From contig NZ_JAQVCN010000046.1 in assembly GCF_028689785.1 (NCBI RefSeq), positions 1-41,230 on the forward strand: 41,230 nucleotides of DNA, read 5' to 3'. A model generated the notes under the pieces. That model was given only the letters and a program-made list of their open reading frames with translations. It was not told the origin of the DNA and did no database searches. Below, piece by piece: positions 1 to 41,230 of this stretch; position 1 is the stretch's first letter; every line of letters starts with the position of its first letter. The position numbers and the translations under genes are program-made. This DNA comes from Zoogloea sp. GTDB lineage: Bacteria; Pseudomonadota; Gammaproteobacteria; Burkholderiales; Rhodocyclaceae.

Positions 1-143
1 CCAAGCGCGCCAGCGCCAAGTACGGCGTGCCGGCCCGGGACATCCTGGTGGAACTGGGCCGCCGCGGCATGGTGGGCGGGCAGGAGGACATGATCGAGGA
101 TACGGCCATCACCATGGCGCGGGAACGGGGGGTGCTGGCATGA
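1..143 (+). CDS. dmpG: 4-hydroxy-2-oxovalerate aldolase, C-terminal end (partial)
   Basis: Only the last 46 codons lie in the window; the frame is open from base 3 and stops with TGA at 141-143. The tail contains [20 protein letters not shown], which I recognise as the C-terminus of the DmpG/BphI/MhpE aldolase. The enzyme cleaves 4-hydroxy-2-oxovalerate into pyruvate and acetaldehyde, normally passing the acetaldehyde to a partner acylating dehydrogenase (DmpF) expected just upstream, outside the window. The stop overlaps the next start (ATGA), so translation is coupled to the decarboxylase. The MhpE name is equally possible from the tail alone; the next two genes favour the phenol/catechol meta-cleavage type. 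Confidence 0.85.
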
Positions 144-928
144 AGCTCGACCACACCACCATCGCTCGCCTGGCGGAACACCTGGAAACCTGCGAACTGG
201 AAGCCAGGGACACGCTGAAGATCACCGACGAATTTCCTGATATGGACTGGGAGGACGCCTACGCCATCCAGGACACCATCAGGGCCCGGAAGGTGGCCCG
301 CGGCACCCGCATCGTCGGCCTCAAGGCCGGCCTGACCTCTTACGCCAAGATGAAGCAGATGGGCGTCGAGACCCCGTGTTTCGGCTTCATCACCGACTAC
401 GGCTCGGTGCCGGACGGGGGCGAGGTGAAGGTTTCGGAGCTGATCCATCCCAAGATCGAGCCGGAGATCGCCTTCGTCATGAAGCGTGCCCTCAAGGGGC
501 CGGGCTGCCATATCGGTGCGGTGCTGGCGGCCACCGATTTCGTGATTCCCGGCATGGAGATCATCGACAGCCGCTACCGGGATTTCAAGTTCGACCTGAA
601 GAGCGTGATCGCCGACAACACCTCGTCGGCCCGCTTCGTGATTGGCGGCCAGCCGCTGCCGGTGAGCGAGGTGGACCTGCGCACGGTGGGGATCGTGATG
701 GAGAAGAACGGTGAGCCAGTGGCCTTCGGGGCCGGGGCGGCTGTGCTCGGCCATCCGGCGGCGGCCATCGCGATGCTGGCCAACCACATGGGGGCCCGGG
801 GCGAGGAGATCCCCGCCGGGGCGCTGATCCTCTCCGGCGGCATCACCGAGGCGGTGGCCGTAGCGCCGGGTGACAACGTCACGCTGCGGGTCCAGGGCAT
901 GGGCTCCGTGTCGGTCCGCTTCAAGTAA
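140..928 (+). CDS. dmpH: 4-oxalocrotonate decarboxylase (2-oxo-3-hexenedioate decarboxylase)
   Basis: A 262-residue protein of the fumarylacetoacetase/hydratase-decarboxylase fold. It decarboxylates 2-oxo-3-hexenedioate to 2-hydroxypenta-2,4-dienoate in the cytoplasm, working with a hydratase (DmpE type). Visible family signatures are [20 protein letters not shown] (about 59-78), [12 protein letters not shown] (about 102-113) with the metal-binding glutamates, [24 protein letters not shown], and [10 protein letters not shown]. These match DmpH/XylI better than the closely related hydratase DmpE, but the two families are hard to separate by eye. The ATG overlaps the aldolase stop, and the tautomerase gene follows 15 bases downstream behind an AGGAGAA ribosome site. 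Gene order aldolase-decarboxylase-tautomerase is the classical lower meta pathway. Confidence 0.9.
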
Positions 929-943
929 ATCCAGGAGAAGAAC

Positions 944-1135
944 ATGCCTTTTGCACAGATCTACATGATTGAGGGCCGTACCGAGGAGCAAAAGCGGGCG
1001 GTCATCGAGAAAGTCACCCAGGCCCTGCATGAAGCCGTGGGCGCCCCCAAGGAGAACGTCCGGGTGTGGATCCACGACGTGCCCAAGGAGAACTGGGGCA
1101 TCGCGGGCGTCAGCGCCAAGGATCTGGGCCGCTAG
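944..1135 (+). CDS. dmpI: 4-oxalocrotonate tautomerase
   Basis: A 63-codon protein of the 4-OT family, which isomerises 2-hydroxymuconate to 2-oxo-3-hexenedioate, the substrate of the decarboxylase encoded just before it. After removal of fMet the chain begins with Pro-1, the catalytic base, and Arg-11 (in IEGRTEEQ) and Arg-39 (in ENVRVW) are in place. Position 50, Phe in the Pseudomonas enzyme, is Trp here (KENWGIAG). The ribosome site AGGAGAA sits at about 932-938. It is probably the last catabolic gene of this operon section; a G+C-rich hairpin follows before the transport genes. Confidence 0.93.
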   Translation: MPFAQIYMIEGRTEEQKRAVIEKVTQALHEAVGAPKENVRVWIHDVPKENWGIAGVSAKDLGR

Positions 1136-1148
1136 GCGCATCCCAAGC

Positions 1149-1168
1149 CCCGGGCGGACCCGCCCGGG
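1149..1168 (+). other. G+C-rich intercistronic hairpin
   Basis: CCCGGGCGG at 1149-1157 is the exact reverse complement of 1160-1168, giving a strong stem with almost no loop. No T-run follows, so it is not a standard intrinsic terminator. It lies between the tautomerase stop and the lipoprotein gene, in a 130-base gap. It may act as an mRNA processing or stability element that sets different expression of the catabolic and transport halves; this role is inference. Confidence 0.4.
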
Positions 1169-1265
1169 CAGGCAAGCAAGATCTACCCGAAGAGAACTCC
1201 ACGCGGTGGCGATGGAGCAGGGGTGGGCTTGCGCCAAAAAACGTGAAAAAACTGGAGGAGACCCA

Positions 1266-2267
1266 GTGAACAAGATTTTTCCCTGCCGCGCCCTGGGCGC
1301 GGCATTGATCGGCACAGGCGCGATCGGCCTGGCCGGCTGCTCGGCTCAGGCCGATCTGTCGGCAGTGGCCACCGAGGCCGCCCGCCCGGTGCAGCGCTAT
1401 GACATGACCCAGGCTCTGGCCACCAACGGCAAGGTGGTGGTGGCCGGCACCCAGAGCGGCGCCGTGCTGGTGTCCAGCGACAACGGCCGCAGCTGGAAGC
1501 GGGAGGCGCTGGGTGGCAGCTCCCTGATCGGTATTGCCACCTGTCCGGACGGGCGCTTCGTGGCAGTGGATTTCTACCGCAAGGTGTGGAGTGGTGATGC
1601 CGGCGGCACGGGCTGGAAGTCGGTGCCCCTCGACAAGCCGCGCACACCTCTGGCCATCAACTGTGACGGCAAGGGCCGCTGGTGGGTGGCAGGGACCGGC
1701 GCCACTCTGGCGGTAAGTGCCGATGCCGGTGCCAGCTGGACGGTGACCGACATGGGCGAGGATGCCCAGCTCACCAGCATCCAGATGGTGGACGACAAGG
1801 TGGGCTTTACGGCGGGCGAGTTCGGTCTGGTGGCCACTACCACCGACGGTGGCGGCACCTGGACGCGCCTGCCGCCGATGCCCGACGAGTTCTACCCCTA
1901 CGCGACCTTGTTTACCAGCCCGACCGAGGGCTGGGCCAGCGGCATTGCTGGGCAGATCCTGCACACCCGCGACGGTGGCCGCAGCTGGGCGCGCCAGAGC
2001 AACACCAGCCGCGTACCCCTGTACCGGCTGTTCGTGCATGAGGGGGTGCCCCACGGTGCGGGGGCGGGCGGCAGCGTGGCCCGTCTCGAGGGGGATGCGT
2101 GGCGTAGCGTGGCCTATCCGGACGCGGTGCCGGTCTTCCTCTCCGCAGCCGTGTCCCTGCCCGATCAGCACGCCATCGTCGCCGGCGGCCCCGGAGGGCT
2201 GCTCCGCGTGATCGGCACCCAGGCCACCCAGGCCTCTACTGCAACCACCGCCGCTGCGGGCCAGTGA
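1266..2267 (+). CDS. YCF48/BNR-repeat lipoprotein
   Basis: I chose the GTG at 1266 because GGAGGAG lies 5 bases upstream and the product (333 residues) then starts with a lipoprotein signal with lipobox LAGC (Cys-25); a longer in-frame reading would overlap the tautomerase gene. The mature part carries Asp-box/BNR-type repeats: SSDNGRSW (about 70-77), SADAGASW (151-158), TTDGGGTW (192-199) and TRDGGRSW (234-241), with a degenerate one near 109-117. This is the YCF48/photosystem-II-assembly-like propeller fold. In heterotrophs such proteins are often found beside RND and DUF1302/DUF1329 genes, as here. The stop overlaps a GTG, and the RND gene starts 8 bases later. The biochemical role is unknown; a scaffold or cargo-binding part of an envelope transport set is inference. 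Confidence 0.85.
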   Translation: MNKIFPCRALGAALIGTGAIGLAGCSAQADLSAVATEAARPVQRYDMTQALATNGKVVVAGTQSGAVLVSSDNGRSWKREALGGSSLIGIATCPDGRFVAVDFYRKVWSGDAGGTGWKSVPLDKPRTPLAINCDGKGRWWVAGTGATLAVSADAGASWTVTDMGEDAQLTSIQMVDDKVGFTAGEFGLVATTTDGGGTWTRLPPMPDEFYPYATLFTSPTEGWASGIAGQILHTRDGGRSWARQSNTSRVPLYRLFVHEGVPHGAGAGGSVARLEGDAWRSVAYPDAVPVFLSAAVSLPDQHAIVAGGPGGLLRVIGTQATQASTATTAAAGQ

Positions 2268-2275
2268 GGCACATC

Positions 2276-4663
2276 ATGGTCAGCCAAACCCGTCACCGCA
2301 TCACCCACGCCCTGCATCGGGCGGAAGAATGGATCTTTGCCAACCCGAAGATCGTTCTTGCCCTCATCCTGGTCATTACCGCGCTGTTCGGCGCGGCCCT
2401 GCCGAAGCTGCGGATCTATTCCGACTTCGCCGACCTGCTGCCCCAGAACCATCCCTACATCCAGACCTACAACCGCCTGAAGGAGAACTTCGGCGGTGCC
2501 AACATGATCGTGATGGCGGTGGAGGTGGAGAAGGGCACCATCTTCAACGACGAGACCCTGGCCCTGATCCACCAGGCCACCCAGGGGGTGGACGATCTGC
2601 CTGGGGTGAATCACAACCTCGTCTCCAGCCTGACCCACCGCACCGCTCGCAAGATCTTCCTGGACGAGCAGGGGGGCTTTGCCTCCGAGTCCTACTACGA
2701 CCCGGGCAAGACCACCCGCAGCGTGGCCGAGCTGGAGCAGCTCAAGAAGGACGTGATCGCCAACCCGACGATCTACGGCCTGCTGGTGTCCCCCGACATG
2801 AAGGCGGCGCTGATCAAGGCCCAGCTCAACGAGGCCGACATCGACTACCCGAAGACCTTCGAGGCCCTGCAGAAGGTGCGCGAGCAACTCACCATCCCGG
2901 GGCACAGCATCTACGTCACCGGAAACCCGGTGCTGACCGGCTGGGTGTACACCTACCTCAACCAGATCGTCGAGATCCTGGCCTGGACCCTGGCCCTGAT
3001 CACGGTGCTGCTGATCGTGTACTTCCGGCGCTTCTATGGCATCGCCCTGCCGCTGCTGGGGATCGCCCTGTCCACCATCTGGGGCCTGGGCTTCATGGCG
3101 ATGATGGGCATCAACCTGGAGCCCCTGTCCCTGCCCATCCCCTTCCTCATCGCCGCCCGCGCCACCTCTCACGGGGTGCAGCTGGTGGTGCGCTATTACG
3201 AGGAGCTGGTCATCGTCAAAAACGGCCAGAAGGCGGCGCGCAATGCCCTGGATGCCCTGTTCCGGCCGGGCTCCCTGGCCATCATCATCGACGCGGTGGG
3301 CATTGCCGTGCTGGTGCTGGGGGCGGCGCCCTTCAACCACAAGCTGGGTGTGGCGGCGGGTTTCTGGGGCTTCTCGGTGATCTTCACGGTGCACTTCATG
3401 GTGCCCCTGGCCCTCACCGTGCTGCCGGCTCCGAAGAACACCGTGAATGCCAATGAAGGTGTGCGCGATTTCCTGGGGGCAGCCATGGCCCGCACCGGCG
3501 GCACCGATGGCGGTGCCCGCAGCATCCTGCTGCTGACCCTGATCGGCGCCGTCGGCGGCCTCTATTTCGTGGGCAAGGTGCAGTTGGGTGAATCGGAGCC
3601 GGGCTCGCCGCTGCTCCACACCCATCATGATTACAACCTGTCCACCAAGGCCATCAACACGCGCTTCCCCGGCTCGGAAGAGCTGCACGTGCTGATGCGC
3701 ACCGACGAGAAGGGCGGTATCAAGCGCCCCGAGGTGATGGCCGCCATCGAGCGCTTCCAGGCCCACATGCTGTCCGACCCGACTTTGGGTGGCGCCAAGG
3801 CGATTCCCGGTGTGCTGCGGGTGGTCAACAAGCTGACCCATAACGATGACCCGCGCTGGATGCAGGTGCCCGACACGGCCGACGAAGTGGGGGGGCTGAT
3901 GTTCGCCTACATGGCCGCCAGCCCTGTTCCCGGCGCTCTGAAGGAGTTCGTGAACGCCGACGAGAACGAGGCGAACATGGTCTTCTATTACAAGGACCAC
4001 CAGGCCGATACCATCAACCGGGTGGTGGCCCTGGCCGAAGAGGGCAAGAAAAAGCTCGAAGCCGAGGTCAAGGGCATCCACATCGAGCTGGGCGGCGGCA
4101 TCGTCGGCGTGACGGCGGCGGGCAACCAGGCGCTCCACACCGACCACATGATCATCATCCCCACCGTGATGATCATCGCCTTCCTGCTGGTGATGGTCTA
4201 TTACAGCTCGGTCCACGCGGGCTGGCTGATGGTCCTGCCCATGCTCTTCGCCACCCTGATGACCTACGCCTACATGGGCGCCGCGGGCATCGGCATCAAC
4301 GTCAACACCGTGCCGGTGATCGCCGTGGGTGTGGGGGTGGGTATCGACTACGCGGTGTATTTCATGGACCGCATCCGCGAGGAGTTCGCGGTGCTGCAGG
4401 ACATCAAGAAGGCGGTGATCCGCGCCGTGGCCACCACGGGCTACGCGGTTTCCTTCACCGCAGTCACGCTGATTGCCGGTGTAGTGATGTGGATCTTCAT
4501 GTCGGACCTGCGCTTCCAGTCGGACGCCGCCGTGCTCCTGTCTTTCATGCTCATCGTCAATGCCATCGCCGCGGTGCTCATCGTGCCGTCCTGGTGTGTG
4601 GTTTTCAAACCCAAGTTCGTCACGGCCGCCCATTACGACGAGGACGGCGTGCTGGAAACCTGA
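2276..4663 (+). CDS. RND-superfamily (MMPL-type) transporter
   Basis: A 795-residue inner-membrane protein with the RND plan. TM1 is at about 25-43, followed by a periplasmic domain to about 230 and TM2-6 at about 232-385. TM7 is at about 416-434, followed by a second periplasmic domain to about 620 and TM8-12 at about 623-773. The TM10-like motif GVGVGIDYAVYFMDR carries Asp-691, the usual proton-relay position; the matching first-half segment (ARATSHGVQLVVRY) has no Asp, so coupling looks asymmetric. ATG 2276 is preferred over the GTG at 2264 because GAGG lies 6 bases upstream. Length and motifs fit the hydrophobe-exporter/MMPL subgroup rather than the longer AcrB type, and no adaptor (MFP) or TolC gene is next to it. 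Likely cargo is a hydrophobic molecule; direction of transport is not evident. Confidence 0.88.
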   Translation: MVSQTRHRITHALHRAEEWIFANPKIVLALILVITALFGAALPKLRIYSDFADLLPQNHPYIQTYNRLKENFGGANMIVMAVEVEKGTIFNDETLALIHQATQGVDDLPGVNHNLVSSLTHRTARKIFLDEQGGFASESYYDPGKTTRSVAELEQLKKDVIANPTIYGLLVSPDMKAALIKAQLNEADIDYPKTFEALQKVREQLTIPGHSIYVTGNPVLTGWVYTYLNQIVEILAWTLALITVLLIVYFRRFYGIALPLLGIALSTIWGLGFMAMMGINLEPLSLPIPFLIAARATSHGVQLVVRYYEELVIVKNGQKAARNALDALFRPGSLAIIIDAVGIAVLVLGAAPFNHKLGVAAGFWGFSVIFTVHFMVPLALTVLPAPKNTVNANEGVRDFLGAAMARTGGTDGGARSILLLTLIGAVGGLYFVGKVQLGESEPGSPLLHTHHDYNLSTKAINTRFPGSEELHVLMRTDEKGGIKRPEVMAAIERFQAHMLSDPTLGGAKAIPGVLRVVNKLTHNDDPRWMQVPDTADEVGGLMFAYMAASPVPGALKEFVNADENEANMVFYYKDHQADTINRVVALAEEGKKKLEAEVKGIHIELGGGIVGVTAAGNQALHTDHMIIIPTVMIIAFLLVMVYYSSVHAGWLMVLPMLFATLMTYAYMGAAGIGINVNTVPVIAVGVGVGIDYAVYFMDRIREEFAVLQDIKKAVIRAVATTGYAVSFTAVTLIAGVVMWIFMSDLRFQSDAAVLLSFMLIVNAIAAVLIVPSWCVVFKPKFVTAAHYDEDGVLET

Positions 4664-4697
4664 TCAAGGAGGCTGCAACCCAGCGATTCAAGGGAGG

Positions 4698-4716
4698 GCG
4701 GCCGGGGGACGGCCGC
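4698..4716 (+). other. Intercistronic hairpin before the DUF1302 gene
   Basis: GCGGCCG at 4698-4704 pairs with CGGCCGC at 4710-4716 around a five-base loop. It sits in the 80-base gap between the RND gene and the outer-membrane protein gene, and AAGGAGGAG follows just before the next ATG. A 5' stabilising or processing hairpin for the downstream messenger is plausible but inferred. No T-run, so not a terminator. Confidence 0.35.
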
Positions 4717-4743
4717 AATCGAAACAACCAAGGAGGAGACACC

Positions 4744-6741
4744 ATGAAGAATAGATCAAGCCGGAAGACACCGGCTCTCAGCCTCACCGCCCTGGCAGTG
4801 GCGGCCGCCTTGCCGGCCTTTGCCCAGGACAATCTGCCCGATATGGGCAGTTCCAGCGAACCGTGGCAGGTGGATACCTACTATGAGAACCACACCGCCT
4901 TCCGGGGCCGGGACGACACCGGCAAGGTGGTCGGCCTGTCCAAGTTCCGCAACACCCTGCAGGTGGAGGCTGACAAGAAGCTCTCGGGCGGCTGGGTCTT
5001 CCACAGTGTGCTGCGCGGTAGCTGGGATGGCGTGTATCGGATGAACAAGGGGCAGTACGGTGAGGATGCGGGCGGTGCCATCGGTGCTCAGAGCACCCTG
5101 GGTGGCAACTTGACCGACGTGCCCTGGGGCGGCACCTCTCCGGCCGGCCCCCTGGGCTACACGGCGGTGGCAGGCCTGGGCTATCCAGGGGCGACGAACA
5201 ACAAGTTCATGGACGCCTACCCCAACAATCCCAATGATGGCCTGCGTGTGCTGGGGGATCGCTGGCACAAGGTGAACGGCGGCGTGGCTTTTGCCACCCC
5301 GGTGCGCCCCTGCAACGTGGACAAGCGTGGCTGTACCGACTTTGGCGGCTATGGCGACAAGAGCACCAGCGACCTGGAGTTTCCCGAGTTCAACAGCCGC
5401 CTTGATTTCCTCCGCGAGGCCTACGTCAAGAACAGCTTCGACATCGGCGGTGGCCAGGCGCTCTTCCTCAAGCTGGGCAAGCAGCAGGTAGTGTGGGGCC
5501 GCACCGACCTGTTCCGGGTGCTGGACGTGATCAACCCCGTCGATTACTCGCGCAACAACATCTACGACGAGTTGCAGGATATCCGCATCCCCATGTGGAT
5601 TGCCCAGGCCGAGTGGCGCATGGGTGCTTCCGAGACCATGCAGGACCGCAACCTGCAGCTGATCTGGAACTTTGACCAATTCCGCGCCAACAACCTGGGC
5701 CAGTGCGGCACGGCCAACGTGGCTCTGGATGCCGGCTGCTTCTTCCGCGGCATGCGCACCCTGTGGGACTACGGCGGCACCGTGTCGAACTTTGCCAACG
5801 TCGGCCCCGACACCTACCTGGCCACCAACTTTGGCCCGGGGCAGATCGGCCTGGCCAACGTCAACCTGCCCAAGTGGAGCCTGGCCAACACCCAGATCGG
5901 CGCCAAGTTCGAGGGAGTGACCATGGGCGGGCTGAACTTCTCCCTGAACGCCTTGCATTACCGCTCCCAGCTGCCGTCCCTGCATGGGGGCAAGCGTGCC
6001 ACCAACTCCTTCACCGGACAGTACCAGAACGCCTGGCCCTACCTGATCTCCTTCGACATGGAGTTCCCGCGGGTCAATCTGCTGGGCGGTTCCATGGACT
6101 TCCAGTCCGAGACCCTGGGGGCGGCCTTCCGCTTCGAGGGTGCGATGACCTGGGGCGAGGAGTTTGCCAACACCAACCGGGAGCAGCTGTATTCGAAAAA
6201 CCGGGTGTGGCGCAGCGTGATCGGGGTGGATCGGCCGACCTTCGTGCCCTGGATCAACCCGCACCGCACCACCCTGTTCTCGGCCCAGCTGTTCTGGCAG
6301 CACATCTTCGACCATGAGCGCGAGAACGGCGGTGTCGGCGAGCGGGGTATCCCCGACTTCAAGGACAACGTGATCGGCACCCTGCTGATGAAGGGCTTCC
6401 TGGCCGGCGACCGCATCAGCCCGCAGCTGATCATCGCCCGGGACTTCCGCTCCCGCACCCACGCCATCGCCCCGGCCCTGGAGTGGAGCACCACCGACAA
6501 GCTCAAGTTCACCTTCGGCGCCAATTTCAAGGGGGGCTCCAACGGTGGCAACAGCTTTGACGACTGCCGCTCCTGCAACCCCTTCGCGCCATACACCGCG
6601 GGCACCTACCCGGGTGACCCGATGGTGGCCTATTCCCGTGGCCTGTCCGGCATGGAACCCCTGGGTCGCTTCCGCGCCGGCCCCATCGGCTCCGCCATCC
6701 GGGAAGACGAGATCTTCCTGACCATGCGCTACAAGTTCTGA
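4744..6741 (+). CDS. DUF1302 outer-membrane protein
   Basis: A 665-residue protein with a Sec signal peptide (basic start MKNRSSRK, hydrophobic LTALAVAAALPAFA, cleavage near 27/28) and a C-terminal Phe in FLTMRYKF, typical of outer-membrane beta-barrels inserted by BamA. Aromatic and glycine-rich alternating strands run throughout, and GKQQVVWGRTDLFRVLDVIN (about 245-264) is characteristic of DUF1302. The start is fixed by AAGGAGGAG and the signal peptide. Two cysteine pairs (CNVDKRGC and CRSC) could form disulfides in extracellular loops. DUF1302 proteins are commonly paired with DUF1329 and RND genes near catabolic clusters for hydrophobic compounds. A barrel for hydrophobic substrate passage is a reasonable inference, but no function is proved from sequence. 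Confidence 0.88.
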   Translation: MKNRSSRKTPALSLTALAVAAALPAFAQDNLPDMGSSSEPWQVDTYYENHTAFRGRDDTGKVVGLSKFRNTLQVEADKKLSGGWVFHSVLRGSWDGVYRMNKGQYGEDAGGAIGAQSTLGGNLTDVPWGGTSPAGPLGYTAVAGLGYPGATNNKFMDAYPNNPNDGLRVLGDRWHKVNGGVAFATPVRPCNVDKRGCTDFGGYGDKSTSDLEFPEFNSRLDFLREAYVKNSFDIGGGQALFLKLGKQQVVWGRTDLFRVLDVINPVDYSRNNIYDELQDIRIPMWIAQAEWRMGASETMQDRNLQLIWNFDQFRANNLGQCGTANVALDAGCFFRGMRTLWDYGGTVSNFANVGPDTYLATNFGPGQIGLANVNLPKWSLANTQIGAKFEGVTMGGLNFSLNALHYRSQLPSLHGGKRATNSFTGQYQNAWPYLISFDMEFPRVNLLGGSMDFQSETLGAAFRFEGAMTWGEEFANTNREQLYSKNRVWRSVIGVDRPTFVPWINPHRTTLFSAQLFWQHIFDHERENGGVGERGIPDFKDNVIGTLLMKGFLAGDRISPQLIIARDFRSRTHAIAPALEWSTTDKLKFTFGANFKGGSNGGNSFDDCRSCNPFAPYTAGTYPGDPMVAYSRGLSGMEPLGRFRAGPIGSAIREDEIFLTMRYKF

Positions 6742-6759
6742 TCGAGGAGACATAAACAA

Positions 6760-8067
6760 ATGAAGAAGACCATCATCGCCACCACCCTGGCCCTGTTTGC
6801 CGCCGGCGCTGCCCAGGCCGCCACCGAGGCTGACGTGGAGAACACCTTCAACCCCTACAAGGGCGGCTTCCCCAAGGCTGCCGGCCTCAACGCCGGCACG
6901 GTGATCAACAAGGGCAACGTGGACCAGTTCAAGGACGCCGTCCCGGCCGGTGTGTACAAGTTGCTGAAGGACGGCTTGCTGGAGATCAAGGTCGGCCCGA
7001 CCACCCAATTCGAGCTCTCCAAGGCCTACATCGAGGCAACCCGCAAGAACCTGGGCAAGACCAAGCTGGGGGCCAAGAACGGTGACATCGAAGGCTACGT
7101 GGCCGGCCGCCCCTTCCCGGAAGAGCCCGATGTGAAGGACCCTCGCGCTGGCGAAAAGCTGGCCTGGAACTACAAATACGGGGTGAACTGGGGTGACAAC
7201 GCCGCCATCTACCCCTTCTACTGGAAGTACCGCAACATGCAGACCGGGCAGGTGGAGAAGACCCTCAAGCTCAACATGCACTTCCTCAACTTCAAGCATC
7301 GGGTCAAGGACGCCCCGGTGCCCGAGGTGACGCCCAACCCGTCCGAGCTGTTCCGCGCCATCTACGTGAAGGTGCTGGAGCCCCAGGATCTGAAGAACAC
7401 CCAGCTCCTGATCCAGCGTTACGAGGACGATCAGAAGCTCGACGACGCTTACCTGTACCTGGGCTTCCAGCGCCGCGTGCGCCGCCTGGCGACCGGCCAG
7501 ACGACCGACGCCTTCCTCGGTTCCGATCTGATGATCGAGGACTTTGAAGGCTACAACGGCCGTATCTCCGACATGAAGTGGACCTACAAGGGCACGAAGA
7601 ACGTGATCCTGCCCATGTGGAACCACAACGAGCTGAAACTGGCCGGCGACATGCCCGCCGAGTCGGATGGCTACAAGTACGTGAACTTCGGTGGGCAGGG
7701 CGGTTGCTTCCACGAGGGCACCTGGCAGCTGCGCAAGGTGTATGTGCTGGAGGCCGCACCGGTCAACGCCAACCACCCCATCAGCAAGCGCGTTTTCTAC
7801 ATGGACGCCCAGCTCGGCAACCTCAACGGCGCCAACGAGATCTATGACCGCAAAGGGGAGCTGTGGAAGGTATTCATGGTGGGCAAGTCCCATCCGGATG
7901 CCCATCTGCCCCTGAACAAGGGGTCGGGCATCGGTATCGACGACGCCTTCTCGATGGTGGATGTGCAGAGCAAGCACTGCACGACCGGCCAGTTCAAGGG
8001 GCAGGTGGATGGCAAGCTCAACCCGCCGTCCATGTTCCAGGTGCAGTACATGCGCGGCGGCGATTGA
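6760..8067 (+). CDS. DUF1329 periplasmic protein (LolA/LolB-like fold family)
   Basis: A 435-residue exported protein with signal peptide MKKTIIATTLALFAAGAAQA cleaved near 20/21 and no further membrane segment. Family features include NYKYGVNWGDNA, QRRVRRLATGQTTDAFLGSD (about 237-256), and the Trp/Tyr-rich middle. From family knowledge, DUF1329 resembles lipid-binding LolA/LolB-type half-barrels, which suits a periplasmic carrier for a hydrophobic molecule between the RND protein and the DUF1302 barrel. It starts 18 bases after the DUF1302 gene with a CGAGGAGA ribosome site and closes the operon before a hairpin. The cargo is not identifiable here; a link to the aromatic pathway upstream is inferred from gene order. 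Confidence 0.88.
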   Translation: MKKTIIATTLALFAAGAAQAATEADVENTFNPYKGGFPKAAGLNAGTVINKGNVDQFKDAVPAGVYKLLKDGLLEIKVGPTTQFELSKAYIEATRKNLGKTKLGAKNGDIEGYVAGRPFPEEPDVKDPRAGEKLAWNYKYGVNWGDNAAIYPFYWKYRNMQTGQVEKTLKLNMHFLNFKHRVKDAPVPEVTPNPSELFRAIYVKVLEPQDLKNTQLLIQRYEDDQKLDDAYLYLGFQRRVRRLATGQTTDAFLGSDLMIEDFEGYNGRISDMKWTYKGTKNVILPMWNHNELKLAGDMPAESDGYKYVNFGGQGGCFHEGTWQLRKVYVLEAAPVNANHPISKRVFYMDAQLGNLNGANEIYDRKGELWKVFMVGKSHPDAHLPLNKGSGIGIDDAFSMVDVQSKHCTTGQFKGQVDGKLNPPSMFQVQYMRGGD

Positions 8068-8082
8068 GCTCGCCTGAGCGGT

Positions 8083-8112
8083 CCCGCCCCGGCGTGAGTC
8101 GGGCGGGCTTTC
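8083..8112 (+). terminator. Possible intrinsic terminator after the DUF1329 gene
   Basis: CCCGCCC (8083-8089) pairs with GGGCGGG (8101-8107) and is followed by CTTTCATT. The T-run is short, so termination efficiency is uncertain. It is 16 bases past the stop codon, the expected place for the end of the catabolic/transport operon. Confidence 0.5.
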
Positions 8113-8153
8113 ATTCGATCACGGACCTGGATCAAAGGCAGGCCGATGATTTG

Positions 8154-8184
8154 GCGGGGTCGGGTTGAATCAACCCGACCCCGC
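8154..8184. repeat. Perfect 31-base inverted repeat between convergent genes
   Basis: GCGGGGTCGGGTTGA at 8154-8168 is exactly mirrored at 8170-8184 around a single central A. It lies between the DUF1329 stop and the stop of the converging hydrolase gene. No T-run is present on either side. It could be a bidirectional terminator core or a REP-like palindrome; I saw no second copy in the window, though I could not run a search. Confidence 0.7.
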
Positions 8185-8195
8185 AGCACTTTCAG

Positions 8196-8978
8196 TCAGC
8201 GGCTCTGCCGTGCCACATTCAGAAATGCTTCCAGAAGAGGCGTGCAGTCCAGCAGTTGGTTCTGGCCCGGGGTGTGGAATTCGGGGTGCCACTGTACACC
8301 GACCACAAACGGATGGCCGGTATGGCGGATTGCCTCAATCATGCCGTCGTCGCTGGATTCGGCCTCAACCATCATGCCTGGCCCCAGGCTGCGTACGCAC
8401 TGGTGATGGATGGACACCACCTGGCCGCCTTCCACCGGCCCGAACCAGTGGGCGAAGCGCCCGCGCTCGACAAAGCGCACCCCATGGCTGTGCCGGTCGT
8501 AGGCTTCGGCCTGATGGCGAGCAGCATTGGCGAACTGGCTGGGGATGTCCTGATAGAGCGAACCACCAAAGGCCACGTTGATGAGTTGCATGCCGCGGCA
8601 AATACCCAGCACCGGCTTGCCGGCCTCTACGAATTCGTGGAGGAGTTCCATCTCGTAGGCATCCCGAACCCGGTCACCCGCCCATTCGTCGCGCAGGGGA
8701 GATTCTCCATAGGCTTCGGGGCTCACGTCAGCCCCGCCCTGAAGTACCAAGCCATCCAGAAAGCCCGCGTAGTCCCGCAGGCGGATGTTGCTGCGGTGGA
8801 TGGGCCCGTCCTTGAGGATGGAGGGCACCATTAGTACCATCACGTCCCGGGACATGACCCATTGGGCGATGGACTGTTCGAGCACCTGCAGGGTCTTGGA
8901 TTCGATGCCCACGGCGCCGTCCCGGGGGTGGAACAGGCGGGCCGACAGGCCGATGCGGATCGTCTTGGTTCGGCTCAT
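8196..8978 (-). CDS. Class I glutamine amidotransferase-like gamma-glutamyl hydrolase (PuuD family)
   Basis: A 260-residue protein of peptidase family C26. The nucleophile elbow GICRGMQ (Cys-127) and the C-terminal VQWHPEFH (His-231, Glu-233) complete the Cys-His-Glu triad, and LVLQGGADVSPEAYGE is the typical PuuD-like oxyanion region. Members hydrolyse gamma-glutamyl amides such as gamma-glutamyl-GABA; the actual substrate cannot be read from sequence. The ATG is supported by GGAGG five bases upstream. It is divergent from the antiporter/ligase operon across about 120 bases holding an AT-rich palindrome. Because that operon encodes a carboxylate-amine ligase able to make gamma-glutamyl bonds, a synthesis/hydrolysis pairing is plausible. 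Confidence 0.88.
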   Translation of the reverse strand: MSRTKTIRIGLSARLFHPRDGAVGIESKTLQVLEQSIAQWVMSRDVMVLMVPSILKDGPIHRSNIRLRDYAGFLDGLVLQGGADVSPEAYGESPLRDEWAGDRVRDAYEMELLHEFVEAGKPVLGICRGMQLINVAFGGSLYQDIPSQFANAARHQAEAYDRHSHGVRFVERGRFAHWFGPVEGGQVVSIHHQCVRSLGPGMMVEAESSDDGMIEAIRHTGHPFVVGVQWHPEFHTPGQNQLLDCTPLLEAFLNVARQSR

Positions 8979-9052
8979 GGCGCCTCCGTCGTGGGGGGTG
9001 GGGGAGGGGTGGGCACGGGAGACCGCCGCTGTGCGCAGCTTGCCTTTGTGTA

Positions 9053-9091
9053 TTGGCTTAAATTATATTTGTGTAAATATATTTTAGCCAA
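9053..9091. promoter_or_regulatory. AT-rich imperfect palindrome between divergent genes
   Basis: In an otherwise G+C-rich region, 9050-9090 is strongly AT-rich. Outer arms TTGGCT (9053-9058) and AGCCAA (9086-9091) enclose nearly mirrored AT stretches (TAAATTATATTT against AAATATATTTTA). It lies between the hydrolase and the antiporter operon and ends 8 bases before the antiporter ATG, so it probably contains the promoter and a possible operator. The regulator is unknown. Confidence 0.5.
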
Positions 9092-9098
9092 GCCCTTC

Positions 9099-10328
9099 AT
9101 GCCATCTCTCTTCGAGGATATCGTCCTCTCTCCATTACTGCTGTTCGGGCTCTGCCTGCTGGGTGGGTTGGCCAGCGGCGAGCTGAGCCGGCGCCTGTTC
9201 AATCTGCCCCGCACGACGGGTTATGTGCTGTGCGGCCTTGTGCTGGGGCAGAGTGGGCTGGGGTGGATCGATCCGTACGTGCTGGGCTCTGCCCAGTTCT
9301 TCATCTATCCCGCCCTGGGGTTGATCCTGTTCGAACTGGGGCAGCGGCTTCCGCTGAGCAGCGGTCGGATTGACCCGCAGTTGCTTGCCCTCGGCTTGAT
9401 CGAATCGATGGCGGTCTTTGTACTGGTGCTGATCGTGATGCTCGGGCTGGGGTTCGGGGTGGCAGGGGGGCTGTTTGCCGCAGCCATCGCGGTGTCCACG
9501 TCACCGGCGATCACCATTGCAACCAGTAGTGACGTGGGCGGAGAAGGGGCGCTGACCAGTCGCCTGTTCGGGCTGGTGGCCATGAACGGCTGCTTTGCCT
9601 TTGCAGCCATTGAACTGATTCTTCCTTCCCTGGCAGAGACTGGCGTGACGGAGGCCGTGCCTGGCTACGGTCACGCACTGGGCAGCATTGGCCTCTCGGT
9701 GTTGCTCGGAGGGCTGCTGGCCTTTGCGGCCCGCCAGGGCGCGCGCTGGCTGGGCCCCCAGGTCGAGCATCAGCATCTGATGCTGCTGGGCCTGATCGTT
9801 CTCGGCACCGGCCTGCCCCTGAGCATCGAGATGTCGCCCTTGATGAGCCTGCTGGCCTTTGGCGTGGGGGTGCGTGTGCTGGATCGGGAGCGGGAAGTGG
9901 TGGCGATCCGCATCGCCTCAGATGCCCGGGTCTTTCTTGTGGTGACTTTCGTGCTGGCGGGGGCTGCGCTGGAGCTTGCCTTCCTTCAGCTCTATTGGCA
10001 GGCGGTGCTGGTTTTCGTGGTGACGCGCTTTCTCGCCAGGGGGCTGGCGTTGCAGGTCGTCGGGCCTGCGTACGGGCTGTCGCGTCGAGAGGCTGCGTGG
10101 ACCGCAGTCGGCTTGCTCCCCATGTCCAGTGTCGCTCTCGTCCTGCTGGGCGATGCAGGGTCCCTGGATCAGGGGATTGGGCCATCCCTGGGCGGTACCC
10201 TGATGGGCGCGATCGCCCTGATGCAACTGCTCGGCCCTCTGTGTACCCAGGCTGCGATCCGCGGCTTTGGTGAGGCCCGACGGTACGTGCCGAGGCTGCG
10301 GCAAAGCAGGAGTTTGATTCGCTCATGA
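9099..10328 (+). CDS. CPA2-type cation:proton antiporter-like membrane protein (first of tandem pair)
   Basis: A 409-residue polytopic membrane protein of the Na_H_Exchanger/CPA2 family, about 11-12 hydrophobic segments, with no C-terminal TrkA domain. Family landmarks are TTGYVLCGLVLGQSGLG near residue 40, LGLILFELGQRL near 76, and the unwound-helix motif VSTSPAITIATSSD. Where KefC-like proteins have the acidic ion-binding motif (QD or ND/DD) this one reads LVAMNGCFAF, with no Asp. ATG 9099 is the only start at the beginning of the first hydrophobic segment; the ribosome site is weak. The end overlaps the next gene by four bases (ATGA). Transport of K+, Na+ or a metabolite cannot be told apart. 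Confidence 0.8.
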   Translation: MPSLFEDIVLSPLLLFGLCLLGGLASGELSRRLFNLPRTTGYVLCGLVLGQSGLGWIDPYVLGSAQFFIYPALGLILFELGQRLPLSSGRIDPQLLALGLIESMAVFVLVLIVMLGLGFGVAGGLFAAAIAVSTSPAITIATSSDVGGEGALTSRLFGLVAMNGCFAFAAIELILPSLAETGVTEAVPGYGHALGSIGLSVLLGGLLAFAARQGARWLGPQVEHQHLMLLGLIVLGTGLPLSIEMSPLMSLLAFGVGVRVLDREREVVAIRIASDARVFLVVTFVLAGAALELAFLQLYWQAVLVFVVTRFLARGLALQVVGPAYGLSRREAAWTAVGLLPMSSVALVLLGDAGSLDQGIGPSLGGTLMGAIALMQLLGPLCTQAAIRGFGEARRYVPRLRQSRSLIRS

Positions 10329-11581
10329 ATACCCTGCGTGCATTCTGGGAGTCCCAGCAGGACAGACTCTTCTTTCTGCCACCGATGCCGGAGCAGGCTG
10401 ACCCCCTCGCGCTCATGGCCCTGCTACTGGTGGCTGGCCTGCTGGTGGGGGAGGGCTTGCACCGGACCCTTGGCTTGTCACGGATCGTGGGCTATGTGCT
10501 GGCTGGTGCCCTGGCCGGGCCGGGGGCGCTCAACTGGCTTGATCGAGAGACTCTGGCCCTGGCCCGGCCGGTGGCCGATGCGGCCCTGGGGCTGCTATTG
10601 CTGGAAACCGGGCGCAATCTGGATCTGGGCTGGCTGCGGGCCAACCCGATGCTGCTGCGTACGGCGGCGGCCGAGTCGGGGCTGGCCTTTGCGGGGGTGT
10701 TCGTGTTTTCCCTGGTGGTGGTGGGGCTGAGCCCGGCGTGGAGTGCGGCTACCGCGGCCATCACCATGACCTCGGCCCCGGCGGTGGTGCTGCTTACCGC
10801 CGAGGAGTGCCGTGCCCAGGGGCAGGTGACCCAGCGCACCTTGCTGCTCACGGCCATCAGCTGCGCGCTGGCCTTTGTGGTGTTTGCCCTGGTGTTGGGC
10901 CTGATTCACGCCGAGGAGGCCGGGGATGGGCTGAATGCCTTCATTCACCCGCTGTGGGTGCTCGGTGGCGGCGCCCTGATCGCGCTGCTGTGCGCACGCC
11001 TGGCCCTGGGGCTTGCCGCCCGTCTCGAGAGGGGGGGCGCGGGTCAGGTATTCGTGCTGGTGGCGGCAGCACTGCTGGCCATCGGGCTGGCCCGCATGGC
11101 GGCGGTGCCGGTGTTCCTGAGCCTGTTCCTGATGGGTGTGGCGGTGGGCCGCCTGGACAGCAAGCGGGTGCTGACCTACACGAGCCTTCCTCAGGGGCAT
11201 TGGATCCTGGCCATCGTGCTGTTCGTGGTGACCGGCGCCATGCTGCCCCTGGGCGACGCCACCGGGCTGATGCTGTTGCAGGCGCTCGGGCTGATCGTTG
11301 TGCGGGGCCTTGCCAAGTTTGCCGGGGTCATGGCCACGGGCAAAAATGACCTGCCCGTGGGGCGGCGTCGGCTGCTGGGGCTGGGTGTGCAGCCCCTGTC
11401 GGCAACTGCAGTCTTCATGGCCGCCGAGCTGGCGGCCTTCTATCCCGAGGTCAGTGCCCAGACCCTGCTGCTGCCCCTGCTGGCGGCAGCGGTGATGGAG
11501 TTCATCGGGCCCCAGCTGTGTCGCCGGGCCTTTGTGCTGGCCGGCGAGGCGGCGCTACCCAGCCGAGAGCCGCCGCCATGA
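10325..11581 (+). CDS. CPA2-type cation:proton antiporter-like membrane protein (second of tandem pair)
   Basis: A 418-residue paralogue of the preceding protein, translationally coupled to it by ATGA. Matching landmarks are RIVGYVLAGALAGPGALNW (about 54-72), AALGLLLLETGRNLDLGWL, and MTSAPAVVLLTAEEC. The position of the conserved membrane aspartate reads LLTAISCALAF, so the acidic residue is again missing. It is entirely hydrophobic apart from short loops, with no nucleotide-binding tail. The tandem pair suggests a heterodimeric transporter, since CPA proteins work as dimers; this is inference. The stop overlaps the start of the ligase gene (ATGA), tying the transporter to ligase production. 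Confidence 0.78.
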   Translation: MNTLRAFWESQQDRLFFLPPMPEQADPLALMALLLVAGLLVGEGLHRTLGLSRIVGYVLAGALAGPGALNWLDRETLALARPVADAALGLLLLETGRNLDLGWLRANPMLLRTAAAESGLAFAGVFVFSLVVVGLSPAWSAATAAITMTSAPAVVLLTAEECRAQGQVTQRTLLLTAISCALAFVVFALVLGLIHAEEAGDGLNAFIHPLWVLGGGALIALLCARLALGLAARLERGGAGQVFVLVAAALLAIGLARMAAVPVFLSLFLMGVAVGRLDSKRVLTYTSLPQGHWILAIVLFVVTGAMLPLGDATGLMLLQALGLIVVRGLAKFAGVMATGKNDLPVGRRRLLGLGVQPLSATAVFMAAELAAFYPEVSAQTLLLPLLAAAVMEFIGPQLCRRAFVLAGEAALPSREPPP

Positions 11582-12726
11582 ACGCCTTTGCCAATTTGCC
11601 TTTCGCCACCAGTCGGCCCCTGACTCTGGGGGTGGAACTGGAGCTTCAGCTGGTTTCGCCGCGGGACTATGACCTGACCCGGGCTGCCACCGACCTGCTC
11701 GCCAGCCTGCACCACGACGGTCGCTGTGGTGACGTGAAGCTGGAAATCACCGAGAGCATGATCGAGGTTAACACCCAGCCGAGGCAGGATGTAACCGCCA
11801 TTGCCGCCGACCTGGAGGGGTTGCGCGGGCTGCTTGTGGAGCATTGCCGGCGCAACAATGTGGCCATCTGCGGCGGCGGCACCCACGCCTTCCACCGCTG
11901 GCCGGAGCGTCGCATCTGCCCGGGGGAGCGCTTTGCCTTTCTCAACGAGCGCTATGGCTACCTGAGCAAGCAGTTCACGGTGTTTGGCCAGCACATCCAC
12001 ATCGGTGTGACTTCGGGAGACGAAGCCATCTGGCTGACCCACGCCCTCAACATGTACGTGCCGCATTTTGTAGTGTTGTCCGCGTCCTCACCTTTCGTGG
12101 ACGGCACCGATACGGCCTTCGATTCAGCCCGCCTGAACGCCGTGTCAGCCTTTCCCCTGTCCGGTCAGGCACCCGATGTGAGTGACTGGGCGGCCTTCCT
12201 CGACCACATGGCGGTACTGCAGGCCTGTGGCGTGGCTGAGAGCATCAAGGATCTGTACTGGGATGTACGGCCCAAGCCCGAGTACGGTACCGTCGAGGTC
12301 CGCGTCTGCGATACGCCCCTGACTATCGACAGGGCCGCCGAATTGGCCGCCTTTGCCCAGAGTCTGGCCCGCTGGTTGCTGCGGGAGCGCCCGCCCATTG
12401 ATCCGGCCAAGCAGAGCCTGGTAGCCCGCTACAACAAGTTCCAGGCCTGCCGCTTTGGCTTTGACGCCGAACTCGCCGACCCCCTGGCGCGTTGCAAGCG
12501 GCCCATCGTCGAAACACTTGCAGGGCTCCTGGACCGCCTGATCGAGGACGCCCGCGATCTGGGCTGCGACAGGCAGATCGAGGCCTTGCGCCGGCTTGTG
12601 GAGAGCCGCCAGGGCGACGCCACCGTGCTGCGAGGACTCGCCCGCAGCGCGGGTAGCCTGAACGAGCTCACCCGGGCGGCCACCGAGTTTTTCGCCCGAC
12701 CTTCCTGCTATCACCACCATGATTGA
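11578..12726 (+). CDS. ybdK: YbdK-type carboxylate-amine ligase (GCS2 family)
   Basis: A 382-residue ATP-dependent ligase of the glutamate-cysteine ligase 2 family. Signatures are LGVELELQLV (about 17-26; most relatives have GVEEE), EITESMIEVNTQP, GQHIHIG (137-143) and YGTVEVRVCDTPLTID (236-251). E. coli YbdK has only weak glutamate-cysteine ligase activity, and the true substrates of most members are unknown; the fold joins a gamma-carboxylate to an amine. The start overlaps the antiporter stop and the end overlaps the next gene by 8 bases, so it is part of a tight four-gene operon. With the divergent gamma-glutamyl hydrolase it suggests a gamma-glutamyl compound made and degraded beside a transporter. 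Confidence 0.87.
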   Translation: MNAFANLPFATSRPLTLGVELELQLVSPRDYDLTRAATDLLASLHHDGRCGDVKLEITESMIEVNTQPRQDVTAIAADLEGLRGLLVEHCRRNNVAICGGGTHAFHRWPERRICPGERFAFLNERYGYLSKQFTVFGQHIHIGVTSGDEAIWLTHALNMYVPHFVVLSASSPFVDGTDTAFDSARLNAVSAFPLSGQAPDVSDWAAFLDHMAVLQACGVAESIKDLYWDVRPKPEYGTVEVRVCDTPLTIDRAAELAAFAQSLARWLLRERPPIDPAKQSLVARYNKFQACRFGFDAELADPLARCKRPIVETLAGLLDRLIEDARDLGCDRQIEALRRLVESRQGDATVLRGLARSAGSLNELTRAATEFFARPSCYHHHD

Positions 12727-13996
12727 TCCTGCTTCCAGCCTGCTTCGTCCCGCCCTCGGTTGTGTTCTGTGTGCGGCCCTGCCGCTGCTGGCGGCGGAGA
12801 CATCCTGCCGGACTCAGCCTAGCCTGCCCCTGCCGCCCGAAGGGCGGAGCATTGTGGGAAGCGACGACTGGCTGCGCCCGGGCAACCTGCGTTTCGGGCT
12901 GGCCCATCCGGCCCGTTTCATGCCGGGCAGCCGGATCGAACCGCCCGCGCGCACCGAGCGCAAGACGCCACCCCAGCGACAGATAGATGTGGACCGGATG
13001 CAGGTCCTGGACCCGGCTGACGGGGTAGAGCGCAGCCTTCGCCACATCCTTGACAACCGCATCGACGCTGACGGTGTGCTGGTTTTGCGGCGGGGCAGGG
13101 TGGTGCTGGACTATCGACGTACCGGCTTCGATCCAGCCAACCCGCGTCTGCTGCTGGAGGCTACCCACCCCATCTTGGCGATGATGCTCGTCAAGGCGTC
13201 GGCTGAGGGGCTGGTGGACCGCAGTAAGGGGGTGGATAGGGTGATCCCTGAACTGGGCGGAAACAAGGGCTTGGGCAAGCTCTCGCTGACGCGGCTGCTG
13301 CACGGCCGGACGGGGTTCGAATGGACGCCCGGGGAGCGGGAGCGATGGCGTCAGGAGGCCGGGTGGATGCCCGGCGGCAGGGTCGGTGTCCGGGCCTGGC
13401 TGACGGCGCGGAGCCCTTGGCCGCGCAACGCGTCGTCTGGTGCGGATCAGCCTTCAGGCCCGGAAGGTGAACTTCTGCTGTGGGCGGCGGAAAAGGCAAG
13501 CAAGAAACCGGCAGCCCAGCTGCTGTGCGAGCTTCAGTCCGGCATCCGGGCCCAGGACGCGGCCTTCTGGGCCAGTGACGGGCAGGGTACCCCCTTGGCC
13601 GACGGGCTGGCCCTGAGCCTGCGGGATTTTGCGGCCCTCGGGCAGGGCCTGCTGGATGTCCGGGCCCGGCCGGGAAGGCGCGCTCTGGTCCCCGCATGGT
13701 TTGTCGACACCCTTGCAGCCAGCCCGTCGGGCCACGGGCTGCCCGCCTCCTGGCGGGGCCTGGGTGACGACGGCGCCTGGCAGTACCGTTTCGTTAACCC
13801 CGGTGGTGCGGGGCACCGGGCGGCCATCCTGGGTGCCTATGGGACGAGCCTCTATATCGATTTCGATCGTGCCACGGTGGTGGCGATCTACGCCACCCAC
13901 CCCGAGCGCGCCTCACCGCTGCTGATGGCGAGCCTGCGACGCAGCTGGGACGCGCTGGCCGTGGGGCAACGACCTGCCAGTAGTGGGCGTGAGTAG
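12719..13996 (+). CDS. Beta-lactamase-fold (class C/NylB-like) protein, probably catalytically degenerate
   Basis: A 425-residue protein beginning with a probable signal sequence (LGCVLCAALPLLAAE). The plan follows the serine-hydrolase family of 6-aminohexanoate-dimer hydrolase: DGVLVLRRGRVVLDYRRTGF (about 117-136), an active-site helix region, LTRLLHGRTGFEW, and a late ILGAYGTSLYIDFDRATVVA segment. Where active members have SxxK (for example SMAKS), this protein reads EATHPILAMML, so both nucleophilic Ser and Lys are replaced. The YxN-type motif region reads GELLLWAAEK and lacks the Tyr. It therefore looks like a periplasmic pseudoenzyme with a binding role. It overlaps ybdK by 8 bases, so it belongs to that operon. 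Fold assignment is moderate; the loss of motifs is read directly. Confidence 0.7.
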   Translation: MIDPASSLLRPALGCVLCAALPLLAAETSCRTQPSLPLPPEGRSIVGSDDWLRPGNLRFGLAHPARFMPGSRIEPPARTERKTPPQRQIDVDRMQVLDPADGVERSLRHILDNRIDADGVLVLRRGRVVLDYRRTGFDPANPRLLLEATHPILAMMLVKASAEGLVDRSKGVDRVIPELGGNKGLGKLSLTRLLHGRTGFEWTPGERERWRQEAGWMPGGRVGVRAWLTARSPWPRNASSGADQPSGPEGELLLWAAEKASKKPAAQLLCELQSGIRAQDAAFWASDGQGTPLADGLALSLRDFAALGQGLLDVRARPGRRALVPAWFVDTLAASPSGHGLPASWRGLGDDGAWQYRFVNPGGAGHRAAILGAYGTSLYIDFDRATVVAIYATHPERASPLLMASLRRSWDALAVGQRPASSGRE

Positions 13997-14062
13997 GCCG
14001 AAGGACGGTGGGCCTGATCAAAGCACCTTCCGCCCCATCCGTCGGGTGTTCCTGCCGGGGTG

Positions 14063-15331
14063 CTAGAGCGCCTGGAAGGCGAAGATAGCGACACAGGTGG
14101 GGGGCAGCGCGGCGAGGAGGAGGCCAATGGGGCTGATGGATTCGTCGTCGAAGCTCGATTTGAGAATGGCGGCCCCTGCCGGGTTGGGGGCGTTGGCGAT
14201 AATGGTGAGGCCGCCGCCAGTCACGGCACCGGCCACCAGGGCGTATTTGAATTCGGACGATACGCCTTCCACCAGGGATCCGAGGTAGGTCAGCGCGGCG
14301 TTGTCGGTGATGGCGGTCAGGGCCGTGGCCAGGAAGTAGAGCAGTTTGGGCTCCACGCCGACCAGGGAGGACTGCAGCCACCATTGCTGCAGGCCGCCAA
14401 GCACCACCAGCCCGGCGAGGAAAAAAGCAACCAGCAAACCTTCGCGCAGGATCAGGCGGTCCTGGTGCTGCTTGTAGGCCTCGGTGTAGCCCAGAAAGAA
14501 CAGGAACAGGCCCATGAACACCACCGGGTGATGGGCGAACAGCACCACGCACACCAGAAAGAACAGGTGGATGCCCGCCACCGCGAAGGGCATCCTGGGG
14601 CTGTTGCCTTCTCCTTCCGGCTTGCCCTTGGCCGCCAGCTCGTGGCGGAAAAACCAGGTCAGTACGGCAGCGTTGAAGAACACCGCCGAGGCGGCTTTCC
14701 AGCCGAAGTGCGAGACCATGTAGAGGGTGTCCCACTGCCATTTCGAGGCCACCATCAGCACCGGGGGGGCGGCAAAGTGGGTGAGGGTGCCGCCGATGGA
14801 AATGTTGACGAAGAGCATCCCCAGGGTGGCGTACTTGAGGCGGTGGCTGAGGTCCTGACGGAAATAGCCGTCCCGCAACATCAGGGCGGCCAGAGTCATG
14901 GCGGCAGGCTCGGTGATGAAGGAGCCCAGCAGGGGTACCACCGACATGCACAGAAAGAAGGTGGCCACTGCAGAGGAAATCGGGATCATTGAGGCCATCA
15001 GCCGCACCACACCGATGACGGTGCTGAGGATGGGGCGGCTGGCCGCAATCACCATCACCACGAACACGAACATCGGCTCGGTAAAGTTGCGTCCTTCAAG
15101 ATAGCTGACCGCCGCCTGCTGGCCGGACATCAGTACCAATGCTGTTGCCAGCACAAATGCCCAGAAACCGAACACGACCTCCACTTCGGCCAGCAAGTGC
15201 CACAGGCCGGCGTGACGCGGCTGGCTGTGGGCCAGGTTGGCGAAGAACTTGGTGGAGAAGGTGTGTATGACCGCGAGGGCGAAGATGACGGTGGCGACGA
15301 TCTCGGGTGTGGTGGCTGTTGATGGGGGCAT
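14063..15331 (-). CDS. Putative Na+/H+ antiporter (Na_H_antiport_3 type)
   Basis: A 422-residue polytopic inner-membrane protein with about 11 hydrophobic segments. Recognisable parts are FITEPAAMTLAALMLRDGYF (about 137-156), ISIGGTLTHFAAPPVLMVAS (about 175-194), TALTAITDNAALTYLGSLVE and GGGLTIIANAPNPAGAAILK near the C-terminus. The last two resemble the ion-binding regions of the NhaD/ArsB-like superfamily, with a membrane Asp in ITDNAA. I place it in the putative Na+/H+ antiporter family often left uncharacterised. It converges on the beta-lactamase-fold gene (66-base gap) and diverges from ppnN. Substrate ion is not evident. Confidence 0.8.
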   Translation of the reverse strand: MPPSTATTPEIVATVIFALAVIHTFSTKFFANLAHSQPRHAGLWHLLAEVEVVFGFWAFVLATALVLMSGQQAAVSYLEGRNFTEPMFVFVVMVIAASRPILSTVIGVVRLMASMIPISSAVATFFLCMSVVPLLGSFITEPAAMTLAALMLRDGYFRQDLSHRLKYATLGMLFVNISIGGTLTHFAAPPVLMVASKWQWDTLYMVSHFGWKAASAVFFNAAVLTWFFRHELAAKGKPEGEGNSPRMPFAVAGIHLFFLVCVVLFAHHPVVFMGLFLFFLGYTEAYKQHQDRLILREGLLVAFFLAGLVVLGGLQQWWLQSSLVGVEPKLLYFLATALTAITDNAALTYLGSLVEGVSSEFKYALVAGAVTGGGLTIIANAPNPAGAAILKSSFDDESISPIGLLLAALPPTCVAIFAFQAL

Positions 15332-15623
15332 GGCGGTGGCTGGGGGCGGCGTTCAGGAGCCGTCAGGATAGGAAGTCGGGGCGGATTATGCCGTTCCCGG
15401 CGGGACGGGGACAATTGCGTATCACCCTAACGGAGGCGCTGCTCGGTGGGTGAAACGGTAGTGAAGTTATTGTGGTGCACTGCAACATTTTCTCGCCAAA
15501 CAAACACAGCTGGCGTTATGCTGGTACCGCGTTGCCCGGCTCTGGCGATGCAGCAAGGTCAGGGCTGGCTTCAGAGGCCACCCGGCCTGCCCTTTGCAGA
15601 CCAGACATGAGAGAGTTGCAGCC
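15332..15623. promoter_or_regulatory. Divergent intergenic region upstream of ppnN
   Basis: About 290 bases between the Na+/H+ antiporter gene and ppnN with no convincing open frame. It should hold both promoters, but I cannot assign -35/-10 boxes confidently. A small symmetrical motif TGCACTGCA lies at 15476-15484 next to an AT-rich CAACATTTTCTC. TGC/GCA dyads of this kind are bound by PhaR-type regulators in some betaproteobacteria; linking it to PhaR here is speculative. Confidence 0.3.
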
Positions 15624-16997
15624 ATGGACTACAAAATCATCGATGCACAGGTATCCCCCACCGGACGTCTGGAAGTCCTCTCCCGGGCCGAGGCGGCCAA
15701 GCTGTCGAACGAGGGCGGCGGCGGTCTGCACACCCTCTATCGCAATTGTTCCCTGGCGGTGCTCAACTGTGGCAACGAGCTAGACGACGGCAAGGAGTTG
15801 CTGGAGCGCTATCACCGCTTCGACATCCGCATCCAGCAGCGTGCCCGGGGCATCAAGCTCGATATCACCGGTGCGCCTGCCACGGCCTTTGTCGACGGCG
15901 AGATGATCCGCGGCATCCAGGAGCATCTGATGGCGGTGCTCAGGGACGTTGTTTATGCCAGCACAGAGATCGGTGGCAGCACCCGCTTTGATTTCGACAG
16001 CTCGGAAGGCATCACCAACGCGGTGTTCCACATCCTGCGCAATGCCAATGTGCTTCAGCCCATCACCCGGCCCAACCTGGTGGTCTGCTGGGGCGGCCAT
16101 TCGATCGGCCAGGAAGAGTACGAGTACACCAAGCTGGTGGGCTATCAGCTGGGGCTGCGGGGCCTAAACGTGTGCACCGGATGTGGCCCCGGCGCCATGA
16201 AGGGCCCTATGAAGGGGGCTGCCCTGGCCCACGCCACCCAGCGCATCACCAACGGCCGCTATCTGGGTTTTACGGAGCCCGGCATCATCGCTGCGGAGGC
16301 GCCCAACCCGGTGGTAAACGAGTTGGTGATCCTGCCCGACGTGGAGAAGCGCCTGGAGGCCTTCGTGCGCACCGGCCATGGCATCGTGGTGTTTCCGGGG
16401 GGCGTGGGCACGGCTGAGGAGATCCTCTACATCCTGGGGATCCTGCTGCACCCTGATAATGCGGCCCTGCCGTTTCCGCTGGTGTTCACCGGGCCGAAGA
16501 GTGCCGAGCAGTATTTTCTGCGCATCGACAGCTTCATCTCCCAGACCCTCGGAGAGGCTGCCCGGAAGCGTTACAGGATCATCATCGACGATCCCGAGGC
16601 TGTGGCGACGGAGATCAATGCCGGCATCGGGCAGGTGCGCGATTTCCGCAAGGAGATGCGTGACGCCTACTATTTCAACTGGTTGCTCAAGATCGAGCGC
16701 GAGTTTCAGCAGCCCTTCCGTCCGACTCACGCCCGCATGCGCGATCTGACCCTGCATCGCAAGCAGCCCACCCACCTGCTCGCTGCCAACCTGCGCCGGG
16801 CCTTTTCCGGGGTGGTGGCGGGCAACGTCAAGGCCGAGGGCATCCGCGAGATCGAGCAGCACGGCCCCTTCGAGATCCAGGGCGAGCCAGAGATCATGGG
16901 GCCGATGGACGAGCTGATGGCGTCCTTTGTCGCCCAGGGCCGTATGAAGCTGCCTGGCAAGACCTACAACCCCTGCTACCGCATCGCCAAGGCCTGA
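15624..16997 (+). CDS. ppnN: Pyrimidine/purine nucleotide 5'-monophosphate nucleosidase
   Basis: A 457-residue protein matching PpnN (YgdH) of E. coli (454 residues) along its length. The N-terminal domain has LYRNCSLAVLNCGNELDDGK and FDIRIQQRARGIKL; the central LOG/lysine-decarboxylase-like domain has CWGGHSIGQEEYEYTK, CTGCGPGAMKGPMKGA and the signature PGGVGTAEE from Pro-258, where the glutamate takes part in catalysis. It splits nucleoside monophosphates into base and ribose 5-phosphate, and the E. coli enzyme is activated by (p)ppGpp, linking it to the stringent response. ATG 15624 gives the family-like start; an earlier in-frame ATG at 15594 adds ten residues without family support. It stands alone, with a convergent SDR gene downstream. 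Confidence 0.93.
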   Translation: MDYKIIDAQVSPTGRLEVLSRAEAAKLSNEGGGGLHTLYRNCSLAVLNCGNELDDGKELLERYHRFDIRIQQRARGIKLDITGAPATAFVDGEMIRGIQEHLMAVLRDVVYASTEIGGSTRFDFDSSEGITNAVFHILRNANVLQPITRPNLVVCWGGHSIGQEEYEYTKLVGYQLGLRGLNVCTGCGPGAMKGPMKGAALAHATQRITNGRYLGFTEPGIIAAEAPNPVVNELVILPDVEKRLEAFVRTGHGIVVFPGGVGTAEEILYILGILLHPDNAALPFPLVFTGPKSAEQYFLRIDSFISQTLGEAARKRYRIIIDDPEAVATEINAGIGQVRDFRKEMRDAYYFNWLLKIEREFQQPFRPTHARMRDLTLHRKQPTHLLAANLRRAFSGVVAGNVKAEGIREIEQHGPFEIQGEPEIMGPMDELMASFVAQGRMKLPGKTYNPCYRIAKA

Positions 16998-17005
16998 CCA
17001 GCCCT

Positions 17006-17024
17006 CCGGCGGCTAGGCCGCCGG
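17006..17024. terminator. Convergent-gene hairpin at the ppnN/SDR junction
   Basis: CCGGCGGC (17006-17013) pairs perfectly with GCCGCCGG (17017-17024) around a TAG loop that overlaps the SDR stop codon. It starts 9 bases after the ppnN stop. T-runs are lacking, so it is a possible bidirectional terminator or a Rho-protecting stem. Confidence 0.45.
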
Positions 17025-17744
17025 CAGGTTGCGCAGGTCGCCGTCCACCCATTCGCCGAAGTGCTCGCCGAGCAGGTGCTCGACGAGGCGGTGGGCCACG
17101 TCTGTCGGGGCGCTCAGCTGGCCATCGCGCTTGAGGGCGGCAAAGCGCGCAAGCTGGGGGAAGTGAGCCGGATCGCTGGCACGCACCTCGCCCTGCATGG
17201 GGGTGTCCACAACGCCAGGGGCGAGGCTGGCGATGCGCAGGCCCGGAATACCGTCCAGCGCGACGGCTCGGGCATGCTGGTCGAGCCCGGCCTTGGTGGC
17301 GCCATATACGCTCCAGCCTGCATAGGGGCTGCGGGCGGCTCCGCTGGAGATATGCACGATGCGCCGCCCGGAGCACCGGGCGGTGGCGGCCACAAAGGCG
17401 TTGGCGAGCAGGAGCGGGGCGCTGAGGTTGAGCTGGATGGCGGCGGCGATGAGAGCCGGGCCCTGGGCCCCGCAGGGGGCCACCGGCTGCAGCTGGCCGG
17501 CGTTGTTGATGAGCAGGGCGGTGTCTGCGTCCTTCACGAAATCAGCCAGATCGGAGCCGGCGAGCCAGCCCTCCAGTGCGCCCGCTTCCGACAGGTCGAT
17601 GGCGTGCTGAGTCAGGCCGGAGGCGTGCAGCGCGGGATTGGCACGGCGGGACAGGCCCAGCACGGAGATTCCCCGGGCCAGCAGGGTTTGGGCGAGTGCG
17701 GCGCCAAGGCCGCTGCTGTGGCCGGTGACGATGGCCTTGATCAT
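17013..17744 (-). CDS. Short-chain dehydrogenase/reductase
   Basis: A 243-residue classical SDR. With ATG at 17744 the nucleotide-binding motif TGHSSGLG is at 7-14, NNAG at 80-83, and the catalytic Ser-133/134, Tyr-147 and Lys-151 (YGATK) are all present. ASLAPGVVDTPMQ is the usual segment after the active site. Upstream in-frame residues to 17795 precede the natural beta-strand start and I leave them out. The spacing of motifs resembles sepiapterin/benzil-reductase-like SDRs, but the substrate is not predictable. It is followed by ppnN in convergent orientation and stands 64 bases downstream of the GGDEF/EAL gene on the same strand, so co-transcription is possible. Confidence 0.88.
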   Translation of the reverse strand: MIKAIVTGHSSGLGAALAQTLLARGISVLGLSRRANPALHASGLTQHAIDLSEAGALEGWLAGSDLADFVKDADTALLINNAGQLQPVAPCGAQGPALIAAAIQLNLSAPLLLANAFVAATARCSGRRIVHISSGAARSPYAGWSVYGATKAGLDQHARAVALDGIPGLRIASLAPGVVDTPMQGEVRASDPAHFPQLARFAALKRDGQLSAPTDVAHRLVEHLLGEHFGEWVDGDLRNLPAA

Positions 17745-17808
17745 GGTGGGATGCCTGGTTGGATAAATTCGCCGATGGTACGCCAGAGCCTGCAACCGGG
17801 CGTGGCTG

Positions 17809-20691
17809 CTAGGCCGGCATTTTCAGCAGCCTTGCCAGCTCGGCGGCCGGCACTGGGCGTGAGAAGTGGTAGCCTTGGCCGACGCTGCAGCCCAGGTCGG
17901 TGAGCATGTGCTGCTGTTCGACAGTCTCGATGCCTTCGGCCACGGTGATCAGGGACATGTCCCGGGCGATGCTGACGATGGCGCGAATGAGGGCCACGTC
18001 GTCACGGTTGCGGTGCAGTTCCGAGACGAAGGAGCGGTCGATCTTGAGCACGTCGAAGCGGAAGTTGCGCAGGTAGGACAGGCTCGAATAGCCGGTGCCG
18101 AAGTCGTCCAGGGACAGCTTCACGCCCAAGTCGGTGAGGCTGCGCAGGGTCTGGCCAATCTGGCTGTCCTGGTCGAGGAAGACACTTTCCGTGACTTCGA
18201 TCTCCAGGCGCCCGGGGGCCAGCTCGTGGCGGGTCAGGGTGTCCTTCACATGGGCCACGAAGTCGTGCCGGCGTAGCTGCGGTACGGCCACGTTGACCGC
18301 CATGCGTATCGATGTGGCGCCTTCCGTGTCCCACTGCTTGAGCTGGCGGCAGGCTTCGTCGAGCACCCAGCGCCCGATGGCGTGGATCATGCCGGTTTCT
18401 TCTGCAATCGGGATGAAGCGGTCCGGCGGCACTAGGGTGCCGGGCTCCGGTTGCCAACGCAGAAGCGCTTCACAGCCGGTGATGCGGCCACTGCCCAGGT
18501 CCACCTGGGGCTGGTAGTGGATCAGCAGCTCCTGCCGTTCGAGGGCATGGCGCAGCCCGTTTTCGATGCGCAAGCGCTCGGTGACCCAGTGGTTGAACTC
18601 GGGGGTGAAGAACTGGAAGTTGTTCCGTCCCGAGTTCTTGGCGTGATACATGGCGGCATCGGCGTTCTTCAGCAGGCTGTCGGTGTCGGTGCCGTTTTCG
18701 GGGTAGAGGGCGATGCCGATGCTGGGGGTGATCTGCAACTCATGCTCGCCGATGAGATAGGGCTGGCCCAGGGCGTTGAGGATCTTCTGGGCTGTGCTCA
18801 CGGCAAAGCCGGGCTGCTCCAGGCCGGTGACCACCACCACGAACTCGTCACCACCCAGGCGGCTGACCGTATCCGACTGGCGGATCAGTCGATGCAGACG
18901 GTTTGCAACCTCCTGCAGGACGCAGTCGCCCATGGCGTGGCCAAGTGAGTCGTTGATGTTCTTGAAGCGATCCAGGTCGATGAACAGCACCGCCAGCTGG
19001 TCACCGTTGCGCCGTGCGGCGGCGATGGCCTGAGCCAGGCGGTCGCCCAGCAGTACCCGGTTGGGCAGCTGCGTGAGCACGTCGAATTCGGCCAGGTGAC
19101 GGATGCGGTTCTCGGCTTCCTTGCGGTCGGTGATGTCCAGGAAGGTGCCGACGTAGTGGCGCACCTCGCCGCTGGGACCGCACACGGTGCCGATGCTGAT
19201 TTGCTCCGGGTAAAGGCGGCCGTCCTTGCGGTGGTTCCAGATCTCGCCGGTCCATCCGCCAGTTTCGCGGATCGATTTCCACATGGCGTTGTAAAAGGCG
19301 GCGTCGTGATTTCCCGAGCTGAGGAAGGCCGGGGTCTGACCCAGCACTTCGGCGGGGGTGTAGCCAGTGATCTCGGAGAAGGCCGGGTTTACCGCGAGGA
19401 TGCGGGTCTCCGGGTCAGTAACGATGATGCCTTCGCGGCTACTCTCGAACACGTGCCCGGCCAGGCGCAGTTCGCCGGCCTGCTTCTCGAGAGTACGGGT
19501 GTGGGTATCGAGCGCCTGGTGATAGGCGCCGAAGAGTCGGCTCATCCAGCGTGAAAAGAGCAGCGAGGCGGCCAGCGCCACACCGACCGTCACTGCCACC
19601 ACGACCAGCAGATAGGGGACGCGGGCCGACAGGGAGATGCCGGCAGTGCGTCGTTCCGCAGCCAGGGCTGATTGCATTTCCTGCTCGAAGGTGCTGGCGA
19701 CGACCACGATCTTCCAGGGGGCGTAGGCCTGGACGTAGGCTGAGCGGGTACCGACGGCTTCGTCAGGGCCGGGCTGCCACGGGTAGGTGATCAGCCCGCC
19801 GCCGTGCTGGCCGAGCTCAAGCAGCTGGCGCCGGAGGTCCTGTTCGGCGGGCGTCCCTGTGTTGTCGAGATGCTGGCCTTCGGCACGTTGGCTGTCCGTG
19901 TGCGGGTTGTCGGGTGGCAGGAGCAGCAGGCGGCCGTCGCTGCCCAGCACCATGAAATGCCCGGTGTCGCCGAAGTGCCAGGCACGCAAGCGATCCAGGC
20001 CTTCCTTCAGGCGCGCTTCCTCCCACTTGTAGAGGTAATCGCCGGTACCGATGATCCAGCCGTAGGGCTCGAACAGGCGCACATGGGCCAGCTTGTCGGA
20101 CATCCGGGCCGGGTCGTCGGGTGAGTACCAGCGATAGCGCGAGAAACCGCCCGCGCTGTTGCCACGGGCGGCCTCCAGAAGCCCACGCATGATGTAGTGC
20201 CCGGTATCGTCCTGGTTGTTCCACAGGGAGCTGCCCTCCCGGGCAGGGGCCGTAGGGAGGAGGATGCAGCGCCCCTGGCTGTCATCGATGAAGAAATAGC
20301 CTCGCCCGTCGAAAAAACGCTGGGGACGCAAGGCCTCGATGATCAGACGCTTGACCTCGGCTTCCGGCCGGCGCCCGTGCTCCCGGGCGTAGATGCCCTG
20401 GGCAGTCTGCATGGCCATCGAGACCTTTTCCTGCAGAGCGTCGCGCAGCACGGCTTCGGTGCGCGAATGCACGAAGTCCAGGTAGTCGATGGCGGAAGCC
20501 ATCTCGGTGCGAAGGCGCTCTTCCTTCTTGCTCTCGAAGCTTCGCTCAAGGCGCAGCAGGGCTTCCTGGTGTTCCGCGAGGGCGATCCACAGGAAGCTTG
20601 CGCCGAGCGTCAGGGCCAGGGCGAGGACGACGAGCAGCGTCCCCACCAGGTGGTAGCGGGGCAGAGTCCGGTCGGTGACGGCTAATTTCAT
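17809..20691 (-). CDS. Cache-PAS-GGDEF-EAL c-di-GMP signalling protein
   Basis: A 960-residue membrane sensor. TM1 is at about 15-37. A periplasmic double Cache sensor spans about 45-345 (FFDGRGYFFIDDSQG, and GWIIGTGDYLYKWEE at the end of the first module). TM2 is at about 360-382. A PAS domain at about 415-530 begins VFESSREGIIVTDPETR. GGDEF is intact at 613-617 (RLGGDEF) and EAL at 741-743 (CEALLRW), with EVTES, DDFGTGYSSL, KIDRSFV, AEGIET and QGYHFSRP all present. Both cyclase and phosphodiesterase sites therefore look functional; net activity cannot be decided. Cache domains of this type bind small organic ligands. It is divergent from a Cache histidine kinase, suggesting a shared sensory theme. 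Start ATG 20691 is followed directly by the TM1 region. Confidence 0.95.
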   Translation of the reverse strand: MKLAVTDRTLPRYHLVGTLLVVLALALTLGASFLWIALAEHQEALLRLERSFESKKEERLRTEMASAIDYLDFVHSRTEAVLRDALQEKVSMAMQTAQGIYAREHGRRPEAEVKRLIIEALRPQRFFDGRGYFFIDDSQGRCILLPTAPAREGSSLWNNQDDTGHYIMRGLLEAARGNSAGGFSRYRWYSPDDPARMSDKLAHVRLFEPYGWIIGTGDYLYKWEEARLKEGLDRLRAWHFGDTGHFMVLGSDGRLLLLPPDNPHTDSQRAEGQHLDNTGTPAEQDLRRQLLELGQHGGGLITYPWQPGPDEAVGTRSAYVQAYAPWKIVVVASTFEQEMQSALAAERRTAGISLSARVPYLLVVVAVTVGVALAASLLFSRWMSRLFGAYHQALDTHTRTLEKQAGELRLAGHVFESSREGIIVTDPETRILAVNPAFSEITGYTPAEVLGQTPAFLSSGNHDAAFYNAMWKSIRETGGWTGEIWNHRKDGRLYPEQISIGTVCGPSGEVRHYVGTFLDITDRKEAENRIRHLAEFDVLTQLPNRVLLGDRLAQAIAAARRNGDQLAVLFIDLDRFKNINDSLGHAMGDCVLQEVANRLHRLIRQSDTVSRLGGDEFVVVVTGLEQPGFAVSTAQKILNALGQPYLIGEHELQITPSIGIALYPENGTDTDSLLKNADAAMYHAKNSGRNNFQFFTPEFNHWVTERLRIENGLRHALERQELLIHYQPQVDLGSGRITGCEALLRWQPEPGTLVPPDRFIPIAEETGMIHAIGRWVLDEACRQLKQWDTEGATSIRMAVNVAVPQLRRHDFVAHVKDTLTRHELAPGRLEIEVTESVFLDQDSQIGQTLRSLTDLGVKLSLDDFGTGYSSLSYLRNFRFDVLKIDRSFVSELHRNRDDVALIRAIVSIARDMSLITVAEGIETVEQQHMLTDLGCSVGQGYHFSRPVPAAELARLLKMPA

Positions 20692-20713
20692 AGGGGTCCG
20701 GGCGGGCTGCGAG

Positions 20714-20744
20714 TCCCGGGTTGTGAAGTACCCGGATCTTTTTA
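20714..20744. other. Terminator-like hairpin in the divergent signalling promoter region
   Basis: CCGGGT (20716-20721) pairs with ACCCGG (20730-20735) and is followed on the plus strand by ATCTTTTTAAC. It looks like an intrinsic terminator on the plus strand although no plus-strand gene precedes it. On the minus strand it lies within the 5' leader of the GGDEF/EAL gene. The rest of the 264-base gap to the kinase gene holds the AT-rich segment 20745-20780 and no clear gene. Confidence 0.4.
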
Positions 20745-20955
20745 ACGGCGCGCAATTCTATCACTAAAGTTATAAAAGGTCACTACTCATGAGTCCAGGT
20801 CGACGGTGTCGGAAGCCGTCAGCACCGATGCAAAATGCCGCTTGTGATGCAGGTTTTTGCACTTCGGGTTCAAGTCGGATAGGGCGGCTGACGTTAAAAA
20901 GGCCTGATCGAACACGCTCCGTCCAGGGGCCAACGCGTCCATTCGCTGCCAGTCC

Positions 20956-22656
20956 ATGCCATCAGCCAGTCTTTCCTCCAGCGCTCAGGCTCGTCTGCGC
21001 CTATTCCTGCCCATCGTCGCGGTGGTCGTGGCGCTCATCGTGCTCGTCTGGGGCGCCATCCTGTATAAGACCAGGGCGGAAGAAGAGCTCGTCATCCAGT
21101 CCATCAATACTTCCAACCTCAATCTGGCTCGGGCGTTCGAGGAACACACCGTCCGTACAATCAAGAGCGTCGATCAGGCGGTACTGTTTCTGAAATTCCA
21201 GTACGAGAAGCTGGGCGACCGGGTGAATATTGCCGAGTATGTCCGCGAGGGCATGATCATCAACAGCATCTTCAACCAGCTCGGGGTGATCGACGAGCAC
21301 GGTACCTACATCCTCAGCAATCTGGCGAACCACAAGCGGATGGACCTGTCGGACCGGGAGCACTTCCAGGTTCACAAGGCGCGTGACACCAACGAGTTGT
21401 TCATCAGCAAGCCGGTGCTGGGGCGGGCGTCCGGCAAGTGGTCGATCCAGATGACCCGGCGCATCAACAAGCCCGACGGCAGCTTTGGTGGTGTGGTGGT
21501 CATCTCGGTGGACCCCTTCTACTTTTCCGATTTCTATAGCGGTGTTGATCTGGGCAAGGACGGTGTGGTCGCCCTGGTGGGCCGGGATGGCATCGTGCGT
21601 GCCCGGCGTTCGGGTGACAACAAGGCGGTGGGGCAGGACCTGAGCGGCAGCGCACTGATGGCGAACCTGGCCCGGGCAGAAACGGGGAGCTATCGCTCCG
21701 CCAGCTATGCCGATGGTGTGCTTCGTTTCTACGGCTACCGGGCCATGAAGGACTATCCCTTGGTGGTTGCCGTGGGTGTAAGCGAGGAAGCGGCATTGGC
21801 CGAGTATCGCGAGCGTCGCGTCGGCTACATCGTCTACGCCATCGGGGTGACGCTGGTGCTGGTGCTGTTCGGGGGCATGGCGATTCGTTTGCTGGATCGC
21901 CAGATCCGCATTTCAATGGCCCTGCGCGAGAGCCAGATCAAGGCCGAGGCCGCCAACCGCATGAAATCGGAATTTCTCGCTTCCATGTCCCATGAGCTGC
22001 GTACGCCCCTCAACGGCATCATGGGTTACGCCGAGTTTCTCAAGGAAAGCGCCGACGAGACCAGGAGGGAGTTCGCCGGCATCATTCTGGACAGCAGTCA
22101 CCATCTGCTCGATCTGGTCAATTCCATCCTCGATCTGGCCAAGATCGAATCCGGCAAGATGGAGCTGGAGCGGCGCCCCGAGGCCCTGCGTCCGATGATC
22201 GAGCGCATCGTGCGTACCCATCGTCCGCCGGCTGACGAGAAAGGGCTGGCCCTTGAGTTGGTGATCGATCCTGCGCTGCCTGAGCAGATCAGCTGCGATG
22301 CCACTCGGCTGGCTCAGATTCTCAACAACCTGCTCAACAACGCCATCAAGTTTACCGATAGCGGCGCGGTGACCGTGAACGTCGGGCAGGACGCCGGAAG
22401 ACTGCGCATTGGCGTGGCCGACACCGGTTGCGGCATCGATGTCGGGATGCAGCCCTACGTCTTCGAGCGCTTTCGTCAGGTGGATGGCTTCCTGACCCGG
22501 CGCCATCAGGGCACCGGCCTGGGACTGGCGCTGGTCAAGGAGCTGGTGGCAATGATGGGGGGTGAGGTGACACTGAGCTCCTGTCCAGGGAAAGGGAGCG
22601 AGTTTGTGATCAGCCTGCCCTTGGAGCCAGTCGCTGCAGCGACAAGGGAAGGGTGA
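20956..22656 (+). CDS. Membrane sensor histidine kinase with periplasmic Cache domain
   Basis: A 566-residue kinase. TM1 is at about 16-38, a periplasmic dCache sensor spans about 40-280 (ISKPVLGRASGKWSIQMTRR is a typical Cache segment), and TM2 is at about 290-312. The H box SMSHELRTPLNG carries His-346; the N box is LNNLLNNAIKFT, G1 is DTGCGID and G2 is GTGLGLALVKEL. All catalytic boxes are present, so autophosphorylation is expected. It has no receiver of its own; the next gene encodes one. Start ATG 20956 is six codons before an obvious Arg-flanked TM1; the ribosome site is weak. Ligand is unknown; Cache sensors often detect amino or organic acids. Confidence 0.93.
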   Translation: MPSASLSSSAQARLRLFLPIVAVVVALIVLVWGAILYKTRAEEELVIQSINTSNLNLARAFEEHTVRTIKSVDQAVLFLKFQYEKLGDRVNIAEYVREGMIINSIFNQLGVIDEHGTYILSNLANHKRMDLSDREHFQVHKARDTNELFISKPVLGRASGKWSIQMTRRINKPDGSFGGVVVISVDPFYFSDFYSGVDLGKDGVVALVGRDGIVRARRSGDNKAVGQDLSGSALMANLARAETGSYRSASYADGVLRFYGYRAMKDYPLVVAVGVSEEAALAEYRERRVGYIVYAIGVTLVLVLFGGMAIRLLDRQIRISMALRESQIKAEAANRMKSEFLASMSHELRTPLNGIMGYAEFLKESADETRREFAGIILDSSHHLLDLVNSILDLAKIESGKMELERRPEALRPMIERIVRTHRPPADEKGLALELVIDPALPEQISCDATRLAQILNNLLNNAIKFTDSGAVTVNVGQDAGRLRIGVADTGCGIDVGMQPYVFERFRQVDGFLTRRHQGTGLGLALVKELVAMMGGEVTLSSCPGKGSEFVISLPLEPVAAATREG

Positions 22657-22661
22657 AGTCG

Positions 22662-23018
22662 ATGAAGGTACTCATCGTGGACGACCAGAAGCTCAACCGC
22701 ACGCTGCCCTGCGTGCTGCTGCGGCAACTGGGGTGCGAGGTGATCGAGGCCGACTCCGGAGAGGCCGCGCTGGCGGTCCTGGAGGGCAGGCCGGTGGACG
22801 CAATCCTCCTCGACATCAGCATGCCGGGCATCAGCGGTACGGAGGTGTGCCGGCGTCTGCGTGGCGACCCTGCGCTGGCCCGGCTGTACATCGTGGCTTA
22901 CACGGCCCATGCCTTGCCCGAGCAGCGGGTGGAGATGCTTGGCGCCGGCTTTGACGAGGTACTCATCAAGCCCATCAATCGTCAGCGCTTGCTTGAGGCA
23001 CTCAGGCTGCCCGTCTGA
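22662..23018 (+). CDS. Stand-alone response regulator receiver
   Basis: A 118-residue CheY-like receiver with no output domain. Acidic pocket Asp-7/Asp-8 (MKVLIVDD), phosphoacceptor Asp-51 (ILLDISMPG), Thr-81 and Lys-103 (IKP) are all present. ATG 22662 gives the canonical receiver start; a GTG at 22653 overlaps the kinase stop and would add three residues. Being six bases from the kinase stop it is almost certainly its partner. Output must be through protein contact, for example with the divergent GGDEF/EAL enzyme or a downstream phosphotransfer protein; this is inference. Confidence 0.92.
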   Translation: MKVLIVDDQKLNRTLPCVLLRQLGCEVIEADSGEAALAVLEGRPVDAILLDISMPGISGTEVCRRLRGDPALARLYIVAYTAHALPEQRVEMLGAGFDEVLIKPINRQRLLEALRLPV

Positions 23019-23021
23019 GTA

Positions 23022-23046
23022 GGCTGCCCCTTAACCGGGGCCAGCC
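23022..23046. terminator. Possible bidirectional terminator between receiver and parC
   Basis: GGCTGCCCC (23022-23030) pairs with GGGGCCAGCC (23037-23046) with one bulged base around a TTAACC-type loop. It fills the 37-base gap between two convergent stops. Downstream T content is low (CGCCTTTGC on the plus strand), so strength is uncertain. Confidence 0.4.
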
Positions 23047-23055
23047 GCCTTTGCA

Positions 23056-25401
23056 TCAGTCGCCACGCAGGCCGTTGGTTTCGGAACGTCCCGGAGCCGG
23101 CTTGCCCTTGCGAGCCCGTTTGCCCAGCCAGGCTTCCCAGTCTCTGGGCCCCGCCGCCAGCTCCACCGCCTTGCCGCCGCGAGTGCTGGCCAGCAAGGTC
23201 AGGGTGTGGCGGAAAACGCAGGTGGCGGCCAGGGCCTCGCCCTCGTCGAGGCCCATGATGAGCACACCCTTGCCGCCCCCCGACAGGGACTTCATCTGAT
23301 CGAGGGGGAAAATCAGCAGGCGCCCCGTGGATGACAGGGAGGCGACATGCTGCCCCTCGGCCGGGTCGAAGAACACCGGCTGGAGCAGGCGCCCGCCAGC
23401 GTCCAGGCTGACGAACTGCTTGCCGGCGCGCTTGCTGGCGATCATGTCGCCCAGCCCGCACAGGAAGCCGTAGCCGTCGGTGCTGGCCAGCAGCACACGT
23501 CGTTCGGGTGGGCCTGCCAGAACATGGGCGACACGGCTGCCGGACGGCAGCTCGATGAGGGAGGCCAGGGGCACCCCGTTGCCGCGCCCGTCGGGCAGAG
23601 CGGAGACGGCCACGGTGAGGGCACGGCCGCCATCGGTGAGGACGACCAGGTTGTCGACACTGCGGCATTCGAAGGCGCTGCCGAGGCGGTCGCCGTCCTT
23701 GAAGGCGACGTTGGCCAGGTCAACCCCATGTCCGCTGCGGCAGCGCACCCAGCCTTTGTCCGAGACGATGACGGTGACGGGTTCGTCCACTACGGTCTGG
23801 GTGACGCCAGCGCGGACCGCTTCTTCCACCAGGGTGCGGCGGGCGTCGCCGTACTTTTCGGCATCGGCGCGGATCTCTTTGATGACCAGGCGGCGCAGCT
23901 TGCCTTCGTTGGCCAGCAGGGCTTCCAGTTCGGTCTTCTCGCCGCGTAGTTCGGCCAGCTCGCGCTCAATCTTGATGCCTTCCAGGCGGGCCAGCTGACG
24001 CAGGCGGATTTCCAGGATGTCCTCGGCCTGGCGGTCGGAGAGGTCGAAGCGGGCGATCAGGGCCGGCTTGGGCTCGTCCGACTCGCGGATGATGCGGATT
24101 ACCTCGTCGATGTTCAGGAAGACGATGTGGCGGCCTTCCAGGATGTGGATGCGATCATCTACCTGGCCAAGGCGGTGGGCGGTGCGCCGACGCACCGTGA
24201 CGATGCGGAAGCGGCCCCATTCGTGGAGGATGTCAGCCAGATTTTTCTGCCCGGGGCGGCCATCCAGGCCGATCATCACCAGGTTGATGGACGAGGAGGT
24301 TTCGAGGCTGGTGTGGGCCAGCAGCAGGTTGGCAAACTCGGCAACGTCCTGGTTGCGGCTCTTGGGCTCGAACACCAGGCGCACCGGGGCATCCTTGCCG
24401 GACTCGTCGCGCACCCGGTCGAGGGCGGCGAGCATCACGGCCTTGAGCTGAGCCTGGTCGGCGTCGATGGACTTCTTGCTGGTCTTGGGCTGCGGATTGG
24501 TGAGGGTCTCGATCTCGAAGAGTACCTTCTGGGCCGAGACGCCGGGGGGCAGCTCATTGACCACCAGCTGCCACTGGCCCCGGGCCAGGTCCTCGACAAT
24601 CCAGCGGGCCCGCAGCTTGAGGCTGCCACGGCCAGTCTCGTAGGCCTGGCGGATGTCGGCGGCCGGGGAGATGAGCTGGCCGCCACCGGGAAAGTCGGGC
24701 CCGGCGATGTGGCTCAGCAGGTCGACTACCGTGGCTTCCGGGTTCTCGATGGCGTGGATGGCGGCGCTTGCCACCTCGCGCAGGTTGTGGGACGGGATTT
24801 CAGTGGCCATGCCCACGGCAATGCCCGAGGCACCGTTGAGCAGCACGAAAGGCAGCCGCGCCGGCAGCAGCTGGGGCTCTTCGAAGGCGCCGTCGTAGTT
24901 GGGGCGGAAATCCACCGTGCCCCGGTCGATCTCCGACAGCAGCAGCTCGGCTATGGGGGTGAGGCGGCATTCGGTGTAGCGCATGGCCGCCGCGGAGTCG
25001 CCGTCCCGGGAGCCGAAGTTGCCCTGACCATCCACCAGCGGGTAGCGCAGGGAGAAGTCCTGGGCCACCCGCACCATGGCGTCGTAGACGCTGGAATCGC
25101 CATGGGGGTGGTACTTGCCGATCACGTCGCCCACCACCCGGGCCGACTTGACGTGCTTGGAACCTGGCGACAGACGCATCTCGTTCATGGCGAACAGGAT
25201 GCGGCGCTGCACGGGCTTGAGGCCATCCTCCACCTGGGGCAGAGCGCGGGCCTTGACCACGCTCATGGCGTAGGCCAGATAGGCGCGTTCGGCGTAGAGG
25301 TCGAGGGGCAGGGTGTCCCCGCTGCCCAGCAGCGGCAAGGCGGGCGGCGCGGGCGGCATGCCGTCTGCGCCGGTGTCGTTGGGGTCGATACTGTTGTTCA
25401 T
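23056..25401 (-). CDS. parC: DNA topoisomerase IV subunit A
   Basis: A 781-residue type IIA topoisomerase A subunit, which with ParE decatenates daughter chromosomes. The catalytic Tyr-142 is in [10 protein letters not shown]. The quinolone-determining stretch [13 protein letters not shown] has Ser-103 at the position of E. coli Ser-80 and Asp-107 at that of Glu-84, so it looks quinolone-sensitive at Ser. [20 protein letters not shown] and the poor glycine-box C-terminal domain (about 500 onward) favour ParC over GyrA, as does its length. An N-terminal extension of about 30 residues precedes the family start. Its partner parE lies upstream on the same strand but about 4.9 kb away, with an unrelated set of genes between. 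Confidence 0.95.
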
Positions 25402-25516
25402 TCTGTGCTGCGTGCTGCAGGCCGGCGGGGTTAGCGGAGTGGCGTGCGCCTGTCGGGCGCGACGAAGGCGGCAAAAATACCACAGGCCGGGGGAATTGCC
25501 GGATGTGCCTGACGTG

Positions 25517-25554
25517 AAAAGTCCCCGGCGGGCTCGGTTGTGCCGTCCGGGGAC
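25517..25554 (-). terminator. Intrinsic terminator (minus strand) upstream of parC
   Basis: Reading the minus strand, GTCCCCGG and CCGGGGAC (25547-25554 and 25521-25528 on the plus strand) form an 8-bp stem around an 18-base loop, followed by TTTTCACG. It should end transcripts of the lipoprotein genes before parC, giving parC its own promoter in 25402-25516. An 18-base perfect palindrome at 25579-25596, TCGCCCC-AGCT-GGGGCGA in form, lies between it and the lipoprotein stop and may add to termination. Confidence 0.6.
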
Positions 25555-25600
25555 CTGGGCAGGCTAAGCGCGATGGATTCGCCCCAGCTGGGGCGAGCGC

Positions 25601-26155
25601 TCAGAGGGTGAGGGCGGAGATGGCCTTCAGGCCCTCGGCAATGTTGGCGCGGGCGGCTGCCTCGACCGCGAGGCGAAGCCGCTTGACGCCAACCAGGGAG
25701 TCGCCAGCGCCGGCGCTGCCCGATGCGTTGATGGATTTGCGCAGCACCACCGATCGATCTGCCACCCGGGTCAGCGACCACGCGGCTTCCATCTCCACCG
25801 TGAACGTCATGCCGAACAGCGGCTTGGTGAGCCGGGTCACGCGCACGGACAGCTCGTAATCACCGTTCTTGCCTTGAACGACGCTCGTGAACACCTTGTT
25901 CCGGGTGACGGCTTCCTCGATGGCTGCCTTGAGGTCTTCGTCGGCGATGTTGCTGCTGTCCAGCGCGCCCGTGTCGGTGCCGCCGGAGGCAAGCACGCTG
26001 ACGCTGTGAGGGTGGGGCCTGGCCGCGGTGACATCCGTCGGCACCATGGCTTCGCGGTTCGCCGGGGATGCACAACCGACCAGCCACAGGGTTGCGACCA
26101 GTGCGGTGAGGGAGGTCCGGGTCATGCCGGGACGTGCGCGCAGGGATGCGTTCAT
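25601..26155 (-). CDS. Predicted lipoprotein, function unknown
   Basis: A 184-residue product with a signal peptide and lipobox LVGC (Cys-28 from the first ATG, Cys-18 from an internal ATG at 26125). I keep the first ATG because it overlaps the stop of the preceding gene (ATGA), indicating coupling. The mature part has DLKAAIEEAVTRNKVFTSV and VTRLTKPLFGMTFTVEMEAA; this pattern of a short alpha helix then beta strands resembles small envelope lipoproteins of the DUF4136/LPP20-like kind, but I do not assign a family. Ala-37 onward lacks membrane segments. It is the second of two lipoprotein genes in one transcript. Confidence 0.75.
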   Translation of the reverse strand: MNASLRARPGMTRTSLTALVATLWLVGCASPANREAMVPTDVTAARPHPHSVSVLASGGTDTGALDSSNIADEDLKAAIEEAVTRNKVFTSVVQGKNGDYELSVRVTRLTKPLFGMTFTVEMEAAWSLTRVADRSVVLRKSINASGSAGAGDSLVGVKRLRLAVEAAARANIAEGLKAISALTL

Positions 26156-26589
26156 TGGCCTTGCTCCTTGTAGATGTTGTCGATCACCTCATCGACCATT
26201 TCCTTGGGGGACTTGCGGGTCAGGGAGGTGTGGTAGGAATTGCCGGTGGCGAGGGGGTAGTCGTCCTTCGGGTCGCGGATCACCACGGTGAGTTCGAGCA
26301 TGTACATGGTGATGTCCCACATCCATTTCTCGACGTAGGTGACGACGGCATCGACCTTGTTGGCGGGGGCGGTGCCGGTGGTGGCGCTGACTCCCTTGGT
26401 GCGGAGCTTGTCGGCGATGAGACGATCGGTGTCGGCATTGTCACTGGCGAATTTCTTGACATGCACGGTCTTGATCTCGGAGAGCCGGGTGCCAGGTTCA
26501 ACGTGGGCGGTAGCCCGATTGACGGCACATCCGGTGGCGATGCTCGCCACCACGCCGAGCTGGAGCAGAAGAAGAAGGGCTTTTTTCAT
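26152..26589 (-). CDS. Small predicted lipoprotein, function unknown
   Basis: A 145-residue lipoprotein with signal MKKALLLLLQLGVVASIATG and lipobox IATGC (Cys-21). The mature part contains RLSEIKTVHVKKFASDNADT and TYVEKWMWDITMYMLELTVV, a beta-rich pattern also seen in the partner gene's product. It is immediately upstream of, and overlaps by 4 bases, the other lipoprotein gene. The 194-base gap before it contains an AT-rich stretch (26705-26725) with a small palindrome around ATGCAAATGGCAT that may hold the promoter. No function is claimed. Confidence 0.75.
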   Translation of the reverse strand: MKKALLLLLQLGVVASIATGCAVNRATAHVEPGTRLSEIKTVHVKKFASDNADTDRLIADKLRTKGVSATTGTAPANKVDAVVTYVEKWMWDITMYMLELTVVIRDPKDDYPLATGNSYHTSLTRKSPKEMVDEVIDNIYKEQGQ

Positions 26590-26783
26590 AAGGGAGGCCT
26601 GGAAGGCTGCCGGGCAGGGAACAGAATTGCTGAAAACAGCGTCGAGACCGGCGCAGGGAGCGATGAGATGCCTGTCGATCCCGCGTCGGCGGGTATCGAT
26701 AGTAATGCAAATGGCATATTTTTGGCGAACTTTCCAGCGCCCGAGGTGGTGCCGCTCCGGGCGGGCCTGAACCGGCCCGGGTT

Positions 26784-27821
26784 TCAGCGGCAGGCCAGCC
26801 GGAATGCGTTGCGGATGCCTTCTTCGTCCAGATTGCGCCCGATCAGGATCAGGGTGCAGTTGCGGGCCTCGCCCGGCGCCCAGGGGCGGCCGTAGTCCGA
26901 GCCGCTCAGGCGATGCACACCTTGCAGCACCACCCGGCGCGCTTCGTCGCGGATGGCCAGTACGCCCTTGTAGCGGAGCAGGGCCGGGCCCTGGCGCACC
27001 AGCAGCTCCTCGACGAAGCTGGCCATCAGGCGGGAATCCACCGGGCCGTCGTGGATCAGGGCCAGGGACTGGATCTCGTCGTCGTGGCGGACAAAGCTGC
27101 GGTGCTTGCCGCCGCCCCGGCGCAGACCGCTGGGCACTGCAGCATCAAGGAAGGCCGGGATCTGCTCCAGCACGTCGTCGAGACGGAAGGCGTCGAGGGC
27201 AAACAGGGCCTTGAGGGCTGGGGCATCATCGGGCACGGGGCTGATCGGGGCCCGCAGGTTGATGCGGCTCAGGCGCTGCTCCAGGGCTGCCAGTTCGTCC
27301 GCGCCTATCTGTTCGCCTTTGCTGATCAGGATGCGGTCGGCAAAGCCGATCTGGGCGGCGGCGACCTTGTTGGCGGCCAGCTGCCCGGTGGCATGAACGG
27401 CATCGACCACCGTGATGATGCCGTCGAGGGCATAGCGGCCGGCCACGCCCTCGTCGAGAAAGAAGGCCTGAGCCACTGGTGCCGGGTCAGCCAGGCCGGT
27501 GGTCTCGATCACCAGATGGTCGAAGTTCAGCTCGCCTCGATCGCGGCGGTCCGCCAGCCGGGCAAGGGCGTCGGACAGCTCGCCACGCACGCTGCAGCAG
27601 ATGCAGCCGTCGGTTAGCTCGACCACCTCGACGGCCGACGATTCGGCCACCAGGCCGCCGTCGATGCCCACGCTGCCGAACTCGTTCTCGAGCACAGCCA
27701 CCCTGAGTCCGGAGCCCAGGGCCAGGAAACGGTTGAGCAGGGTTGTCTTGCCGGCACCGAGAAAGCCGGTGAGGATGGTCGCCCGGATGAGCGGCCGGGG
27801 GAGGACCAGGGGATTATGCAT
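26784..27821 (-). CDS. CobW/COG0523-family G3E GTPase (metal chaperone-like)
   Basis: A 345-residue P-loop GTPase. Walker A is GFLGAGKT (19-26), followed by ENEFGSVGIDGGL and the metal-binding motif GCICCS (Cys-73, Cys-75, Cys-76), then ETTGLADPAPVAQ. The guanine-specificity motif, usually NKxD, reads SKGE here. A CobW C-terminal domain spans about 235-335. Family members insert or deliver Zn2+, Co2+ or Ni2+; the target is unknown and no Zur site is visible to me. I chose ATG 27821 over a TTG at 27887, since the family start is just before the Walker A strand. It stands downstream of the ParA-like gene on the same strand with 81 bases between. Confidence 0.88.
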   Translation of the reverse strand: MHNPLVLPRPLIRATILTGFLGAGKTTLLNRFLALGSGLRVAVLENEFGSVGIDGGLVAESSAVEVVELTDGCICCSVRGELSDALARLADRRDRGELNFDHLVIETTGLADPAPVAQAFFLDEGVAGRYALDGIITVVDAVHATGQLAANKVAAAQIGFADRILISKGEQIGADELAALEQRLSRINLRAPISPVPDDAPALKALFALDAFRLDDVLEQIPAFLDAAVPSGLRRGGGKHRSFVRHDDEIQSLALIHDGPVDSRLMASFVEELLVRQGPALLRYKGVLAIRDEARRVVLQGVHRLSGSDYGRPWAPGEARNCTLILIGRNLDEEGIRNAFRLACR

Positions 27822-27902
27822 GGGGGCAGGCGAAATATCCTGGTCGGAGGGCGAGGGGAGAGAAGGCGCTGCGAGAGGCGGTGTCAAAGGTTCGGCGGGC
27901 TT

Positions 27903-28919
27903 TTATAACGTGATGCCTGTTTCAGCTGCAATCCTTGATGCAAGCTGTTTGAAGTCCTTCCGTGCGTCATTGACGGCATTGGCGTGGCTGCCGATGGCGC
28001 CATCTGCCGCGCTCAGGTTGAAGATGGGCTTGCGGTGCTCCTGCCCCATCGGGATCAGGCTGCGGTAGTGCTTGATGGTGGCGAGGCAATAGGGGTCCTG
28101 CTCCTGTTTCATGCCTTCCACAGCGTCCTCGTTCAGCACCGCTGTGCGGTAGACCGAGGGTATGCGCTGAACCCACTTGTCGTAAGCTCTCACGGGGCGG
28201 TCCAGCCGGACGCCATGTTGCTGGCACAAGTACCCGATTGGCTGCATCGTGCCGGCAGGGAGCTGGAAATCAGGATACTGGGATTTGTCCGGGCCCTCCT
28301 GCCAGTTCCTCAGTCGCCGCTCCCAAAGGTTTCTCCAGCTCTTCAGGGTTGGGCCCAGGTTGCTGAGGCCTTGAAGGGAGAAGAGATCTGCACCGAGGGG
28401 GATGGCGACGTAGTCCGTTGCGAGGAGGGCCGATCGGTTGATGGCACCCAGGTTGGGGCCGATATCCACCAGAACCATGTCGGCCTGGATTTTCTCTGCA
28501 GCCGATTGCATCACTTGCCAGAAGGCAGTGAGAATACGCATCGGGCGATAGAGATTGGTTTCCTTCATGCTATTGGGCCATTCGCCCGACAGCGTGTCTT
28601 CAAAGCTCGACAGGGCTACGTCACCGGGCAGGAGATAAAGATCGGTTGCAATGGGCTGTAGGACGGGGAAGCTTATGTCGCCAACCCCGGTCAGCGGTTT
28701 GACGCACTGGAAGATCGTTGTCCCCGGCCCTTGTTTGTTCCAGATCTGCTCAATCCGGTCCTCGTCCAGGAAGGCGGCGGTCAAGTTGGCCTGCGGGTCC
28801 AGGTCCACAACCACGATGCGCTTGCGGAGACTCGCGAACATCCACGCCAGGTGGTAGATGAGCGAGGTCTTTCCGACTCCGCCCTTGTTATTGAAGAAGG
28901 TCAGTACAGGTGTGCTCAT
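27903..28919 (-). CDS. ParA/MinD-type ATPase, possibly part of an accessory two-gene system
   Basis: A 338-residue protein with the deviant Walker A of ParA ATPases, NNKGGVGKTS (10-19, signature Lys-12 and Lys-17), Walker A' DLDPQANLT (39-47) and a Walker B region MVLVDIGPNLG (148-158). It carries C-terminal extensions (about 200-338) not found in classical plasmid ParA, with no ParB-like gene nearby. It starts inside the stop of the AlbA_2-type gene (ATGA), so the two are one unit. Base composition is clearly lower in G+C than parE/parC. It could be a plasmid-derived partition protein, or the ATPase of a defence or mobile-element cassette; the sequence does not decide. Confidence 0.85.
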   Translation of the reverse strand: MSTPVLTFFNNKGGVGKTSLIYHLAWMFASLRKRIVVVDLDPQANLTAAFLDEDRIEQIWNKQGPGTTIFQCVKPLTGVGDISFPVLQPIATDLYLLPGDVALSSFEDTLSGEWPNSMKETNLYRPMRILTAFWQVMQSAAEKIQADMVLVDIGPNLGAINRSALLATDYVAIPLGADLFSLQGLSNLGPTLKSWRNLWERRLRNWQEGPDKSQYPDFQLPAGTMQPIGYLCQQHGVRLDRPVRAYDKWVQRIPSVYRTAVLNEDAVEGMKQEQDPYCLATIKHYRSLIPMGQEHRKPIFNLSAADGAIGSHANAVNDARKDFKQLASRIAAETGITL

Positions 28920-30124
28920 GATTTACTCTTGAACACGCAGACTACGGTGCTCTGGTTGGTTTCGAACTCGATGGGTGGATTGCCGTTGTTGTCCATAGCG
29001 CGACGCGCCGTCGCGATACCCCGACCAAATGCCTGGATGAAGCCATATACCTTCAGAACGTCGGCAATATTCGGGTTCCGATAATCCGTAATGCCTGGCC
29101 TGCCGAAGTTCTCGTCGGTGACATTGCCGTAGGGGCCACCTGGGCTGCTGATTTCGATTCGATCATTGAACCAATAGACGCGGACTGGAGCGTTGGTGCT
29201 CTCGTAGGCTCGATGTAGAACGGCATTGTAGAGGATCTGCTGGAGTGCGACCTGGGGATAAGGCGTTGCGAGTTGGTGTGTCACTGATTGGGTGATATCG
29301 ACGCTTGTCCGGTTATGTGCTTTCAGCTTTTCCTCTGTGCGCCGCAGGATCTCAACGATTCCACCTCCGATTTCTTCCTCATCAAGGATGGGGTCGGCAA
29401 GCTCAGTTCCGTCAATTCTCAAAAACTGGACATAGGCTCCGGGCAGAAAGTCCTGGGGGCTCTTGCCGATCGCCAGCAGACCCACGACAGTCGGGGTCGG
29501 GTCATCGGGGGACAGGATCATGCGGCATGAGGCGAGCCGCTCTTCGTAGCTCCGTCCATTGGCTTCCAGTACATCGTCCGCAAAGGCGTTCGGCATGTAC
29601 TCGTTCTCGAAAATACTCCTGGAGAGATCGGTCAGTCTGGCTGTCGGTACGGGGTAAATGTCGAAGGGAATGTTTTTGTAGCGCCGCCGTTCGTTGAGGA
29701 TGCGTTCCTCTTGCTCATTTGCGAGCGCTCGCCGAGGGCCAGTACGGATCCATATCCGGCCTTCGAACTTGACCGGCGGCATGTCGGAGGGCATTACCGT
29801 GACAACGGCGATCTCCTGATTCTTCAATACGCGCTTTTCCACCGACAAGACCGGCAGGGGCAGGATGTTGCCGTCTGTCTTCATGTCGGCGAGCGACATC
29901 AGGAGCTGGTCTGTGATCTGAAGTGCGCTGGGTTCCCCGTTGTCCTTGGCGCCGATGAAAAGCATGCCTGGCTGGTTATGACCTGGCAGGTCGTTTGAAA
30001 AGGCACACACGGCCTGACGCGCTTTTTTCGGGACATCCCCCTTGAAGGACTCCTTGCGCTCCACGCGGTCCGACTCTAGATCGTTCAGTAGATCCAGCAG
30101 TTGATCGTCTGTCAGTCGTTGCAT
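28916..30124 (-). CDS. AlbA_2 (Schlafen-like) plus HATPase_c_4 domain protein
   Basis: A 402-residue protein with an N-terminal AlbA_2/divergent AAA_4 region (about 17-150): ESDRVERKESF, AVCAFSNDLPGHNQ, GMLFIGAKDNGEP, and GRIWIRTGPRRALAN. The C-terminal part (about 290-390) has the HATPase_c_4 pattern: LQQILYNAVLHRAY, NDRIEISSPGGPYGN, DYRNPNIADVLKVYGF and AFGRGIATARR. Such proteins are usually annotated as ATP-binding or putative transcriptional regulators and are frequent in mobile and defence regions. It precedes and overlaps the ParA-like gene. Sampled G+C (48% at 28921-28980, 52% at 29161-29220, counted by hand) is well below neighbouring parC (72% at 24961-25020), which suggests transfer. 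Activity is unknown. Confidence 0.85.
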   Translation of the reverse strand: MQRLTDDQLLDLLNDLESDRVERKESFKGDVPKKARQAVCAFSNDLPGHNQPGMLFIGAKDNGEPSALQITDQLLMSLADMKTDGNILPLPVLSVEKRVLKNQEIAVVTVMPSDMPPVKFEGRIWIRTGPRRALANEQEERILNERRRYKNIPFDIYPVPTARLTDLSRSIFENEYMPNAFADDVLEANGRSYEERLASCRMILSPDDPTPTVVGLLAIGKSPQDFLPGAYVQFLRIDGTELADPILDEEEIGGGIVEILRRTEEKLKAHNRTSVDITQSVTHQLATPYPQVALQQILYNAVLHRAYESTNAPVRVYWFNDRIEISSPGGPYGNVTDENFGRPGITDYRNPNIADVLKVYGFIQAFGRGIATARRAMDNNGNPPIEFETNQSTVVCVFKSKS

Positions 30125-30206
30125 TCTTGTGGCCTGAGTAGATGCCCTGTCTAGGCTGAAGGGCGTCCCGGTTGCACGGGCTTGAGCGGAGGCTCTCGAG
30201 TTACCG

Positions 30207-30236
30207 ATATTCTTTCATACTGCAAGGCACGGTCAA
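30207..30236 (-). promoter_or_regulatory. Weak promoter candidate for the AlbA_2-ParA pair
   Basis: On the minus strand TTGACC (30231-30236) and GAATAT (30207-30212) are spaced by 18 bases, in the 146-base gap between parE and the AlbA_2-type gene. The -10 match is only three of six bases, so this is a tentative call. Confidence 0.3.
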
Positions 30237-30270
30237 TGGTGCTTGCGCCCTTTTCCGATCGTGCCGGATT

Positions 30271-32271
<2,001 letters not shown>

Positions 32272-32305
32272 CTATACCGCGCCACCGGGCGGTGGGCGAG
32301 GGGCT

Positions 32306-32815
32306 TCATCGCGAGATGGCGGCCCGACCGGCGTTGTCGGCCACCTGGCGGGCGATCCGTTCGAGCAGGGCATTGGCAGCGCGCGCCCCCGGAGAGTCGC
32401 CGTTGGCCTCGCGCCAGGCCAGATGCACCGCGGCGTTCTGGCCTGGCCGGGTGTAGATGGCCATGGACAGGGGGCACTGGGCGATGTTGAGGGGGTTCTC
32501 CCGAGCCAGCTGCCAGGCGATGCGGGCGCTGCAGAAGTGCATGACCTCGGCCTGTTGGTAGACGGGGGTCGTTTCGTCGAGGGCTGGTGCCGTGCGGGCC
32601 AGCATGTCGCCGAACTGGCTGGGGGGGGAGGGCACCAGACCCTCGGCTTCAATGGCGTCCACCAGGGCCTCCCGGGCGTCGGCGTAAAGCGCCGGGCCGA
32701 TGCGCAGGTGGCGGATGCCGTCGGCCCGGGCGGTGCCTGGCACGGGCAGCAGGGCGAGCATGGCGAGGGCGGTGGCGAGGCAGCGGGCCGGACGGGACAT
32801 GAGTGGCGATGGCAT
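32306..32815 (-). CDS. DUF302-domain exported protein
   Basis: A protein of about 169 residues with a likely signal peptide (CLATALAMLALLPVPGTARA, cleavage near 31/32). The remainder matches DUF302: YQQAEVMHFCSARIAWQLAR and ENPLNIAQCPLSMAIYTRPG, then a helix with WREANGDSPGARAANALLER. DUF302 is a small alpha/beta domain with unknown role, found in periplasmic proteins and near redox genes. Start is uncertain: ATGs at 32815 and 32800 both give the signal peptide, while the longer reading to 32929 runs through the porin terminator region and is unlikely. Two cysteines lie in the conserved segment. Confidence 0.75.
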   Translation of the reverse strand: MPSPLMSRPARCLATALAMLALLPVPGTARADGIRHLRIGPALYADAREALVDAIEAEGLVPSPPSQFGDMLARTAPALDETTPVYQQAEVMHFCSARIAWQLARENPLNIAQCPLSMAIYTRPGQNAAVHLAWREANGDSPGARAANALLERIARQVADNAGRAAISR

Positions 32816-32884
32816 GGAGCGCGGGCTGACGATGTTCCCATGGAAGCGGGTTGCGGGCCAGTGGGGGCGCAGCCGCGGGCATTC

Positions 32885-32911
32885 AAAAAAAACGGCGCCC
32901 CGAAGGGCGCC
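32885..32911 (-). terminator. Intrinsic terminator of the porin gene (UUCG loop)
   Basis: On the minus strand GGCGCCC, loop TTCG and GGGCGCC form a perfect 7-bp stem with the extra-stable cUUCGg loop, followed by G and eight T. This is a textbook Rho-independent terminator about 60 bases after the porin stop. Confidence 0.92.
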
Positions 32912-32943
32912 AGAAGGAGGGAGAAACACTACAGGGAACAGGA

Positions 32944-32959
32944 TCGCCCCGGAGGGCGA
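32944..32959 (-). other. Second UNCG-loop hairpin in the porin 3' untranslated region
   Basis: TCGCCC and GGGCGA (minus strand) form a 6-bp stem around TCCG, another member of the UNCG tetraloop class, between the porin stop (32969) and the terminator. No T-run follows, so it is an mRNA 3'-end structure rather than a terminator. Confidence 0.6.
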
Positions 32960-32968
32960 CGGATAAGC

Positions 32969-34195
32969 TTAGAAGAACAGGATGGCGCCGGCGGACAGGG
33001 TGCGGTTCTTGGTCTCGCTGTCGTCCACGGTGCTGGTGATCTTCTCCTGGTTCAGTTCGCCGACCAGGGTCACGAACTTGTTCAGGCTGTGATAGACGCC
33101 CAGGGTGTAGGCCTTGTTCTTGCGCTCGTTGCCCTGACCCAGAACACCGTCGTTGTCCTTGTTCTGGCCGAAGTTGATGCCGAACTTGGTCTTGTTGAGC
33201 TGGTAGGTGCCTTGCAGGAAGTAGCCCTTGGAGTCGGTCTTGTTGCCGAGTCCATCGCTGCCGCCGTAGAACTGGGCGCCCACGGTGGAGAGGCCCAGGC
33301 CCTTGCCGGTGAAGGCGTAGGCGACCGCGCCGAAGGAGCCCGCGCTGGCCTTGGCGCCGATTTCATAACCGGTGGCGGTGAAGGACTTGTCCGGGTTGGC
33401 GCCAACGCCATTGCAGGTGGAGCCCTTGGAGCAGCTGGTGCTTTGAGTGATCAGGCCGCCCCAGACCTTGCCGGGCATGCCGCCAGCCCAGTCGTAATCG
33501 ACCTTGGCCTGGAAGCCAGGGGTCTTGGTCTGGTCGCCGGCAAAGGAACTGGGCTGGAAGATGCCGCCAGCAGCCTGCAGGCCGTTGAAGTTCGGGGTGG
33601 TGTAGGTGATCTGGGCCTGGAAGCCGGTGTACATGTAACCGTGGCCGATCATGCCGAAGGTGGTGTTGAACGGGATGCCGGCGTTGGAGGTGCCGCCGAC
33701 GCCCAGCAGGGTCATGTCGGACAGGATGATGTTCTGACCGAAGAGGCCGATGTCACGGCCGAACTTCATGGTGCCCCAGTCGTTATTGCCGAACTGGAAG
33801 TACACGTTACGCACATCGACCTGGCTGAACGGGCTGTTCTTGCCGCCGGTGGCGCCAGCGCCCGGATCGGTGGGCAGGCCGATCACGGAGGACGAGTCGT
33901 TGATACCGGGGGCGAAGCTGAAGTGGGCCTTGATGTCCTGGTCAGCAACCTTGGTGGTCATCACGAAGTTGATCCAGCCCGGCAGCAGGCCGTTGGTCAG
34001 GGCGCTGTTCTGGGTCTTGGTCTCGGGGCCGCCGGCAACCGAGGTTTTGGACTCGCGGTTGACGTAGAAGCCGTTGATCGTGCCATTGATGTCAAGGGTC
34101 ACGTCATCCTTGGTGAAGCTGACGGCCTGTGCACCGCCGGCCGCGGCGGCCAGGCAGGCGAGGGCAACGGATTGGGCCAGAAGGGTCTTCTTCAT
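32969..34195 (-). CDS. Gram-negative trimeric porin (Porin_4 type)
   Basis: A 408-residue outer-membrane general porin. ATG 34195 has GGAG about 9 bases upstream and gives a clean signal peptide, MKKTLLAQSVALACLAAAAG then AQA, cleaved near 24/25. The mature chain alternates strands and loops, with VRNVYFQFGNNDWGTMKFGR typical of betaproteobacterial porins, and ends in Phe (AGAILFF), the BamA signal. A Cys pair in STSCSKGSTC probably forms a loop disulfide. It admits small hydrophilic solutes; selectivity is not predictable. A separate promoter is expected in the 34196-34641 region, and its transcript ends at a strong terminator. Confidence 0.93.
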   Translation of the reverse strand: MKKTLLAQSVALACLAAAAGGAQAVSFTKDDVTLDINGTINGFYVNRESKTSVAGGPETKTQNSALTNGLLPGWINFVMTTKVADQDIKAHFSFAPGINDSSSVIGLPTDPGAGATGGKNSPFSQVDVRNVYFQFGNNDWGTMKFGRDIGLFGQNIILSDMTLLGVGGTSNAGIPFNTTFGMIGHGYMYTGFQAQITYTTPNFNGLQAAGGIFQPSSFAGDQTKTPGFQAKVDYDWAGGMPGKVWGGLITQSTSCSKGSTCNGVGANPDKSFTATGYEIGAKASAGSFGAVAYAFTGKGLGLSTVGAQFYGGSDGLGNKTDSKGYFLQGTYQLNKTKFGINFGQNKDNDGVLGQGNERKNKAYTLGVYHSLNKFVTLVGELNQEKITSTVDDSETKNRTLSAGAILFF

Positions 34196-34641
34196 AACGA
34201 TTGTCTCCGGAATTTTGTCGTTGATATCACCACCGAAGCGCGGGCTATCTAGCGCCGCTACTTCGTTCCTCCCTTGGTCGCATTTCCCACGAAACACGCC
34301 GTTACGGAGCGAACTCCCTTCAGCGAGCCTTGTGCCAGCCTGTGTCACGGAAAACGAAAATATTCACGTAAGCCTTTCAAGCTGCTGTTTATTAATGGAT
34401 AAATTTTTTCCATGGGTGTGCCGCCGGGTGTCGGGCTGCCTGCCTCCGGGTGTTCAGTAACTGAGCAGTGTGCTGTGACCTTACGGAAGGTGTGGTGCAA
34501 TCCGTGACAGCAGGGTGGAGCATGCTGTGACGCAACATGCTCCACGGGCGGGCGGCCGCTGGCCGATTCGGATTTGGTGGTGGGGCTGGTAAACTCCTGG
34601 CCCAGATTTCACACGCCCGGGCTGTTGGCGCCCGCACTCCC
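34196..34641. promoter_or_regulatory. Divergent control region between porin and pyrF
   Basis: This 446-base stretch has no convincing gene. The porin leader (34196-34340) is of ordinary composition. An AT-rich block at 34350-34410 (ATATTCACGTAAG, TTATTAATGGATAAATTTTTT) is a likely porin promoter zone, but no confident boxes can be placed. A perfect inverted repeat with 10-base arms lies at 34515-34545. The pyrF ATG at 34642 has only a weak ribosome site. Confidence 0.45.
34515..34545. repeat. Inverted repeat with 10-base arms upstream of pyrF
   Basis: GTGGAGCATG (34515-34524) and CATGCTCCAC (34536-34545) are exact reverse complements with an 11-base centre. It may be an operator for a dimeric regulator, or an mRNA hairpin of a long pyrF leader. 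No T-run follows. Confidence 0.65.
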
Positions 34642-35460
34642 ATGGATTTCCGTTCCAAGCTGGCTGCCGCATGGCAGCGCCATGATTCCCTGCTGTGCGT
34701 CGGGCTCGACCCGGACCCCTCGCGCTTTCCGGCTCACCTGCAAGGGCGCCCCGATGCGGTGCTGGCCTTCTGCAAGGGCATCGTTGATGCCACCGCCGAC
34801 CTCGCCTGTGCCTTCAAACCGCAGATTGCCTACTTCGCTGCGGCCCGGGCCGAAGATCAGCTGCAGGACCTGGTTGCCTACATCCATCAGCACCACCCGG
34901 CGGTGCCGGTGGTGCTGGATGCCAAGCGTGGCGACATCGGCGCCACCGCTCAGCAATATGCCCGGGAGGCCTTCGAGCGTTACGCTGCCGACGCGCTGAC
35001 GGTCAATCCCTACATGGGTTTCGACTCGGTGGAGCCCTACCTTGAGTTCTCCGACCGGGGGCTGATCGTGCTGTGTCGTACCTCCAACCCGGGCGGCTCC
35101 GATCTGCAGAACCTCACCGTGGCAGGGGGGCGCAAGCTCTACCAGCACGTGGCCGAGCTGGTGGCAGGCAAGTGGAACGTGCACGGCCAGAATGCGCTGG
35201 TGGTCGGCGCCACCTTCCCCGAAGAGCTGGCCGATGTGCGTGCCATCGTCGGCGATCTGCCCCTGCTGGTGCCCGGCATCGGCGCCCAGGGCGGTGACGT
35301 GGAGGCCACGGTGAAGGCTGGCCGTACGGCATCAGGGGCCGGGCTGATGATCTCCTCGTCCCGCGCCATCCTTTACGCCGGCTCCGGCGAGGACTTCGCC
35401 GCCCAGGCCCGCGCGGTGGCGCTGGCGACGCGTGACGAGGTCAATCTGTACCGATCCTGA
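34642..35460 (+). CDS. pyrF: Orotidine 5'-phosphate decarboxylase
   Basis: A 272-residue OMP decarboxylase of the longer (PyrF type 2, about 270 residues) group, making UMP in de novo pyrimidine synthesis. [13 protein letters not shown] opens the phosphate/ribose region; the catalytic tetrad motif [12 protein letters not shown] has Asp-93, Lys-95 and Asp-98; RTSNPGG and [11 protein letters not shown] are C-terminal phosphate-binding segments. The in-frame extension upstream to 34537 lacks family similarity, so ATG 34642 is chosen. It appears to be a single-gene unit, with no other pyr gene nearby. Confidence 0.96.
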
Positions 35461-35640
35461 GCAGTCGGCTGCGCTCCCGGCTGCGCAGAAAGCCGGGCAT
35501 GCTGCGCTGCCGCAGCGTAGGATGGAAACCTTGTCGGAGGCGGGATGTGCGCGAGGACGCGCGCGCCCGGACTGCGACGGTCATTTTTTCCGCCGAATGA
35601 CCCGCAATTTCGCGTCAAGGCAGTGTTATCAAGGACGCCC

Positions 35641-36546
35641 ATGGTCAGACTGAAGTTTTCGGTCGAACTCAATTACGCAGTTGCAGCACCGGGCTGTGAC
35701 TTCATCTTCAACATCCACGCTGCTCACACACGACATCAGCGCGTGGTCACCGAGATGATGGAGCTGGGGCAGTTCCTGTTGCCGCAGGTGCACACCGATG
35801 CCACCACCGGCAACCGTTACATGCGCCTGAAGGCCGAAGCCGGTCCCCTGAGGCTGCGTTACAGCGCCACCGTTGAACTGCAGCATCACCTGGCTGCACC
35901 CGAGAGCATCCACGAGGTGCCGGTGTCGCGCCTGCCGGCTGATGTGCTGACCTACCTCTATCCCAGCCGCTACTGTCAGTCTGATCGTCTTTATGAGTTG
36001 GCCAGCCGCGAGTTTGGTGCCTTGCCACCGGGCTACGACCGGGTTCGCCGGATCTGTGCCTGGGTGGGCAAGCACGTGGAGTTCAAGTCCAATACCACCA
36101 ACGCCAGCACTGCAGCCCTCGACACGCTGCATGAGCGGGTAGGGGTGTGCCGTGACTTTGCCCATCTGATGATTGCCCTGTGTCGGGCCCTCAACATTCC
36201 GGCGCGCTTTGTGGCCGGGATCGACTACGGCGCTGATCCGGCCCTTGGGCCGAGTGACTTTCATGCCTATGTCGAGGTCTTTCTGGGGGATCGCTGGTAT
36301 CTCTTCGACCCTTCGGCCACCGCCATCCCCATGGGGCTGATGCGTTTCGGTACCGGCAGGGATGCGGCCGACGTGTCCTTTGCCACCATTTTCGGGCCTG
36401 TCCGTGCCGAGCCGCCCAGGATCATCATCGAGGCCATCGCCGACCCGCTGGCGGGTATCGAGATGCCTCGCCATCGTCCGGAGGCGCTGTCCACCGACGA
36501 TGGTTCTGCCGTACTGATCGGCACCCGTCTTGCCCCCCTTTGCTGA
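35641..36546 (+). CDS. Transglutaminase-like family protein
   Basis: A 301-residue protein with the bacterial transglutaminase-like N-terminal beta domain (residues 1-100) followed by a papain-like core. Cys-170 in GVCRDFAHLMIALCRALNIP, His-208 in DFHAYVEVF and Asp-223 in LFDPSA form the Cys-His-Asp triad. In bacteria these act as cysteine proteases or amide hydrolases more often than cross-linkers. ATG 35641 starts the conserved VRLKFSVELNY; upstream frame to 35545 runs through sequence without family matches. The 180-base gap after pyrF holds G+C-rich hairpins. A hypothetical gene follows 43 bases later. Confidence 0.9.
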   Translation: MVRLKFSVELNYAVAAPGCDFIFNIHAAHTRHQRVVTEMMELGQFLLPQVHTDATTGNRYMRLKAEAGPLRLRYSATVELQHHLAAPESIHEVPVSRLPADVLTYLYPSRYCQSDRLYELASREFGALPPGYDRVRRICAWVGKHVEFKSNTTNASTAALDTLHERVGVCRDFAHLMIALCRALNIPARFVAGIDYGADPALGPSDFHAYVEVFLGDRWYLFDPSATAIPMGLMRFGTGRDAADVSFATIFGPVRAEPPRIIIEAIADPLAGIEMPRHRPEALSTDDGSAVLIGTRLAPLC

Positions 36547-36589
36547 CCCGCCCCCAGCGTCTTCGCCTTCATTTCATCAGGAGATTCCC

Positions 36590-37117
36590 ATGAGTACCAT
36601 CGAAGAAATCGCTGCCCGCCACGGTTTCAGTGCCGATGCCGGGCGTTCGGCGTATGCCGCACTCCAGTCCGGCGGTTTCAGCCAGGCCCAGTTCAACCAC
36701 CCGGAGTTCGGTGGCATGGGGCAATGGATGAGCGGCGGCATGATGATGATCGGTGACATGTTCAACGAGAATCTGAAATGGCGCGTCGGTGCGCTGCTCA
36801 CCGAGCTCTCCCAGCATCGGGAGCCCCAGCCGGCCATGGCGCCCCAGGGCAACAACTGGGGTTTTGCCCAGTCGTCTAGCTGGTGGCCGTCAGAGCTTGG
36901 TTCGCCGGCCAGCTCCGGCAGCCAGAATGACATGGCCTACGCCTGGTTCCCGAATACCGGCAAGCTGCTCGTCAAGCTGGCCGGAGACGTCTTCTCCTTC
37001 GACACCGGCAACCTGTCCATCTATGGCGTGCAGCAACAACAGGGGGGCGGCATCGGCTCGGTGGTGCTGAACACCTCCAATGGTCCGATGGGCCTGCTCG
37101 GGCTCAACCGCGCCTGA
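36590..37117 (+). CDS. Conserved hypothetical protein
   Basis: A 175-residue soluble-looking protein with AGGAGA just before ATG 36590. Its first 80 residues contain an HGFSADAGRSAYAALQSGGF segment and the Gly/Met-rich FGGMGQWMSGGMMMIGDMF followed by LKWRVGALLTELSQ. I recall similar N-terminal regions upstream of SHOCT domains in other proteobacteria, but no SHOCT is present here, so I make no assignment. The C-terminal half is beta-rich and Ser/Gly/Asn-rich (SSSWWPSELGSPASSGSQND, then YGVQQQQGGGIGSVV). It is on the same strand as the transglutaminase-like gene and may share its transcript. Confidence 0.7.
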   Translation: MSTIEEIAARHGFSADAGRSAYAALQSGGFSQAQFNHPEFGGMGQWMSGGMMMIGDMFNENLKWRVGALLTELSQHREPQPAMAPQGNNWGFAQSSSWWPSELGSPASSGSQNDMAYAWFPNTGKLLVKLAGDVFSFDTGNLSIYGVQQQQGGGIGSVVLNTSNGPMGLLGLNRA

Positions 37118-37137
37118 GCGTCAGGCAGCGTCTGGCT

Positions 37138-37190
37138 GCCGGTATGGCGGCGATGCCGGTTTGCCCCGGTCTCGGCGCCATACGGCTTTT
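37138..37190 (+). terminator. Probable terminator after the hypothetical gene
   Basis: GTATGGCG (37142-37149) pairs with CGCCATAC (37176-37183), the stem extending with GCC/GGC, and TTTT follows at 37187-37190. The long 26-base loop can fold further. It overlaps the end of the convergent methyltransferase gene. Confidence 0.5.
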
Positions 37191-37792
37191 CAGGCCTGGC
37201 GCTGCCAGCTGAGGCAGCGGTTGTTGGCGGGCATTGCCCGGTCTTCCACCAGGCGGAAGCCTTGTTCCCGGGCGAGGGCATCCACGGCCTCGAAATCCCG
37301 GATGCCACGCCGTGGATCGTCGGCCTTTAGCGTGGCGTCAAAGTCGGCATTGCTGGTGCTGGTGGGCCGTCCGCCGTAGTGGAAGGGCCCGTAAATGCTC
37401 AGTCGGGCATCGGCGCTCAGCACGCCCGGGAGCTTGGCGAAGAAGGCCTGCACTTCGTCCCAGCACATGATGTGCAGGGTGTTGGAGCTGAACACCGCGT
37501 CGTAGTGCGCCGTGGGCCACGGGCCGCCTACGTCGAGGGCGAGGGGCGGCGGTGTGTTGGGCAGGCCGGTTTCGGCCAGCCATTGCCGGATGCCGGGCAG
37601 ATACTCCGCTCGATCGCTGCTCTGCCAGACCAGATGGGGCAGTGCAGCTGCGAAGTGAACCGCGTGCTGGCCGGTGCCGGAGCCGATCTCCAGCACCTGG
37701 CGACGATCGGCGAAGTGGCTGCGCAGGGCGTCGAGGATGGCGCCCTTGTTGCGGTCACAGGCGGGAGAGTAGGGTTTGTCGAATATCTGCAT
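37190..37792 (-). CDS. DUF938 SAM-dependent methyltransferase-like protein
   Basis: A 200-residue class I methyltransferase fold. SPACDRNKGAILDAL (9-23) is the DUF938 hallmark; motif I is LEIGSGTGQH (34-43), and SSNTLHIMCWDEVQAFF plus SIYGPFHYGGRPTSTSN are later family segments. The substrate is unknown. ATG 37792 is preferred over a GTG one codon upstream; its first base overlaps the LysR stop (TGATG), so it is translationally coupled to the regulator gene. Linkage of a LysR gene and this methyltransferase may only reflect a shared transcript. Confidence 0.88.
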   Translation of the reverse strand: MQIFDKPYSPACDRNKGAILDALRSHFADRRQVLEIGSGTGQHAVHFAAALPHLVWQSSDRAEYLPGIRQWLAETGLPNTPPPLALDVGGPWPTAHYDAVFSSNTLHIMCWDEVQAFFAKLPGVLSADARLSIYGPFHYGGRPTSTSNADFDATLKADDPRRGIRDFEAVDALAREQGFRLVEDRAMPANNRCLSWQRQA

Positions 37793-38709
37793 CACGAAAT
37801 TTCCGTCGCTTGAAGAGGGCCGAGCAGTTCGGCCAGACAGTCGGCAAAGGCCTGCCGGGCGGGCTGATGACTGCGGGCCCGGTGCCAGATCATCACCGTG
37901 GTGGAGAAGGCCAGGTCGGGTGGTACCGGGTGCACCCGCAGGGTGGCCCTACCCGGATCTGCCTCGCCCAGGTAGGCGCCGATGACCGTCCGCGGCACCA
38001 GACTGATGCCCATGCCAGCGGCGACGCAGCCGAGAATGGCTTCGAAGGTGCCGAACTCGCTGCTGCGGGCAATTGGCACGCCATCCCGCCGCAGCCAGTC
38101 GAAAAGGCGTTGCCGGTAGCTGCAGCCCTCCCGGAAGGTAAAGAGCTCCACCGGCCCACGCCGGGCCAGGTCTGCCGCGTTTTCGATTGGTGCCCAGTCG
38201 GCGGCGCTGATCAGTGCCACTTCTTCCACCACCACTGGCCGGCTTTCCAGGTGCGGATGAACGATTGGTCCGGATACCAGGGCCGCATCCAGCTGATGCG
38301 TCAGTACGTCCTGAACCAGGCTGGCGGTGGGGGCGGTATGCAGGCGCAACTCCACCCGCGGGTGGGCCCGCCGGAAGGCCGCTATGACCCCGGGCAGGCG
38401 GGCCGCGGCAGTGGTTTCCATGGAGCCGAGGCGCAGCAGGCCCTCGGGCAGATCGGCCCGGCGCACGGCGTCGCGGGCTTCGTCGGCAAGGTTCAGCAGC
38501 CGCTCGGCGTAGCCCGCCAGCAGGTTGCCAGCGGGGGTGATTACCAGGCGCCGGTTGATCCGGTCGAACAGGGCCGTGCCCAGATCTTCCTCCAGCAGGC
38601 GCAGGCGGGTGGTGACATTTGACTGAACGGTGTGGAGACGTTCAGCGGCGCGGGTGACACTTCCTTCCTCGACGATGGTGCGGAACATGCGCAGGTCGGA
38701 GAGATTCAT
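37792..38709 (-). CDS. LysR-family transcriptional regulator
   Basis: A 305-residue regulator with an N-terminal winged helix-turn-helix (about 1-60): LRMFRTIVEEGSVTRAAERL and QSNVTTRLRLLEEDLGTALF. The effector-binding domain (about 88-295) starts LRLGSMETTAAARLP and includes LVSGPIVHPHLESRPVV and a Cys/Tyr in FREGCSYRQ at a typical inducer pocket position. ATG 38709 has AGAG about 6 bases upstream; an ATG two codons earlier is possible. It diverges from the MFS transporter gene across a 100-base AT-rich spacer, the usual arrangement for a LysR target, so it probably controls that transporter and the tautomerase gene. Confidence 0.92.
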   Translation of the reverse strand: MNLSDLRMFRTIVEEGSVTRAAERLHTVQSNVTTRLRLLEEDLGTALFDRINRRLVITPAGNLLAGYAERLLNLADEARDAVRRADLPEGLLRLGSMETTAAARLPGVIAAFRRAHPRVELRLHTAPTASLVQDVLTHQLDAALVSGPIVHPHLESRPVVVEEVALISAADWAPIENAADLARRGPVELFTFREGCSYRQRLFDWLRRDGVPIARSSEFGTFEAILGCVAAGMGISLVPRTVIGAYLGEADPGRATLRVHPVPPDLAFSTTVMIWHRARSHQPARQAFADCLAELLGPLQATEIS

Positions 38710-38808
38710 GGCCATCTCTTTTTGAGATTGAAGTTATTGCATTAAATCATTTTTCTTGCTGATCTGCTGTTGTTAGGCTGCCCCCATCGATCAACAGGGC
38801 TCTGCATC

Positions 38809-39999
38809 ATGCGTCATCTCTCCCCATCATTCCCCCCTTTGCCGCGACTTTCGGGCCCGTTGGCGATCGCGCTGGCCGGCCTGCTGGCCCTCTTGCTGGC
38901 CATGGGGGTTGGCCGTTTCGCCTTTACGGCATTACTGCCCCAGATGCGGGATGAAGGGCTGCTGGACGTGGCCAGTGGCGGCTTGCTGGCGGCATCGAAC
39001 TACCTGGGCTATCTGGCCGGGGCACTGTGGGCCGCCTTCAGCCGCCGGGTGGATGCGGCGCGCCGTTTGCTTGGCGGACTGCTGGTCAGCGTGGGGAGCA
39101 CTCTGGCCATGGGGCTGGAACTGGGTTTCCCCCTGTGGTGCGGGGTGCGCTTCCTGTCGGGGGTGGCGAGCGCCGTGGTGTACGTGTACGCCACGGGCAT
39201 TGTGCTGCGCAGCCTGGCGGCGTGCCAGGCCTCCGGATGGAGCGGGCTGCATTACATGGGCGTGGGTAGCGGTATCGTGGTGTCGGCCCTGCTTGCCCGA
39301 TACATGACGGTGGCGGGGAGTGCCCTGGAGGGCTGGCGCTGGCTGGGTGTGGTGGCGGCTCTGGGTGCGATGGCCGTGATGGTCGTGCTGTTGCCCCTCG
39401 GTAGGTCGGCATCTCCGGCGGATGAGGGGACTGTGCAGGTCAGCAGTGGTGGGCCACCGATGGGCTGGCTGGCCGCAGCTTACGGATTGGCGGGCTTTGG
39501 TTACATCGTCAACGCCACTTTCCTGCCCTTGATGCTGCGCGGACAGGCCGGCACCGCCAGCGCTGCATTGGACGGCTGGCTTGTGGTGGGCCTGGCGGCC
39601 TTGCCGGCGACGCTGTTCTGGGTGCGCCTGTCGTTTCGCTGGGGTGTCTATCCGGCCCTGATCAGCGCGACCCTGATACAGGCGATGGGTGTAGCCCTGC
39701 CAGTACTGATGGACGGTGTGACTGCGGCGATGGCCGGAGCGGCTTTGCTGGGGGCGACTTTCATGGGCATTGCAGGCCTGTCTCAGTGGCTGGCCCGGGT
39801 GCCGGACCCGCAGGTGACCGCGCGCCGTATCGGCTTGATCACCGCTTGCTACGGTGTTGGCCAGGTGGCCGGCCCCTTGCTGGTGGCGTTGAGGGGCCCC
39901 AGCGGGGGCTTCGTGGTGCCGGTGCTGGCCGCTTCGGTGGCCCTGTTGTGCAGTGCAGTTCTGCTGGAGGTGTCCCGTCGTCGGGAACGCCTTGCCTGA
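38809..39999 (+). CDS. YbfB/YjiJ-family MFS transporter
   Basis: A 396-residue twelve-helix major facilitator protein. The first helix ends in MGVGRFAFTALLPQMRDEGL, the signature of the YbfB/YjiJ subgroup, and ASNYLGYLAGALWAAF, GLHYMGVGSGIVVSAL and GLITACYGVGQVAGPLLVAL are further family segments. Substrate is unknown; divergence from the LysR gene suggests induction by a small organic molecule or its metabolite. ATG 38809 is chosen because it directly precedes the first hydrophobic helix; the ribosome site is weak. The tautomerase gene follows after 21 bases. Confidence 0.9.
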   Translation: MRHLSPSFPPLPRLSGPLAIALAGLLALLLAMGVGRFAFTALLPQMRDEGLLDVASGGLLAASNYLGYLAGALWAAFSRRVDAARRLLGGLLVSVGSTLAMGLELGFPLWCGVRFLSGVASAVVYVYATGIVLRSLAACQASGWSGLHYMGVGSGIVVSALLARYMTVAGSALEGWRWLGVVAALGAMAVMVVLLPLGRSASPADEGTVQVSSGGPPMGWLAAAYGLAGFGYIVNATFLPLMLRGQAGTASAALDGWLVVGLAALPATLFWVRLSFRWGVYPALISATLIQAMGVALPVLMDGVTAAMAGAALLGATFMGIAGLSQWLARVPDPQVTARRIGLITACYGVGQVAGPLLVALRGPSGGFVVPVLAASVALLCSAVLLEVSRRRERLA

Positions 40000-40020
40000 T
40001 CTTTCGTCGAGGAGATGAGT

Positions 40021-40416
40021 ATGCCTTACCTGAATTTGTCCTACGCTGCATCCGAAGGGCTTGCGGTGGCCGAAATTGCGGCCACTCTGACCGGCCTGAC
40101 CGTCGAATTGCTCGGCAAGAAGGAATCGCTCACCGTCGTCAGCATCAACCGGGTGCCCCTTGATCACTGGTTTGTGGGTGGCCAGGCGTCGGTGTCGGGG
40201 CAGTCCGGTGCGGTGCTGGAGATCCGGATCACCGAGGGGACCAACACCAAGGCGCAGAAGGCGGCCTTTATCCGCGCAGCCTTCGGGGCGCTGGCGGCAC
40301 GGCTGGTGAATCTGCATCCGGCAAGCTACGTGGCCATCCACGAGCCGCCCGCCGATGCCTGGGGCTACTCGGGTGAGACCCAGGAGTATCGCTACATCCG
40401 CGGGCTGTCGCTGTAG
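40021..40416 (+). CDS. Two-unit tautomerase-superfamily protein
   Basis: A 131-residue protein. GAGGAG at 40009-40014 is six bases before ATG 40021 but directly abuts an earlier ATG at 40015, so 40021 is the true start; this exposes Pro-1 (MPYLNLSY), the catalytic residue of the superfamily. It contains two 4-OT-like beta-alpha-beta units: PYLNLSYAA...VVSINRVPLDHWFVGG and LEIRITEGTNTKAQK...VAIHEPPADAWGYSG; only the first carries Pro. The Arg-11 equivalent of 4-OT is absent in the first unit. It probably acts on an enol/keto or haloacrylate-like substrate, not identifiable. It is likely co-transcribed with the MFS transporter under LysR control. Confidence 0.82.
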   Translation: MPYLNLSYAASEGLAVAEIAATLTGLTVELLGKKESLTVVSINRVPLDHWFVGGQASVSGQSGAVLEIRITEGTNTKAQKAAFIRAAFGALAARLVNLHPASYVAIHEPPADAWGYSGETQEYRYIRGLSL

Positions 40417-40432
40417 GCGGCCGGGCAGGCGC

Positions 40433-41230
40433 TTACCTGCGAGTGCGGGAAATCTGCCGTGACAGGGCAATGAGGGGCAGCAGGCCGACGGCCACGATGG
40501 CCAGGGCGGCGGTGGAGGCCTCGGTGAGGCGCTCGTCGGAGGCCAGCACGTAGGCTTGGGTGGCCAGGGTGTCGAAGTTGAAGGGGCGCATCACCAGCGT
40601 GGCGGGGAGCTCCTTCATCACATCCACAAACACCAGCAGGCTGGCGGTGAACAGGCTCCCCCGCAGGATGGGGACATGTACGCGACGGAGGGTCTCTCCC
40701 TGCCCAAGGCCCATGCTGCGGGCAGCATCGTCCATGCTGGGGGTGATCTTGGAGAGGCTGGCTTCGACCGTCTGCAGGGCCACGGCGAGAAAGCGCACGA
40801 GGTAGGCATAGATCAGTGCCGCGATGCCGCCGGTGAGGAGCAGCCCCGGGTTGCTGCCGAACCAGGCCTGCCACTGGCCGGACAGCCAATTGTCGAGCCG
40901 GGTGACGGGTATCAGCACGCCCACGGCGATCACTGTGCCAGGCACCGCATAGCCAAGGCCGACCAGGCGATTGAGGCCCTTGCTCAGAAGGGTTTTGGAC
41001 AGGCGGGCGCTGTAGGCCAGCAGTACCGCCAGGGCCACGGCGATGAGGGCGGTCAGGCCAGCTAGGGTGAAGCTGTTGCGGGCCAGCACCAGGAAGCGTT
41101 CGCCGAATTGAGCGTCACCCTCACCGAGGGCCATGCGCAGGAGCAGGGCCGCGGGCAGCAGGAAGCCGAGGCACAGGGGCAACAGGCAGGTGAGCATGGC
41201 GAGCAGGCCAGCGCCGCCCTTCAGGCGCCC
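40433..41230 (-). CDS. Iron(III) ABC transporter permease, C-terminal half (partial)
   Basis: The frame stays open to the window edge, so the 5' part is outside. The visible 266 codons look like the second half of an FbpB/SfuB-type double-domain permease. Hydrophobic helices run throughout, with the permease loop DDAARSMGLGQGETLRRVHV (the EAA-loop with Gly at the conserved place) that contacts the ATPase, then KELPATLVMRPFNFDTLATQ, characteristic of iron(III)/thiamine permeases. It imports Fe3+ delivered by a periplasmic binding protein; a partner ATPase (FbpC) is expected outside the window. It converges on the tautomerase gene with 16 bases between. Confidence 0.88.
   Translation of the reverse strand, partial: GRLKGGAGLLAMLTCLLPLCLGFLLPAALLLRMALGEGDAQFGERFLVLARNSFTLAGLTALIAVALAVLLAYSARLSKTLLSKGLNRLVGLGYAVPGTVIAVGVLIPVTRLDNWLSGQWQAWFGSNPGLLLTGGIAALIYAYLVRFLAVALQTVEASLSKITPSMDDAARSMGLGQGETLRRVHVPILRGSLFTASLLVFVDVMKELPATLVMRPFNFDTLATQAYVLASDERLTEASTAALAIVAVGLLPLIALSRQISRTRR

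Follow-up and report, generated by a model that had tools for sequence, protein, structure and literature searches.

A Schlafen-like protein paired with a long ParA-type ATPase in Zoogloea: a probable branch of a modular two-gene toxin or abortive-defense family

Introduction

The familiar task of ParA ATPases is to move DNA, and a ParA gene that stands behind a gene for an AlbA_2/Schlafen-like protein, with no ParB at its side, raises the question of what such an ATPase is doing there. A pair of this kind lies in the window studied here, by which we mean the whole stretch of 41,230 nucleotides analyzed from Zoogloea sp. A preliminary description had taken it for an acquired, self-contained unit and knew of no named system with these two genes. 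We propose, with a probability of roughly 0.6, that the pair is a branch of a modular two-gene toxin/abortive-defense family in which the ParA, marked by a deviant Walker A motif and an extra C-terminal region, is constant, the effector is interchangeable, and the ATPase controls a Schlafen-type RNase. We document below the pairing of the two genes, their co-inheritance and horizontal spread, the swapping of partners, and a minority excess of restriction-modification (RM) and BREX neighbors.

Gene layout and signs of acquisition

The two open reading frames share four bases (Table 1), as the preliminary description had it, and the same ATGA overlap is found, by extrapolated coordinates, in 46 of the 70 AlbA_2-ParA pairs from the best 80 of at least 546 loci. 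The G+C content is 56.0% in the AlbA_2 gene and 58.7% in the ParA gene, versus 64.7% for the window and 67.8% for parC, and GC3 amounts to 67% and 75%, respectively, versus 87% in parC and 81-87% in seven other genes measured. The compositional shift noticed earlier is thus real, though smaller than the hand count had suggested. A promoter-like match upstream of the AlbA_2 gene (30236-30209, minus strand) is no more than expected by chance for the region, and the scan for promoters and terminators around the unit gave nothing above chance.

Table 1. Features of the unit and its surroundings (window coordinates)
Feature	Position	Strand	Remarks	Basis
AlbA_2/Schlafen-like + HATPase_c_4 gene	28916..30124	-	402 aa; presumed effector; first gene of unit	ORF, Pfam
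SLFN_AlbA_2 domain, aa 17-131	29732..30076	-		Pfam 2.1e-12
HATPase_c_4 region, aa 312-397	28934..29191	-	GHKL-type N-box (Q296, N300) just before region	Pfam 1.5e-18
Long-C-terminus ParA-type ATPase gene	27903..28919	-	338 aa; second gene of unit	ORF, Pfam AAA_31 7.6e-27
Four-base overlap ATGA	28916..28919	-	parA start inside AlbA_2 gene end	Sequence
Gap between AlbA_2 gene and parE	30125..30270	.	146 bases, 57% GC	
parE, upstream neighbor	30271..32232	-	Outside unit	ORF, relatives' parE loci
cobW-like GTPase, downstream neighbor	26784..27887	-	Outside unit	ORF, Pfam

A parE match was present in 62 other genomes of the family, and 24 parE loci were read. None of the 24 carries the AlbA_2-ParA pair within 1.5 kb of parE, and parC lies within that distance in 15. 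In a Zoogloea metagenome-assembled genome (MAG; L031), whose parE pieces are 94 and 97% identical, the pair occupies the same place beside parE and is followed by extra sequence and then by cobW and parC. The other genome of the genus searched (G283, one of the 24) has a parE of 93% identity and different genes at the site. On the combined grounds of its absence from the 24 relatives, its lower G+C content, and its spread over many phyla, the pair at the parE site looks acquired, in agreement with the initial view of a self-contained, imported unit.

The spread was assessed by scanning genome contigs with the AlbA_2 protein, which returned at least 546 relatives of any closeness at E <= 1e-3. 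The best 80 of these at least 546, which were kept, come from many phyla and are 54-98% identical; some lie on MAG contigs, for which misbinning is possible, but others come from isolates, among them Thauera, Methylovulum, and Desulfobacter. In a phylum sample, 16 of 398 genomes contain a close AlbA_2 homolog, the window's own genome counted. Among viral contigs, the AlbA_2 scan found one match, on a contig ending within the gene (L111), and the ParA scan found one contig with the whole pair (L112; 43% and 50%). The plasmid and phage records searched held nothing matching either protein at 60% or more, and one of the best 80 of at least 546 loci (L034) is on a Cupriavidus plasmid. We therefore regard the pair as mobile but not as a typical phage or plasmid gene, and we have set aside a phage or plasmid origin.

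The Schlafen-like protein

The domain assignments (Table 1) confirm that a protein combining an AlbA_2/Schlafen-like and a GHKL-type ATPase part is encoded beside a ParA. Membership of the Schlafen (SLFN) family is indicated by the Pfam SLFN_AlbA_2 domain and by fold matches that include SLFN11, SLFN12, and SLFN13. The AlphaFold2 model of the protein has a mean pLDDT of 89.4 and a pTM of 0.61, so the placement of its domains is uncertain; its best fold match is 3lmm (DIP2311 of Corynebacterium diphtheriae), followed by human SLFN11 and by the CA domains of histidine kinases. The Schlafen nuclease site is built around an acidic E/E/D triad. In the alignment to SLFN12, which covers both positions, E17 and E22 fall on the acidic pair of that protein; they are conserved in 67/67 and 69/69 of the aligned AlbA_2 proteins. 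The third acid, D61, is Asp in 59, Asn in 9, and Glu in 1 of 69 proteins, and the Asn cases count against a catalytic, toxin-type reading.

The N-box of GHKL ATPases contains an Asn preceded, four residues earlier, by a Glu that acts as the general base. N300 is present in 69/69 aligned AlbA_2 proteins and Q296 in 68/69; across the best 80 of at least 546 loci, the base position is Gln rather than Glu in 79. This counts against the modular toxin/defense reading. Since the base is replaced by Gln in the clade of the window protein, it is plausible that the GHKL part there binds nucleotide without hydrolyzing it. Position 296 is Glu in 11 of the 25 loci of the order and phylum samples (one genome being counted twice) and in 21 remote homologs. 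We also considered Gln296 as a mark of coupling to ParA and dropped the idea, because a more distant ParA-coupled clade keeps Glu while close homologs devoid of ParA have Gln.

The ATPase and the partition explanation

Residues K12, K17, D39, and D152 of the ParA are kept in 69/69 aligned proteins, which identifies it as a deviant Walker A ATPase; glycines of the Walker loop are altered in three loci (L083, L087, and L077). Its model (pLDDT 92.4, pTM 0.91) matches best, over nearly the full length, 3pg5 (DIP2308 of C. diphtheriae), then Soj and other ParAs. The C-terminal extension, earlier called unusual, turns out to mark a ParA subfamily that has a solved structure (3pg5) and a phage protein family (PHROG phrog_164).

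A degenerate partition module left by a former plasmid or integrative element would explain this ParA/Soj fold and Walker motifs, as well as the partition-protein names of the PHROG and NCBIfam matches, the latter lying far below their cut-offs. The single ParB_N match in the genome, however, is on another contig (C57), directly behind a canonical ParA, and the window ParA is therefore without a ParB of its own, as the preliminary description had stated. The unit sits in a chromosomal parE/parC context, is kept between unrelated genes, and has a constant effector partner. Moreover, in a maximum-likelihood tree of 56 ParAs, the 39 long ParAs are split from the 17 canonical Soj-like rows (100/100). 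Thus, unlike canonical ParA/Soj partition ATPases, the window ParA belongs to a separate group, has a longer C terminus, lacks ParB, and is accompanied by an effector. We consider a partition remnant highly improbable and have rejected it.

Within the same tree, the 17 AlbA_2-coupled ParA rows that we selected form one group (99/100), as do the nine coupled to SIR2 (100/100). The ParAs of L220 and L221 sit on long branches and cannot be placed with certainty; the L220 row begins inside the protein.

Constancy and co-inheritance of the pair

The preliminary description had proposed to look for co-occurring homologs, and these were readily found. The ParA adjoins AlbA_2 in 8/8 loci of an order sample, the window included; one genome of that sample (G193) has two further matches outside the eight loci, one of which (L205) has the ParA too. 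The same holds for 17/17 other loci, from 15 genomes, of the phylum sample (one genome being common to the two samples) and for 70/80 loci among the best 80 of at least 546, drawn from many phyla; one of them (L058) has lost part of its ParA. The link is specific, as no match to the window ParA was found up to 1.5 kb on either side of 22 remote AlbA_2 homologs (L009-L030, 21 of them alignable). Co-inheritance, also suggested for checking, is borne out by the pairwise distances of the two proteins, which correlate with a Mantel r of 0.71 that was reached in 0 of 999 permutations (computed on the window and on the 68 of 70 pairs left by a length filter). Ten of the best 80 of at least 546 loci have a close AlbA_2 homolog and no such ParA, so the ATPase is not always needed, which counts against the modular ParA-effector reading.

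Neighborhood and the toxin-antitoxin explanation

Most AlbA_2-ParA units stand alone between unrelated genes, and the window unit is flanked by parE and the cobW-like gene and not by BREX/BR core genes. We ran a family scan on the 87 nearest same-strand ORFs situated at most 600 bases from the unit in the best 80 of at least 546 loci. These comprised N6_N4_Mtase (5), ResIII (5), SNF2 (4), DUF6079 (BrxC; 3), DUF1156 (3), and Fic (3), and the PADLOC model of BrxC matched three of the 87. For PF01555, 5 of the 87 adjacent genes matched (E <= 1e-5) versus 0.14 expected in 134 kb (Poisson 5e-7), the expectation being derived from 372 matches (E <= 1e-6) in 345 Mb of the 80 genomes with genes treated as independent.

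By reading, 15 of the best 80 of at least 546 loci, a non-random set, adjoin an RM/BREX-type component within about 0.7 kb: BrxC (L036, L043, and L094), type III-like Res/Mod (L059, L065, L083, and L107), or BREX-related DUF1156/SNF2 or HKD-SNF2 genes (L067, L069, L092, L095, L100, L102, L106, and L109, of which L092 and L109 are without ParA). At L100, for example, the order is DUF499, a 332-aa protein, a DUF1156 methylase, AlbA_2, ParA, a 166-aa protein, and an SNF2 helicase. Nesting in RM/BREX genes also occurs at L202 and L205, both from the order sample. In contrast, tblastn with twelve RM/BREX proteins found such nesting at 0/15 loci of the phylum sample, which counts against the modular defense reading. 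The expectation that the pair would recur beside known defense genes thus held for a minority of the loci and failed in the phylum sample, and because of the latter result we have toned down enrichment in defense islands as a general property. Nesting in RM/BREX genes is confined to a minority of units, but for methylases it clearly exceeds what chance would give.

These data bear on a second explanation, namely, that the pair is a toxin-antitoxin or addiction unit serving its own maintenance or that of its neighborhood, with ParA as the antitoxin and no specific role against phages. That most units stand alone would fit, as would the presence of a broken AlbA_2 gene beside a full-length ParA in two loci (L007 and L008), which is expected if the toxin is lost first. 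There is also a precedent: Anantharaman 2013 proposed that a HEPN (MAE_18760) RNase and a ParA/Soj protein form a toxin and antitoxin dyad (PMC3710099). Like that dyad, the pair described here places a ParA/Soj-type ATPase next to an effector predicted to be of the RNase type, but the window effector is AlbA_2, and the HEPN partners of its relatives are HEPN_RiboL-PSP and not MAE_18760. An antitoxin role for ParA does not account for the excess of RM/BREX neighbors, and the AlbA_2 genes without ParA (10 of the best 80 of at least 546 loci) would be unchecked toxins. We therefore judge this explanation unlikely.

Partner swapping of the long ParA and the regulator explanation

When the ParA was compared by tblastn with plasmids and phages, near full-length relatives of 25-33% identity were obtained. 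We examined 19 plasmid/phage ParA places (L206-L213 and L215-L225), one AlbA_2 relative, and 8 of 11 ParA-like viral contigs (L112-L119). A SIR2-like gene follows ParA at L207, L208, L210, L215, L216, L217, L114, L115, L117, and L118, assigned by Pfam SIR2_2 at L207, L208, L210, L215, L216, L114, and L117 and by sequence similarity in the other cases; the two genes overlap by 4-17 bases in the nine cases measured. The partner is HEPN_RiboL-PSP at L211, RelA_SpoT at L220, and a 236-aa protein with no family assignment at L221. By reading, we saw no effector-like partner at L113, L116, L119, L206, L209, L218, L219, and L222-L225 or in phages Pf1 and SE1; about half of the examined plasmid, phage, and viral relatives are without one, which counts against the modular reading. 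This swapping of effectors had been missed in the preliminary description.

A less hand-picked sample was obtained by running a long-ParA profile against 349 phylum genomes, 34 of which had a match at E <= 1e-40. The sample overlaps the one of 398 genomes, and 29 loci besides the window were counted, with 8 further matches left out. By profile search, 28 of the 29 loci adjoin an effector-like gene: AlbA_2 in 18 (several partial), SIR2_2 in 4, RelA_SpoT in 3, HEPN in 2, and a cyclase-like homolog of the L221 protein in 1 (L273), with none at the remaining locus (L264). Because the ParAs that went into the profile had partners of known type, the counts for rarer partners may be too low. The R-x4-H motif is intact in 3/3 HEPN partners, and the L221/L273 protein resembles, by eye only, a nucleotidyl-cyclase-type domain. 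The effector gene comes first with AlbA_2 and second with SIR2, HEPN, and RelA, an inconstancy that counts against the modular reading.

SIR2, HEPN, and small RelA/SpoT enzymes commonly act as toxic effectors. A constant ATPase combined with interchangeable effectors is how a modular toxin/abortive-defense unit is laid out, and this arrangement puts AlbA_2 in the effector slot. The same partners weigh on a third explanation, a transcriptional or post-transcriptional regulator modulated by ParA. Annotations of AlbA_2/HATPase_c_4 proteins frequently call them regulators or RecG-like helicases, plasmid relatives carry the names "transcriptional regulator" or "RNA-binding domain-containing protein," and the ParA relatives of phages Pf1 and SE1 are annotated as putative regulatory proteins. 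Yet no constant target gene adjoins the unit: besides the pair itself, the widest neighbor family reaches 9 of the best 80 of at least 546 loci. In addition, the ParA partners in sister clades are toxin-typical enzymes and not regulators. A regulatory function therefore appears improbable to us.

Comparison with known systems

The models of PADLOC 2023 include none that covers the AlbA_2-ParA pair, and they gave only partial matches to the two proteins, the strongest (2.1e-17) covering a portion of the AlbA_2 protein. The lack of a named system, as first stated, thus applies to the pair and not to both of its halves, one of which has been described as a BREX backup effector. Rakesh and Krishnan 2026 (PMC12839542) reports a Schlafen-family RNase fused to a minimal histidine kinase and a wHTH as a backup effector of BREX and BREX-related loci, in at least 1017 taxa. 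The window protein likewise combines Schlafen and HATPase parts, and some of its relatives adjoin BrxC or BREX-related genes; unlike the effector of that text, the window unit and most of its relatives stand alone, and here the ATPase is a constant partner. Neither ParA nor partition is mentioned as a word in the main text of that paper (PMC12839542). We found no paper on an AlbA_2-ParA pair, or on a swap of ParA effectors with SIR2 or RelA/SpoT, in the open-access literature, preprints excluded. Modular toxin/defense units are themselves already known, and the new element is the ParA-centered effector swap.

The closest solved structures of both proteins, at about 20% identity, come from the same organism: DIP2308 (3pg5) for ParA and DIP2311 (3lmm) for the AlbA_2 protein. 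Their tags are three apart, adjacency being inferred from the tag numbers. PMC8780604 describes DIP2311 as a protein of unknown function, and PMC13419099 places a DNA methyltransferase at DIP2314. That both fold searches end three tags apart, with a methyltransferase close by, suggests that DIP2308/DIP2311 represents an old and strongly diverged form of the AlbA_2-ParA pair.

A working model and its implications

Our current working hypothesis, under the modular toxin/abortive-defense reading, is that the AlbA_2 protein would be an RNase, probably acting on tRNA or rRNA, which ParA either keeps silent or activates. Through ATP-dependent dimerization on DNA or through binding of a trigger, ParA may report infection or a loss of nucleoid integrity, and the freed effector would then halt translation and abort the infection. 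Units located beside BREX or RM genes could provide a backup should the primary system be blocked. A broader proposal, which we put forward tentatively, is a new class of bacterial immunity, with a ParA-type ATPase bound to the nucleoid as the common sensor-switch for swappable killers (Schlafen, HEPN, SIR2, RelA/SpoT, and cyclase-like), such that invasion or nucleoid disruption would change the state of the ATPase and release the effector.

If this ParA group indeed accompanies exchangeable toxic effectors, ParA ATPases would take on another role, that of a switch for immunity or suicide. This would account for many of the orphan "ParA family" annotations found on chromosomes and plasmids and in prophages, and a ready supply of two-gene units would be available for study. 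Moreover, Schlafen effectors would have a named partner, one that goes unmentioned in the available text on their BREX counterparts (PMC12839542).

The AlbA_2 gene lies in the middle of BREX-related gene sets at four loci of relatives in other genomes (L100, L109, L069, and L205). L100 and L109 have in common a protein of 166 to 168 aa, encoded immediately after AlbA_2 in L109 and after the AlbA_2-ParA pair in L100, and a Pfam scan of the L100 copy gave no match. Of note, a type I RM operon in a stretch of the Klebsiella plasmid pNDM-KN (L214) encloses a remote AlbA_2 relative, in the order HsdR, TrlF-family ATPase, AlbA_2, HsdS, AAA ATPase, and HsdM, a further case of a Schlafen-like gene nested among RM genes; the long ParA is absent from this operon in the stretch read.

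Several loci carry decayed copies of the pair. AlbA_2 is frameshifted in L007 and, in L008/L182, interrupted by a gene that on reading resembles an IS30-type transposase, the adjoining ParA being of full length in both cases; in L200, AlbA_2 is split into two ORFs. The ParA of L003 has an altered Walker A loop, and that of L058 an internal deletion.

An unassigned partner of the long ParA (see table) bears FLDxLG and RGG motifs that, by eye, resemble those of nucleotidyl cyclases, and it had no match in a Pfam scan.

Coordinates within loci of relatives
Locus	Feature	Coordinates	Length
L100	BREX-related gene set	2431-14729	
L221	Long-ParA partner protein	4989-5699	~200-240 aa
L273	Long-ParA partner protein	2572-3180	~200-240 aa

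In viral contigs L114 and L115, an integrase-like ORF, called by eye, immediately precedes a ParA-SIR2 pair, which suggests that the pair is a mobile cargo unit. Long-ParA relatives also stand alone in the filamentous phage Pf1 (L212) and the temperate Salmonella phage SE1 (L213). The SE1 gene is two genes away from a CI-like repressor, a region that is a frequent site of cargo genes, and its product could be a superinfection factor or a decoy.
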